Shown piece after piece: positions 1 to 64,000 of a DNA stretch of 64,000 bases; the first letter of the stretch is position 1; each line of letters opens with the position of its first letter. Below the pieces are notes generated by a model. That model was not told where the DNA came from. It saw only the letters and a program-made list of their open reading frames with translations, and did no database searches. The translations under genes and the position numbers were made by a program. The stretch covers positions 8,272,007 through 8,336,006 of the forward strand of contig CM055897.1 of NCBI GenBank assembly GCA_029582155.1, given 5' to 3'. The DNA is from Panopea generosa. Lineage: Eukaryota > Mollusca > Bivalvia > Adapedonta > Hiatellidae.

Positions 1-965
1 ATAACTTACACAATAGCGCTTAACACTTGCGCATAACTTACACACCACATACACATAACTTACAGCATATTGTCTTAACACATACGCATAACTTACACAA
101 TAGTGGCTTAACATAAGCGCATTACTTCAAATAGTGTCTTAACACATACGCATGTCTTACACACTAGTGTCTTAACACATACGCACGACTTACGCAATAG
201 TGTCTTAACACATACGAATAACTTACACAATAGTGCCTTAACACATACACATGACTTACCGGTTGTGTCATAACACAAACGCATAACTTCAAATAGTGTC
301 TTAATACATACGCATGTCTTACACAAATACGCAATACTTACACAATAGTGGATTAATACATACGCACAACTTACACAATAGTGTCTTAACACAAGCACAT
401 ACCTTCAAATAGTGTCTTAACACAAACGCATGACTTCCACAATAGTGTCTTAACACATGCGCATGACTTACACAATAGTGTCTTAACACATACGCATAAC
501 TAACACAATAGTGGCTTAACACATGTGCATAACTTACACACTAGTGTCTTAACACATGCGAATAACTTACACAATAGTGTTTTAACACATACGCATAACT
601 AACACAAAATTGTCTTAACACATGCACATAACTTACACAATAGCGTCTTAACACATACGCATGACTTACATACGCCTAACTTACAAAATTGTGTCTTTAC
701 ACATACGCATAACTTACAGGATATTTTCTGAATACTTACATATTGTATAAAGCCTCTCACATAACTTACATAATATTTCCTAAATGTTTTCACATAACTC
801 AAACAATATCGCCTGAATTCTTACATATACTTTGACATTAAAATAATACCTGAACAATAAAACATAATTTACACAATATTGTATGACTACTCTCACATAA
901 TTTACAAAATATTGCCGTTAATGCTTACACATAACTTAAACAATATCGCCTGGATGCTTACATAA
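1..965. repeat. 33-bp minisatellite, degenerate
   Basis: About 29 head-to-tail copies of a 33-bp unit built around 'cacaatagtgtcttaacac' and 'atacgcataactta'. Copies are well conserved to about 700 and decay towards 960. Because 33 is a multiple of three, long open frames with an 11-residue period arise on the minus strand. These are by-products of the repeat and not genes. The left end runs off the window. Confidence 0.9.
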
Positions 966-1969
966 AGTGACTAATAGAATTTAGCCACTCTAATTACATC
1001 GGCAGGTTCTCATCAATATTGACAAACATACACACACATATATACACATATACACATAATTATATGTGTTTATATGTTAATTGAATGTTGTACAGAGAAC
1101 AGAGAGTATTCGGGAGAAAGAGATAGGAGCAGACGGACAAACGGAGGGGCGTACGGGCTGATGGACGGATGGGCTTATGGTATCGGACGGATGGGTGGTC
1201 AGGCGGGCAGGCAGGCAGGCAGGTAGACAGACAGCGTAGACGTTTATATATATATGTAAAACAACAAATGTGTCTCGTGTTTTAAATAAAATATCTTTAT
1301 TATAAAAGTATAAAACATGAGAGCAATAAACAACTATACACATGCAATCATAAACAGAATTGTAAGTTTTAGGAATGCACAGTTTGAGAACAAATTACTT
1401 GATACCCTGAGTGTATGAACACATAAAAGATAAATATTTTTTTTAGTAAGTAATTACATGCGAATATATTAGTAACGATGGTTTAATGAAGATTTGTGGT
1501 TACCGTAGCAACACCTATTAACTGGATTAAGTGATAACTCCGGTAACCTATCTAAAATACGTGACGATGACATGTGTCTCCGGTGATATATTGACTATCC
1601 GTGACCGTGACATCTCCGTCGCATGCGCCTCGTGCATACTTGTACTTGCCGGACACGTGGTACCAGGCGCCGCCAAATCACGAGGCACCAATGTATGACC
1701 AACTCTGTCTCTGTTTGTTTGCCCAGCAGCTCCCTCTCCATCTATGAGCTGTTTGGTAGTGGTATATACGTCAAGAATTGCAATTATAATCTTAGTTAAA
1801 TATTTACAAAGTGTCCAACGTATAATATATGCCTGCCTTAATTACTACATATTGGTCAAACAATAGCATTTCGATGAACCTTGACATATATAGAAATGTG
1901 AGGAGTTAAATAAATAATATACATATTTGTTAAATATTTCCCCCTGTTTCTTTAATCCTGAAACACGTT
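966..1969. other. 3' flank of the homeobox gene, no gene seen
   Basis: AT-rich sequence with a short G-rich stretch near 1130-1230 containing (GGCA)n. On the minus strand an AATAAA lies at about 1293-1298, roughly 670 bp past the homeobox stop codon. It is a candidate poly(A) signal only, because the motif is common in AT-rich DNA. Confidence 0.4.
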
Positions 1970-7887
<5,918 letters not shown>

Positions 7888-9649
7888 TGTTGTAAATAAA
7901 CTTCCCTCTTACATACAATTACTCCAATTAAATAAATCTATAAACAATATCCTGATATACTTGTAGCACTAATACTTCTATTTTGGAATACACCTGTACT
8001 GCACTGTGTTCACATTCGAATTACTTTAAAATCCGAATCTTTCCGATTTAAATATAAGATTGCCAATTTGAGTAAACTTTTCTTCTCTAAATCCTCGCAC
8101 TTGACATGATAATAAAATGTATTTATTACCTCAGTTAATTTATGCTATTCCATATCGCTGTCATTAATGACAACAATTTACTCATAGTTAACACCTCATT
8201 GCCTATAATTAGTCTTAATTAGTTTATGATACCGTTGTTTTTCACGTGTCATCCGAAAATCTCAATGGCGGGTAATGACACGCGCTCTCAGTCGCATGGA
8301 ATCCTGGGTAGAATTTGACACCATGTGCTGGTTACTTTAAAAAAAGCAAGTACAAACTGTGAAAATGATTATAATATCCGGGATGTATCTGTTGTGTTTT
8401 ATTCTAACATAAACCGTACTGCTGAACCATTGTCCACTACTTGGTCAACGCGCGCGATCAACAGAAATACAAACACAGTTTCATCCACTCTTCTTTCTTT
8501 AGTCGCAAAATGTTCCCACTAAACACAAAGCTTTAATACAGTTTTTTGCCAGACTTATTCGTGATAAGATAAATATACCACAGACTTGTGTTCACTCCTT
8601 ACATCTTCAAAACTCCTTTAAAATTTCACCAGTTTAAACTAAATTGTATTTGACAATATCAAATATAAATAAGAGATAAGCCCCAAGACCGGCCACCGAT
8701 TGGTCAACTCCGGCAAACACTTGATTATAACAAGTTGTGGTCTACTATCAAAACTGTACAGAAATTATTTTAAAGTTTTAAACTAACGCACTTATAAGAA
8801 CAGCTCCAGCCCTTCTACAAGCAATTCGCATTATGGAACCTTTTGTTGGTTTGTTATCCGATTGTCGAAACACAATGCCACATTTCGTTCGTTAACTCGT
8901 TATCTACTTAACGGCTACCAACTTTGCCTTAATCCTCATTGTAAAGTAAAATTGTAATAAAAACATAATATTTCTTTTTGACAGTTAACTGTTCAGATTT
9001 TCTCAGCGTTCACGGCGTTTAAGAGAAATGTAGTTCGCACCATTCTTAAGCAATAATAGAAAATACAGAATAGCAATCAGCCTGCGATAACACGTGCAAA
9101 TGTGTAGGTAAAGAAATAGCACTTATATACCCCCTGCTAACAAATTGCAATTGTCTACCAATATCCGACAGGATATTTATAAAAAAGTAAATTTATAAAC
9201 CGGTGTAAGGTGTTGACGTTTTAATCATTACACACAACTAAATTATACACTTATTTATTTATGCCTCATTATATGTACAATAACACGTTTTTCAAGTTTT
9301 ACTATCAAATCGGCAACAAAGTGCCTGTGGCCATTTACAAACTACTATTATCAGTTTATTAATGTCTCATCATTTGTTCAATTTCACAATACAGTTTATA
9401 AAACAAATAACATGTCATTCCATATAAGAATTATAAGAGACGACAATAGACAGACAACTTTGGTGCCACTGCCATATAACTTATGATATCTAATAGCCAT
9501 ACAAAATTACGTAATATGGTTGCTTAGATACCATAGTAATTAACTTACAAACAATTATTACCAGAATATAATAATTGAACAAATACTGCTAATAATTACT
9601 TGAGATATAAGAAAGACAGCAATAAACATACAATATTTATTTTTATTTT
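7888..9649. other. Upstream region of the homeobox gene, no gene seen
   Basis: AT-rich non-coding DNA that must hold the promoter and 5' UTR of the homeobox gene. I see no convincing TATA box or clustered sites. Short open frames here have no recognisable domain. Confidence 0.4.
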
Positions 9650-9865
9650 TTTTGAGAATGGGGTTTACGCCTTTTCAACACATTTCAGGTCATATATGGC
9701 ATATCCTCAGACTGAGTAGAGCCATCGTCCTTCCGCAAGTAACTGGAAACTGTCTCATATAAGTTTTTGGAGCAAGCGGGACTTGAACCCACAACCTTAG
9801 CGATGAGAAGTAAGTGATCTTGAGACGACGCTTTAGACCACACGGCCACTGAGGACCCTTCATGT
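9650..9865 (-). mobile_element. SINE with tRNA-Leu/Ser-like head (family 2)
   Basis: On the minus strand the element starts with a tRNA-like head (GGCCGTGTGGTCTAAAGCG as A-box region, GGTTCAAGTCCCGC as B box). A body with 'cagtttccagttacttgc' follows, then a tail 'atgccatatatgacctgaaatgtgttgaaaa'. The same arrangement recurs at least six times in the window in both orientations. Confidence 0.82.
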
Positions 9866-10391
9866 ACAATATAAACAACAAACATACCATCAGTTGTTAA
9901 AGTAATTAAATCATTTAAAACAGTTTTACGAATATCGAAGGCTTGTTTTATAAATTTGGAGACTTTATGCAACAAATGAACATATAACATAGTACACGTT
10001 ACATAAAATAACGTATGTCAATCTAAAATAATTATCAGAAACAATATACAATTCAATAAAATATTTCTTCGAATGACATACTTTAATTATTTTTATTTTT
10101 ACAATTTTTATTTTATTTTATTTTTAAACTTGCTTGTCTTGACTTCCGTCTAAAAAATAATTAAAATTATACACATGGAAAAAAAATGATTTGCATTAAT
10201 TGTTAATTTTTCTAAAACAGAATACATATTTTACACAATAACTGTCAAAATGACACAGCTGTTTAACCAAAACAAATTACTAGATAGAGTGATTGTAATT
10301 ATGTGGAGCATTATCACACTAAGTGTCAGTTAAAATGCATTTGTCAAACATGTTAAGGGTAACAAAGATTGCAATTAATTTTGAGTAATTG

Positions 10392-10690
10392 GTGTAAAGG
10401 TGTTATAGATATGCCGGTGTTAGTGGTTTTTGCAGATGGCAATCATTAAATTAAAGGAATTTTGATACCAATTTGGAATTATAATGTATTACGAAACGTT
10501 TTGGTTTGATAAAATAATCGAAATTGAAATAAGATAAGTAATTGCTGTAAATGTGTTATAGAGATGCCGGTGTTCGTGTTTTTTTGCAGATGGCAATCGT
10601 TAAAAGGAATTTTGATCCCAAATTTGAATAATAATGTATTAAGACACGTTTTGGGTTGATGAAATAATCGCAATTGATATAAGATAAATG
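10392..10690. repeat. Tandem duplication, ~153-bp unit
   Basis: Two adjacent diverged copies, each carrying 'gttatagatatgccggtgtt', 'gcagatggcaatc' and 'ataatgtatta.gacacgttttg'. No coding content. Confidence 0.85.
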
Positions 10691-10935
10691 TTACTGTGCT
10701 GCATTACAGAACCAGAAAAAAAATATAATGAAAATAATCAGTTAACAATTTCTAGAATAATAAATACATTAATCACATATATGTGTTACGCAGATCTAAC
10801 AGCTTGTGCGTTTTGTCAGTGCCGATATTTCAGTTTATAGTGCCTTGTGTGTTTAAATGTTATATATATAAACATAAAAGAACAGAACTTTTTCATGGTG
10901 AAAAGCGTTGTAATTGCTAAAGCCAAATGAAATGA

Positions 10936-11121
10936 TGTTCTGTTCTGTTCTGTTCTGTTCTGTTCTGTTCTGTTCTGCTCTGCTCTGCTCTGCTCTGCTC
11001 TGCTCTGCTCTGCTCTGCTAAATGTTTAAATGTTTAAATGTTTAAATGTTAAATGTTAAATGTTAAATGTTAAATGTTAAATGTTAAATGTTAAATGTTA
11101 AATGTTAAATGTTAAATGTTT
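10936..11121. repeat. Compound microsatellite (TTCTG)n, (CTCTG)n, (AAATGTT)n
   Basis: A run of TTCTG pentamers changes to CTCTG pentamers at about 10976, then to AAATGTTT and AAATGTT heptamers from about 11020. Confidence 0.95.
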
Positions 11122-11384
11122 AACAATCCCGTAAGCGACATATAATATTCTGAAGTCTGAACAGGAGAACATAACCAATGTTTACATTTTATAAAGTGAC
11201 ATATAAATGTTTATGATGTTTGTGCTGTAAGAATAAGATTGACTATTATATTTAAAAACAAATATACCTTTGAAAGAATTATATTTTTCATTAACGAAGT
11301 CAGAATGTAAAGAGACACGAACCTTTAATACGTGTCATGTGTCGATATGAGTGAAAATATATATCACGAACTTGTCACTCCCAA

Positions 11385-11705
11385 AATATTTCCAAAACTC
11401 ATACCAGCTTTCTAGACAATTGTGTGTCATTTTAGAAATGTTGGTTCGAAACACATCGTGGGCAAATAGTTTACATTTTATTTTTCTGGAAATTGATAGT
11501 TATCGCAAAACCATTGAGTTTAAAAAAAAAACAACCTTGTCAATGTATGCTTTTTTTCCCGTAATAACTGCAGATCTTGAACCAGTGAAGAATTTGAGCC
11601 CAGACACAAGCTGCAGATTTGTTTTTTTTTCACTGTTTTTTGGACATAAATGTTATAATGGAGCCCTATGGGAAATGTAATAGTGACGTGAGACGTTAAT
11701 GGTCG
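11385..11705. repeat. Dispersed ~320-bp repeat, copy 1
   Basis: Shares a long diverged match with 16550-16862: 'ctttctagacaattgtgtgtcattttag', 'catcgtgggcaaatag', 'accagtgaagaa.ttgag', 'ataatggagccc.atgggaaatg', 'gagacgttaatg'. It is probably an interspersed element of unknown class. No coding content seen. Confidence 0.75.
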
Positions 11706-12679
11706 TATCAAAGTGTAAGTTGCAATGGAAGCACTCGGGTAATAAAGTAGTTTGTAGGAATGTGATCTATGAGCGTCACTTGACTCAAAATCACTTAAAC
11801 ATAATGATAAACATGTAATGTCCGACCCCGGACTTCACCTTGTCTCCTTTCTGCGTGTTTTAATCTCCAAACAACAAATTTCAAATGTATTCAAATAACC
11901 GTTCCACATTCAAATAGTTCCATTGACAATTTTAGATAAACTTTTAATTTCCTTTCGCACTTAGCATAATCCAAAGCGCCGACACCGTGTTGTAATGGCC
12001 GGTAAGATACGCTCCGGTTATGGTGCGATACGGACTTGATGAAATAGATAACGTTACCCCGGATTCAATTAGAAAACGAACAGAGCGAGTTTAGAAGACC
12101 CTTTATTAAACTTACTCACTTTACTAGATTCTCTAATGAAAACATTAGCGGACCCTTGGACAGAGGTAAGACAACGCAGGTAAATCCATTCAAGTGCAAA
12201 TGTCACATAAAGTTGTTTAAAATGGCCAGAGGTCCCTTACGACAAAAAAAAACTGATGGCAAAATTTGAACAAAATGGCCATAAGTGATAAAGACAAAAA
12301 GTAAACAACATAAGGACGTTTAACAAGCATCGTTGGGTTTCAGGGAAGAGGTCGTTTGTACTTTTTCTAAATATTATTATTTCTATAGCAACGGCAGCCG
12401 GATTGCAAAAGCAACGCAACCCTGTATCGCAAGAAACATCATTTTGATAGCATTGGTTGATTTCATTTTAAGTTTTTCCGTTTTATACATTTCCCTTTAA
12501 ATATAAACGCAATGCAAACGTAGACATAAGCTGTCGTTCTGGATCTTCCTCGATAGCAGTAATACGTTACATGCCGATAACGTATTTTGAACAACGACTA
12601 CCTTTAAGAAAAAAGCCTTAACCGTCATGACCAGTAAATGCTTCAGACATCAAGAACAAGAGAATTCAATCGAAAACTT
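11706..12679. other. No gene or repeat recognised
   Basis: AT-rich sequence with no splice-consistent coding segment and no repeat that I can match elsewhere in the window. Confidence 0.4.
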
Positions 12680-12962
12680 GATTAAATGAGTATTTAGCGT
12701 CTTTTTTATGCCATCAAAGGTTAACAGACGATCAGTTAACCTAACCACTGTTTCCTGGAAAGTTAACCAGTACTCGAGCATACCCCCATCTCCGCAAGTA
12801 ACTGATAACTTTCCCACTTGAATCGGCGGTGAGAGACGAATGATAATGAGACACAATGTCGTATATCAATCATCACGGAGACTGTTGCCGGGCGGTGATT
12901 CGAACTCACGACCCCTGGATTGATAGTCAGACGCGCTAACGACTGAGCTAATCGGGCTCTAC
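12680..12962 (-). mobile_element. SINE with tRNA-like head (family 1, GCCCGGC type), near full length
   Basis: The minus strand opens with GCCCGATTAGCTCAGTCG and GAGTTCGAATCACCGCCCGG, an A box and B box in tRNA-like spacing. A conserved body follows ('gtgatgattgatatacgacattgtgtctcat', 'ctcgagtactggttaac'), then 'ttaactgatcgtctgttaacc' and a CTAAATA-type tail. Other copies are at 29606, 44636 and 62435. Confidence 0.88.
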
Positions 12963-13514
12963 AGAGCTTAGTATCTTGATTTCAAAAACGCGTGATTCCT
13001 TTTTCTAGATATATATTTTTCAAGGATGGACGGGAAACCGTTAGACGTATGTTGATTCTATTATAATTTGAGAACCATTACCGCCAGTGGGAACAGTACT
13101 CCGTACAGGAAATGATCTTAATATTAATGGCACAATTCAAAAACAAATACTTGTGTCTCACAGAGGATATGACTCCCTCATTATCGTATTTACCTAAAGA
13201 TTAACCGCACTCACCTGTCGACACGGTGTTTAAGTTAAAATGAGATATTTACCTTGGCATTTGAGGAATCACCGTTTAATCTTAAAAACAGGGGATAGGA
13301 TTTGTTAACAAAAACGGCAACTACAAAATTGGTAGTAAATACTGATATCTTAAATCCAGCCAGATCTCATCTAAGCCCAGTGACAATACTTTTAACTCTA
13401 TAACAAGTAGATTTGGGGTTTATTGGCTTAAAACATATACACGTGATAATCGCATTGGGGAGATATTAAGATAGTAATGGTGACGTTAAATTTATTTTAA
13501 TCGGTTATATCTAA

Positions 13515-13604
13515 GTGATGATGATGGTGGTCATGATGATGATGATTATGTTGATGATGATTATGATGAGGATGATAGATGATAATGATTATGAGCCAAT
13601 GGAA

Positions 13605-13690
<86 letters not shown>
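13515..13690. repeat. (GAT)n microsatellite
   Basis: Long GAT/ATG run, imperfect to about 13600 and pure to 13690. It produces a spurious poly-methionine frame. Confidence 0.97.
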
Positions 13691-14829
13691 AAATTTTGCC
13701 TTGTGAAAATAAAACTGGAGTCCTTTTTAAGGAAACAGAATTATTTAGGTTTTATTTATATTTAATGTTGGTTCAAGGGTTGGCATTTTCTGTGTGATGA
13801 CGTTTATATATCTTATTTCGTTCATCTAATCGTTCTTTGTTTCCCCCTCTTGTTCATAATACATACTAGTATAACTTTATACAATACATGCTGTTTAAAA
13901 TCAATAAACGCTAAAGATATTAATACAAATGGAGGTAGAAGTAAAATTTGTCTAAACAGGTTTTTAAAACAAATTTTGTTGTGGTGTTGCACCAATTCGC
14001 TCAAAAACTGGAAGGTATGAACGACTGCCAAATGAATAAAGACTTTGCCTTTTCTGTATCAGACAAAGATGTATTGTAAAAGCTGTTCAAAATGATATGC
14101 ATTACAGAAATGTCAGACGAAAACAAACATACTTTCTTATACGCATAGTTGCCAAAAGCTGCTTTCTATTTCTTGAAAGAATAAATTTCTTCTTAAGCAA
14201 ATATACAAACTATATTTTGAAGACTTATACATTCCGAAGTACCCAGTAATATGTCTTCTGTTATCTGCTTATTAATTTAATTTCGCTGCTTGGCGATAGA
14301 TGTCACGTTTCGCGGTGTTTTTATGGAGTAAAAATAAACCTCGTTTTAACAGGTGTTAAATCGGCCACTGTCCAGTTTGACACTGACTGTCATGTTTGTG
14401 GCCACCACCAGAGGGAGGTGTCAATGGATTTGATAATAATTTTTGCATCAATATCTCAGTCAACAGTTGTCACGATAATATAAGAAAATAGTTCTAAATA
14501 TATATCATTCCAATCCATTTACGGTTTGACTTTCTAAAATCATTTAAAAGCATTTCAGTTCATCCTGGCTGGACAAAAACAAATATTTTCTATTTTAAAG
14601 TACATTTGTAGTTTTATGCATTATTCAAGCCGACACAATACCTTCATGTGAACTAGTCAATGAACCATTGGTGTTTTGTATAAATGATAGTTAAGATATA
14701 ACCATTGCAGATTATCACTTACTGATAGTCACAGTTATTGGGAACAGACCCCTGTGTGTCCCCACATCAGCAAAATTGACATGTAAAACTTAGCTTCAGA
14801 CTGGTCCTTCCAAGCAAGTTTCGGTGAAT
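13691..14829. other. No gene recognised
   Basis: AT-rich. No splice-consistent coding signal and no matched repeat was found. Confidence 0.4.
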
Positions 14830-15360
14830 TCCAAGTGATGGTTCCAGAAAAGAACGCTTAAGATATATACACAGCTAGATTTCATGGCAAGCTTCACTGA
14901 AATACAAGTGTTGGTTCCAGAAAAGAACGCTTAAGATATATACACAGCTAGATTTCATGGCAAGCTTCACTGAAATACAAGTGTTGGTTCCAGAAAAGAA
15001 CGCTTAAGAGATATACACAGCTAGATTTCATGGCAAGCTTCACTGAAATACAAGTGTTGGTTCCAGAAATGAACGCTTAAGAGATATACACAGCTAGATT
15101 CCATGGCAAGCTTCACTGAAACACAAGTGTTGGTTCCAGAAAAGAACGCTTAAGATATAAACACAGCTAGATTTCATGGCAAGCTTCACTGAAGCACAAG
15201 TGTTGGTTCCAGAAAAGAACGCTTAAGATATATACACAGCTAGATTTCATGGCAAGCTTCACTGAAATACAAGTGTTGGTTCCAGAAAAGAACGCTTAAG
15301 AGATATACACAGCTAGATTTCTTGTCAAGCTTCACTGAAATACAAGTGTTGGTTCAAGAG
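14830..15360. repeat. 73-bp tandem repeat, 7 copies
   Basis: The unit contains 'ttccagaaaagaacgcttaa', 'gatatatacacagctag' and 'tcatggcaagcttcactgaa'. Copies are more than 90% alike, indicating recent expansion or homogenisation. Confidence 0.95.
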
Positions 15361-16254
15361 AAAATACGTATATTTAATATTGAAATTTCAAACGGTCGTA
15401 ACTCAGTAAATACCATCGAAACAGAACGAAAAAGTGACATGCGCACTAGCAACTAGACGTAACACTAATCATTCCCAGTAAGTTTCGGCCACGCGCGGAA
15501 TCGAATGAGTACTCAGGATAGTACTATAATTCTGTAAATGCAAAGGGCGGTAACTCGTGATCATTCCCATCAAGTTTCGGCTGAATCCGATCACATATGC
15601 CGAGTTCCCCAGACAAGATTCTGTGGCAGACGGACTGACAGACGAAAAGTCCAAAAGCAACATGTATCCCAGAGAGAATGATACATAATACTGTTTCTGT
15701 TTATTTCGATGCATCCGGCGAGTTAGTTGATTTGAATTTGATTTCGATTTGAACATCGCATTGGTAACATATCATTGTTTTTTTTTGTCAGTCTTATCAA
15801 GAATTCGAATGACGTCTATGCGCAATTGTACATACTTGACCAATTTCGTTTGCCTTTGGCATTAAGCAGTCTTCGGTAGCTATAGGATCAACTGAAATGG
15901 AAGTCTAATGTGGCTTTTCCGGCGGATTACTAAAAAGAATCCAGTTTGTGTCTCATTTTCATTGTCTATGTTTTCGCTTGATATACATCAGTATGGAACG
16001 TATAAAATGAAGAGTATAGATATGTATGAATTAAAGTGCCGATATTTTTTGTTAAAAAATCAAATATAATACATCTCAAACAAGGTTTTTTATACAAAAT
16101 TATGACCGAAGCTAAAAGTGAACGTTCATGAGTATGCATTCATGGTGAAAAAGAACGACACGATGCTATATGGGTTCAATGAATGTAAATATACATTTAG
16201 GACGCACACCACTATTATCGAATCTTTCTGACGTACATATAAAAGTGGTAAATA

Positions 16255-16430
16255 TTTTTTAAATTGGGTCTTAAGCCATTGTCAACACATTTAAGGTTAT
16301 ATATGATTGCATATCCAGTTTTATTGGTAGATAAAGAATGAATCTGAGTAGAATCACCGGCCTTTCACAAGTAACTGGCTAACTTTCTCAGAAAAAGGTT
16401 TTAAAGCGAGCATGCAATAAGGAGTTAAAA
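16255..16430 (-). mobile_element. SINE family 2, decayed partial copy
   Basis: The minus strand carries the family 2 body and tail ('agttacttgtgaaagg', 'ctgagtagaat' and 'atatgca..catatataac' equivalents), but the tRNA-like head is lost in a region ending in poly(C). Confidence 0.6.
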
Positions 16431-16432
16431 TA

Positions 16433-16462
16433 CCCCCCCCCCCCCCCCTCCCCCCTCCCCCT
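16433..16462. repeat. Poly(C) / C-rich tract
   Basis: About 30 bases of almost pure C broken by single T residues. The G-rich complement could form a G-quadruplex. Confidence 0.9.
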
Positions 16463-16549
16463 TTTTCGTTTTTTTACAATATTTTACATTGCAGTGATAT
16501 ATTTTTTCTACCATGTGTTAAATGATCAGTGTTTTAAAAATCACTACTG

Positions 16550-16862
16550 AACATTCATGCTGATACCAACTTTCTAGCCAGTTCTGTGTCATTTTAGAAT
16601 TAATGGTTCGAACCGCATCGTGGGCGAATAGTTGATATATTATCATTCTAAAAATTGATATAGGAATCATAAAACCATTGAATAAAAAAAACCTGATCAA
16701 GATATGATTTATTTTCTTTATTATTGCTGATATTTAACCAGTGAAGAACTTGAGCTCAGATACATGCTGCAGATTAGCGTTTTTTTACTTTGTTTTGGAC
16801 ATACTTGTTACAATGGAGCCCCATGGGAAATGAAATAGTGGAATGAGACGTTAATGCCATCT
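16550..16862. repeat. Dispersed ~320-bp repeat, copy 2
   Basis: Same orientation as copy 1 at 11385-11705. A block found at the left edge of copy 1 ('acttgtcactcccaaaatat', 'ttccaaaactcat') also occurs separately at about 16952-16983, so the two loci have been rearranged relative to each other. Confidence 0.7.
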
Positions 16863-17599
16863 CACTGTCTGCACAAGTATGTGCTTTCAATTTAGAATGC
16901 GGCAGACTGACGAGAGAGTGAGAAGACAACTAAGTAAAACTGATATACGAACTTGTCACTCCCAAAATATTTCCAAAACTCATCTATCATTTTAAACAAC
17001 TTGGTAACAGTATCTTGCAGACGATAATTACATATCGCCAGACGACATCCCCTTGCTGGACCTTTGACCTTGTCGATGAAATCATAGCGTCTTATGATGG
17101 AATGCACGCGTTGTTGCTATGCATTCTTACAGTTAGTCAAATATTTTCGACCACATCCCAACCCAATTTGAATTGCTTTAAGAATGCAATGGCTGCCTCA
17201 GACGTGAGATTAATAATTGTTAATCTTTCTTTTAATTTACTTGTGGTCAAGTGAGTAATTTACGTGCTAAATTATCAATCGTCAAACCGCAAGTATTTCA
17301 AATTTCCGTTTGAAAATTGTTCAAGTATTGAAGCAGACGATAACCAAAGTGAAATTTATGATACGGTCATTTTGCAAACAGCGTTTAAGACTTTCTCGTC
17401 CTGATTATATTGTTGTACATCTGATACGAATCAATATATGTTGCTGTGAAGAAAATTTTAATTCGTTCAAAAGTCTGAATACAAAATAGTTTTTGTCCGT
17501 TATTCCAGTAATTACTCAATGAATGTGTGAATAAAAGTAAAAGTAAAGTAAAGTGCTTGTTTGTTTGTTATAGTGTCATGTTTAGTATAGTGTCAATCC

Positions 17600-17960
17600 T
17601 ACTGAGAGGGCCAGCCACACTGGGCTTATGAGGCACCTGTATATTGTACACAGTTATTTCCCGAAAGGTATCATTGCCAGACGTCAGGCAGTTAGACATT
17701 CTGTACCCCTCATTTTAACTAGCTGCTGGGTGAGCAACCGGTCGCATCAGAAAAATATCAAATGCTTTCATCGGGATTCGAACCTTCAACCTCCCGCTTC
17801 AGAGACGGACGCCTTAACCCTATACTTCATATAGACACCTTTGGACACCTCTAATATTGAAAGCATTAATTCATCACATATCAGCGATGGGTGAATTATT
17901 TTTATATTAACTGACAGAGTTGAAAACAGTGCAGGAAGTGTTCAGATTGCTCGTTTTCAA
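17600..17960 (-). mobile_element. tRNA-derived element (family 4)
   Basis: The minus strand holds a tRNA-like stretch (TTAAGGCGTCCGTCTC, GAAGGTTCGAATCCCG) followed by 'gcatttgatatttttctgatgcgacc'. The flank at 17815-17950 (the 'aaccct.acttcatatagac' block and 'attaactgacagagt') is repeated at 41820-41945, showing that this is a dispersed unit. Confidence 0.6.
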
Positions 17961-18179
17961 AGGCCTTCTGTGATTGGTGCGGGAAAACGCGTAACTATGG
18001 AGTAAAGGGTTAACTACTAGGCCACGGAAGGCGGTAATATGTTGCGTTTAACTCTGATAGAGATACATATCAAAGATCAATTCTAATTTACAAAATAATA
18101 AACAGAAATTCACCACCTTATATTCGAGATTCTTGTGTTAATTTTATGTTGTCTTTAATTAGGTTTTTCTGCCAAAATG

Positions 18180-18655
18180 AATCATTGAGTGTCATTGTTA
18201 ACCGTTTGATGGTTTATAATTCCTGGTAGATAGATACTTGGATATCCGTGTCAACGCACCACTGAGTGTTATTGTTAACCGTTTGATGGTTTAATAATTC
18301 CTGGTAGTTGAATACTTGGATGCCCGTGTCAACGCACCACTGAGTGTCATTGTTAACCGTTTGGTGGTTTAATAATTCCTGGTAGTTGAATACTTGGATG
18401 CCCGTGTCAACGCACTACTGAGTGTCATTGTTAACCGTTTGATGGTTTATAATTCCTGGTAGATGGATACTTGGATGCCCTTGTCAACGCACTACTGAGT
18501 GTCATTGTTAACCGTTTGATGGTTAATAATTCCTGGTAGATGGATACTTGGATGCCCGTGTCAACGCACCACTGAGTGTCATTGTTAACCGTTTGATGGT
18601 TAATAATTCCTGGTAGTTGGATACTTGGATGCCCGTGTCAACGCACCACAGGATA
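18180..18655. repeat. ~77-bp tandem repeat, 6 copies
   Basis: The unit contains 'actgagtgtcattgttaacc', 'gtttgatggtttaataattc', 'ctggtag' and 'tacttggatgcccgtgtcaa'. Confidence 0.95.
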
Positions 18656-19195
18656 TTGTTATTTCATTTATTTTCCTAATCCAAATCAAGTGCTGTCGAG
18701 ATATTCTTAAACTGTCTTAAGACCCCTCAACACTCGCCAGTCCTTTCATTGGGATATCAACACATTTAAGAATATACACACAAACAATTAGAAGATTTGT
18801 TGTTGGTAAACGTTAAACCCTTGAGACTGACACGTTCATTCAGAAACCATCTCTGAGAGGATATTAGCTTATTTCAATATGTTTAAATACGGGTTTTAAA
18901 TTCAGGAATGAGCAGCGTGGGAGAGAAAACACAAAACACAATAAAATACTATACAACAGTACTTGACAATTTAAGATGCACTCCTTCTGCACCACTCTCA
19001 AGGATTTATATTGAGATATATATAAGTCCTTACCACTATCAAACAAATTGATTGAGAAGTACGATTAACAGGTTATGGAGCTACTTGATATGAGGTACTG
19101 ATGCAAGAAATTGTAGTTTTTGTTTAAAGAAGTTTTGATATTGTATTGTTGCAGGTGGTACATGTGAAATGGGGTCGGGCCACAAGTCCCCCACC

Positions 19196-19312
19196 CACCA
19201 CCGTCGAAAAAGACAAGAGGAAACACCACCGTTGGCAAAGACAAGAGGAAACCACACCGTCGACAAAGACAAGAAAAAAAACACCGTCGGCAAAGACAGG
19301 AGGAAAGGTACT
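19196..19312. repeat. Short tandem repeat, ~28-bp unit, 4 copies
   Basis: Unit 'caccgtcgacaaagacaa' followed by 'gaggaaacca', degenerate. Open frames here on both strands reflect the repeat. Confidence 0.8.
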
Positions 19313-20084
19313 TGTAACTGTATACGTTGTTTCCTGTTATAAAACAGTTCAATTGACGGGGTGAAGGTCGTCAACATCATTATGTGCTATTCATTTTCAG
19401 ACTGAGGATTTCGTTTCAATTTCGCCATTCCGATGCGTTCACATGTACAATGATTTATTTGATGTACGGACATGTCAACATCGCCGCGTGTTCTTTTAGG
19501 TGTAAGCCCGTCATTGAATTGTGTTATTTGTTATAAAGCAAATGTAGAAAAGTGTGCATGTATCTGTCTTGGAGAAACCCAATAAAAAAAATGCAACTTA
19601 CATTTTATTGTTTGTCAACCTCTGCACTGTCCAGTATGTACACTGTTGACAACAGTGAAAGTAGACTTCAGAAGTTATGTAATCAAACCCCAGTTTCCAA
19701 GCATTATTTATTTTCTTCTAAATTAACAATTCAAATGTGAAAATGCTTTCAAAATGTTCAAAATACACCAATAATGGCATTCAAATAAAAAACTGAGTAT
19801 CAAAATAAGAAAAAAATGTATTTTCAAATAAGAAGCAACAAGGATTATTTATAACCGCCATTGTGTGACACCCGCGGAAGCAATTCCTGTTTTCAATGGC
19901 GGTACTTTGCCTCAATAATGCGTGTACCACAACTTCTTACAATGATATGGAAAAATAAATCAGATTCAGCCGTCGTTAAATATTTATCGTTACGGGTAAT
20001 TTTACGCGAAAAAGTTGGCACCAAAGCGAGCAAAAATTCAAAATGTAATGTGCTGTGATTGTGTGTATAAATGCTCAATGGGTA
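19313..20084. other. No gene recognised
   Basis: AT-rich. Short open frames lack recognisable domains or consistent splice sites. Confidence 0.35.
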
Positions 20085-20165
20085 AGTGGTACTGTAGCGT
20101 AATAGGTAAGGCGTGTGCCTGTCAATCTAGAGGTCTAACGTTCGAGTCTGCATTGCGACATTTTT
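20085..20165 (+). mobile_element. tRNA-like promoter remnant
   Basis: GTAGCGTAATAGGTAAGGC resembles an A box and ACGTTCGAGTCTGC a B box, 45-50 bp apart, followed by a T-rich run (tttttctttt). The two ends do not pair into an acceptor stem, so this is more likely a SINE head than a functional tRNA gene. Confidence 0.5.
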
Positions 20166-20380
20166 CTTTTGTAAATAAAAAAGATTAGTAAAAAAATTCA
20201 TGGTTATTATTTTCATCTTTATTCGTGTTATCATTTTTATCTTTATTTAAAAAGATTAAGTTATAAATGTATAAACAGTCACTTAAATATATTTTCTTAT
20301 TTTTTCAGTCTTATTTGTAAAGGCATCTGGTGCCCCCTCTAAACTGAAATCCTGAAATCCTGGATCTGCCCCTGGATTGC

Positions 20381-20445
20381 AATCGGAACATCGCTCGGTA
20401 ATTTCCGTTAAGTTATTACGGAAATGGCCGGGCGATGTTCCGATT
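20381..20445. repeat. 28-bp inverted repeat with 9-bp loop
   Basis: Left arm 20381-20408 and right arm 20418-20445 are reverse complements with about three mismatches (outer part 'aatcggaacatcgc', inner part 'atttccgt'). Part of the right flank, ggttagattggttagatt, is itself repeated. Confidence 0.9.
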
Positions 20446-20597
20446 GGTTAGATTGGTTAGATTGATGTTGTTGTTTCGTCTTTCAATATTCAACATAATC
20501 AACATATTCAATACCATTCTCCAACACATTCGAAACATTACAGTCATTAGTGTAACGAACGGTAACTCTGCAAAGAAGATCGGCAACCTTCACGGAC

Positions 20598-21326
20598 TGT
20601 TGTCTTGATCATATGCGAGGCTTGCTTTTCTAAAAGGCAAACGTCTTGACAAGTTGTGCAGAAGAAACGTTTGGCTCTGGAAGCAAGATCTGATTGGCTG
20701 AAACAAACACACGTCTGCGATGGTTATGTTATAATGAAAATTAAAAATATATATTCGGACGGAAGTCATGGCAGTGACCTTGTGAACGATCTTTGTCATA
20801 GAAAATATATAATAATATAAAAATAATGAATATAGAAATAAACATCCAACCGATACTCTTTTGAAATACCATTGACACACCGAGGTAGTCGGATTGTTAT
20901 TTGCTTTTCGCTTAATAAGATAGTCCTGATCATTTTTCTAAAAGACAAACGTATTGCCAAGTTGTGCAGAAGAAACGTTTGGCTCTCGAAGTAAGATCGA
21001 TTGGCTGAAACAAACACACCTCTGCAATGGTTATGTTATAATAAAATTTAAATAATATCTATTCCGACAGAAATCATGTCAGTTATCTTGTACAAGATTT
21101 TTGTCATAGAAAATATCTAATAGTATAAAAAATAATGAATATAGAAATAAACATCAAACGATACTCTTTTGAAATACTATGGAAATCTCCGAGATAGTCC
21201 GATCCGGCAATTGTTTGAATCAACCAATCAAAAACGTTGTTCGATTTTCGCTAAATAAAAATGAGTTTTATTCTCGACAGAACTTGTCTTAGAAAAGCAA
21301 GCGTCGCTTATGATCAAGACTAAGAA
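20598..21326. mobile_element. Inverted-repeat (MITE-like) element with internal duplication
   Basis: The left end 'gtcttgatcatatgcgaggc' plus 'ttgcttttcta' is matched as reverse complement at the right end ('tagaaaagcaagcgtcgctt', 'atgatcaagac'). The interior holds two ~325-bp direct copies, starting near 20625 and 20935, that share 'gttgtgcagaagaaacgttt' and 'ggttatgttataat'. No transposase frame is visible. Confidence 0.75.
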
Positions 21327-22819
21327 GACCAGTACAAACCCTAACTTTCTCTGCCTCTAATACTGAAGAATTGTAAACAAAACTATACCAATAAGAAACA
21401 TGAATATCGAACTAACTGTTCAATCTTATGCCTTTTTTACCGGGGACTGGGACAACACAAAACAAAGAATACATTCATTTTAGTTAAAAGTTTTGGAAAA
21501 CTATTAGTTTATTCATTGGCGGATATAGTAACTACGCAGGTGTGACTATATCTAGATACTTGATCTATCGATATATTCTTAACCTTTCGCATTAATATTT
21601 ATAAAGTTCAAGTATTGTGCCGTCACTTTTACTTTTTGATCTACGTTATATACGTTATTCCAGTGATCACGAAAGATATACTGTCAACAAGAAGTGTCTA
21701 TATCGATTTATGCAATATTACAAACCTGGTATATATAGCCTGAACAATAGCCGATAGTTTAGCTTATGTCCTATATGCAGTGACCACATATGATGATGAG
21801 TATATGTAATGAGTTGTAATTAAACATAGATAAAACTATTTCTGGGAACATAACCATGTATTAAGAAAACATCGACATTACATTTGTCAAAATAAGTTTA
21901 CATTTTTATGCCGTTCAACTAAAGATTCGTGACGTTGCGAGTACACTAGTTAATTAGTGACCAGCTTGCTTGAAACTCCAACATAGTGTACGCACGTGAT
22001 GGGACACGTGCAACTTAGAACATAGATCCCAGTACCCGCCAAAATCCTAGTGAACCCACTGACTCCTCCACTAGCATCCCAAGCACCATCAAGGATCTTT
22101 CCCTTACCAAAGGATGATGTTTCTTGATTGATGCCCGGTGCCTAAGTTAAGTTCATATTTGATTAAAGTCATCGGTATTCTAGCAACTACAGGTCTGTGT
22201 GGTATACTAGTGCTAGTATGTAATTTGGTATGTTTCGAGATTCAATTAAGGATAGAAATAAAATTTAATTATTTATTTAATTATTTTAGGGGGACATTAT
22301 TATTGCTTTCATCACTCAAATCGATGACTTAATAGCGTATTTGTACGTCTCTGCTCACATTTTTGAAGGATATTTTGATTTCACAATTGAGATACTTTGG
22401 TAAATAAATACACTATATTACACTATTTTGGCGTTTTCTAGATATCATTCGTTTTAGGCGAAATAACATTTTTAAAATCGTTATATACTACAAACATCTT
22501 TGAATCATTATTAACAAATTCTGGAATAATGTCATTAATTAAAGGACGATATTAATAACCAGTCTCTAAAAACACACAATGTACGTATCGAATGCGGCAG
22601 GGGTGTGCAGAAACTAAGCCAGAATTATATCTTTTATTTGTCTTTATACTAAGTTTGAGTTGCATAATTAACGGTTTCCTATGAACATGTAATATTTTTT
22701 TACATATTTATTCTAGCTTTGAAAGTAAAAACTAGTTTCATGGAATAATTTTGCATTATGTTTTCTCTTCAGTTGGTGTCTTGTGATAGAAAATAACAAG
22801 AAATGTGTCCAATTAGTAC
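21327..22819. other. No gene recognised
   Basis: AT-rich intergenic DNA with no supported coding segment. Confidence 0.35.
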
Positions 22820-23060
22820 ACAAATGCCCTTGTTCAGGTGATGGTGATGATGTATAGCAAGTTTGATTAGAATCAGATGAAAACTGTTGGAGGAGTTGAG
22901 GCCACAAGGTACATAAGTATATGAAAAAAATAAGTCAGAAAAAGGGGGCATAACTCTTTCATTGATAATGCGGACAGAAAATCCTAACGATATGCGTTTG
23001 TTCAGGTGATGGTGATGATGTATAGCAAGTTTGATTAGAATCAAATGAAAACTGTAGCAG
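22820..23060. repeat. Direct duplication
   Basis: A ~65-bp block ('ttgttcaggtgatggtgatg', 'atgtatagcaagtttgatta') occurs at about 22831 and again at about 22998. The minus-strand poly-His frame is a by-product. Confidence 0.8.
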
Positions 23061-23177
23061 AAGTGGAAGTTATAAATAATATGTGTATATGAAACAGTTT
23101 AAGTCAATAAAAATGACAATATGTGAATCTGGTTCGGTCAGAAAAATTACACAGCTTAATTATAAAACAGGAAACAT

Positions 23178-23178
<1 letters not shown>

Positions 23179-23212
<34 letters not shown>
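23179..23212. repeat. (AT)n microsatellite
   Basis: 17 AT dinucleotides. Confidence 0.95.
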
Positions 23213-23214
<2 letters not shown>

Positions 23215-23375
23215 TATCATAGACTCAAATGAAATGGCAAAAATGGCCGTCAAACGTGTTATTTTTTACCACTGTTTGCCCTCTGGAGTTGGGTAAATTT
23301 AACAAATTTTACTTTCCATACAGTTTTCTTAATAAAATGAATTTAATCAGTCAAATAAACATAATTTTATTTTAT

Positions 23376-23775
23376 ATAGACAGAAAACCAAGGACAGGAA
23401 ACCTGCATGTCCTGACTATATGTTGATAAAATAGCACACGGAAGAATAACTTATTTGGCAAATCATTAATCATTCATAATTCACAGACAACTGATTTTCT
23501 TGTAAATAATATATAAGTTGTATGTAATCTTAGATGTTTTAAAAAGGTCACGCAAAATGAACTTGATTTAAAGTTATTGAGGTTTGCAGTAAAAATTCTC
23601 GTAATTTGTTGTTATTTTGGTTGCAGTACGCAACACATTTTGTAATTACTTCAACAATTTTAAACACAAATTGCTGCGAATTTTATTATTTTGATGTGAA
23701 TTTTATTCTGCAATGTAAGAACTTTGATTGTGTTCCTGAGATGAATGGAAGTTAAAATAACTGAAAACGAGATTT
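23376..23775 (+). repeat. Dispersed ~350-bp repeat, copy 1
   Basis: Contains 'aggaaacctgcatgtcctga', 'gttgataaaatagcacacg', 'ttattgaggtttgcagtaa' and 'tcctgagatgaatggaagt'. It is matched in inverted orientation at about 24745-25090 and 28290-28660. Confidence 0.7.
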
Positions 23776-24663
23776 TACGTGAATACGAGAGCGTTCACAA
23801 AATATCAATCAGTTGCCTTTCCTTTTCTATATACTTCCTTGCACAAACATAATAAACTTATACTTCGATGTGATCATTTGTCAGTTTAACATTATTATGC
23901 AACCCAAAACAAGCTTACTATCAAAATATATGCCCTGAACATCATTATACTTGTTTCAGCCAATCAGAGAACTCGTCTCAATGGTAGTAGCTGACCATGT
24001 AGACACTTTCATTTCTCTGTGGGTTCCAGTGAGACTTAACGATAACTTAACACTATTAGAGACTTAGACAAACTATACTTCAAAACTACTTAAGAAACCG
24101 CAAGACTTTTCAATACTAGTTTCAACAAAACTGGCGACGAGATCTTCTAAACTACAAATTGTAACTGGCGTGAACAGAATTGCAATTTCCTAATTTAATA
24201 CATAATACTTGGCACAATCCCCGATATATTTTCCAATTGGCTAATTCCAATTACAATGCGATGACGTAAACCATCTTTAAACTCGACTTTATGTTCGGGT
24301 AGATTTAAGAAAGCATGAAAGCCTTTTTAACAATGGTACTAATCCGGTAACGAGTATAAGCCGTATTTTAAACAAATCCCTAAAAGCGGCGGAACTTCTT
24401 GTTGTGTGTAAATCAAGTGTAAATATAGCAGAGCTAAGAAACATTTAAGTAAATAATCACACTTTTGATAATCCTTAATGGCCATTAAAACTAATTATCT
24501 GATAACGACGTAGATCTGATTAGGTTGAAGTTTTCAGGTGGCCATAAATTTAAGGCGTTCGTCGAAGGGGAAGAAATTATATTAATTATAGGCTTAAAAA
24601 ATAATATGGTACAGCATATTTCATTGTGGAAAATTCCTGCTCACGATAAATATAGTATAAGCG

Positions 24664-24702
24664 GGGCGGTAGTGTAGTGGATAGAATGTTGACCGCTCAC
24701 AC
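24664..24702 (+). mobile_element. Truncated tRNA-like head
   Basis: 'ggggcggtagtgtagtgg' followed by 'atagaatgttgaccgctcac' resembles the first half of a tRNA, with the A box but no B box. It is the same head type as the minus-strand copy at 41985-42065. Confidence 0.5.
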
Positions 24703-24744
24703 CAGAAAAATACTTATTTAGAGAAGGAAAAGCAATTGACTGAG

Positions 24745-25090
24745 ACTGTGAAATCTCGTTTTCAAATATCTTGACTCCCATTCATCTCAGAAATACAAAT
24801 TAAAATTATTTCTTTGCACAATAGAATTCTCTACAAAATGAGACTATTTCCAGTAAGTAAGTACATATGTATCTATGATTATAAATTTTGTATACTGCAA
24901 CTAAAACAATCAAGGATTTTACTTCAAACTGCAATCTTTTTTAATTCAAGATCATTTTTCGTGTGTAAAACATTACAAAACGTTTAAGGTTACATACATT
25001 TTACATTTCAGGTAAAGGAAATGAAATGCCTGTGAAATTTCCCATGCTATTTCATGAATATTAAGTAGAGAGATACAAGTTTCTAACCCT
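24745..25090 (-). repeat. Dispersed ~350-bp repeat, copy 2 (inverted)
   Basis: Reverse-complement match to 23376-23775, for example 'gaaatctcgttttcaa', 'cccattcatctcag' and 'ttcaagatcatttttcgtgt'. With copy 1 it could form a long fold-back across ~1.4 kb. Confidence 0.6.
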
Positions 25091-25099
25091 TCTGCAAAC

Positions 25100-25250
25100 A
25101 TCCTTAACCAGAGGTTGTGTGTTCGATCCGATGTCTCTAAAAACAACACTCAGTACTAATTCTACCAAGGAAGCGAACTCGCGAGCAGATCATATAAGCT
25201 CTGAGTTTTCACTGTAATCGAGCTAAAATAAATAAGTATAAACTAAAATA
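25100..25250 (+). mobile_element. SINE family 3, 5'-truncated
   Basis: Starts at a B-box-like 'gtgttcgatccgatgtctc' and continues with the family 3 body ('ctcagtactaattctaccaa', 'ggaag', 'agctaaaataaataagt'). Compare 27795 and 34885. Confidence 0.65.
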
Positions 25251-25559
25251 AAGAAAATAATTTTAATAATACAAAATACCATAAACTACCGACACATTGA
25301 ACGTGTGAGAGAGGGGAGACAATATTTTGTAGTTATTCTCGGAGGTTATATCGAGTTGATTAGATAAAGTTGGTGACCTTGCAAACTTGTACGAATGGTG
25401 TTCGAACTGTATTGTGTATTTATTTATAAGTTGTGCAAAATTCAAGTGACATTTTACATCGATATTTATACGCATTGATAGCTGCATGCAATACCTATAC
25501 AATGGTATATACAATTTATACATGTACATGTATCTGCTGAAAACGAGATTCCAGATGTT

Positions 25560-27640
25560 AATATAGGTAATCGCTGACCACTATTGGAAAAATAGTTGGG
25601 TAACGAGAAGCAAATAATGAAGAAATTCGAACTTGTATCAAAGTTCGTATTAAACTCGGTTGTTCTAAAATATATTTTTGATGAGATCAAACGTGTTTAT
25701 GGGTTGACGAATGTGTCTTATGAGACAGTTCGTAGAAGAGAAAAGAAATTTGATTCTAGTGTAGTGTCTATTAAAAATGCAGCAAGATCTCGTCGGTCCA
25801 AAACAGCGACATGTATTGTATGGCATGATGCACGATATAATGTGCGTGATATATCACGCATTGCAGGCGTTTCACTATCTTCAGTTCATTTCGTTCCGAG
25901 AATAATCATGAGCATTAGGAAACTGTCTGCTATGTGAGTGTCCCACTGACAGACGACCAAAAGAAGGCAAATGTTAAAACTGCCAAAACACTGCTTTAAA
26001 TGTTCTCTGAATATTATCAAAGGCAGTGACGAAACCTGGGGACACTATTTCAAACGGTTAAGAAACGACCAAAAAACCGGTTATGACTGGATCATTTCGG
26101 TAATTTGAGGTAATTTCGTAACCGAGTTTTTTCGGTCGTTTCGAAACCATTTTTTCGGTCATTTCGTAACCGGTTATTTTATGGTATGTCTATAATATTT
26201 AAATCATATTAAATTGAAAGAATAACACGGTGTAATTTGACCTATATTTTTTATTCCATGCTAATATGTCAATAATTAATTTCAGTATTAAGAAAAAAAT
26301 GAGTCATTTTAACTATTAATTATAATGTTAATTGCTAATTATAGATACTAGATAATTGCAATTAAAAGTGAAGTATTTCCCATGTAATTGATTGATTACA
26401 ATTAATTAACTTATAATTATTATGCTAATCGCCGATTATCCTTTAATTGTAAGTATAATATTACAGTGTGATTGGTCTATATCGTTTAATTAGTTTTTAC
26501 TAATAACTTATGCTAATTGCCGATTATCCTTAAATTGCAATATATTAGTGTGATCTATCTATTTAATCCTTTAAGTGCAATTACAATTTACAATAATATC
26601 GCAATTATTACGTTCAAACAAGATCGTAAATACTTTGCTTTGAAATATGCTCTGTTAATATACTTTTTTTTAATTTTTATGTTGTGGTTAATACTATTAA
26701 ATATTTTGCTCCATTGATATACTTTAAAGTGTTAACAACTCTTTCGCAAATACTTTGCTTTGAAATGTGCTCTGTTAAAATATACGTTTTAGGTGGTAAA
26801 AACTCTTCATAAATAATTTGCTTCGAAATGTGCTCTGTAAATATACTGTATTATTTTATAAAATAATTTGCTTTGAATTTTAATTATCTTTCTTAGAAAT
26901 AAAATTTAAAATGTTGCATGTTGTTGTGGTTTTATCGTTTAGACATTACCATTACATCGGCACGTGTACTTGACGTCATCAATCAACTAACTGCATTAAT
27001 TAGTTAACACGTGGATCACGTTATAGGGCCCATCATTACCTCTTTACAATTATCGTTCTCTATAATAGAGGGAGGAAAATGACCAATAATGTGGCTAAAG
27101 ATAGTCAACATACTTCATGTATGTCATTTTTCATTTTAATATGAAGTTTTTATAACCCAATAATCTGAAAAATATAATAAGATATTATTTTATTTATCTT
27201 TATATTAATTAAAACCCTTTTTTCATCGGTTACGAAATGACCGAAAAAGTGGTTACGAAATGACCGACATTTAAAACTGGTTACGAAATTACCGAAAAAA
27301 TGGTTACGAAATGACCGGATCCCTTTCAAACCAGTGCGAAAGGTTGGAAACAAAATATGGGCCACCAAACATGGCAGAAGTCCAATCATTGCCAAACGGA
27401 CCTTCAGTGTAATGAGGATTCTTTATGATATTTTCTCCTCTGTGTTTAGCAATACAGGTACCGGTAAACAAGACAAACGTGTGACTGGAAGGTACTAAAA
27501 AACTGAAAAAGTACTATGTCGCCCAGTCATGGATTCAAACATGTTCGCCTCTTGCGTGGCAATGCCCCAGCGTACACCTCTGTCATTGTTAAGGATTTTT
27601 TGAAGTCTGAGAAAGTTACAGTGCTGCCAGTGGTAAAAGT
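25560..27640 (+). pseudogene. Mariner-family transposase, decayed and interrupted
   Basis: An N-terminal open segment (25596-25937) reads like the helix-turn-helix DNA-binding region of mariner transposases: YGLTNVSYETVRRREKKF, then NVRDISRIAGVSLSSVHFV. Directly downstream, across frameshifts, come fragments equivalent to the family's LTDDQK segment (about 25940) and GDETW catalytic motif (seen as SDETWG near 26030). After an insertion at 26056-27323 the frame resumes with KKLKKYY, RGNAPAYT (family HDNAPAHT) and IVKDFLKSEKVTVLP. Stops and frameshifts show it is dead. Terminal repeats were not located with confidence. Confidence 0.85.
26056..27323. mobile_element. 1268-bp non-autonomous DNA element inside the mariner copy
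   Basis: Flanked by an identical 8-bp direct repeat, TTTCAAAC (26048-26055 and 27324-27331), consistent with a target-site duplication of hAT-like length. Both ends carry several copies of 'ggtcatttcgtaacc' in opposite orientations, as subterminal inverted repeats. The interior is AT-rich with short internal repeats ('tttgctttgaaatgtgctct') and no transposase. The extreme termini match only weakly, so the superfamily is uncertain. Confidence 0.75.
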
Positions 27641-27794
27641 AAAGCATACACACTTTATTGTTTCTGAAAGCAAATTATTTTAGAAAGTAGTAATTTCAAA
27701 GAGTATGTTTTTGATAATGTTGTTTATTGAATAAAATATATTCACGGTGGACGAGGTCTGAATTATGGTTCATCCGGTTATTTCTTCTCCAAGA

Positions 27795-28010
27795 ACGTGT
27801 GCGGAGTGCGTGTTCCAGTGGTACGACAAACAATCGGGTCGTGGGTTCGATCATCGACCACATCTATGTGTGACGTCTTTGAACATGACATTTTATCTGC
27901 ATATGCTTAGAACTGGTTCTACCAAGGAAGTTCACACATGATTTGTCTGAGGTTTTGATAATTTGTTTCACCAATCGAAGTAAAATAAATAAGTTTAACC
28001 TAAAGCTAAA
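27795..28010 (+). mobile_element. SINE family 3
   Basis: Head 'gcgtgttccagtggtacgac' with B-box-like GTGGGTTCGATCATCG. Body 'catatgcttagaactggttc' and 'taccaaggaag'. Tail 'gaagtaaaataaataagttt'. Confidence 0.75.
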
Positions 28011-28289
28011 AATATATGGGAATTGCTAGGTAGCAAGAAAAACATTCCGAAACAAGTGTAATATGATGGTGTTTAGATATCCATCTGCGCTAACAAGGAC
28101 TATCTTACACAAACTAGAGGTGAGAGAACGCCTTTACACAAAGGACAACGTGGTCAGCTTTTATTCTGATGCAGATTGTTGGTTTAAATATATTTTATTG
28201 CAGAATTCATATAATAAGCAAACGGGTTGGACCACAAGTTCTGGCAACATTAGTTACGGCCCTCATCTTTAAAATCATCGTCGGATACC

Positions 28290-28660
28290 CGTGCGTAAAT
28301 TCTTACATTGCAGAATGAAATTCTCATTAAAACAATACCATTCCCAGCAATTTATGTTTGATATTGTTACCGGTAAGTACTTTTGATTACATTTGTAAAT
28401 TGCAGCTAAAATAACAACAAATTACGAGAAAGTTCCTTCAAACCTCAATATCTTTAATCCAAGATCATTTTGCGTGGTCGACACATGTTCAAACATCTGT
28501 ATGTAAATAAAAACAGTTGCCTGTGAATTATGAGCCATAAATTGGCAAATAATTAATCCTTCGTGTGCTATTTTATCAACATTTAGCCAGAAGATGCAAG
28601 TTTCCTATCCCTCCTATACAAGTCCTTGTTTATGATAATGAAATGCTTTTTATCCACTTT
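28290..28660 (-). repeat. Dispersed ~350-bp repeat, copy 3 (inverted)
   Basis: Reverse-complement match to 23376-23700, for example 'cgtgtgctattttatcaaca' and 'aacaacaaattacgag'. Confidence 0.7.
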
Positions 28661-29605
28661 AATAGTTATTTTATTTTTTAAGACATTTCTAGCGTGTTTT
28701 TCCAATATACTCCTGATCTTGTCCTTGACCCAAGTTACCCCAGAATGGCCTCAAACAGATAAGTTGAAAAAGGGCGAACTAATTATTTTAATACAAAAAA
28801 CATGAGAGATTAGAATGGGGTGGAGTGGGGTTGAGTCTTCGGCCACTACCAAAGCTAAAATGGGACATTTATCTTTATGCAAAAAAATATAGAGAGAAGA
28901 TCTTACACGAGTTCTTATTTGTTATTGAATTTATTAAATGAGTTGGAAAATATATAATATTATGCGAGGCTCTGCCAAATGCAAGATTCGTTTTATCACC
29001 TAACTCAGGAAAAGATTAAATATATCATTCATTTAACAGATCACCTCAACAAGGAACGAGAGAAAAAATCAGGCATATTTGTTTCCGTGAGTTATCATAT
29101 GACGTAACGTATCAAAATAACCTCATTTTGTCATGACAAAAAGAAGTCATTTATATATTCAGTCAAGTTGAAAAGTACTTTGGCAATTTACCTACGAGGG
29201 TCAAGTTATACAGAAAACACTAAACGATGAATCGGAAGCTATATTACATAATATCAAAAATATGTCATGGGTTTATAACACTCCTGCTCCATATATATAT
29301 ATATAAAAAATATTGGAGTCGGAGGTGTTAGTAGGGGTGGTCTCATTGATTCCCTATGATGGTAATGAATGCACATGTGAAGTTTCACTGATGTAAAACT
29401 AGCACTTGACCCCTTGAGTTCCTTTGATAATAATGAAGACACCTGAAAAGTTCCATTGATATATATGGGTAGCGGATATTTAGATATGAGCTGCCTAAAC
29501 ATTTAAAAAACGTGCCTTAAATCAATCATAATGGAGTTATCCCACTTGATCCCTCATTGAGTCCACATTGTGGAAGTGAATACACACATAAAATTTCATT
29601 GATGC

Positions 29606-29870
29606 GACGTCTGACTATTAATCATGGGGTCGTGAGTTCGAATCCCCCGCCCGGCAACAGTCTCCGTGATGATTGATATACGACATTGTGTCTCATTATC
29701 ATTCGTCTCTCACCACTGATTCAAGTGGGAAAGTTATCAGTTACTTGCTGAGACAGGGTGTGCTCGAGTACTGGTTAATCCCAGGAAATAGTGGTTAGGT
29801 TAACTGATCGTCTGTTAGCCCTCGATGGCATAAGAATGACGCTAAATATTCAATCAATCAATCAATCAAT
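29606..29870 (+). mobile_element. SINE family 1 with target-site duplication
   Basis: 5'-truncated copy beginning in the tRNA-like anticodon region, with B box GAGTTCGAATCCCCC, the full body and an (AATC)n tail. It is bounded by the 9-bp direct repeat CATTGATGC (29597-29605 and 29871-29879), which lies within the sequence of the host tandem unit, so insertion into the older array is explicit. Confidence 0.92.
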
Positions 29871-30289
29871 CATTGATGCATAGGTAGTGCTTGCTGAAAT
29901 ATACGAGCATGCCACAAAACTAACCCAAGTATAAAAGGAGTTATCCCATTTGTAACACTGAGTCCCATTTAAGGTAGTGAACAAAAAACATGAAATTTTA
30001 CTGTTGTATAGGTAGTGGTTACTGAGATATGAGCATGTCTCAAAACTTCAACCAAGTTTAAAAGTAAGGAACTATAAAAGGGGCTGTAATTCCGTCTAAA
30101 ATCAAAAATGGAGTTGTCCCTCTTGTGCCCTTCAATCCCCTATATGGTAGTATATACATACACACAATTTCATTGATGTATGGACAGTTGTTACTGAGGT
30201 ATATGAGCATGCCTAAAAACTTGAACAGAATTGTCAAAATATGAAAGGGGCTATAATTCTGCCTAAAATGGAAATGGAGTTATCCCATC

Positions 30290-30538
30290 TTGGACCCGTT
30301 TCACTAATGTTGGTAAGTTTACAAATTTCTTAGTGTAAAGTTTGAAGTTATGAAAAAAACATCGAAACATGCATTTAGTGTGTCACTTACTTTACTTTAT
30401 GACCTTTTTTATAAGCGTTATAAAAAGTATTCTTTCTTAACTTTGCAAAAAATACTGCGTAAATGAAACTTTATTAGATGTCACAATTTGTTTGTACGAA
30501 ATTCTTAAGAATTACAAAGGTAAGTGAAATGGGTCCAA
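30290..30538. mobile_element. MITE, 249 bp
   Basis: Terminal inverted repeats TTGGACCCGTTTCACT and (reverse complement of the right end) TTGGACCCATTTCACT. They extend inwards with partial complementarity. It lies inside a unit of the 29245-30880 array. Confidence 0.8.
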
Positions 30539-31192
30539 GGTGCCTCGAGTCCCCTTTATGGCAGTGGATACAGACATGAAGTTATAATGTTGTATGGGTA
30601 ACTAATGGTTACTAAGATATACAAGAATGCCTAAACACTTTAACAGAATTCTCTAAACATAAAAGGGCCATAATCCTGCCTTAAATCAAATCAGTAAGTT
30701 ATCTAACTTAGTCCCTTGTATTGAGTCTCGTTTATGGTAGTGAACACAAACATTTATTGACATATTTTTATAAGTTATTGAGATATGAGCATTCCTAAAA
30801 ATATATATGGAAAAACCAATGCCACCACCCAAGGCGATGACAATAAAAATAGCTCCTATTTTACTGAAGTAGAGCCAGTAAGCAAAAATCAGTATTCAAT
30901 CAATCAAGGCCCATAACTCTGTCTGTTCTAATCCATTACAACCAGTACAAGAAAAGTTAACAAAAGGATCAAATCTTTATCTTATGTTCATTTAAGTTCA
31001 TGCAGCTGTTTCTCATTCAATAATGTTCAGTCTGTATTTAATTAATCTATTGGCACATACTTTTAACCTATTTAGTCTATTAATCATTTTGCATAAAGCA
31101 ATACTGTCCATTTTTAGGCATTACAAGGGTAACAACTCCAATATTAACTATCTGTTTTGCCCAGTTTAGGTACAATCCAAGTTTGGTCAAGA

Positions 31193-31198
31193 TTTATT
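31193..31198 (-). terminator. Candidate poly(A) signal for MOCS3
   Basis: AATAAA on the minus strand about 325 bp past the MOCS3 stop codon. Position is plausible but the motif alone is weak evidence in AT-rich DNA. Confidence 0.3.
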
Positions 31199-31522
31199 GG
31201 TAATTCAAGTGCTTAAGTGCAAGGAAGGTCAAATGAAGTAAAGTCATCAGTTAAGTGTCAGACATTCATTATTCAATTTTGCTAGTTTAAAACCTGTCGG
31301 AAAATGTGATGGAAATATAGTAAGTCAACATTTATGAAAAATATAGGTGTTCGAAATGCAAACAACAACAAAGTTACCAGACGGACAATCTATGAACAAT
31401 GGAAACAGGGCATTCAGATCAGCTCATTATGAGTAGTTTTGTTAAATAATTTGATAATATAATAGAATTACAATCATTCCAAGGTGTCCATTCCAAAGTG
31501 TAGACATTATAGTTCCAAACAA

Positions 31523-31782
31523 TCAATATGTTGGAAAGTCAGGGTCCACAGTTCTTGCCCAGGCATGTAAACCACCAGTGATATCCTGAACAGTGATTTC
31601 ACTGTCTTCTAATCTTTGTTTTATTTTTTGCACAGCCAGCTGCGAATCATTGCCTCTCCGACACACACATATCACAGGTACGTCACTTTGTTTACCATTG
31701 TGGATGGTGTTAGCCAGGGAAGTAGCTTTGTCCACTATCTCTTCTATAGATTTATCTTTATGCACTTCACCTATTGGGATAT
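31523..31782 (-). CDS. MOCS3 exon 12 (rhodanese active site, stop)
   Basis: Begins [12 protein letters not shown] across the junction. Carries [18 protein letters not shown], with the catalytic cysteine in the CRRGNDS loop, and ends [19 protein letters not shown] followed by TGA. Confidence 0.95.
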
Positions 31783-34700
31783 CTTAAGTTAGGTTAAGAA
31801 AATTTATCAAACATCTGAAGATCTATATCAACTTCCAATGATGTGTCTTGGAACCTATTTCATAGTAAAGCATGGATTTCTTTACATGGCTTTCAGTCGA
31901 CCCCAAATAAATAGGGAATTCCATGTTAGTGTCTGATATAATCATCTTCATCAAGTGAGGCTTAGAAAAAACCATGACGAGGCTCTGCCTAGTTTTTGTT
32001 TATTTTCGTGCGGAACCTGATGAAGATGAGAATATAAGACACTAACATGGTATTCTCTTTATCATGTCAATATTTCTAATTCGTCTTTTTTATGAAACTG
32101 AAAATCAGCTTTAAACTTTTGTTATAGCCTGTAGAGTTTCTGTTCAGGATTTTATCATAACAATGCATTTATTTCTGTTGATAAACTGCCTGCCTGATAA
32201 ACATAGGTTTATCACATCAATGCAAGTTTATCAGGTACATGACATCATGTATAATCATGGAAGGAATATCTTCAGCAGGTTTGGCACGAAAAAAGCATGG
32301 ACATGGCAGAGCCTCATCCTGCTCCTTTTTTTTAAGCCTCACCTGATAAATTGATAATATGAGACACTAACATGGTATTCTCTATATACATAATAACGTC
32401 TAGTGCCTGATAAACTTGCATTGACATGACAAACCTATGTTTATCAGCAGAAATAAATGCATTGGCATAACAAAAGAGTATTGAAATAGCAAAGCAAAGT
32501 TTGCCTAACAGAATTAGTTTTTAATATGTAGTAATCTTCAAGGAATGTTATTATAAAATACAAAGAATTTTTTCCCCATCTTTAAATGACAGACACAAGT
32601 AAATAAAGCAATCTTTATATAAAGTTCCTAGTAAAATTTAAGCATGGTTTTTAAGACATTTTCTGAGAAAGTGCCACAAACTGACAATGTAAAATGATTA
32701 TAAATAACCCAATGTCACCTAAAAAACTTGTTTGCCATTTGGCCAGCAGAGCTAAACATTTATAAGTGGCAACTGCAATTGGTGAGAAAGAAACTATCTA
32801 AATACATATTTATGCAACAGAATACTTGTACAGGGTCGAGTTACACTAAACATCTGAATTTGAGATTTTCCTCAACTGTAACTTTTCTCAAAATGATTAC
32901 TTGGAACTCATAACACATCAAATGACCACACAGAATTTAAGTCAGAACAAATCTTTACTGGTCTGTATAGGATAACATATAAAATGATCAATATAAATCA
33001 AGTTATAGCATTTAAAATATATAAGATGAGGAAAATCTCAACTTGAGATGTATAGTAAAACTGGGGCCAGGTATCTGCTTTATCGATTGCATTCCTTCCC
33101 CAGTGTCTCAATTGCAATAAAACATATCAGATAGACAGGAGTTTGGAAGATCTTTTTTATGAAGTATAATGTCTGCTTTATTGTGACAATGTTATAGGAT
33201 ACTGATGTAGTCTGTGGGCAGATGACAAATCTCAGTTTCCACAGGCTGTCTCACGTCTACCAGAATGTGGGGAGTCTTGCTGTCTACCATACATTTGAAT
33301 TTCTGGAAAACAACAGAGAATTTATGTTAAACAAGTAAATTTGAATTTGAATATTTATCATCATTTTATGCCATTGAGGGCTAACAGACGTTCATAAATA
33401 ACTATTGAAAATGTAATTCTATGCACACTAAAATTTACTTCATGAACTTCTGGGAAACAACAGAGTTTATTTTAAACAAATAACTACTGAACATATATAA
33501 TCCAATGTACACTAAAACTTCTGGAAAACAACAGAGACTTTATTTTTGGAACATGCTATTCAATGTACAGTGAAGTAATTTTTATTCATCAATTACAATC
33601 ACGTATTAAATAACAAAACAGCGAACTAATACTGTCAACTGAAATGAGACTGTCAACCAGCCACTTTTATACTTTTAATATATTCGTCAAAATAGGGAGT
33701 GGCGCTATTAACAGACAAGTCTGTATTTTTTCATAGCCTTGATGGTCTTTCTTATTCAAATCCAAATTTTAAGGAAATTGCTATGATACTTTTTGAGAAA
33801 ATATGTCAAATATCAGGTACACAAATGTCAGGAGGTGGTTAGTTGTTCTGTTCAGTAGAAGTTCAAGGTTTTAATTTGGACCATCGCTAAATAAAAGTTT
33901 AACTGCTGAAACAAACCATATTATATATTATCTCATGTCAAATTTATAACCAGAGTCAGAAATATACAAAATGTTGTAAATCAGTCCAGTATGCAGTACT
34001 TCATTATGTATTATAGAACATTAGAAAACAATAAACGAAGATAATCATTTTTTTGGCCAATTTTGCATACATTTGCTATGCCAATAAAGTATTAAAAGAT
34101 AATGTTGATAATTTCACAAGACGTAGTATACAAAGATTAAAACTCCCATGGTTGAAAAAGGAAATAGTGCTTTTTTTTAATTTTCACACACAAACAAAAA
34201 TACACAGGCCATTGTACCGCATATAAGTTTAAATGAAAATTGTATGTGGCATTATTTCCTATTAACAACAAAGGTCATTAACTAACATATACTTTATGTT
34301 TGGGCCATTTGGACATCTGCCATTGCCTACAACTCTGCCAATATGTCAATTTGACTGGATATGGTTCAAAAGTTTTAACAATAACATTTTTATCTTAAAG
34401 TAATACACAGAGTAGCAAATCAAAGAAATATTAATCATATAAAAAATATCACTATAAACTAAATGCTATTTCTCTCTCATCCCCGGTAGACATCACATTT
34501 GCTGATATATCACTGGGGAGAATATAGAGGTTATTCAACTTGTTTTCCAATACTGAAAGATAATTAACCAGTTATTCATGAATGTGGTGTTGGGGAGTTG
34601 TGTCATGAATCATGAATAGATTCGCAGGGATATAAATTTGCAATATGGTTATAAACTGTAAACAAGTTATTGCAAAGTCATACATTTATGAGATCTGAAT

Positions 34701-37700
34701 GTCAAATTTAATTTTTTTTTTTTAAGATTTTCTGTGCAATCTTTCTACTTCTCAATATAAATTACAAATCTGTTATTTTTAAATTAATCAATTAAACTAA
34801 AATGATATCCAATTTTAGGTTTGTTATGATTGTAAGTTGCACTTAGGGCTACGTGTTTACTACAGGTACGCTACAAAAACAAAATGTGGAGCGCGTGGTC
34901 CAGTGGTAGAGCACCGAACCCATGTTTGAGGGTTGTGGTTTCAATCTTCCACCACAGCTATGTGTGGGGTCCTTGAGTAAGACACTTTTTCCGCAAATGC
35001 TTAGTACTGGTTCTAACCAGGAAGACTTCGAGATTTATTTAAGTTGTAAAAACTTGTTTCACAAAGTAAAATAACTAAGTTTAAACAAAGCAAATAATGA
35101 CTGTTTTCATTTCCATTGTGTTGCAGTATATTTAATGTCATTTTACCCTTCGTGGAAAGCAGAATTATGTTAGCATAGATATTTTTTATCTGTTTATTTA
35201 GTTGTGTAAAACAGTAATATGTAGCATGCAGAGCCAGAGATTTTAACAAGAGCACCGCAAGCGGGTGCAGAGGCTCGTCTTTTTTTCCAAATCTATATAC
35301 GTAGGTCAAAATCAGAAATGTAAACTTTTTAATTTTGATGGTGATTAGTTGAAAAAATCAATACCATTACTGAAAAAATAAAACAGATTTAAAAAAAAAA
35401 TAAAAAAAAATAGAGATGTCGAAGAACTACGTTAACTCGACTATTCTAGCCTTGTCGATCAAAAAACAGTATATTATAATGTACTATCAGAAAAACAGAT
35501 ATATCTGTATGAATGAAACCATCTTTCATATTAGCAAAATAGTAGACACATGTATATGCAAGTAGGGCTATTAGGGCAGAATATACACTATGTCTTTGTC
35601 TGGCTAAGGCAAGCTAGCCAGTACTTAAGCTGAAATGTATTTAATTTGATTTTAAAATCTGGGTGCAGATGTGGGGGTGTATGTAGGGTGAGGGTCTTTG
35701 GGTCGGTAACAAAGTTAAATGGGGCAGAGTATTTGATTCAATACAAAACAAAATCAAAAATGGGCATTGATAGTTGGTAGTGGGGTTGGGGTGAGGGTCT
35801 TTGGATTGGTAACAAAGTTGAAATGGGACAGAGTATTTGATTCAATGCAAAACAAAATTCAAAAAAAATAAATAATGGGCATTGATGCGGGTACGGGGGT
35901 TGGGGTGAGGGTCTTTCAGTTGGTAACAAAGTTGAAATGGGGCAGAGTATTTGATTTAATGCAAAACAAATTTAAAATAAAAAAAACAAGAAATGTCACT
36001 GTTTAGTGTCACATGCCCCCCAAATGGTCTGTGAAAAATAAAAATATATGATATTATAGGAAGCGATGTATCCATGAATATCAAGAGTAATGGACTAATG
36101 TTTCAGACTAAACATGAAATTTCGAATTTTTTTTTATAAACTAAAGCATGACCTTGACCTTTGTGTAACCTTGACTTTGACATCTGATGTAATGGTCTGG
36201 GTATTTCAACAGTTAAATGCAGGTTAAACATTATCATGACATGCTGATCACTTGTGTCAAGCTATTTTAAAATCCCTAAATGTAAGTTACAGATCAATTG
36301 TTGATCAATTGATAAATTAAGCCAAGTGTTTTTGAAATCCATCCATGTATGAAAAAGTGAAAGGATAGACTTGATATCTTAAACAGATTCAAAGTGTTGT
36401 CATACATACTCAAATTGTGACCGTGTCTAGGTTTTACTTATGATATGTCGTCATGTCATCTTGATAAATTGAGCCAAGTTAAAGACAAAGTCACAGTCCA
36501 GACACATAATATCAAATATATTGAAAGTGTGACCTTGACCTTTGAGGAAAGGTTCTTGGTCTTACATGAGACACTTAATTATGTCATGTTTATCAACTGA
36601 GCCAAGTGTTTTTAAAACATATCCATAGATGATAAAGTTATAGATCGGTCAAGAAATCTCACACAGACTGAAAGTGATGTCAAACGAACTCAAAGTGTGA
36701 CCTTGACCTTTGAGGTACGCATGTGGGTCTTATATGTGACACTTTGTAATGTCATGCTGATGAATTGAGCCAAGTGTTTTTGAAATTTATCCTTAGGTGA
36801 CAAAGTTTCAGACCGGACACGAAATCTCACACAAACTTAAAGTGTCATCAACCAAAGTTAAATTGTGACCTTGACCTTTGAAGTGGGATTCTGGGTGTAA
36901 CATGCAACACATCATCATGTCATGTTGGTCATTTGTAGCTAGTATTAACAAATCCATCTATGCATGACAAAGTTACAGGCCAGACACGAAATCTCAAACA
37001 GACTGAAAGTGTTGTCAAACAAACTCAAAGTGTGACCTTGACCTTTGAGGTATGGGTATGGGTCTGACTCGCGACACGTTGTCATGTTATGTTGATCATT
37101 TGTAGCAAGTATTTAAACAAGAGTTGTCAGAAGACAACAAAGCTCGCCGATGGGATAAAACTCACCAGCAATGCAAAGACTGAGATTGGAGGCAAACACC
37201 AAAACTAAAACGCATGTAAACGCAAAAGTTTAACCTGGGTGTGTACAGACGAAAAATTAAGTCTTAAAGGGCCATACCTCTGCCAAAATGCAACCCAGTG
37301 TTATGGTTCTTGTCTCTGTGTGTTTCAATGATGATGGTGAACACACATGCAAAGTTTAATTCATATGCAATGAGTGATTGTATAGATAGATATCTTACGT
37401 GATAAAAAACTTTAACCTTAAAAATTAAGTAAAAAAAAGGCCATAACTGTGCCAAAAAGCAACCCAAAGTTATGGTTTTTGTCTCTGTGTGTTTCAATGA
37501 TGATGGTGAACACACATGCAAAGTTTCATTCATATCCAATGAGTGGTTGCATAGATATCTTACCTGATAAAAAACTTTAACATGAAAAATTAAGTTGAAA
37601 AAGGGCCATAACTGTGCCAAATGCAACCCAGAGTTATGGTTCTTATCTCTGTGTGTTCCACTGATGATGGTAAACACACATATGAAGGTTCATTCACATC

Positions 37701-40700
37701 CAATGAGTGGTTGCATAGTTATCTTAAACTTAAACGCAACTACTCAAAGTTTAACCAGGGTGTCTAAGTCCAAAAAGGGCAATAACTGTGCCAACTGCAA
37801 TCCAGAGTTATGGTTCTTGTCTCTGTGTGTTCCATTGATGATGGTGAACACACATGGGAAGTTTCATTCACATCCAAAGAGTGGTTGCATAGATATTTTA
37901 AACTTAAACGCAACTAAATGCAAAGTTTAACCTAGTGTTTATGTCCAAAAAGGGCCATAACCCTGCCAAAATGCAATCCAGAGTTATGGTTCTTATGTCT
38001 GTGTGTTCCATTGATGATGGTGAACACACATGCAAAGTTTCATTGACATCCAATGAGTGGTTGCATAGATAACTGAAATGCAAAAGTTTAACCTGGGTGT
38101 CTACAGACGACGCCGACGACGCCGGGGTCATGACAACAGCTCTCCTCTTCCTATGAGCTAAAAACCCATCTATACATGACAAAGTCACAGACCAGACACG
38201 AAATCTCACACAAACTCAAAGTGTTGTCAAACAAACTCAAATTGTGAACTTGACCTTTGAGGTACAGGTGTGGGTCTTACTAGCAACATGTCATGATGTT
38301 ATGTTGATCATTTGTAGCAAGTATCATTAAAATTCATCTATGCATGACAAAGTTACAGGCCGGACATGAAATATCACACAAACACAAAGTGAATTCAATC
38401 AAACTCAAATTGTGACCTTGATCTTTGAGGTAAGGGTGTGGGTCTTACTCCCGACACGTTGTCATGTTATATTGATCATTTTTAGCAAGTATTTATAAAA
38501 TCCATCAATGCATGACAAAGTTACAGGCTGAACACGAAATCTCACACAAACTCGAAGTGTTATCAAACAAACTCAAATAGTGACCTTGACCTTTGAGGTA
38601 CGGGTGTGGGTCTTACTTGCGACATGTCGTCATGTTATGTTGATCATTTGTAGCAAGTATCATAAAAATCCATCTATGCATGACAAAGTTACAGGCCCGA
38701 CACAAAATCTCACACAAATTCGAAATGTTGACAAATAAATTCAAATACAGTAGTGACCATGACATCTGAGGTACGGGTGTGGGTCTTACTCATGACACTC
38801 GTCATGTTATGTTGATCATTTGTAGTAAGTATCATAAAACTCCATCAATGCATGACAAAGTTACAGGCTGGACAAGAAATCTCACATAGACTCAAAGTGT
38901 ATTCAAACAAACACAAATTGTGACCTTGATCTTTGAGGTATGGCTGTGGGTCTTTCTCACGACACTTCGTCATGTTATGTTGATCATTTGTAGCAAATAT
39001 CAACAAAATCCATCTATGCATGACAAAGATACAGGCCGGACATGAAATACAGGATGGAAGGATGGATGGAAGAACAGGTGGAAGGACAGAAGGATGGACA
39101 GACACTGTGATAACTATATGCCACCCCAAAAATTTTTTTTGGGGGGGGTGGGGGGGGGCATAAAAATATGGGTAGCAGGGTGGGGGTCTTGGTTGGGCTG
39201 AGGCAGAAAAGTCTATTTAATAAGTCAAGGTCAGTGATGTAAACTTTTAAAATAAAAGCTTTGAAATAAATTCAAACCTGAGCTAAACAAAAAACTTTAA
39301 CCTAAGGTTTTAAAGCCCAAAGTATGGAAGTTTATGTAACTTAGCTACATACATTGTTTCTACATCATAATATAAATGTGTTTATGAAGTTTAGTCACTG
39401 TAACATGAGTTGTTTGTTCATAAACAGAGAAAAGGCTGAGCTAAACATAAATCTTTAACCAGCGGACGACGACGTCGATGACGTTGACGACGCCAGGGTC
39501 ATGACAATAGCTCTTCGTTTACAAAAAGACAAGCTAAAATTTAATTTCAGTGATTTAACTCAGTTTGCATCTGATTAAAATAATTTAATTATTTATTACG
39601 AATCGATTGTGAAACAAGTTATTACAACTTTGATAAATCATGCTTAAAATTTCCTGAGTAGAATAAGTACTAAGCATATCTTGCTCAAGGACACCACATA
39701 TAGCAGTGGTGGAGGATCGAACCCATGACCCCTAACCCCCGGATATCTACTACACACTCAACATATGTATAAATGTCACTGGCTATACCAAGTCACTGGG
39801 AAAAACAATTGTTTCTTGTAAACTAGTGTTTATATAATATACTTATAATCCTGCCATAAATATGCTAGACTCACCTTTACAGTTATTCTTTGATTTGTTT
39901 CTAAAACATTTATACTTTTATCCTGAAAATAACAAACAGTTATACATAAATTTGTATTTGACAGATTACATCAAACAAAACCAGAAGAGTTACTTCTATA
40001 AGAACTATATTTATATATATATACTGTTCTTTATATATACGACTTTTACTACAATAACTACCACCAATAAATGAAGGTAGCAGTTTGGAGATATTTGAAA
40101 CTTGGACTCAAAAGAAACTTCTATATATATATATATATATGTATATATGGGGAATCTGACATAAAATCTGGTTTAATAATTTACATTTTTGACACAAACG
40201 CTCGTATTTTGAAAATACCACTAATACCAATGTTCATCTTCCTATACTTGGCAATGTATAGTTTTATGAGTGCAATTTTTCTTGTGACAAAATGTATAAG
40301 GTTAATATTTCGATTTGTAGTTAAAAATAATTATATTTTACCTATTTTGGGTCTATCACATAATTTGACATCTTTGTATCTTGGAATGCACCCCTTGTTT
40401 ACAAATGGGTTCTTTTCCTATGTTTCCTAGTACAAAATGCCATTCAAGGAGGTTCACAAGTCATCAATTACATTTTAGATAATGGTCTGAGTGGTCTAAG
40501 GCGCCGTCTCAAGATCACTTACTTCTCACCGCTATGGTCATAGGTTTGAGTCATGCTCACTCCAAAATCTTTATGTGAGAAAGTTTCCAGTTACTTGCAG
40601 AAGGTTGTTGGTTCTACTCTGTCTGAATCAGTCTCAGATCTTCCTCCACAAGTAAAACTGAATATGCCATATATAAAATGTGTTGAAACATTTTAGATAA

Positions 40701-43700
40701 AGAAAAATAAGAACTGTCCACTGCTTGTTTAAAAAATTAATGGATTGAAGCTTGAATTCCAAATCAATAGGACTATAAATAATTAATTGATTTTATCACA
40801 TAATTTACGGTACAGGAGTGTAATAAACCCATGACATATTTTTGATATTATCCTAGTGTAATATCACTTCTGATTCATCGCTCAGTGTATAACTCAACTC
40901 TCATTGGTAAATTGCCAAAGGACTTTCCGACTTGCCCGATATATAAATGACGTTGATCTGTCATGGTTAAATGGCGTTATTTTAAGATGTTACATCATCG
41001 ATGACTCACGGATATTCATATGTCCGATTTTCTTTTGTTCCTTATAGAGGTAATCTACTGAATTAATGGTTAATGTAATTATTTCCTGAGTTCTGTGATG
41101 GAACATATCTTACATTCATTCTCATTTATATTTGAATTTTATCAAACTCGTTAGAAAAATGATATAATGCTCGGCAAAGCTTGTTTAATAAATTCAATAA
41201 TAAATAAGCACTCATGTAAGATCCTCTATAAATCAAGATGTTTCCACTATTTACTAGACTGATACCTATTGCCATTTTAAGATAGTTCCCCCCAAACTAA
41301 GATTCCAATTCACTATACTCCCTCTTTCTTTCAGAAAAACGTGACAATGTTGCTTTAAAAGAATAGCAGAAATACTCAATGACAATGTTGCTTTAAAAAT
41401 AATAGCAGAAATACTCAATGACAATGTTGCTTTAAAAGAATAGCAGAAATACTCAATGACAATGTTGCTTTAAAAGAATAGCAGAAATACTCAATGACAA
41501 TGTTGCTTTAAAGATAATAGCAGAAATACTCAATGACAATGTTGCTTTAAAAATAATAGCAGAAATATTCAATGACAATGTTGCTTTAAAGATAATAGCA
41601 GAAATACTCAAAGACAATGTTGCTTTAAAAATAATAGCAGAAATACTCAATGACAATGTTGCTTTAAAAATAATAGCAGAAATAGTCAATGACAATGTTG
41701 CTTTAAAAATAATAGCAGAAATACTCAATGACAATGTTGATTTAAAAATAATAGCAGAAATACTCAATGACAATGTTGCTTTAAATATAATAGCAGAAAT
41801 ACTCAATGACAATGTTGCTTTAACCCTACTTCATATAGACGCCTTTGGACACCTAATATAGAAGGCTTTTGAACTATTGGGTGAATTATATTTATATTAA
41901 CTGACAGAGTAGAAAAAAGTGCAGGAATTGTTCAGATTGCTTGTCTAGCAGTTTAACTATTACAAAGTTTTCAGTAATTTGAAAGGCATCGGCTCGAGTT
42001 TTGGGATCAAACCCGCAACCTCTGACATGAGCAGTCAACACTCTAGCCACTACACTATTGCCCCACTTCAGAAATAAACAGAAGTAGAATACAAAGTAAC
42101 TGTACAGGAGACAAGATTTTTGCTGTTTCATTTGCCGACTCAGGCTTACACAGACAACATTTTAATTACAATATAATGGTGCTAAATAAATAATAAATAA
42201 GAATTGTTGGTATAAACATTTTAAAAATAAATATATAAATGCACCTGACTGTAACAAGCACAGTTTACTCCCTTTGAAGTTAATTTACTTGGCACATGGT
42301 TAATTAACTTATCTTGAATGTTCAACAAATAAACGTGTATCATTTAATACTTTTTTTAAATAAGGTTTAGTTCCATATTCATTAATATATCCAGTTTTAT
42401 AAGTGGAGGAAGACCTAAGAATGGATCTGAATACAACCACTGTCCTTCAGCAGGCAACTGGCATACTTTTCAAAATATTGTTAATTGGTTGAGCAGGATT
42501 TGAGTCTATGACTTTAGTGTTGAGAGGGAAGTGATCTTGAGGCGTGTCTTAGACAACTTGGCAATGGAGGACCCTCTGTGTTTAATACTAATTATTGTCT
42601 TGAAAGCTGTAAATATTGTATAGATTTTAATTTCAAAAAAAAACATTTGGTTACACAAAATAGTTATCAAGATGTACACAGTAAGATAATACAACTCACC
42701 TTATCAGAAGCTCTAGCCCCACAGAATTGTTCATAATCAATCAAGCCTGTAATTGAAGGGTTGTCCCCACATACAGGACATTTAGGTTGTCTGCCCCGGA
42801 GACGTATTGTTCGAAACGTTCCGTCAAGACCATCAAACATCAACAGTTTCTGAGAGAAGGACGCTATTGTAGGTTAAGGATTTGCATGTTGGATTCGTGA
42901 TTCACAATTCATTTAAATATAATTGTAAATCAGTGGAATTATTTTGGATACAATTTACATCCACATTTTGTTATTTAACAGATTTTTTTTATTGTTCATA
43001 TATCAAACAAATAGATTCAAATACTGTGGATTCTTTTCAATAAATTTCACATCTTTATTTTTATCAATAGTTTTCGCATCTTTATTTCCATCACTTACAT
43101 AAAAGGATACTGTCCAACCCGGATGCCAGCTTGATAGCCTCTAGAGCTTGAAGACTTCCAATAATCCCAGGAACTGTAATAGAGCACCACATCTAGCTTA
43201 ATATAATAAACAAAAAGTACTAGAAGTTCATGACCTTGATGCACTCTCCTGATAGAATATGATTGGACTTTGACTGCCAGATAGAAATAAGCTATGGATT
43301 ATGTATAGTTCAATGGGTTTAACACCATTTTCAACATATTTAAAGTCATATATGGCATATATCTAGTTTTATTGGTGGAGGAAGAACTCAGAATGAATCT
43401 TAGTAGAACCACTGTTCATCCCCAAGTAACTGGCAAACTTTCTCACATAAAGTTTTTGGAGTGAGCAGAACTCGAACCTATGACCTTAGCTGTAAGAGGT
43501 AAGTGATCTTGAGACAGCACCCTAGACAGCTCGGTCACCAATAAAACATCAGTAAATGGCAAATGATACTTTTTAAATCTATTTAGTTGTAGTGGCCATT
43601 GGATTCTAGACCATGCAGATATTTCTTTAGGACCATTTAAGCATTATATACAAAATTCCTGTAAGATATCATGAAAAATGAACCAGTAGTTTTGAAGGAT

Positions 43701-46700
43701 TAGAACTCACAAAAAATGTTTATTGACAGACAAACAGATAAACATCGGAAAATGCACCAACGCATATAAATTATATTCTGAACATAAAACAAGGGAACTG
43801 TGTTGGGTATGGTACTATAAGAATCATTCTCTGGCAGAAAACTCCGTATCAGTGGATAATGTTTGGATGGTAGCAAGGCTCAGTGAAGTTACCATCAAAA
43901 CAAGTTATCCCCTGATATATATTCCAAGGGTCGAATGTTCAGTGACTGAAAAAAGAAAGTGTGAAAGATTCTTCTTTAGTTCTTAGCTAACTTTTTTATT
44001 TTACATGGATTAAGAAACAAGATATCACAACTTAGACAAATCTCGATCGAATTCTTACTGGATAGAACCAGAAATAATCATAAAAATTATGCAGATACAG
44101 TGTCTTGCCCAAGGACACTACACATGGTCTTGGAGGAGTATTTTGTATGTCAAGCACATTGAATAATTATTTTATTATCTATTGTACATCCCCTCGTACA
44201 TTTATACCAACATCAATGATGTTTAAAATAATTAGTCTCAAAATATAATTTAACTGACCTGGCCCCAGTTTCACTTATCATCTCAAGTTGAGATTTTCCT
44301 CACATCATTTATATTGATCATTTTTAATGATTTTTATTCTTTACTAATGAGTAACGGTTTGTTCCAACTTCCATTCTGTGTTGTCATTTATATGTTATGA
44401 GGTGAATTATCATTAAGTGTAACTGAAATTTTTGACTTAAGGACATCCTCATCTTGAGATGTTTAATGAAGTCATCCCTAGCATTATCTTTACAGAAGCA
44501 ACTTCAGATGAAACGTATAATACTCATTACTGGGTATTTGCAAACCTGGTAACTCTGATGCTTACAAACCTAGTAATTGCTTTGTTGTATGTGGAATGTT
44601 TAAGCCTGAATTACTTTGTTTTATTACATTTTTAGTCAGGCCTGGTTAGATTAGTCGGTAGCACCTATGACTAACAATCCAGGGGTCGAAGTTTGAATCT
44701 CTGTCCAGTCACAGTATCCGTGATAATTGATATACAACACTGCATCTCATTATTATTGTCTCTCATCACTGATTCAAATCATTAGTGGAAAAGTTGTCAG
44801 TTATTTGCAGAGATAGGTGTGCATGAGTACAGGCTAACCTTCCAGGATCCCAGGAAGCAGTGGTTCTTTTAACTCATCGTTTTTTAGCCCATGATGCTTA
44901 ATATTCAATCAATCAGTCAATAAATCAATACATATCTAATACAATGTTACATTTCAGTATTTTGGAAATTGTGGCAGGGCCAGTGGAACTTCCTTTAGTT
45001 AACAATTCATTCGTTGGTCAAGGCAATAAAATGTAATATAACTACAAATCTTAACAATAGAGTTCATCCTTAGGTTCAGTTGCCTGTAAATCATACCCCA
45101 TCCCCTAATTCTTGTTTTAAGAAAATATCCCCAATTGAAAATGAAGGGAAGAAATATTTTTAGGCATTATTATCGAAATTAAAAAAAAAATAATGGTTGA
45201 AAAGAAGAGTTTCATATGTGAAATTGTTTACCGTCACTAATCTGAATCATACACGCTAAAATACTGTTTCATGAAAAACAATTTATTCTGTTCATTACAG
45301 AATATATTCTTTACCACTTCCAATTTTAAAGTCTTTACAAAGAAAAAACAATGATTGACTTACTGACTCCAACTACGCCACCATCTGAACAATTAGTGAC
45401 TGTTTCTGGGGGTGGAGGTTTGGGGTAGAGACATCTATAACAGGGGCCACTGTTGTGATTATATATGGTCAGCTGTAATGTACAGTAGTTATACAAGTGA
45501 CAAAACAGGGGCCATCCTTGTGGTTAAATATGGTCAGCTGTTATGTACAGCAGTTACACAAGTGACAAAACAGGGACCATCATTGTGGTTACATATGGTC
45601 AGCTGTAATGTACAGAAGTTATACAGGTGACAAAACAGGAGCCATCATTGTGGTTATATATGATCAGCTGTAATGTACAGTAGTTATACAAGTGACAAAA
45701 CAGGGGCCACTGTTGTGATTATATATGGTCAACTGTAATGTACAATAGTTATACAAGTGACAAAACAGGGGACACATTTGTGGTTATATATGGCCAGTTG
45801 TAATGTACAGTGGTTAAACAAATGACAAAACAGGGGCCACCTTTGTGGTTATATATGGTAAGCTGTAATATACAGTAGTTATACAAGTAACAAAACAGGG
45901 GCACTGTTGTGGTTATATATGATCAGCTGTAATGTACAGTAGTTAAACAAGAAAACTAAACTGGGGCCACCATTGTGGTTATATATGGTTAGCTGTAATG
46001 TACAACAGTTATAAAAGTGACAAGACAGGGACCATCATTGTGGTTATATATGGTCAGCTGTAATGTACAGTAGTTATACAAGTGACAAAACAGGGGCCAT
46101 CATTGTGGTTATATATGATCAGCTGTAATGTACAGAAGTTTTACAAGTGACCAAACAGGGGCCATCATTGTGGTTATATATGGTTAGCTGTAAAGTACAA
46201 CAGTTATAAAAGTGACAAGACAGGGGCCATCATTGTGGTTATATATGGTCAGCTGTTATGTACAGTAGTTATACAAGTGATAAAACAGCGGCCATCATTG
46301 TGGTTATATATGGTCAGCTATAATGTACAGTAGTTATACAAGTGACCAAACAGGGGCCATCGTTTTGGTTATATATGGTCAGCTGTAATGTACAACAGTT
46401 ATAAAAGTGACAAGACGGCCCATCGTTGTGGTTATATATGGTCAGCTGTAATGTACAGTAGTTATACAAGTGACAAAACAGGGGCCATCATTGTGGTTAA
46501 ATATGGTCAGCTGTAATGTACAGTAGTTATACAAGTGACAAAGAAGGGGCCACATTTGTGGTTATTTATGATCAGCTGTTATGTGCAGTAGTTATACAAG
46601 TGACAAAACAGTGGCCATAGTTGTGGTTAAATATGGTCAGCTGTAATGTACAGTAGTTATACAACTAACAAAACAGGGGCCACTATTGTGGTTATATATG

Positions 46701-49700
46701 GTTAGCTGTAAAGTACAGTAGTTATACAAGTGACATAACAGGGGTCACTGTTGTGGTTATATATGGCCAGCTGTTATGTACAGTAGTTATACAAGTGACA
46801 AAATATGGGCCACTGTTGTGGTTTTATATGGTAAGCTGTAATGTACAGTAGTTATACAAGTGACTATTGTGATTATATATGGTCAACTGTAATGTACAAT
46901 AATTATACAAGTAACAAAACAGGGGCCACTGCTGTGGTTATTTATGGTACAGCTGTAATGTACAATAGTTATACAAGTGACAAAACAGGGGGCCACTGTT
47001 GTGGTTATATATGGTTAGCTGTAATGTACAGTAGTTATACAAGTGACAAAACAGAGGCCACTGTTGTGGTTATATATGGTCAGCTGTAATGTACAGAAGT
47101 TATACAAGTGACAAAACAGGGGCCACCATGGTGGTTATATACTGTCAGCTGTAATGTACAGTAGTTATACAAGTGACAAAACAGGGACGTTTGTTGTAGT
47201 TATATACGGTCAGCTGTAATGTACAGTAGTTGTACAAGTGACAAAACAGGGACCATCTTTGTGGTTATATACAGTCAGCTATAATGTACAGTAGTTGTAC
47301 AAGTGACAAAACAGGGGCCATCATTGTGGTTATATATGATCAGCTGTAATTTACAGTAGTTATAAAAGTAGCAAAACAGAGGTCATCATTGTGGTTATAT
47401 ATGGTCAGCTGTTATGTAAAGTGGTTATACAAGCGACAGACAGGGGCCATCGTTGTGGTTATATATGGTCAGCTGTATATACAGTAGTTATACAGGTGAC
47501 AAAGCAAGGGCCACTGCTGTGGTTATATACGATCAGCTGTAATGTACAGTAGTTATACAAATAACAAAACAGGAGCCATCATTGTGGTTAAATATGGTCA
47601 GCTGTAATGTACAGTAGTTATACAACTAACAAAACAGAGGCCACCGTTGTGGTTCTACATGGTAAGCTGTAAAGTACAGTAGTAATACAAGTGACAAAAC
47701 AGGGGCCAATGTTGTGGTTATATATGTTCAACTGTAATGTACAGTAGTTATACAAGTAACAAAACAGGGGCTACTGTTGTGATTATATATTGTCAACTGT
47801 AATGTACAGTTGTTATATAAGTAACAAAGCAGGGGCCATCATTGTGGTTATATATGGTAAGCTGTAATGTACAGTAGTTATACAAGTGACAAAACAGGGG
47901 CCACTGTTGTGGTGATATATGGTCAGCTGTAATTTGCAGTAGTTTAACAAGTAATAAAACAGGGGTCATCATTGTGGTTATATATGGTCAGCTATAATAT
48001 ACAGTGGTTATACAAGTGAAAAAACTGGGGCCACCTTTGTGGTTATATATGGTCAGCTGTAATGTACAGTATTTATACAAGTGACAAAACAGGGGCCACT
48101 GTTGTGCTTACATATGGTCAGCTGTAATGTACAGTAGTTTAACAAGTAACAAAACAGGGGCCATCGTTGTGGTTATATATGGTCAGCTGTAATGTACAAT
48201 AGTTATACAAGTGACAAAACAGGGCCACTGTTGTGCTTACATATGGTCAGCTGTAATGTACAGAAGTTTAACAAGTAACAAAACAGGGGCCATCATTGTG
48301 GTTATATATGGTCAGCTGTAATGTACAGTAGTTATACAAGTAACAAAACAGGGGCCATTGTTGTGGTTATATATGGTCAGCTGTAATGTACAGTGGTTAT
48401 ACAGGTGACAAAACAGGGGCCACTGTTGTGGTTATATGTGGTCAGCTGTAATGTACAGTGGTTATACAGATGACAAAACAGGGGCCACTGTTGTGGTTAT
48501 ATATGGTCAGCTGTAATGTACAGTTGTTATACAAGTAACAAAAACAGGGGCCATCGTTGTGGTTATATATGGTCAGCTGTTATGCAAAGCAGTTATACAA
48601 GTGACAAAACAGGGGCCATCATTGTGGTTATATATAGTCAGCTGTAATGTACAGAAGTTATACAGGTGACAAAACAGGAGCCATCATTAAGATTATATAT
48701 GATCAGCTGTAATGTACAGTAGTTATACAAGTGACAAAACAGGGGCCACTGTTGTGATTATATATGGTCAGCTGTTGTGTACAGTAGTTATACAAGTGAC
48801 AAAACAGGGGCCATCATTGTGGTTATATATGGTCAGCTGTAATGTACAGTAGTTATACAAGTAACAAAAACTGGGGCCATCGTTGTTGTTATATATGGTC
48901 AGCTGTAATGTACAGAAATTATACAAGTGACAAATCAAGGGCCATCTTTGTGGTTATATATGATTAGCTGTAATGTACAGAAGTTATACAGGTGACAAAA
49001 CAGGGGCCATCCTTGTGGTTATATATGGTTAGCTGTAAAGTACAGGGGCAACCATTGTGGTTATATATGGTTAGCTGTAAAGTACAGTAGTTATACAAAT
49101 GGTAAAACAGTTGCCACCATTGTGGTTATATATGGTCAGTTGTAATGTACAGTAGTTATACAAGTGTAAAAACAGGGGCCACATTTGTGGTTATATATGA
49201 TCAGTTGTAATGTACAGTGGTTAAACAAGTGCAAAACAGGGGCCACCATTGTAGTTATATATGATAAGCTGCAATGTACAGTAGTTATACAAGTAACAAA
49301 ACAGGGGCCACTGTTGTGATTATATATGATGAGCTGTTATGTACAGTAGTTAAATAAGTAACAAAACTGGGGCCACCATTGTGGTTATATATGGTCTACT
49401 GTAATGTACAACAGTTATAAAAGTGACAAGACAGGGGCCATCATTGTGGTTATATATGGTCAGCTGTAATGTACAGTAGTTATACAAGTGTCAAAACAAA
49501 GACCACCTCTGTGGTTATATATGGTCAGCTGTAATGTACAGTAGTTATATAAGTGACAAAACAGGGGCCATCATTGTGGTTATATATGGTCAGCTGTAAT
49601 GTACAGTAGTTATACAAGTGACAAAACAGGGGCCATCATTGTGGTTATATATGGTCAGCTGTAATGTACAGTAGTTATACAAGTAACAAAACAGGGGCCA

Positions 49701-52700
49701 CCATTATGGTTATATATGGTCAGCTGTAATGTACAGTAGTTATACAAGTGACAAAACAGGGGCCATCATTGTGGTTATATATGGTCAGCTGTAATGTACA
49801 GTAGTTATACAAGTGACAAAACAGGGGCCATCATTGTGGTTATATATGGTCAGCTGTAATGTACAGTAGTTATACAAGTGACAAAACAGGGGCCATCATT
49901 GTGGTTATATATGGTCAGCTGTAATGTACAGTAGTTATACAAGTGACAAAACAGGGGCCATCATTGTGGTTATATATGGTCAGCTGTAATGTACAGTAGT
50001 TATACAAGTAACAAAACAGGGGCCACCTTTGTGGTTATATATGGTCAGCTGTAATGTACAGTGGTTATACAAGTGACAAAATCATTCTGACAATCAATTT
50101 CTTAATAAACATACAATACCTCCATGTGTATTGCACAGATGATAACTGGCTGAATTAGGTTTACAACATTGAAAATGTTTAAATCTTTACTTGAAACTAT
50201 TAGTATGACTATATTTTACTGTCAGAAATTTTCAATAAAACTAGAAATGTGTCCATAGGACATGGATGCTCCTGCTATATGTTTAACAAACTTTATCAAA
50301 AATTAAATTGAAATAGGGCATTAACTTGACTGATGCTGACAAATAACAAAATTGACCTGTATTTTATAATTATACAGCTCCACACAGAATATTAATTAAA
50401 TACACAACCATTTCAGAAGTCCTTCAAGAGAAACAAGTTTGATGGGTGGACAGACTGATGGACCAATGGACAGGGGTAACGCTAAATGCCCCTTCACTAT
50501 TCTATGAATGGCGGGGCATACTTATCAACTTGTCAGGAGATGGAACTGATCCCTCTTCATAATCTAAGGGAGGTAAATGCCACAAAACTGAATTTAACTA
50601 ACTCTTAGAGTTACGGGGTATGATATATAAAATCTATTTTAAGTTCCTGAAACAAAACTGATTTGATGTAAGTAACCGCAATAAATCGTTTCCGGTTAAT
50701 TCATATTCAATTGGATATTTTTATTCATCACTTTATACAGTCTGACAGGTTCATGTACATTTTAAAACTTTTCCCTCATAATATTTCAGTGGTTCGTTTC
50801 AACTAAATGTCATTTTCATTAAAACTTATTCATCAGCAATTATTTATTTTCACAATTATTGTTTCCCATAATATGATTTCATTCATTTCTTTAAAAGTCG
50901 TGTTAAAAAAGATCAGAAATTGTAAACAAGAGGCCCAAGAGGGCCTGAGGACACTCTACTGACTCATAGTGGCTATAGCACTTTTTGAAATTTCATGATA
51001 TTTCCCTCTTTAGAGGCCGTCTTAACAACTTATGGATAAATAACCCCACCACACCCATACTGAACAAAAAGTTAATAGCTATGAAAATACTTAAAATTCC
51101 CGTACAATTCATCTGTAAAAAAACAATAGTCCCTGTACAGAACCCTTATACAACCCAGCCCCTTGATTTGTCAGGACTTCAATCACTCACTCTTAGGGAT
51201 TTGTTACGAGCAGATATGCTTTAGATTTTAGATAGTTTTTTGTATACATTGATGCGAAAAAATGAAAAAATATCAGTTTTCCCTATAATATTCCTATGTA
51301 AAAGTAAAAGTCACCTTGCAGGGCCAAATATATCTCAACCCCTTGATATGCAGAATCTTAAATCCTTGCTGATATAAGGATAACTTAAATCAAATATGAA
51401 CTAGTTTGACTGAAACGTTATTGAGAGGAAGATTAATGAAAAAAATCCATATTTTAACCGTATTGCCCCCACCCCCTGGCCCCTTATGGAAATTTAATCC
51501 TCTTTATTGAACAAAATTAAATTAACTATTACTAGACAATGCTTTAGATCTCAAACTGAGCAACATATTTACACAAATGGAAGAAAAAATGAGACTCTTT
51601 CATTTTCCCATAGTATTCCTGTAAAATTCAAAGTCACCTTACAGAGCCTCTGTACATTTCAATGTCCCTTGATTTGTGAAAACTTCAAACTCTTAATTAT
51701 AAGGATAATTTATATAAAATATGAACAAATCTGACTGACCGGAAAAGGCGGCTGTCGAGAAGAAGATTTATGACAATGTTTAATTTTATTCATTTGGTGA
51801 CCCCACCTGGCACCTTTTAGAAAGTCAATCCTTCATATCAAACAAAATCTTATTTGTAATGACTAGAAGATGCTTCAAAACTCGAAATGAATAAAAAAAT
51901 AAAAAAAATGGATGAAAAAATGAGCATTTTCGCAATGTATTCCTATATATAAAACTCAAAGTCACCTTACAGGGCCCCTATATATAAAAGCCCCTTGATT
52001 TGTACAATCTTTAAAACCATACTCATTGGGATAATCTATATCAATTATGAACAAATTTGACTGACCGATTGTTGAGAAGAAGTTTTTTTAATTTTTTCTA
52101 TATTAACCCTTTTTTGACCCACCCTGACCCCTTATGGAAAGTCAATTCTCCTTATTGATCCAAATCTTATTTCCTATGACTAGCTGATATTTCAGAACTC
52201 AAACTGAATAATAATTTTGCCTAAATGGATGAAAAATTGAGAATTTTCCATTTTCCCATAGTATCCCTATATAAAATTCTAAGTCCCCTTTCAGGGTCCC
52301 TATAAATATTAGCCCCTTAATTCTTATCTCCATTCAAACCCCTACACATAGGGATTATATATGCCAAATATGAACAAATCTGACTTACCGGTTCTTAAGA
52401 AAACGATTTTTGTTTTTTTCAATTTTTACCCTTTTCAGGCCCCTCCTGACCCCTTAAGACAATGGAACCCAGCCATTTTTACAAATCTGAACCTCCTTCA
52501 CCAAACAATGCTTTTGTGAAAATATAGGAAAAAACAGTTCCTTTTTAAAAAAAACTTTTATTATAATGACATGTGTCCCCCAATTGAACCCTCAGGGCAG
52601 AGTCATTTTTAACCCCAGGGAAACCATTTGAACAAATCTAACAGAACTATAGTTGGTTTTCATTACTACATAAACATTTTGAAAATCTGTTGGGTGGTTC

Positions 52701-55700
52701 ATGAGAAGAAGATTTTTAGGTTTTCAACTTTTTTTAGTAATGGTGGACATCTTGAATTTCAGATCGAAAAAAAAATCTTCTGTATAGTTTCCTATGCAAT
52801 AGAAACATCCATGTGAAGTTTGAGTTTAATTGGCCTAGTGGTTTCAGAGAAAGTGCTACTAAAGGATGACAGACAACAGACATGGACAATGCGCCATCGT
52901 ATAAGTCCTTATGGCCTTTGGCCAGTAGAGCTAAATATGGATAACATCCATAAATTATTCCCATAATTTTAGTAAGAGGAACTTATTGTTTCCCTATGTC
53001 TCTGGTTTTAACAATATTTTATTCACAATATATATGGGAGACATACACTGAATATACACTTTAAGTAACAACTTGTCAAATGAAAAGATTCAGAAGAAAG
53101 CCATAATAGAGAATATGTACCTCTTTCCTATAATTGTTTCCTGTTGATGCACATAATTTTTTAAAAACTTTGAACAATGCAAGGATTTCACATTTCAATA
53201 CATGATAAAAGGAGAAAAGAAATGAATTCAACATACCTGCCCTTCAAACCTGAGGGCACTTCCGGACACTAGAGGTTTACCAGTAAGTACACATGCATCA
53301 TTGAGTAGATATCTTGTAGCAACATTGTCGGTGGCATCAAGAACTATATCATAACTGACAGAGGTTCAGGAACATAATGTCAATTGATTAATGCTATCAT
53401 CTACCCCGATATATATACAATACAATATCTATGTACATGTATTATATGTGACTGTAAAGGGTGCACAACAAATTCGAACAATGCATTATTTTGCCCTTTT
53501 TATCACTCTGAAAAAATACTCAAACAATATTATAAAGTCGTCAATCTTAAAAGGGTGGGCACCTCTTTTAAAAAATTAATTTTATTTGGAAATATATTTA
53601 TAACCTGTACATTTTAATTGGAAATATATTTATAACCTGTACATTTTAATTGGAAATATATTTATAATCTGTACATTTTAATTGGAAATATATTTATAAC
53701 CTGCATTTTAATTGGAAATATATTTATAACCTGTACATTTTAATTGGAAATATATTTATAACCTGTACATTTTAATTGGAAATATATTTATAACCTGTAC
53801 ATTTTAATTGGAAATATATTTATAACCTGTACATTTTAATTGGAAATATATTTATAATCTGTACATTTTAATTGGAAATATATTTATAACCTGTACATTT
53901 TAATTGGAAATATATTTATAACTTGTACATTTTAATTGGAAATATATTTATAATCTGTACATTTTAATTGGAAATATATTTATAACCTGTACATTTTAAT
54001 TGGAAATATATTTATAATCTGTACATTTTAATTGGAAATATATTTATAACTTGTACATTTTAATTGGAAATATATTTATAACCTGTACATTTTAATTGGA
54101 AATATATTTATAACCTGTACATTTTAATTGGAAATATATTTATAATCTGTACATTTTAATTGGAAATATATTTATAACTTGTACATTTTAATTGGAAATA
54201 TATTTATAACCTGTACATTTTAATTGGAAATATATTTATAACCTGTACATTTTAATTGGAAATATATTTATAACATGTACGTTTTAATTGGAAATATATT
54301 TATAACCTGAAGTTGCCAAGTGGTCTAAGATGCCGTCGTAAAAAGTTACCTCTCACCACTGAAGTTGTAAGTTCAAGCCTCACTCCCAATCACTTTATGA
54401 GAGAAAGTTTGCCAGTTAATTGCAGAAGGATGGTGGTTTTACTCAGATTCATTCTGAGGTCTTCCTCCACCAAAATACATTGGACATGCCATATATAACC
54501 TGAAATGTTCATTCTGAGGTCTTCCTCCACCAAATTACATTGGATATGCTATATATAACCTGAAATGTTCATTCTGAGGTTTCCCTCCACCAAAATACAT
54601 TGGACATGCCATATATAACCTGTCATGACGTGTAAAAATAATGTTAAATCCCATTCGAAACAAATTTTATATGGAATAATTTACAATATTACACTGTTGT
54701 TTCAAACTTTGAAGACAAAAAATGAGTAGATATGTGACTTGAAGGATACTTGTTTATAATTTGTATGGCATTTGAGCTGTCCAACTGGAGGTGGTAAGGT
54801 TCACATGTTACAAACGAATTCAAGCTGGAAAAAAGTTCAATTCATTATTTAAATACAATTCATGTATTTTAATGCTTCTATTTTCAGAATATCAGAACTG
54901 CCTGACAATTAACATTTAATTGATTATTAAGATTCTTTTTTAATTTCTGATAATGAATACCTAGATGTCTTAAATAAAGAATTCAGTCAGAATTTTACCA
55001 AATACCTCTCATGGTTTAATTGGCGGTTATTTAACAATGCCTTCAAATACTATATGCTCTGTAATCTTTGGCACAAACTTTCTTGAATTAATTATTTTTT
55101 AGTGGCTGAAAACTGCAGTGGATGAATATACTTTCAAGTTCTAACAATTATTTTATAGGTTACTTGTGGAAAGACTGTTGTTCTATTCAAGATTCATTCT
55201 AAAGTCTTTGTCCACCAACTGAACTGGATATTCCATTTTATCATGTCAACGCATTCATTTCTAAAACTGCCTCCCTAATAAACATACGTTTATCACATCA
55301 TTGCAAGTTTATCAGGCACATGAAGTCATTATGTATACTTTATATGCCGTTATGATTATATACTTATACATTTTGACCTGGAGGGAACTACTTTTAACCT
55401 TATTTAAAATGAATAAAAAACAAACTAAAAATATTGACCTGATAAATAGAATACCATGTTAATGTCTAATATTATCAGCTTCATCAGGTGAGGCACAAAA
55501 AAAACAAAGAATTGGCAAAGCCCCGTCCTAGTTTTTTTGTAAGTCTCACCTGATAAAGTTGATTATATCAGACACTAACATGGTATTCTCTATATATAAC
55601 CCCAGCCAGCATATTAAGTAGGTTAAATATTTTAATTCAAAGGACTAAAGGTTCTGAGAGTTGCTATTTGTATTTTTTAATACTTTGCATCATTTTTATA

Positions 55701-58700
55701 CCATCAAGGGCTAACAGACAATCAACTAATCTAACCACTGTTTTCTGGAATCCTGGAAGATTGATCAGTACCCGAGCTCACCCATCTCCATAAGTTGACA
55801 ATGTGCTTACATTTACATTAACACAAAATCATTCAGATTGAACAACGTTACTTACTCTGTGCAGGCGCTGGCAGCAGAAACACTTTTGTTTACCCCGACC
55901 CGAGACTCGGTGTGGAGAATCTGACGATGAAGGTTACTTAAGTCTACCTGGTCGTAGTCCACAATTCCCAGTCTACCTGCAATTTTATACATATTAAGTT
56001 GCATGCTAAATTCCATTAAGATAATTTAGTTTAGCCTAATTATAAAAGAATGGATCATCAGCTTCTTATTACATGTACCTGTATTCGGATAGTCAACTTG
56101 TCTGCCTCAGGTGACATGAAATAAAAAAATGTAAAATGTTTCCTTAGAGATGTGTACAATGCTGCACTGAAGTTGGTGGAGAAGAAACATTGCAACCCGA
56201 TTTTTAACATTTCTAACCGAACCTACTGGATTGGACTATTTTTACATCATTTCTTTTCATTTGCATATAGTTCTCCATGTGGATCTCTACTGTGAAGAAG
56301 ATTATACTTCCAAAATTCATAAATATATGACCTTAACATCTGTCATTTGTAACCAGTCTCCTGTCTGACATCAGCAGTGATATTATACGATCTTATTTTT
56401 AAGATCTAAGTTTTAACAACCTGTATTAGAGACCACCTGAATTAGTAAACAGTTATTCTGAGACAACCTGACATAGGCCACCAGAGTGGCTGTTTAAATA
56501 TTTCACAATGTAACTGTATATATCTAGTACTTATATTTGTTAATTTTGTTCTATGATGTGTTAGGATTGTTTAAAACATGTTAAGTGCACTGGACATATA
56601 CATGTGTACCAATGTTGATATCACTTAACATGTTTTTTTCTTTAAACTTCTATGTCAACAACATTTGCTTTCAAACAAATTTTACTTGTAAGACAGTAAT
56701 ATCTACAATAATTCCTTTTTTATCCAGCATCATTATATTCATTAATGACAACAACTCATTTTTTCAAATATTGATTTTTTTCCTCAAAAGTTAGTATGTT
56801 TGGTTATAAAAAAATGGTGTCATATCTTGTTATATAGTAGAAAAAAGAGATATGAGTAAAGAATGATCAATTTACACCATTTTGTTTATTTTAAAGTACC
56901 GTTAGTATAGGATGATTAATAAAGGCCTTTATTTCTGTTTATCTGCAATTCTTACCAATACCAGCTGCAGCTAAATAGACAGCAGCCGGACATCCCAGCC
57001 CTCCAGCACCGACAATCAATACGGACTTGTTTCCCAATGATACCTGACCTAAACAAAATAAAAATTAATTTATTAAACTACAGATTAGAATTTTCAATGT
57101 TATCAGTGTTTTTAAAATAGTTGTTATTAGACGCCTTTTGAACAACCATCATGTAAATAAGCTCAGCCTTAAGACAGGGTTGATAACTGTGTCAGCAAAT
57201 GGATGTTATAGCTGTCAATTATTCATTTAATGCAATTTTTAATAACCACAGATCAGATTACATTTATATTAAAATCCTTTCAACTAAACTAATTCGATCA
57301 ATTACTTGTGAGAACAAGTACAAGCAAACAACAGGACTGACATTATTATATATACATCAGAGAATATTTCTGTTGGATAATGACACTGTTTGATTGAAAC
57401 TACAGTCAAAATACTCTAAATCAAACATTTATACAGCTACATGATATAATCGGTCATAAAAAAAAACAGTAAAATATTGAAAAACATGCATTATACTACC
57501 AATGTAGAATGTCCTACCATTAAGTTACACTATGGTCCTCCGTGGCAGAGTGGTCTAAGGCACCATCTCAACATCAATTAACTCTCACTGCTGAGGTTGT
57601 AGGTTCAAGTCACACTTGGTCCAAAAGCTTTATGTGAGAAAGTTTGCTAGTTACGTGCTAAAGACATTGGTACTACTCAGATTCAGTCTGACGTGTTCCT
57701 ATGGCACTGAAACTGAATATGCCATATGTGATCTAAAATGTGTTGAAAATGACATTAAAACAACGAGACAATATAACCGCCAAGTTGCCACATACTGAAA
57801 TACACTTACCTTTGACACCCAGTTCTGGTAAAATCAGCTGTCTGCTGTATCGAGATATTTCAGCATTTGTTAGTTTTTGTTTTAGCTGTGAGCATTCTGT
57901 CTTCTTGGAAACAACGTCTTCAGTTACACATTCTGGTAAGCAACTTAACAGTTTCTGAAGATGAAAAAGTTAAAATGTATTCAGAAGTTATTTTAGTCTA
58001 CTTTGATTTTTGTGCACACTTCTTAAATTGATTGTTTATTTTCAATCTTTTGATGCATTTTTTGCATTCTGGGGGAATTTTCAGATATAATTATTCATGA
58101 GAAAATATGGAAGCCTAGGTATCGCCACTGCCATTATCAAACTAACATTATATGGAAGTTAAATTTTAGGATATAATCACCTAGAACATTAAATTATATT
58201 GAAAGCTTCATTTTGGTCCAAAAAAAATCTTGATGGTAATTTTACTGAAATAATAATACGAAACTCTAGACTACACACTAAAGTGACAACAGTCATGCAT
58301 CCAAGTACTAACACCGTACTTAGTCTCTGGGCATATCCTGCCCAATTCCAAGGATAGATGGATTTGTACAGACGCAGGTTCAAAAGTTACTTCCGACACC
58401 ATTAAAATTACAGCGGTCACCCATTCAAGTACTTACTCATACTTCATTACTTAACTTCCAATAAAGCTGGTGCACTTAAGCCATATCATTATAAAACCTA
58501 GCTCAACAGCAAGGCTGTTGTACTTGTGACCTGTATATCTATATATACATTCAATACTGATTTAAAACTGCTGGAGAAATTCTATGAACATAAAAGCTGC
58601 TTCATAGGACATATGAACTCGCAACCGCCTGAACCCTAGCAGAGTGGTTGGACATCTAACATAAACTGGCCGCTAAATGAAATCATACCTAAATAAATAT

Positions 58701-59371
58701 ATACTGGTCATACCTATTACTGCGTGACTAAAACTTAGTCAACGGCATCAATAATAAACAGTAAGTGTGCTGAGTAATAAACAGTTGCCAGTACAAAATG
58801 TAAACAAATATAGACACTAACAGAAGATGGAGCTTTGTGCATGTCTGGGATATTGTTATCATACGGGCATTCGCGGTAATAGGTATATCCGGTATTAGGT
58901 AAACAAGAGATACTCTACCTCCCTCTTCTTCTATCTATAGCAGGGTGATTTTGACTGAGCATTTGGAATAAAGAACAAGAAAAAACACTTCAGTGAATTA
59001 TTTACGACTCTTCTTACACAGGGAGCTGACAGTCTTCAAATTCCTCTGAAAGATAGCATACTTTCACACCATATCCCCTGGAAATAATTAAAAATTAAAA
59101 CCCGGACATGACAACCCAGGGCTTCAAAACAGTGAACCTCGTGTGACAAACACTTGACCACTATATTTCAATGATTTCAGATTCAGAAAAGAACCTTATT
59201 TCTTTGTTTATCAAAACAAACCTTCTTTAAATTATTTATTTCTTGATTTTTATCTTCAATTTCTTTCTTCAATTGCGCAAGTTCAGCAGCATGAGTTTCC
59301 ATCTTCGTCTGTTTCGCAGAACGCTCATTAACATTTTTTACCATGAAGCTTTTATCAACGCAGATCGACAA
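31523..59371 (-). CDS. MOCS3/UBA4: adenylyltransferase and sulfurtransferase, 12 exons
   Basis: Cytosolic E1-like enzyme. It adenylates the C-terminal glycine of ubiquitin-like sulfur carriers (MOCS2A for molybdopterin, URM1 for tRNA 2-thiolation), and its rhodanese domain supplies the sulfur. Exons: 59222-59371, 57810-57954, 56956-57048, 55856-55976, 54750-54824, 53237-53354, 45364-45472, 43111-43173, 42700-42863, 39875-39922, 33203-33302, 31523-31782. Phases agree at every junction, giving 481 aa (the vertebrate protein is about 460). Motifs in order: N-terminal coiled coil; [13 protein letters not shown]; nucleotide-binding [29 protein letters not shown]; zinc CYRC; TNCSDGG; second zinc pair CPVCG; rhodanese LVDVR; catalytic loop CRRGNDS; C-terminal GGLHAW ending DPDFPTY. 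All key residues look intact. Introns 5, 8 and 11 look U12-type. Intron 6 carries the splice-site array. Confidence 0.95.
31895..32490. mobile_element. Fold-back element, nested palindromes
   Basis: 'accatgttagtgtctgata' type ends recur in inverted orientation near 31925, 32035 and 32350. A second palindrome pairs 32160-32250 with 32400-32470 ('tgcctgataaacttgcattg', 'aacctatgtttatcagcag'). A related copy is at 55236-55600. Lies in MOCS3 intron 11. Confidence 0.7.
32832..33073. mobile_element. MITE, ~240 bp, copy 1
   Basis: The right end, reverse complemented, is CCTGGCCCCAGTTTTACT then 'catctcaagttgagattttc'. The left end is a diverged inverted copy ('gagttacactaaacatc', 'tgagattttcctca'). 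A second copy is at 44265. Lies in MOCS3 intron 11. Confidence 0.75.
33203..33302 (-). CDS. MOCS3 exon 11 (rhodanese domain start)
   Basis: [20 protein letters not shown], then [12 protein letters not shown]. Acceptor ctgttgttttccag. Ends CATCA|gtatcctat, a U12-type donor. Confidence 0.92.
33294..33547 (-). repeat. Triplicated 3' splice-site region of MOCS3 exon 11
   Basis: The exon 11 acceptor context ('ttctggaaaacaacagag' on the plus strand) is repeated at about 33442 ('ttctgggaaacaacagag') and 33516 ('ttctggaaaacaacagag'). Each copy keeps the pyrimidine tract and CAG on the minus strand, so two decoy acceptors precede the real one. Confidence 0.75.
34885..35095 (+). mobile_element. SINE family 3
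   Basis: Head 'gcgcgtggtccagtggtaga' (A-box-like) and 'gttgtggtttcaatcttcc' (decayed B box). Body 'gcaaatgcttagtactggtt' and tail 'aaagtaaaataactaagttt'. Confidence 0.8.
35985..39165 (+). mobile_element. AACAAGA-hairpin element B with ~167-bp tandem core
   Basis: 5' end AACAAGAAATGTCACTGTTT with stem TGTCACT / AGTGTCA (one mismatch), then 'catgccccccaaa'. 3' end 'cactgtgataactatatgcc', 'accccaaa' and 'gcataaaa'. The core is about 13 units of ~167 bp, each with 'gtgaccttgacctttgaggt', 'gatcatttgtagcaagtat' and 'catgacaaagttacaggcc'. Interrupted by element C. Confidence 0.75.
37116..38164 (+). mobile_element. AACAAGA-hairpin element C with ~166-bp tandem core
   Basis: 5' end AACAAGAGTTGTCAGAAGAC with perfect stem GTTGTC-AGAA-GACAAC, then 'aaagctcgccgatggg'. 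3' end 'ggggtcatgacaacagctct' then 'tatgagctaaaa'. The core has five units of ~166 bp with 'ccataactgtgccaaaatgc', 'aacccagagttatggttctt' and 'gatgatggtgaacacacatg'. It sits within one unit of element B's array. Confidence 0.82.
39590..39765 (-). mobile_element. SINE family 3, minus strand
   Basis: The minus strand reads a B-box-like GGTTCGATCCTCCACCAC, then 'tgtccttgagcaagatatgc' and 'ttagtacttattctac', as in the copy at 34885. Confidence 0.7.
39875..39922 (-). CDS. MOCS3 micro-exon 10 (linker)
   Basis: 48 bp, phase 0 at both ends, between ttgttattttcag and AAAG|gtgagtct. Encodes [16 protein letters not shown], the linker joining the adenylation domain to the rhodanese domain. Too short to stand out as an open frame. 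It was found because the neighbouring exons left this part of the protein missing. Confidence 0.82.
40478..40710 (+). mobile_element. SINE family 2
   Basis: Head 'ctgagtggtctaaggcgccg' and 'cataggtttgagtcatgc'; body 'gaaagtttccagttacttgc'; tail 'gaatatgccatatataaaat' then 'gtgttgaaa'. Confidence 0.8.
41335..41822. repeat. 39-bp tandem repeat, ~12.5 copies
   Basis: Unit 'atactcaatgacaatgttgc' + 'tttaaaaataatagcagaa', sometimes 38 bp. On the minus strand it reads as a 13-residue periodic frame ([13 protein letters not shown]). The frame is broken by the 38-bp units and has no splice support. MOCS3 intron 9. Confidence 0.95.
41823..42065 (-). mobile_element. tRNA-derived element, family 4 related
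   Basis: 41823-41945 matches the flank at 17815-17950. 41985-42065, minus strand, is tRNA-like: GGGGCAATAGTGTAGTGGCT and GCGGGTTTGATCCC. MOCS3 intron 9. Confidence 0.65.
42385..42590 (-). mobile_element. SINE family 2, minus strand
   Basis: The minus strand carries 'gccaagttgtctaagacacg' (head) with a decayed B box, then 'gttgcctgctgaaggacagt' and the family 2 tail. MOCS3 intron 9. Confidence 0.65.
42700..42863 (-). CDS. MOCS3 exon 9 (second zinc pair)
   Basis: [20 protein letters not shown] through [11 protein letters not shown], giving the second Cys-x2-Cys, then [15 protein letters not shown]. Acceptor ctacaatag lies just after a perfect U12 branch motif. Donor AAG|gtgagttg. Confidence 0.94.
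42864..43110 (-). other. MOCS3 intron 8, U12-type (best example)
   Basis: 247 bp. Donor gtatccttttat matches the U12 5' splice site consensus exactly over GTATCCTT. Branch ATCCTTAAC (42873-42881) is a perfect TCCTTAAC, and its adenosine is about 10 nt from the 3' splice site (ctacaatag|CG). No polypyrimidine tract. Phase 1. Confidence 0.95.
43111..43173 (-). CDS. MOCS3 exon 8
   Basis: Reads [20 protein letters not shown] between a normal acceptor (ctattacag) and the U12-type donor GGACA|gtatcctttt. A U2-like gtaagtga 12 bases downstream is also phase-compatible but would add four residues absent from the family and would mismatch the U12-type branch site of this intron. Confidence 0.88.
43320..43550 (-). 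mobile_element. SINE family 2, minus strand
   Basis: The minus strand reads 'gtgaccgagctgtctagggt', CATAGGTTCGAGTTCTGCTC (B box), then the family 2 body and tail. MOCS3 intron 7. Confidence 0.75.
44010..44150 (-). mobile_element. SINE family 3, partial
   Basis: The minus strand carries 'gtgtccttgggcaagacact', 'tctgcataatttttatgatt' and 'tctggttctatccagtaaga', the family 3 body without a clear head. Confidence 0.55.
44265..44480. mobile_element. MITE, copy 2
   Basis: Left terminus CCTGGCCCCAGTTTCACTTA then 'catctcaagttgagattttc'. The right end is 'gtaactgaaatttttgactt' then 'catcctcatcttgagatg'. Same family as 32832-33073. MOCS3 intron 7. Confidence 0.7.
44636..44930 (+). mobile_element. SINE family 1
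   Basis: Head 'ggttagattagtcggtagca' and decayed B box 'gtttgaatctctgtccag'. Body 'tatccgtgataattgatata'. Tail 'caatcaatcagtcaataaat'. MOCS3 intron 7. Confidence 0.8.
45364..45472 (-). CDS. MOCS3 exon 7 (first zinc pair and cysteine loop)
   Basis: [20 protein letters not shown] continues to [18 protein letters not shown] supplies two zinc ligands, and TNCSDGG is the conserved cysteine loop. Phase 0 at the start; donor GTCA|gtaagtca. Its first ~33 bases are the founder or sister sequence of the 65-bp array that abuts it. Confidence 0.95.
45438..50088 (-). repeat. 65-bp array made of the MOCS3 exon 7 splice acceptor and exon start, ~71 copies
   Basis: On the minus strand each unit reads intron-like 'ttgtataactactgtacatt' + 'acag', then exon-like CTGACCATATATAACCACAA and TGATGGCCCCTGTT, then 'ttgtcac' before the next unit. 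The last unit, in transcript direction, merges into exon 7, where the same bases encode [11 protein letters not shown]. Units vary between an NHNDG and an NHNSG form, as does the exon. Copies at about 49560-50040 are nearly identical; those nearer the exon are more diverged. The array fills ~4.6 kb of the 7.8 kb intron 6. Confidence 0.95.
50238..50522 (+). mobile_element. Small element D, related to element B
   Basis: 5' 'aactagaaatgtgtccatag' + 'gacatggatgc', with perfect stem TGTCC-ATA-GGACA. 3' 'gctaaatgccccttcactat', then 'gaatggcggggcata'. No tandem core. Confidence 0.55.
50925..52935 (+). mobile_element. AACAAGA-hairpin element E with ~320-bp tandem core
   Basis: 5' AACAAGAGGCCCAAGAGGGC, perfect stem AGGCCC-AAGA-GGGCCT. 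3' 'atggcctttggccagtagag' + 'ctaaa'. The core is four to five units of ~320 bp marked by 'aaagtcaccttacagggcc', 'ccccttgatttgt' and 'tatgaacaaatctgactgac'. Lies in MOCS3 intron 6 just upstream of the 65-bp array. Confidence 0.78.
53237..53354 (-). CDS. MOCS3 exon 6
   Basis: [20 protein letters not shown], with the DATDN motif of E1-like enzymes, through SALRFEGQ. Donor GGGCAG|gtatgttg. Confidence 0.95.
53575..54305. repeat. 32-bp minisatellite, ~23 copies
   Basis: Unit 'aattggaaatatatttataa' + 'cctgtacatttt', nearly uniform, with C/T variation in 'aa(c/t)ctgtac'. Inside U12-type intron 5. Confidence 0.97.
54305..54645 (+). mobile_element. SINE family 2 with triplicated tail
   Basis: Head 'gccaagtggtctaagatgcc' and 'gtaagttcaagcctcac'. 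The 3' block 'ttctgaggtcttcctccacc' + 'aaaatacattggacatgcc' is repeated three times in tandem (~60 bp each). Inserted at the edge of the 32-bp minisatellite. Confidence 0.82.
54750..54824 (-). CDS. MOCS3 exon 5
   Basis: Only 75 bp. [20 protein letters not shown] follows acceptor ttttttccag. Supported by MOCS3-like sequence and by phase (1 nt, 24 codons, 2 nt). Ends AACAA|gtatcct, a U12-type donor. Confidence 0.92.
55236..55600. mobile_element. Fold-back element, copy 2
   Basis: Related to 31895-32490: 'aacatacgtttatcacatca', 'ttgcaagtttatcaggcaca', and the inverted pair 'accatgttaatgtctaatat' / 'atatcagacactaacatggt'. A family 2 SINE tail fragment precedes it at 55150-55235. MOCS3 intron 4. 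Confidence 0.7.
55690..55803 (-). mobile_element. SINE family 1, 3' fragment
   Basis: The minus strand carries only the body-to-tail part ('gggtgagctcgggtactgat', 'ttagattagttgattgtctg', 'ttagcccttgatggtataaa'). The head is missing. Confidence 0.65.
55856..55976 (-). CDS. MOCS3 exon 4
   Basis: [20 protein letters not shown], with the acidic residue that caps the ribose and the conserved N/R/Q of the adenylation site, then [13 protein letters not shown]. Donor ACAGA|gtaagtaa. Confidence 0.95.
56956..57048 (-). CDS. MOCS3 exon 3 (nucleotide-binding loop)
   Basis: Encodes [16 protein letters not shown], the Rossmann-type GxGGLG loop that binds ATP, then YLAAAGIG. Donor ATTG|gtaagaat. Confidence 0.95.
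57535..57755 (+). mobile_element. SINE family 2
   Basis: Head 'cctccgtggcagagtggtct' + 'aaggcacc', with B box GTAGGTTCAAGTCACAC. Body 'gagaaagtttgctagttacg'. Tail 'gaatatgccatatgtgatct' then 'aaaatgtgttgaaaa'. MOCS3 intron 2. Confidence 0.82.
57810..57954 (-). CDS. MOCS3 exon 2
   Basis: Acceptor tttttcatcttcag, donor AAAG|gtaagtgt. Contains the family signature [18 protein letters not shown] that opens the adenylation domain. Confidence 0.93.
57955..59221 (-). other. MOCS3 intron 1, nothing else recognised
   Basis: 1267 bp between AAG|gtttgttttg and catcttcag|AAA. No exon or clear repeat seen inside. Confidence 0.6.
59222..59371 (-). CDS. MOCS3 exon 1
   Basis: 50 codons from ATG to AAG|gtttgttttg. 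Encodes a charged, heptad-like segment ([20 protein letters not shown]) matching the coiled-coil N-terminus of MOCS3 proteins. In-frame ATGs at codons 10 and 24 are alternative starts; the first is taken because the phase-0 donor fits and no earlier ATG is needed. Confidence 0.8.
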
Positions 59372-59471
59372 GAATAAATCTTCTTTTCTAAAGAGTATTT
59401 CTATTTACTTCATTCACGTGTTTCCTGTTTACAGCAGACGACTTGTAATTGCTGGTATTGTTTTTACCAAA
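59372..59471. promoter_or_regulatory. Shared head-to-head intergenic region, MOCS3 / H3 variant
   Basis: Only 100 bp separate the two start codons, so this stretch and the neighbouring 5' ends must hold, or overlap, both promoters. It has a palindromic CACGTG E-box at 59415-59420 and no TATA box. The gene pair probably shares a bidirectional promoter. Confidence 0.6.
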
Positions 59472-59804
59472 ATGGCTCGTACAAAACAAATTCAAAAGCA
59501 TTCAGTGCCCCGACCTGGATGTGCGTATATTAGACATATTCTTGCAACAAAAAGAGCACAGCACAAAGTCAAAGTAGAAAAGGCTAGAAAACGGTATAAT
59601 AAAAAGGAAGTGACGGGTGGAATTAAAAAAGCCAAGCTATGGCTGCCAGGGACTAAAGCTTTAAGTGAAATAAGGAAATTCCAGCGATCGACGGACCTCA
59701 TTTTAAAAAAGATACCATTCCAGAGACTTATTAAGGAAATTGTTTGTGAAATATTCCAAGATAAAGGTTATAGATTTCAATCCGCTGCGCTGGGTGCAAT
59801 ACAG
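59472..59804 (+). CDS. H3 variant exon 1
   Basis: 111 codons: N-terminal tail, alpha-N, alpha-1, loop 1 and part of alpha-2. Ends at GCAATACAG|gtttgt, the H3 ALQ position. Confidence 0.88.
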
Positions 59805-60445
59805 GTTTGTTTAAAAATGAGTTCTGCATCTAAATTAGTCGATTCTAAGTTTGTGGATAATCGGACAATTTAATCATTGAACGGTTATAGGTAATGCGGG
59901 TAATTACATTATTCTTATACTATTTATTGGGAATCTATACCTGCCTTTAATTACCTGTATCGAGGAGACAAAGTGGAAAATATCTTTACAACAGTTCTCA
60001 AATAAACACAAATGAACTGAACACTGAAGTAGTGTCCCGAGTACAATGGGACAATAGAAACACACGCAAACATTGTCACATATAAATGCCAATTTATCCA
60101 CACATATACGTTTCTTACCTCAGGAAGATTTTGAGCGTGATTTAGTGTAAGAACAGATTTGACAATCAATTTAAAATAAATCAGTTAAAACAATAGATCT
60201 ATAAATTCATTCTTTTATTACAATATTTTACTGTCTTAATCATTCAATAACATACTTTCTCACCAACTGTATTTTCATTGTGTTTGTTACTATAGGGGGC
60301 AGCTGAAAGCTATTTGGTGTCTCTGTTCGATGATACCAATTTGTGCGCCATACACGCAAGGAGGGTTACCATAACAACCAAGGACATGCAGCTTGCCAGG
60401 CGCATCCGAGGTGACTCCATGTCCACATATAAAGACTTGTCATAA
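59472..60445 (+). CDS. Divergent histone H3 variant (CENP-A-like candidate), 2 exons
   Basis: Exons 59472-59804 and 60296-60445 join in phase 0 (CAG|gtttgttt ... tactatag|GGG) to give 160 aa; canonical H3 has 136. Residues 1-6 are MARTKQ as in H3, then the tail diverges: the K9 position is histidine, S10 is kept, and about 20 lysine-rich residues are inserted before VTGGIKKAK. The histone fold follows: [71 protein letters not shown], then a novel tail SMSTYKDLS. The stretch between the conserved EI and RFQ is ten residues, against eight in H3 and ten in human CENP-A. The H3 K56 position is arginine. No histone stem-loop follows the stop, consistent with a polyadenylated variant. A centromeric role is inference. 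The Kozak context aaaATGG supports this start over an in-frame ATG at 59343. Confidence 0.88.
60296..60445 (+). CDS. H3 variant exon 2
   Basis: 49 codons plus TAA: the rest of alpha-2, loop 2 and alpha-3, with near-canonical [14 protein letters not shown] and QLARRIRG. This half is much closer to ordinary H3 than exon 1. Confidence 0.9.
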
Positions 60446-60721
60446 CGGTTATTGTTTGTAGAGCAGCTTTGTAGTTTAAGAGAGATGGTTTCAAAGGTTG
60501 ATTTGAACAGTTTATGTTCAGGTGTTCCTTAAGCCCAATATACCTTCATAATTCACAATTTGAGTGAATGAATACTCTGTTTTATGAAACCTCAAGTCTG
60601 ACATGTGAGGCCGTTCTTAGAAAAAAATGTTTGCCGTGCTCCTACCAACTCACATGAAAATACTGGATGGGAGCACAACAAACGCACATTTTTAAGGATG
60701 GCCTGAGTTAAATCTGTGATA

Positions 60722-60727
60722 AATAAA
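60722..60727 (+). terminator. Candidate poly(A) signal for the H3 variant
   Basis: AATAAA about 280 bp past the stop codon, just before a mobile element. Tentative. Confidence 0.3.
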
Positions 60728-60736
60728 TTGTAATAG

Positions 60737-60995
60737 ATTTTAGCACTCCCGGGCAAAGCTTGTCGGTGAGCTATTTTTATCACCCTGTATCCGTCGCCCA
60801 TGCTTACGTACACTGCGATGTCCGTCCGTAAACGTGTAAGTTGTGTGTATTCTAGCGCATTCATTATCATTATCATTACACCAAACATATATACAATGTT
60901 GTATAACCATAATATCTGTTAACAGCCATTGAATCGTCAAAAATAGTCTCTTATAAAACAGGTGAGCGATTCAGGGCCCTCGTGGCCATCTTGTT
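60737..60995 (-). mobile_element. AACAAGA-hairpin element F, short
   Basis: On the minus strand, 5' AACAAGATGGCCACGAGGGC, with stem GGCC-(ACGAG)-GGCC, then 'cctgaatcgctcacctg'. 3' 'aaaaatagctcaccgacaag' and 'gggagtgctaaaa'. No tandem core. Confidence 0.7.
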
Positions 60996-62154
60996 AAATT
61001 GACGATGACTTCATTATTTGTATAATATATATAGAAATAAACTTAAAGAGTTTATGTAATTATAATTTTTGTGCTTACAATTCATCTATACATCAACTCT
61101 ATTTAATAATCCAAAGGATTGTAACAATAGAAAGTATACGTTCGGCCCTGACCAGTATTAAGCAATATAAACATGTTACATTCGTGTTGATTTGTACTGT
61201 CATATTTATTTCACACAACTGACGTGTTGCATTTTGGAACATCAACTTGTCTTCGTTCAGTAACAACAAACGTGTACACCTTTGGCTAACAATATCTAAA
61301 CGATGATGATTAAATACAGTAATGGCATTAACGTGAAGCCACGGACTTGGTAGGAGTAGATACATGATTTGCGTTCATTACTGTTTCCGTTTATTAATAC
61401 TGTTAGGTGTCCGCTCTTTTGAACATTGTCCAGAACTTCTTTCATTTCATTATCATGAGTATGTAGAGTATTTACTGTATCTGTTAACGCTCATGGGCGG
61501 TAACTGAATGAAAACTAAACATAAAAACGGACTATCTTGTTGCATTTCTTTAACTTGCCGTTTCAAATATAGTCAAATTAAAGCTAACGGGGTGTTTGTG
61601 TAAATAAACGGGCGAAAACTATATAATTATTATGTTCAAAATATATTGAATTAAATTCTGTTCAATAACCAATAAACGAAAACGTTCTGCAGTTATGTTT
61701 GAATGTCAATATGTATTTGTCCCCGATGATATATATAAATGTCTTAAATGGTATCATGTTTTCAATAAACTTGATAAATAACATGTTAGACTTTTATATA
61801 CTGAATATCGAATCAGTACATCAGTTGGTCGGTCAGACATTGATCAAGCATTGTACTTTTGTAAGAAAAAGTTAACCAAATGTGAAATTAATATGTTAAC
61901 TTCGAGATAAAAAGCATTTATCAGTACATTTAGTATTCAAACTATATACTGCAGCACATTTTGATCCGTTTTAATAAGTTTACACACATGAGATACGATA
62001 TGATAACAACAGTTTTCAAGATATTTTCTGTGATTAGTAGTTTATCAGTACAATAAAGTCCACAATGTACGAAGGTAACTGAGCACGATCATGGTAGATA
62101 ATTCAGCGTAAACTGTGAAAAAAGTTTTTTTTATATAAGGATACTTTTTCATGC
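60996..62154. other. No gene recognised
   Basis: AT-rich downstream DNA with short open frames of no recognisable content. Confidence 0.35.
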
Positions 62155-62164
62155 TTGTTTGAAT

Positions 62165-62302
62165 GTTTAATTATTATTATTATTACTAACTATTATTATT
62201 ACTATTTTTTATTATTATTCTCATTATTATTATTATTATTACTTTTTATTATTATTATTATTTTTTTTTTATTATTATTATTGTTATTTATTACTATTGT
62301 TA
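62165..62302. repeat. (ATT)n microsatellite, imperfect
   Basis: ATT/TTA run with scattered C and extra T. Confidence 0.95.
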
Positions 62303-62434
62303 GAAATACCACTCATCTCTGGTTCTGTCCAGCAAACACATGGAACTCGATGGAGATCTGATCTTACTTTGTAATATTCTTGAATTGATCCATGGATATT
62401 TGTATGCGATTTAGATTTCATATCATTCAATTTG

Positions 62435-62690
62435 AATGCCGAACCCAGTGGCACGTCTGACTATCAACCATGAGACCGTTAGTTCGAATCCCCGCCCGGC
62501 CTCAGTGATTAATATACGACATTGCATTGCGTCTTATTATACTTCTTCTCTCACCGCTTATTCACGGGGGAAAGTTGACAGTAAATTACGGAGATATGTG
62601 TGCTCGAGAACCGGTTAACATTCCGGGATCCCAGAGCAAAGTTAAGTTTACTGATCGTCTATTAGCCCTTGATGGCATGACATTTTTGTT
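62435..62690 (+). mobile_element. SINE family 1
   Basis: 5'-truncated tRNA-like start 'cagtggcacgtctgactatc', B box TTAGTTCGAATCCCCGCC, body 'ggaaagttgacagtaaatta', 'gctcgagaaccggttaac'; ends at 'ttagcccttgatggcatga'. Confidence 0.85.
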
Positions 62691-64000
62691 GGCACTTACC
62701 TTTCTCTTCTCGTGCATTTTATTGTTTCTTTTTTTATTCGATGTAAACCTATTATTTTAAGTTCATTTTTTAAATGAATACGTTTATCTTGGCAATAACG
62801 CTGAAAAACAAACTTGTTGTTTTTATCTTGTTTGTTCGTCTTTTAAAGTTTTAGTTTACACTTTCGTCAGTGTTGAACTTTTCTTCCTGAAAAGTGAGTA
62901 TGGGGTTTGATTTCGTCCTGTAATGAAAAATAAACATAGCTGCGAGCTTTACTTCTACATTTTTAACTTTTATTAAGTATAAACACACACAACGATCTTG
63001 GCACATTTTTTACTCAATCCTATTGAGGGTTTCGTGACCTTTGTCTTTGTTAATCAGTATCATTTTTAAAATAAAATTCTGGTTTATATAAATGGTTGTC
63101 CTTTCAGTCAGTACTATGTTGGTTAGTAATATGATTCATGTATCTTTTTAGTGCTACATCCCATTTTTATCGAAATGACACACGTTAAAATCAACTTTAC
63201 ACATTTGAACGTGTAACTATATGAAGATTTTAATCACAAGAAACTGCAATCGGAACCGCCATAATTAAGCAATTATTAACATTTTTATGAAAGTTATCCA
63301 GTTGTGCTGGTTTTGAAAAGATCAGTAAACATTCTTAAAAAGTACAAATTGATATTTATTTGGAATTGTATAAATCATACCGACAAAAACTTGTGGAAAT
63401 AAATTTTAGTGAACTTTTTTTGTCTTATATGAGCACAGAATATGATGCCTTGCAACCATTTACTAGAGTTATAGTCCTTTGTAACATAGGAAAACGAAAC
63501 TAAGAGTCTGTACCCATACTTGGGTTTTTCACATTTGCGTCATGTATACCACAGTCCCTTTCTTGCTATAGATTTTGGATAGCTATTTATAGTACATACT
63601 ATATAGCTATCCTTAAGCTATATATAAAGGGAGATAATTAAATTCACAACAACGGAATTTACGATTTTTGGAATCTTTTCAGATTCTCATTCACAATTCA
63701 TGATATATATATATATATATGGAGATAATTATTTGTGAATAACCAAGACATAAATGTACATACCAGACTACGGCGAGTGCACCTAGCTACAATGCAAACC
63801 ATAGATACAATATCAAGGCACTGTCAAACCAATAAATTTGATGTCGACCATGATTTATATACTATGGAATTACATGCAACACATCTGGACAGGGTGGACA
63901 AATTTACAGTCATGAATTGATAGCTTTATATGAGTAGGATCCAGTTAAGGATTCATGACTACTCACATGCTATATAAAGGACAGATTTATAAACCCGTTG
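62691..64000. other. No gene recognised
   Basis: AT-rich. Includes an (AT)n run at about 63702-63720 and a weak palindrome near 63580-63630. A 61-codon open frame at 63735-63920 has no recognisable domain. Confidence 0.35.

What the first reader, a model, noticed from the sequence alone, without database searches (positions are those of the whole stretch)
45438..50088. MOCS3 exon 7 is preceded by about 71 tandem copies of its own 3' splice site and exon start
The 65-bp unit is not generic satellite. On the MOCS3 strand it contains 'gtacattacag|CTGACC' and the first ~33 coding bases of exon 7 ([12 protein letters not shown]), then re-enters the intron-like part. The transcript therefore carries dozens of near-identical acceptors before the authentic one. 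Using the nearest decoy would add 65 nt, shift the frame and give TAC AGC TGA, a stop codon exactly at the unit junction. Either the true site is marked in another way, or decoy splicing feeds nonsense-mediated decay and tunes MOCS3 output. I know of no described case of a minisatellite seeded by an intron-exon border on this scale.
Basis: partly seen in the sequence, partly recalled or inferred. Interest (0 to 1): 0.93.

Follow-up and report, generated by a model that had tools for sequence, protein, structure and literature searches.

The report
Splice-site minisatellite inside an animal gene
In one animal gene the stretch where an intron ends and an exon begins has been copied 71 times in a row, leaving dozens of look-alike splice sites in front of the real one; such arrays are a known but little-studied oddity, and this genome appears to hold several more.

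Summary
A MOCS3 gene with an open frame (12 exons, 472 aa, minus strand, the only copy found in its 1.47 Gb genome) has exon 7 at 45472-45364. Directly upstream, 45439-50081 holds 71 tandem 65-bp copies of the last 31 intron bases plus the first 34 exon bases. AG is intact in 68 of 71. Use of any of them is predicted to put a stop codon inside the retained array, at least 105 nt before the exon 7/8 junction. The unit was found only at this locus, so it was seeded from exon 7. The claim that no such case is described is wrong: it fits the 'mirages' of amphioxus (tandem duplications of intron-exon borders in Adh3, globins, troponin C, PGBD5), and human border repeats are in print. Tuning by nonsense-mediated decay is neither shown nor excluded; no RNA was available. 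The wider result came from a survey: 7 of 98 other conserved exons in this genome carry an array across a splice border (5 donor, 2 acceptor). In the 68 with long flanks, 6 were seen against about 2 expected under random placement. I judge it a tolerated mirage minisatellite, large in copy number, in a genome where mirages look common.

The parts
45439..50081 (-). Mirage minisatellite: tandem 65-bp copies of the intron 6 / exon 7 border (31 intron bases + 34 exon bases per unit); 71 decoy borders. The last 34 bases (45439-45472) are the authentic exon 7 head
   Evidence: TRF; unit split; border alignment; found only here in the genome
45364..45472 (-). Authentic MOCS3 exon 7 (109 nt), acceptor tacattacag|CTGACC, donor GAGTCA|gtaagt; its first 34 nt are the exonic part of the repeat unit
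   Evidence: homology across the exon 6-7 junction to Uba4
49919..49983 (-). One consensus-type unit (unit 3) in the most homogeneous, exon-distal block; units 2-11 average 97.2% identity to consensus
48707..48771 (-). Unit 22, whose exonic 34 bases are identical to the authentic exon 7 head
53237..53354 (-). MOCS3 exon 6 (ends RFEGQ, donor CAG|gtatgt), upstream partner of exon 7; intron 6 is 7764 nt
59222..59344 (-). MOCS3 exon 1 (coding part, from ATG)
57810..57954 (-). MOCS3 exon 2
56956..57048 (-). MOCS3 exon 3
55856..55976 (-). MOCS3 exon 4
54750..54824 (-). MOCS3 exon 5
43111..43173 (-). MOCS3 exon 8; a second donor (gtaagt) 12 nt further on would keep the frame
42700..42863 (-). MOCS3 exon 9
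39875..39922 (-). MOCS3 exon 10
33203..33302 (-). MOCS3 exon 11 (rhodanese domain)
31523..31782 (-). MOCS3 exon 12 (rhodanese domain, stop codon)

Best explanation
It is a mirage minisatellite: the end of MOCS3 intron 6 and the start of exon 7 were duplicated in tandem and then expanded and partly homogenised to 71 copies, probably by unequal exchange or slippage. The cell tolerates it. All copies lie upstream of a complete border, so the authentic acceptor can still be joined to exon 6 and the copies leave with the intron. Shown from sequence: the anatomy, the origin from exon 7, the open frame, the single locus, shared variants between array and exon start. Inferred: the copying mechanism, and that the authentic site wins mainly by exon definition, being the acceptor nearest to exon 7's donor (exon 7 is 109 nt with the true site; 174, 239, 304, 369 nt with the four nearest decoys). 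Some decoy splicing followed by nonsense-mediated decay is likely but need not be regulatory.
For: Array, unit split and border match. 10 of 10 protein matches in the genome at this locus (the tool scores best candidates only); 472-aa frame without internal stop, all 11 introns GT-AG; ThiF and rhodanese domains; Uba4 homology across the exon 6-7 junction. Unit at one locus only: 72 of 72 matches. Decoy exon heads vary like non-coding DNA by types: 44 nonsynonymous variant types seen against 31.2 expected at the intronic rate, 13 synonymous against 10.4. Seven other border-spanning arrays in 98 surveyed exons. Amphioxus mirages with regular splicing reported.
Against: No RNA was examined, so which acceptor is used is not shown. 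By sequence the authentic acceptor does not stand out: rank 20 of 72 on a recalled matrix, 47 decoys score at least as well; and 6 of 317 GT sites in the array score above the exon 7 donor (4.96) on a recalled donor matrix, so decoy cassette exons are conceivable. The last 12 intron bases are the second most conserved of 65 twelve-base windows, which could hint at constraint, although an exonic window ranks first. Counted by copies, variants lean to synonymous (68 to 127, N/S 1.87 against 3.71 expected); one inherited variant in 26 units contributes much of this. In human genes, repeats at exon-intron boundaries are reported to alter splicing (PMC2812944), and the amphioxus paper itself allows cryptic use.
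Confidence: 0.77

Rival explanations
1. Decoy acceptors are used to a regulated extent; every decoy gives a premature stop, so array length or trans factors tune MOCS3 output through nonsense-mediated decay or intron retention.
For: 68 of 71 decoy AGs intact; all 71 predicted to give a stop at least 105 nt upstream of the exon 7/8 junction; 47 decoys score at least as high as the authentic site; the acceptor end of the unit is among its most conserved stretches. Decoy sites that promote intron retention are discussed in papers seen as a listing only.
Against: A frameshifting insert would usually give a stop, so this is not specific. AG retention (rank 5, with ties, of 64 dinucleotides) is not exceptional. 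Amphioxus mirages are reported not to disturb regular splicing.
Confidence: 0.13
2. Exon-intron borders are hot spots for the birth of tandem arrays in this genome, for example through breaks or template switching linked to transcription or splicing, and the MOCS3 array is one product. This adds to the best explanation rather than replacing it.
For: 6 of 68 exons with 1.5-kb flanks carry a border array against a mean of 1.93 when arrays are shifted at random, 21 of 2000 shifts reach 6. Repeat with other cut-offs: at least 3 copies, 5 seen, mean 1.44, 65 of 5000; at least 5 copies, 5 seen, mean 0.87, 8 of 5000.
Against: Small sample of three protein families in one genome; exon ends approximated by profile matches; cut-offs chosen after the first arrays had been seen; two near-identical locus pairs are in the sample (L027/L028, L070/L071; none carries an event). 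Three other MOCS3 intron arrays tested do not match borders.
Confidence: 0.35
3. The array is a dispersed satellite or transposon that happened to land at exon 7 and supplies the exon start.
For: Tandem arrays are abundant in the window.
Against: The unit matches only this locus (repeat counts there are lower bounds), and its exonic bases encode a MOCS3 segment that lies in the alignment with Uba4.
Confidence: 0.02
4. Assembly artefact.
For: Long tandem arrays are hard to assemble; the copy number may be inexact.
Against: Units differ from each other (mean pairwise identity 85.8%), which mis-assembly of one copy would not produce.
Confidence: 0.03

Closest known systems
Mirage minisatellites of amphioxus: Adh3, globins BflGb6 and BflGb9 (PMC3087553, passages); troponin C and similar repeats in PGBD5 (PMC3902484, one passage)
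   Same: Minisatellite-like tandem duplication of an intron-exon border; acceptor or donor side; many copies carry splice signals; authentic border kept; homogenisation among units
   Different: 71 copies of 65 bp here against 6 and 3 units of 150-160 bp in the two BflGb6 haplotypes; copy numbers of the other mirages were not seen; another animal genome; splicing not tested here
Internal tandem repeats at exon-intron boundaries of human genes in segmental duplications (PMC2812944, passages)
   Same: Minisatellites located at exon-intron boundaries
   Different: On average 30-bp units repeated 4 times; described as generating novel introns and alternative splicing; in recent paralogues, not a single-copy gene
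Human IFI6 (6-16) minisatellite with multiple splice donors (recalled; only papers on the gene appeared in the listing, not read)
   Same: Minisatellite that repeats a splice site next to the authentic one
   Different: Donor side, about 12-bp unit and few copies (recalled)
Intron gain by tandem genomic duplication (PMC4974935, listing only)
   Same: Tandem duplication that includes splice signals
   Different: Described as making a new intron; none is evident here

Membership tests
Mirage minisatellite | Minisatellite-like tandem duplication | tested here: met
   65 bp x 71 copies
Mirage minisatellite | Unit spans an exon-intron border of the host gene | tested here: met
   31 intron + 34 exon bases of MOCS3 intron 6/exon 7
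Mirage minisatellite | Copies lie beside an intact authentic border | tested here: met
   Exon 7 continues the open frame between exons 6 and 8
Mirage minisatellite | Many copies keep AG/GT splice signals | tested here: met
   AG in 68 of 71 decoys
Mirage minisatellite | Concerted evolution among units | tested here: met
   Homogeneous distal block; authentic exon head identical to unit 22. No tree was built
Mirage minisatellite | Length instability between alleles or cells | not testable with these tools
   One assembly only
Mirage minisatellite | Does not disturb regular splicing | not testable with these tools
   No RNA data
NMD-coupled splicing switch | Alternative splice choice leads to a premature stop | tested here: met
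   All 71 decoys, predicted only
NMD-coupled splicing switch | Alternative transcript is made and regulated | not testable with these tools
   No RNA data
Dispersed satellite or transposon-borne repeat | Copies at several loci | tested here: not met
   72 of 72 matches at one locus (the tool says that repeat counts are lower bounds)

The most novel reading that the evidence does not exclude
In this genome exon-intron borders are preferred birthplaces of minisatellites, so that several percent of exons carry mirages. The arrays then feed variants back into the coding start or end of exons by gene conversion, making border arrays a steady source of both splice-site noise and amino-acid change.
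Probability: 0.3. Interest if true: 0.82.

Novelty: new member of a known kind. Interest (0 to 1): 0.58.

Why it matters
It is a natural test of how the spliceosome picks one acceptor among 72 similar ones, with a predicted frame and stop for each. The survey suggests that such arrays are common in this genome, which would move mirages from an amphioxus curiosity towards a general process that shapes exon ends and perhaps makes new introns.

Tried and rejected
Dispersed satellite: rejected, the unit matched one locus only. Pseudogene or second MOCS3 copy: rejected, the 472-aa frame is open and all 10 matches are at this locus. RNA folding that hides decoys: exon 7 with about three upstream units folds no better than shuffles (z -0.86, 41 of 200 shuffles as good); the whole array was not folded. 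Other arrays in MOCS3 introns as mirages: three of about ten tested, none above the highest of its shuffles. Telling the authentic acceptor by a matrix: failed, rank 20 of 72 (matrix values recalled and approximate). Coding constraint on decoys: copy counts and type counts disagree; I prefer type counts because copies inherit variants. From the mirage count I dropped an ATG microsatellite overlapping exon L041 and a 14-bp x 2.0 repeat in L050 (both; below the period cut-off). Literature: nine searches; in the titles and abstract starts listed I saw no border minisatellite in a mollusc and no MOCS3 case, but the papers listed were not read apart from PMC3087553, PMC3902484 and PMC2812944 (passages), and most subscription papers, the original Adh3 mirage paper among them, are not held. 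The species was not identified; my impression of a bivalve is untested.

Full report
WHAT IS THERE. TRF reports one array at 45439-50081, period 65, 71.0 copies. Read on the minus strand, each unit is TTGTCACTTGTATAACTACTGTACATTACAG|CTGACCATATATAACCACAATGATGGCCCCTGTT or a variant of it: the end of an intron joined to the start of an exon. A wraparound alignment gives 71 copies of this border upstream of one more, at 45472, where the sequence leaves the repeat and runs on as exon.

THE GENE. I built a MOCS3 model on the minus strand: 12 exons, 1419 nt, 472 aa, no internal stop, all 11 introns GT-AG. The first try had stops in exon 11 because its ends were wrong; they were corrected. Exon 8 has a second possible donor 12 nt further on in the same frame. 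Pfam gives ThiF (E 2.7e-83) and rhodanese (E 7.4e-7). PDB relatives are Uba4, MoeB and the MOCS3 rhodanese domain; the Uba4 alignment runs through the exon 6-7 junction (EGQ|LTIYN...GPCYRC). In the window's own genome (1.474 Gb, 39 contigs) all 10 protein matches lie at this locus. The gene therefore looks intact and single-copy.

ORIGIN OF THE UNIT. A search of the genome with the unit gave 72 matches, all in this array (the tool warns that counts are lower bounds and that very common words are skipped). The unit aligns to the exon 7 acceptor border with score 128, against a best of 29 in 200 shuffles. Three other arrays in MOCS3 introns, of about ten that TRF lists there, stay at or below the highest of their shuffles for every border. 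The exonic part is MOCS3 coding sequence by homology. The array was therefore seeded from the exon 7 border. At the array ends the flanks read ...GAATGATTTTGTCAC and CCTGTTATAG..., and the unit junction reads CCTGTTTTGTCAC; two shared T bases would fit a duplication by slippage or template switching (inference).

ARRAY EVOLUTION. The 71 full units average 91.7% identity to the consensus and 85.8% to each other. The exon-distal units 2-11 average 97.2%, the next ten 88.0%. The authentic exon head matches the consensus at 30 of 34 bases but is identical to unit 22 at 34 of 34, so variants move between the array and the coding exon, or were copied out of it. One visible effect is a codon that is Ser in the exon and Asp in the consensus.

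SPLICING CONSEQUENCES. AG is intact at 68 of 71 decoys, and 29 of 71 decoys are identical to the authentic site over 18 bases. On a simple recalled matrix the authentic site ranks 20 of 72; 47 decoys score as well or better. For each decoy I translated the predicted transcript: all 71 meet a stop inside the extended exon 7, at least 105 nt before its end; 46 of 71 stop 22 codons after exon 6, and 39 of 71 stop as AGC TGA. It is a prediction; no RNA was available.

IS THERE SIGN OF FUNCTION? The exonic part of the copies shows 44 nonsynonymous variant types where 31.2 are expected at the intronic rate, and 13 synonymous where 10.4 are expected, so no coding constraint by that count. Counted by copies, synonymous variants look favoured (68 synonymous, 127 nonsynonymous, N/S 1.87 against 3.71). 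Column 21 alone holds 26 copies of one synonymous variant, so I do not take this as selection, but it is a result the other way. The last 12 intron bases are the second most conserved of 65 windows, close behind an exonic window; the AG and the CA before it rank 5 and 6 of 64 dinucleotides, with ties. This is compatible with weak constraint or none. Exon 7 with about three upstream units shows no unusual RNA folding (z -0.86).

SURVEY OF THE SAME GENOME. To ask whether MOCS3 is alone, I searched the genome for ThiF, kinesin and myosin head exons. I examined 68 loci with 1.5-kb flanks: 8 of the 12 ThiF matches outside MOCS3 (15 matches in all, 3 of them MOCS3), 30 of 126 kinesin and 30 of 81 myosin matches, each time the best-scoring ones that the tool cut out. 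I then examined 30 further kinesin matches with about 0.35-0.4-kb flanks, taken from the next 33 rows of the list; three rows were skipped, before their sequence was seen. Searches with PF00005 and PF00069 gave places but no sequence, so they are not in the count. Arrays crossing the end of the matched coding stretch were found in 7 of 98: donor side L010 (39 bp x 13.4), L042 (43 bp x 35.4), L061 (41 bp x 5.2), L079 (34 bp x 5.2), L089 (108 bp x 3.0); acceptor side L066 (44 bp x 5.2), L078 (60 bp x 2.6, overlap just 8 bp, the minimum). Reading them shows exon ends followed by gt... or preceded by ...cag in most copies; the exact donor of L042 is the least clear. Random circular shifts of the arrays within the 68 longer loci give a mean of 1.93 loci with such an overlap against 6 seen; 21 of 2000 shifts reach 6. 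A repeat with other cut-offs gave: no copy limit 6 seen, mean 1.99, 57 of 5000; at least 2.5 copies 6 seen, mean 1.65, 30 of 5000; at least 3 copies 5 seen, mean 1.44, 65 of 5000; at least 5 copies 5 seen, mean 0.87, 8 of 5000. This is suggestive, not proof: the sample is small, exon ends are approximated by profile matches, the cut-offs were set after the first arrays had been seen, and two near-identical locus pairs are included.

COMPARISON WITH WHAT IS KNOWN. [quoted passage not shown] 6 and 3 units in two haplotypes) and BflGb9 (157 bp). [quoted passage not shown] PMC3902484 (one passage) describes repeats over splice sites in PGBD5 and cites troponin C. In human segmental duplications, repeats at exon-intron boundaries can generate alternative splicing through novel introns (PMC2812944, passages). 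The MOCS3 array meets the mirage features that sequence can test; instability and harmless splicing were not testable. It differs in scale from the globin cases and in host. The primary Adh3 paper was not available to me.

MECHANISM. My preferred reading is that the array is tolerated because one complete border stays in place, nearest to exon 7's donor; the usual preference for pairing an acceptor with a nearby downstream donor (exon definition, established knowledge) then favours 45472. Against a simple version of this, 6 of 317 GT sites in the array score above the exon 7 donor on a recalled matrix (up to 6.0 against 4.96; the exon 6 donor scores 10.18), so small cassette exons are conceivable. 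In the unit consensus the only strict yUnAy branch-site match (motif recalled) is CTGAC at the start of the exonic part, kept in pattern in 67 of 71 units; the copied coding sequence might serve as branch region for the next acceptor. That is speculation.

VERDICT. Observation confirmed, interpretation partly supported, a new and large member of a known kind. A regulatory NMD device is untested and not needed to explain the anatomy. The wider point, that border arrays look common in this genome, deserves an annotation-based genome-wide count.

Noticed in passing
window, introns after exons 5, 8 and 11: first intron bases 54749, 43110, 33202 (minus strand): Three MOCS3 introns, as modelled, begin gtatcct, and their acceptors are preceded by tcctgaacc (before 53354), tccttaacc (before 42863) and ttcttaacc (before 31782). 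This looks like the U12-type (minor spliceosome) pattern as I recall it. Three such introns in one gene would be unusual.
   Followed up: partly
window 59472-59873, plus strand: An open frame starting MARTKQ with a Pfam core-histone match (E 5.8e-14) lies head to head with MOCS3 exon 1: a divergent histone H3-like gene or remnant.
   Followed up: partly
L010, L042, L061, L066, L078, L079, L089: Border-spanning tandem arrays in other conserved genes (E1-type ThiF, kinesin, myosin) of the same genome; L042 has about 35 copies.
   Followed up: partly
window 53579-54309 and 41342-41823: Two further minisatellites inside MOCS3 introns 5 and 9 (32 bp x 22.9, 39 bp x 12.4) that match no MOCS3 border above the highest of their shuffles.
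   Followed up: yes
window about 40530-40680, 42390-42580, 43350-43540, 54300-54470: Similar stretches recur in both orientations (seen by eye) and look like a dispersed short interspersed element.
   Followed up: no
window 45439-45472 and array: The start of exon 7 carries a Ser codon shared with a minority of units while the consensus carries Asp; array variants may have rewritten the coding sequence.
   Followed up: partly
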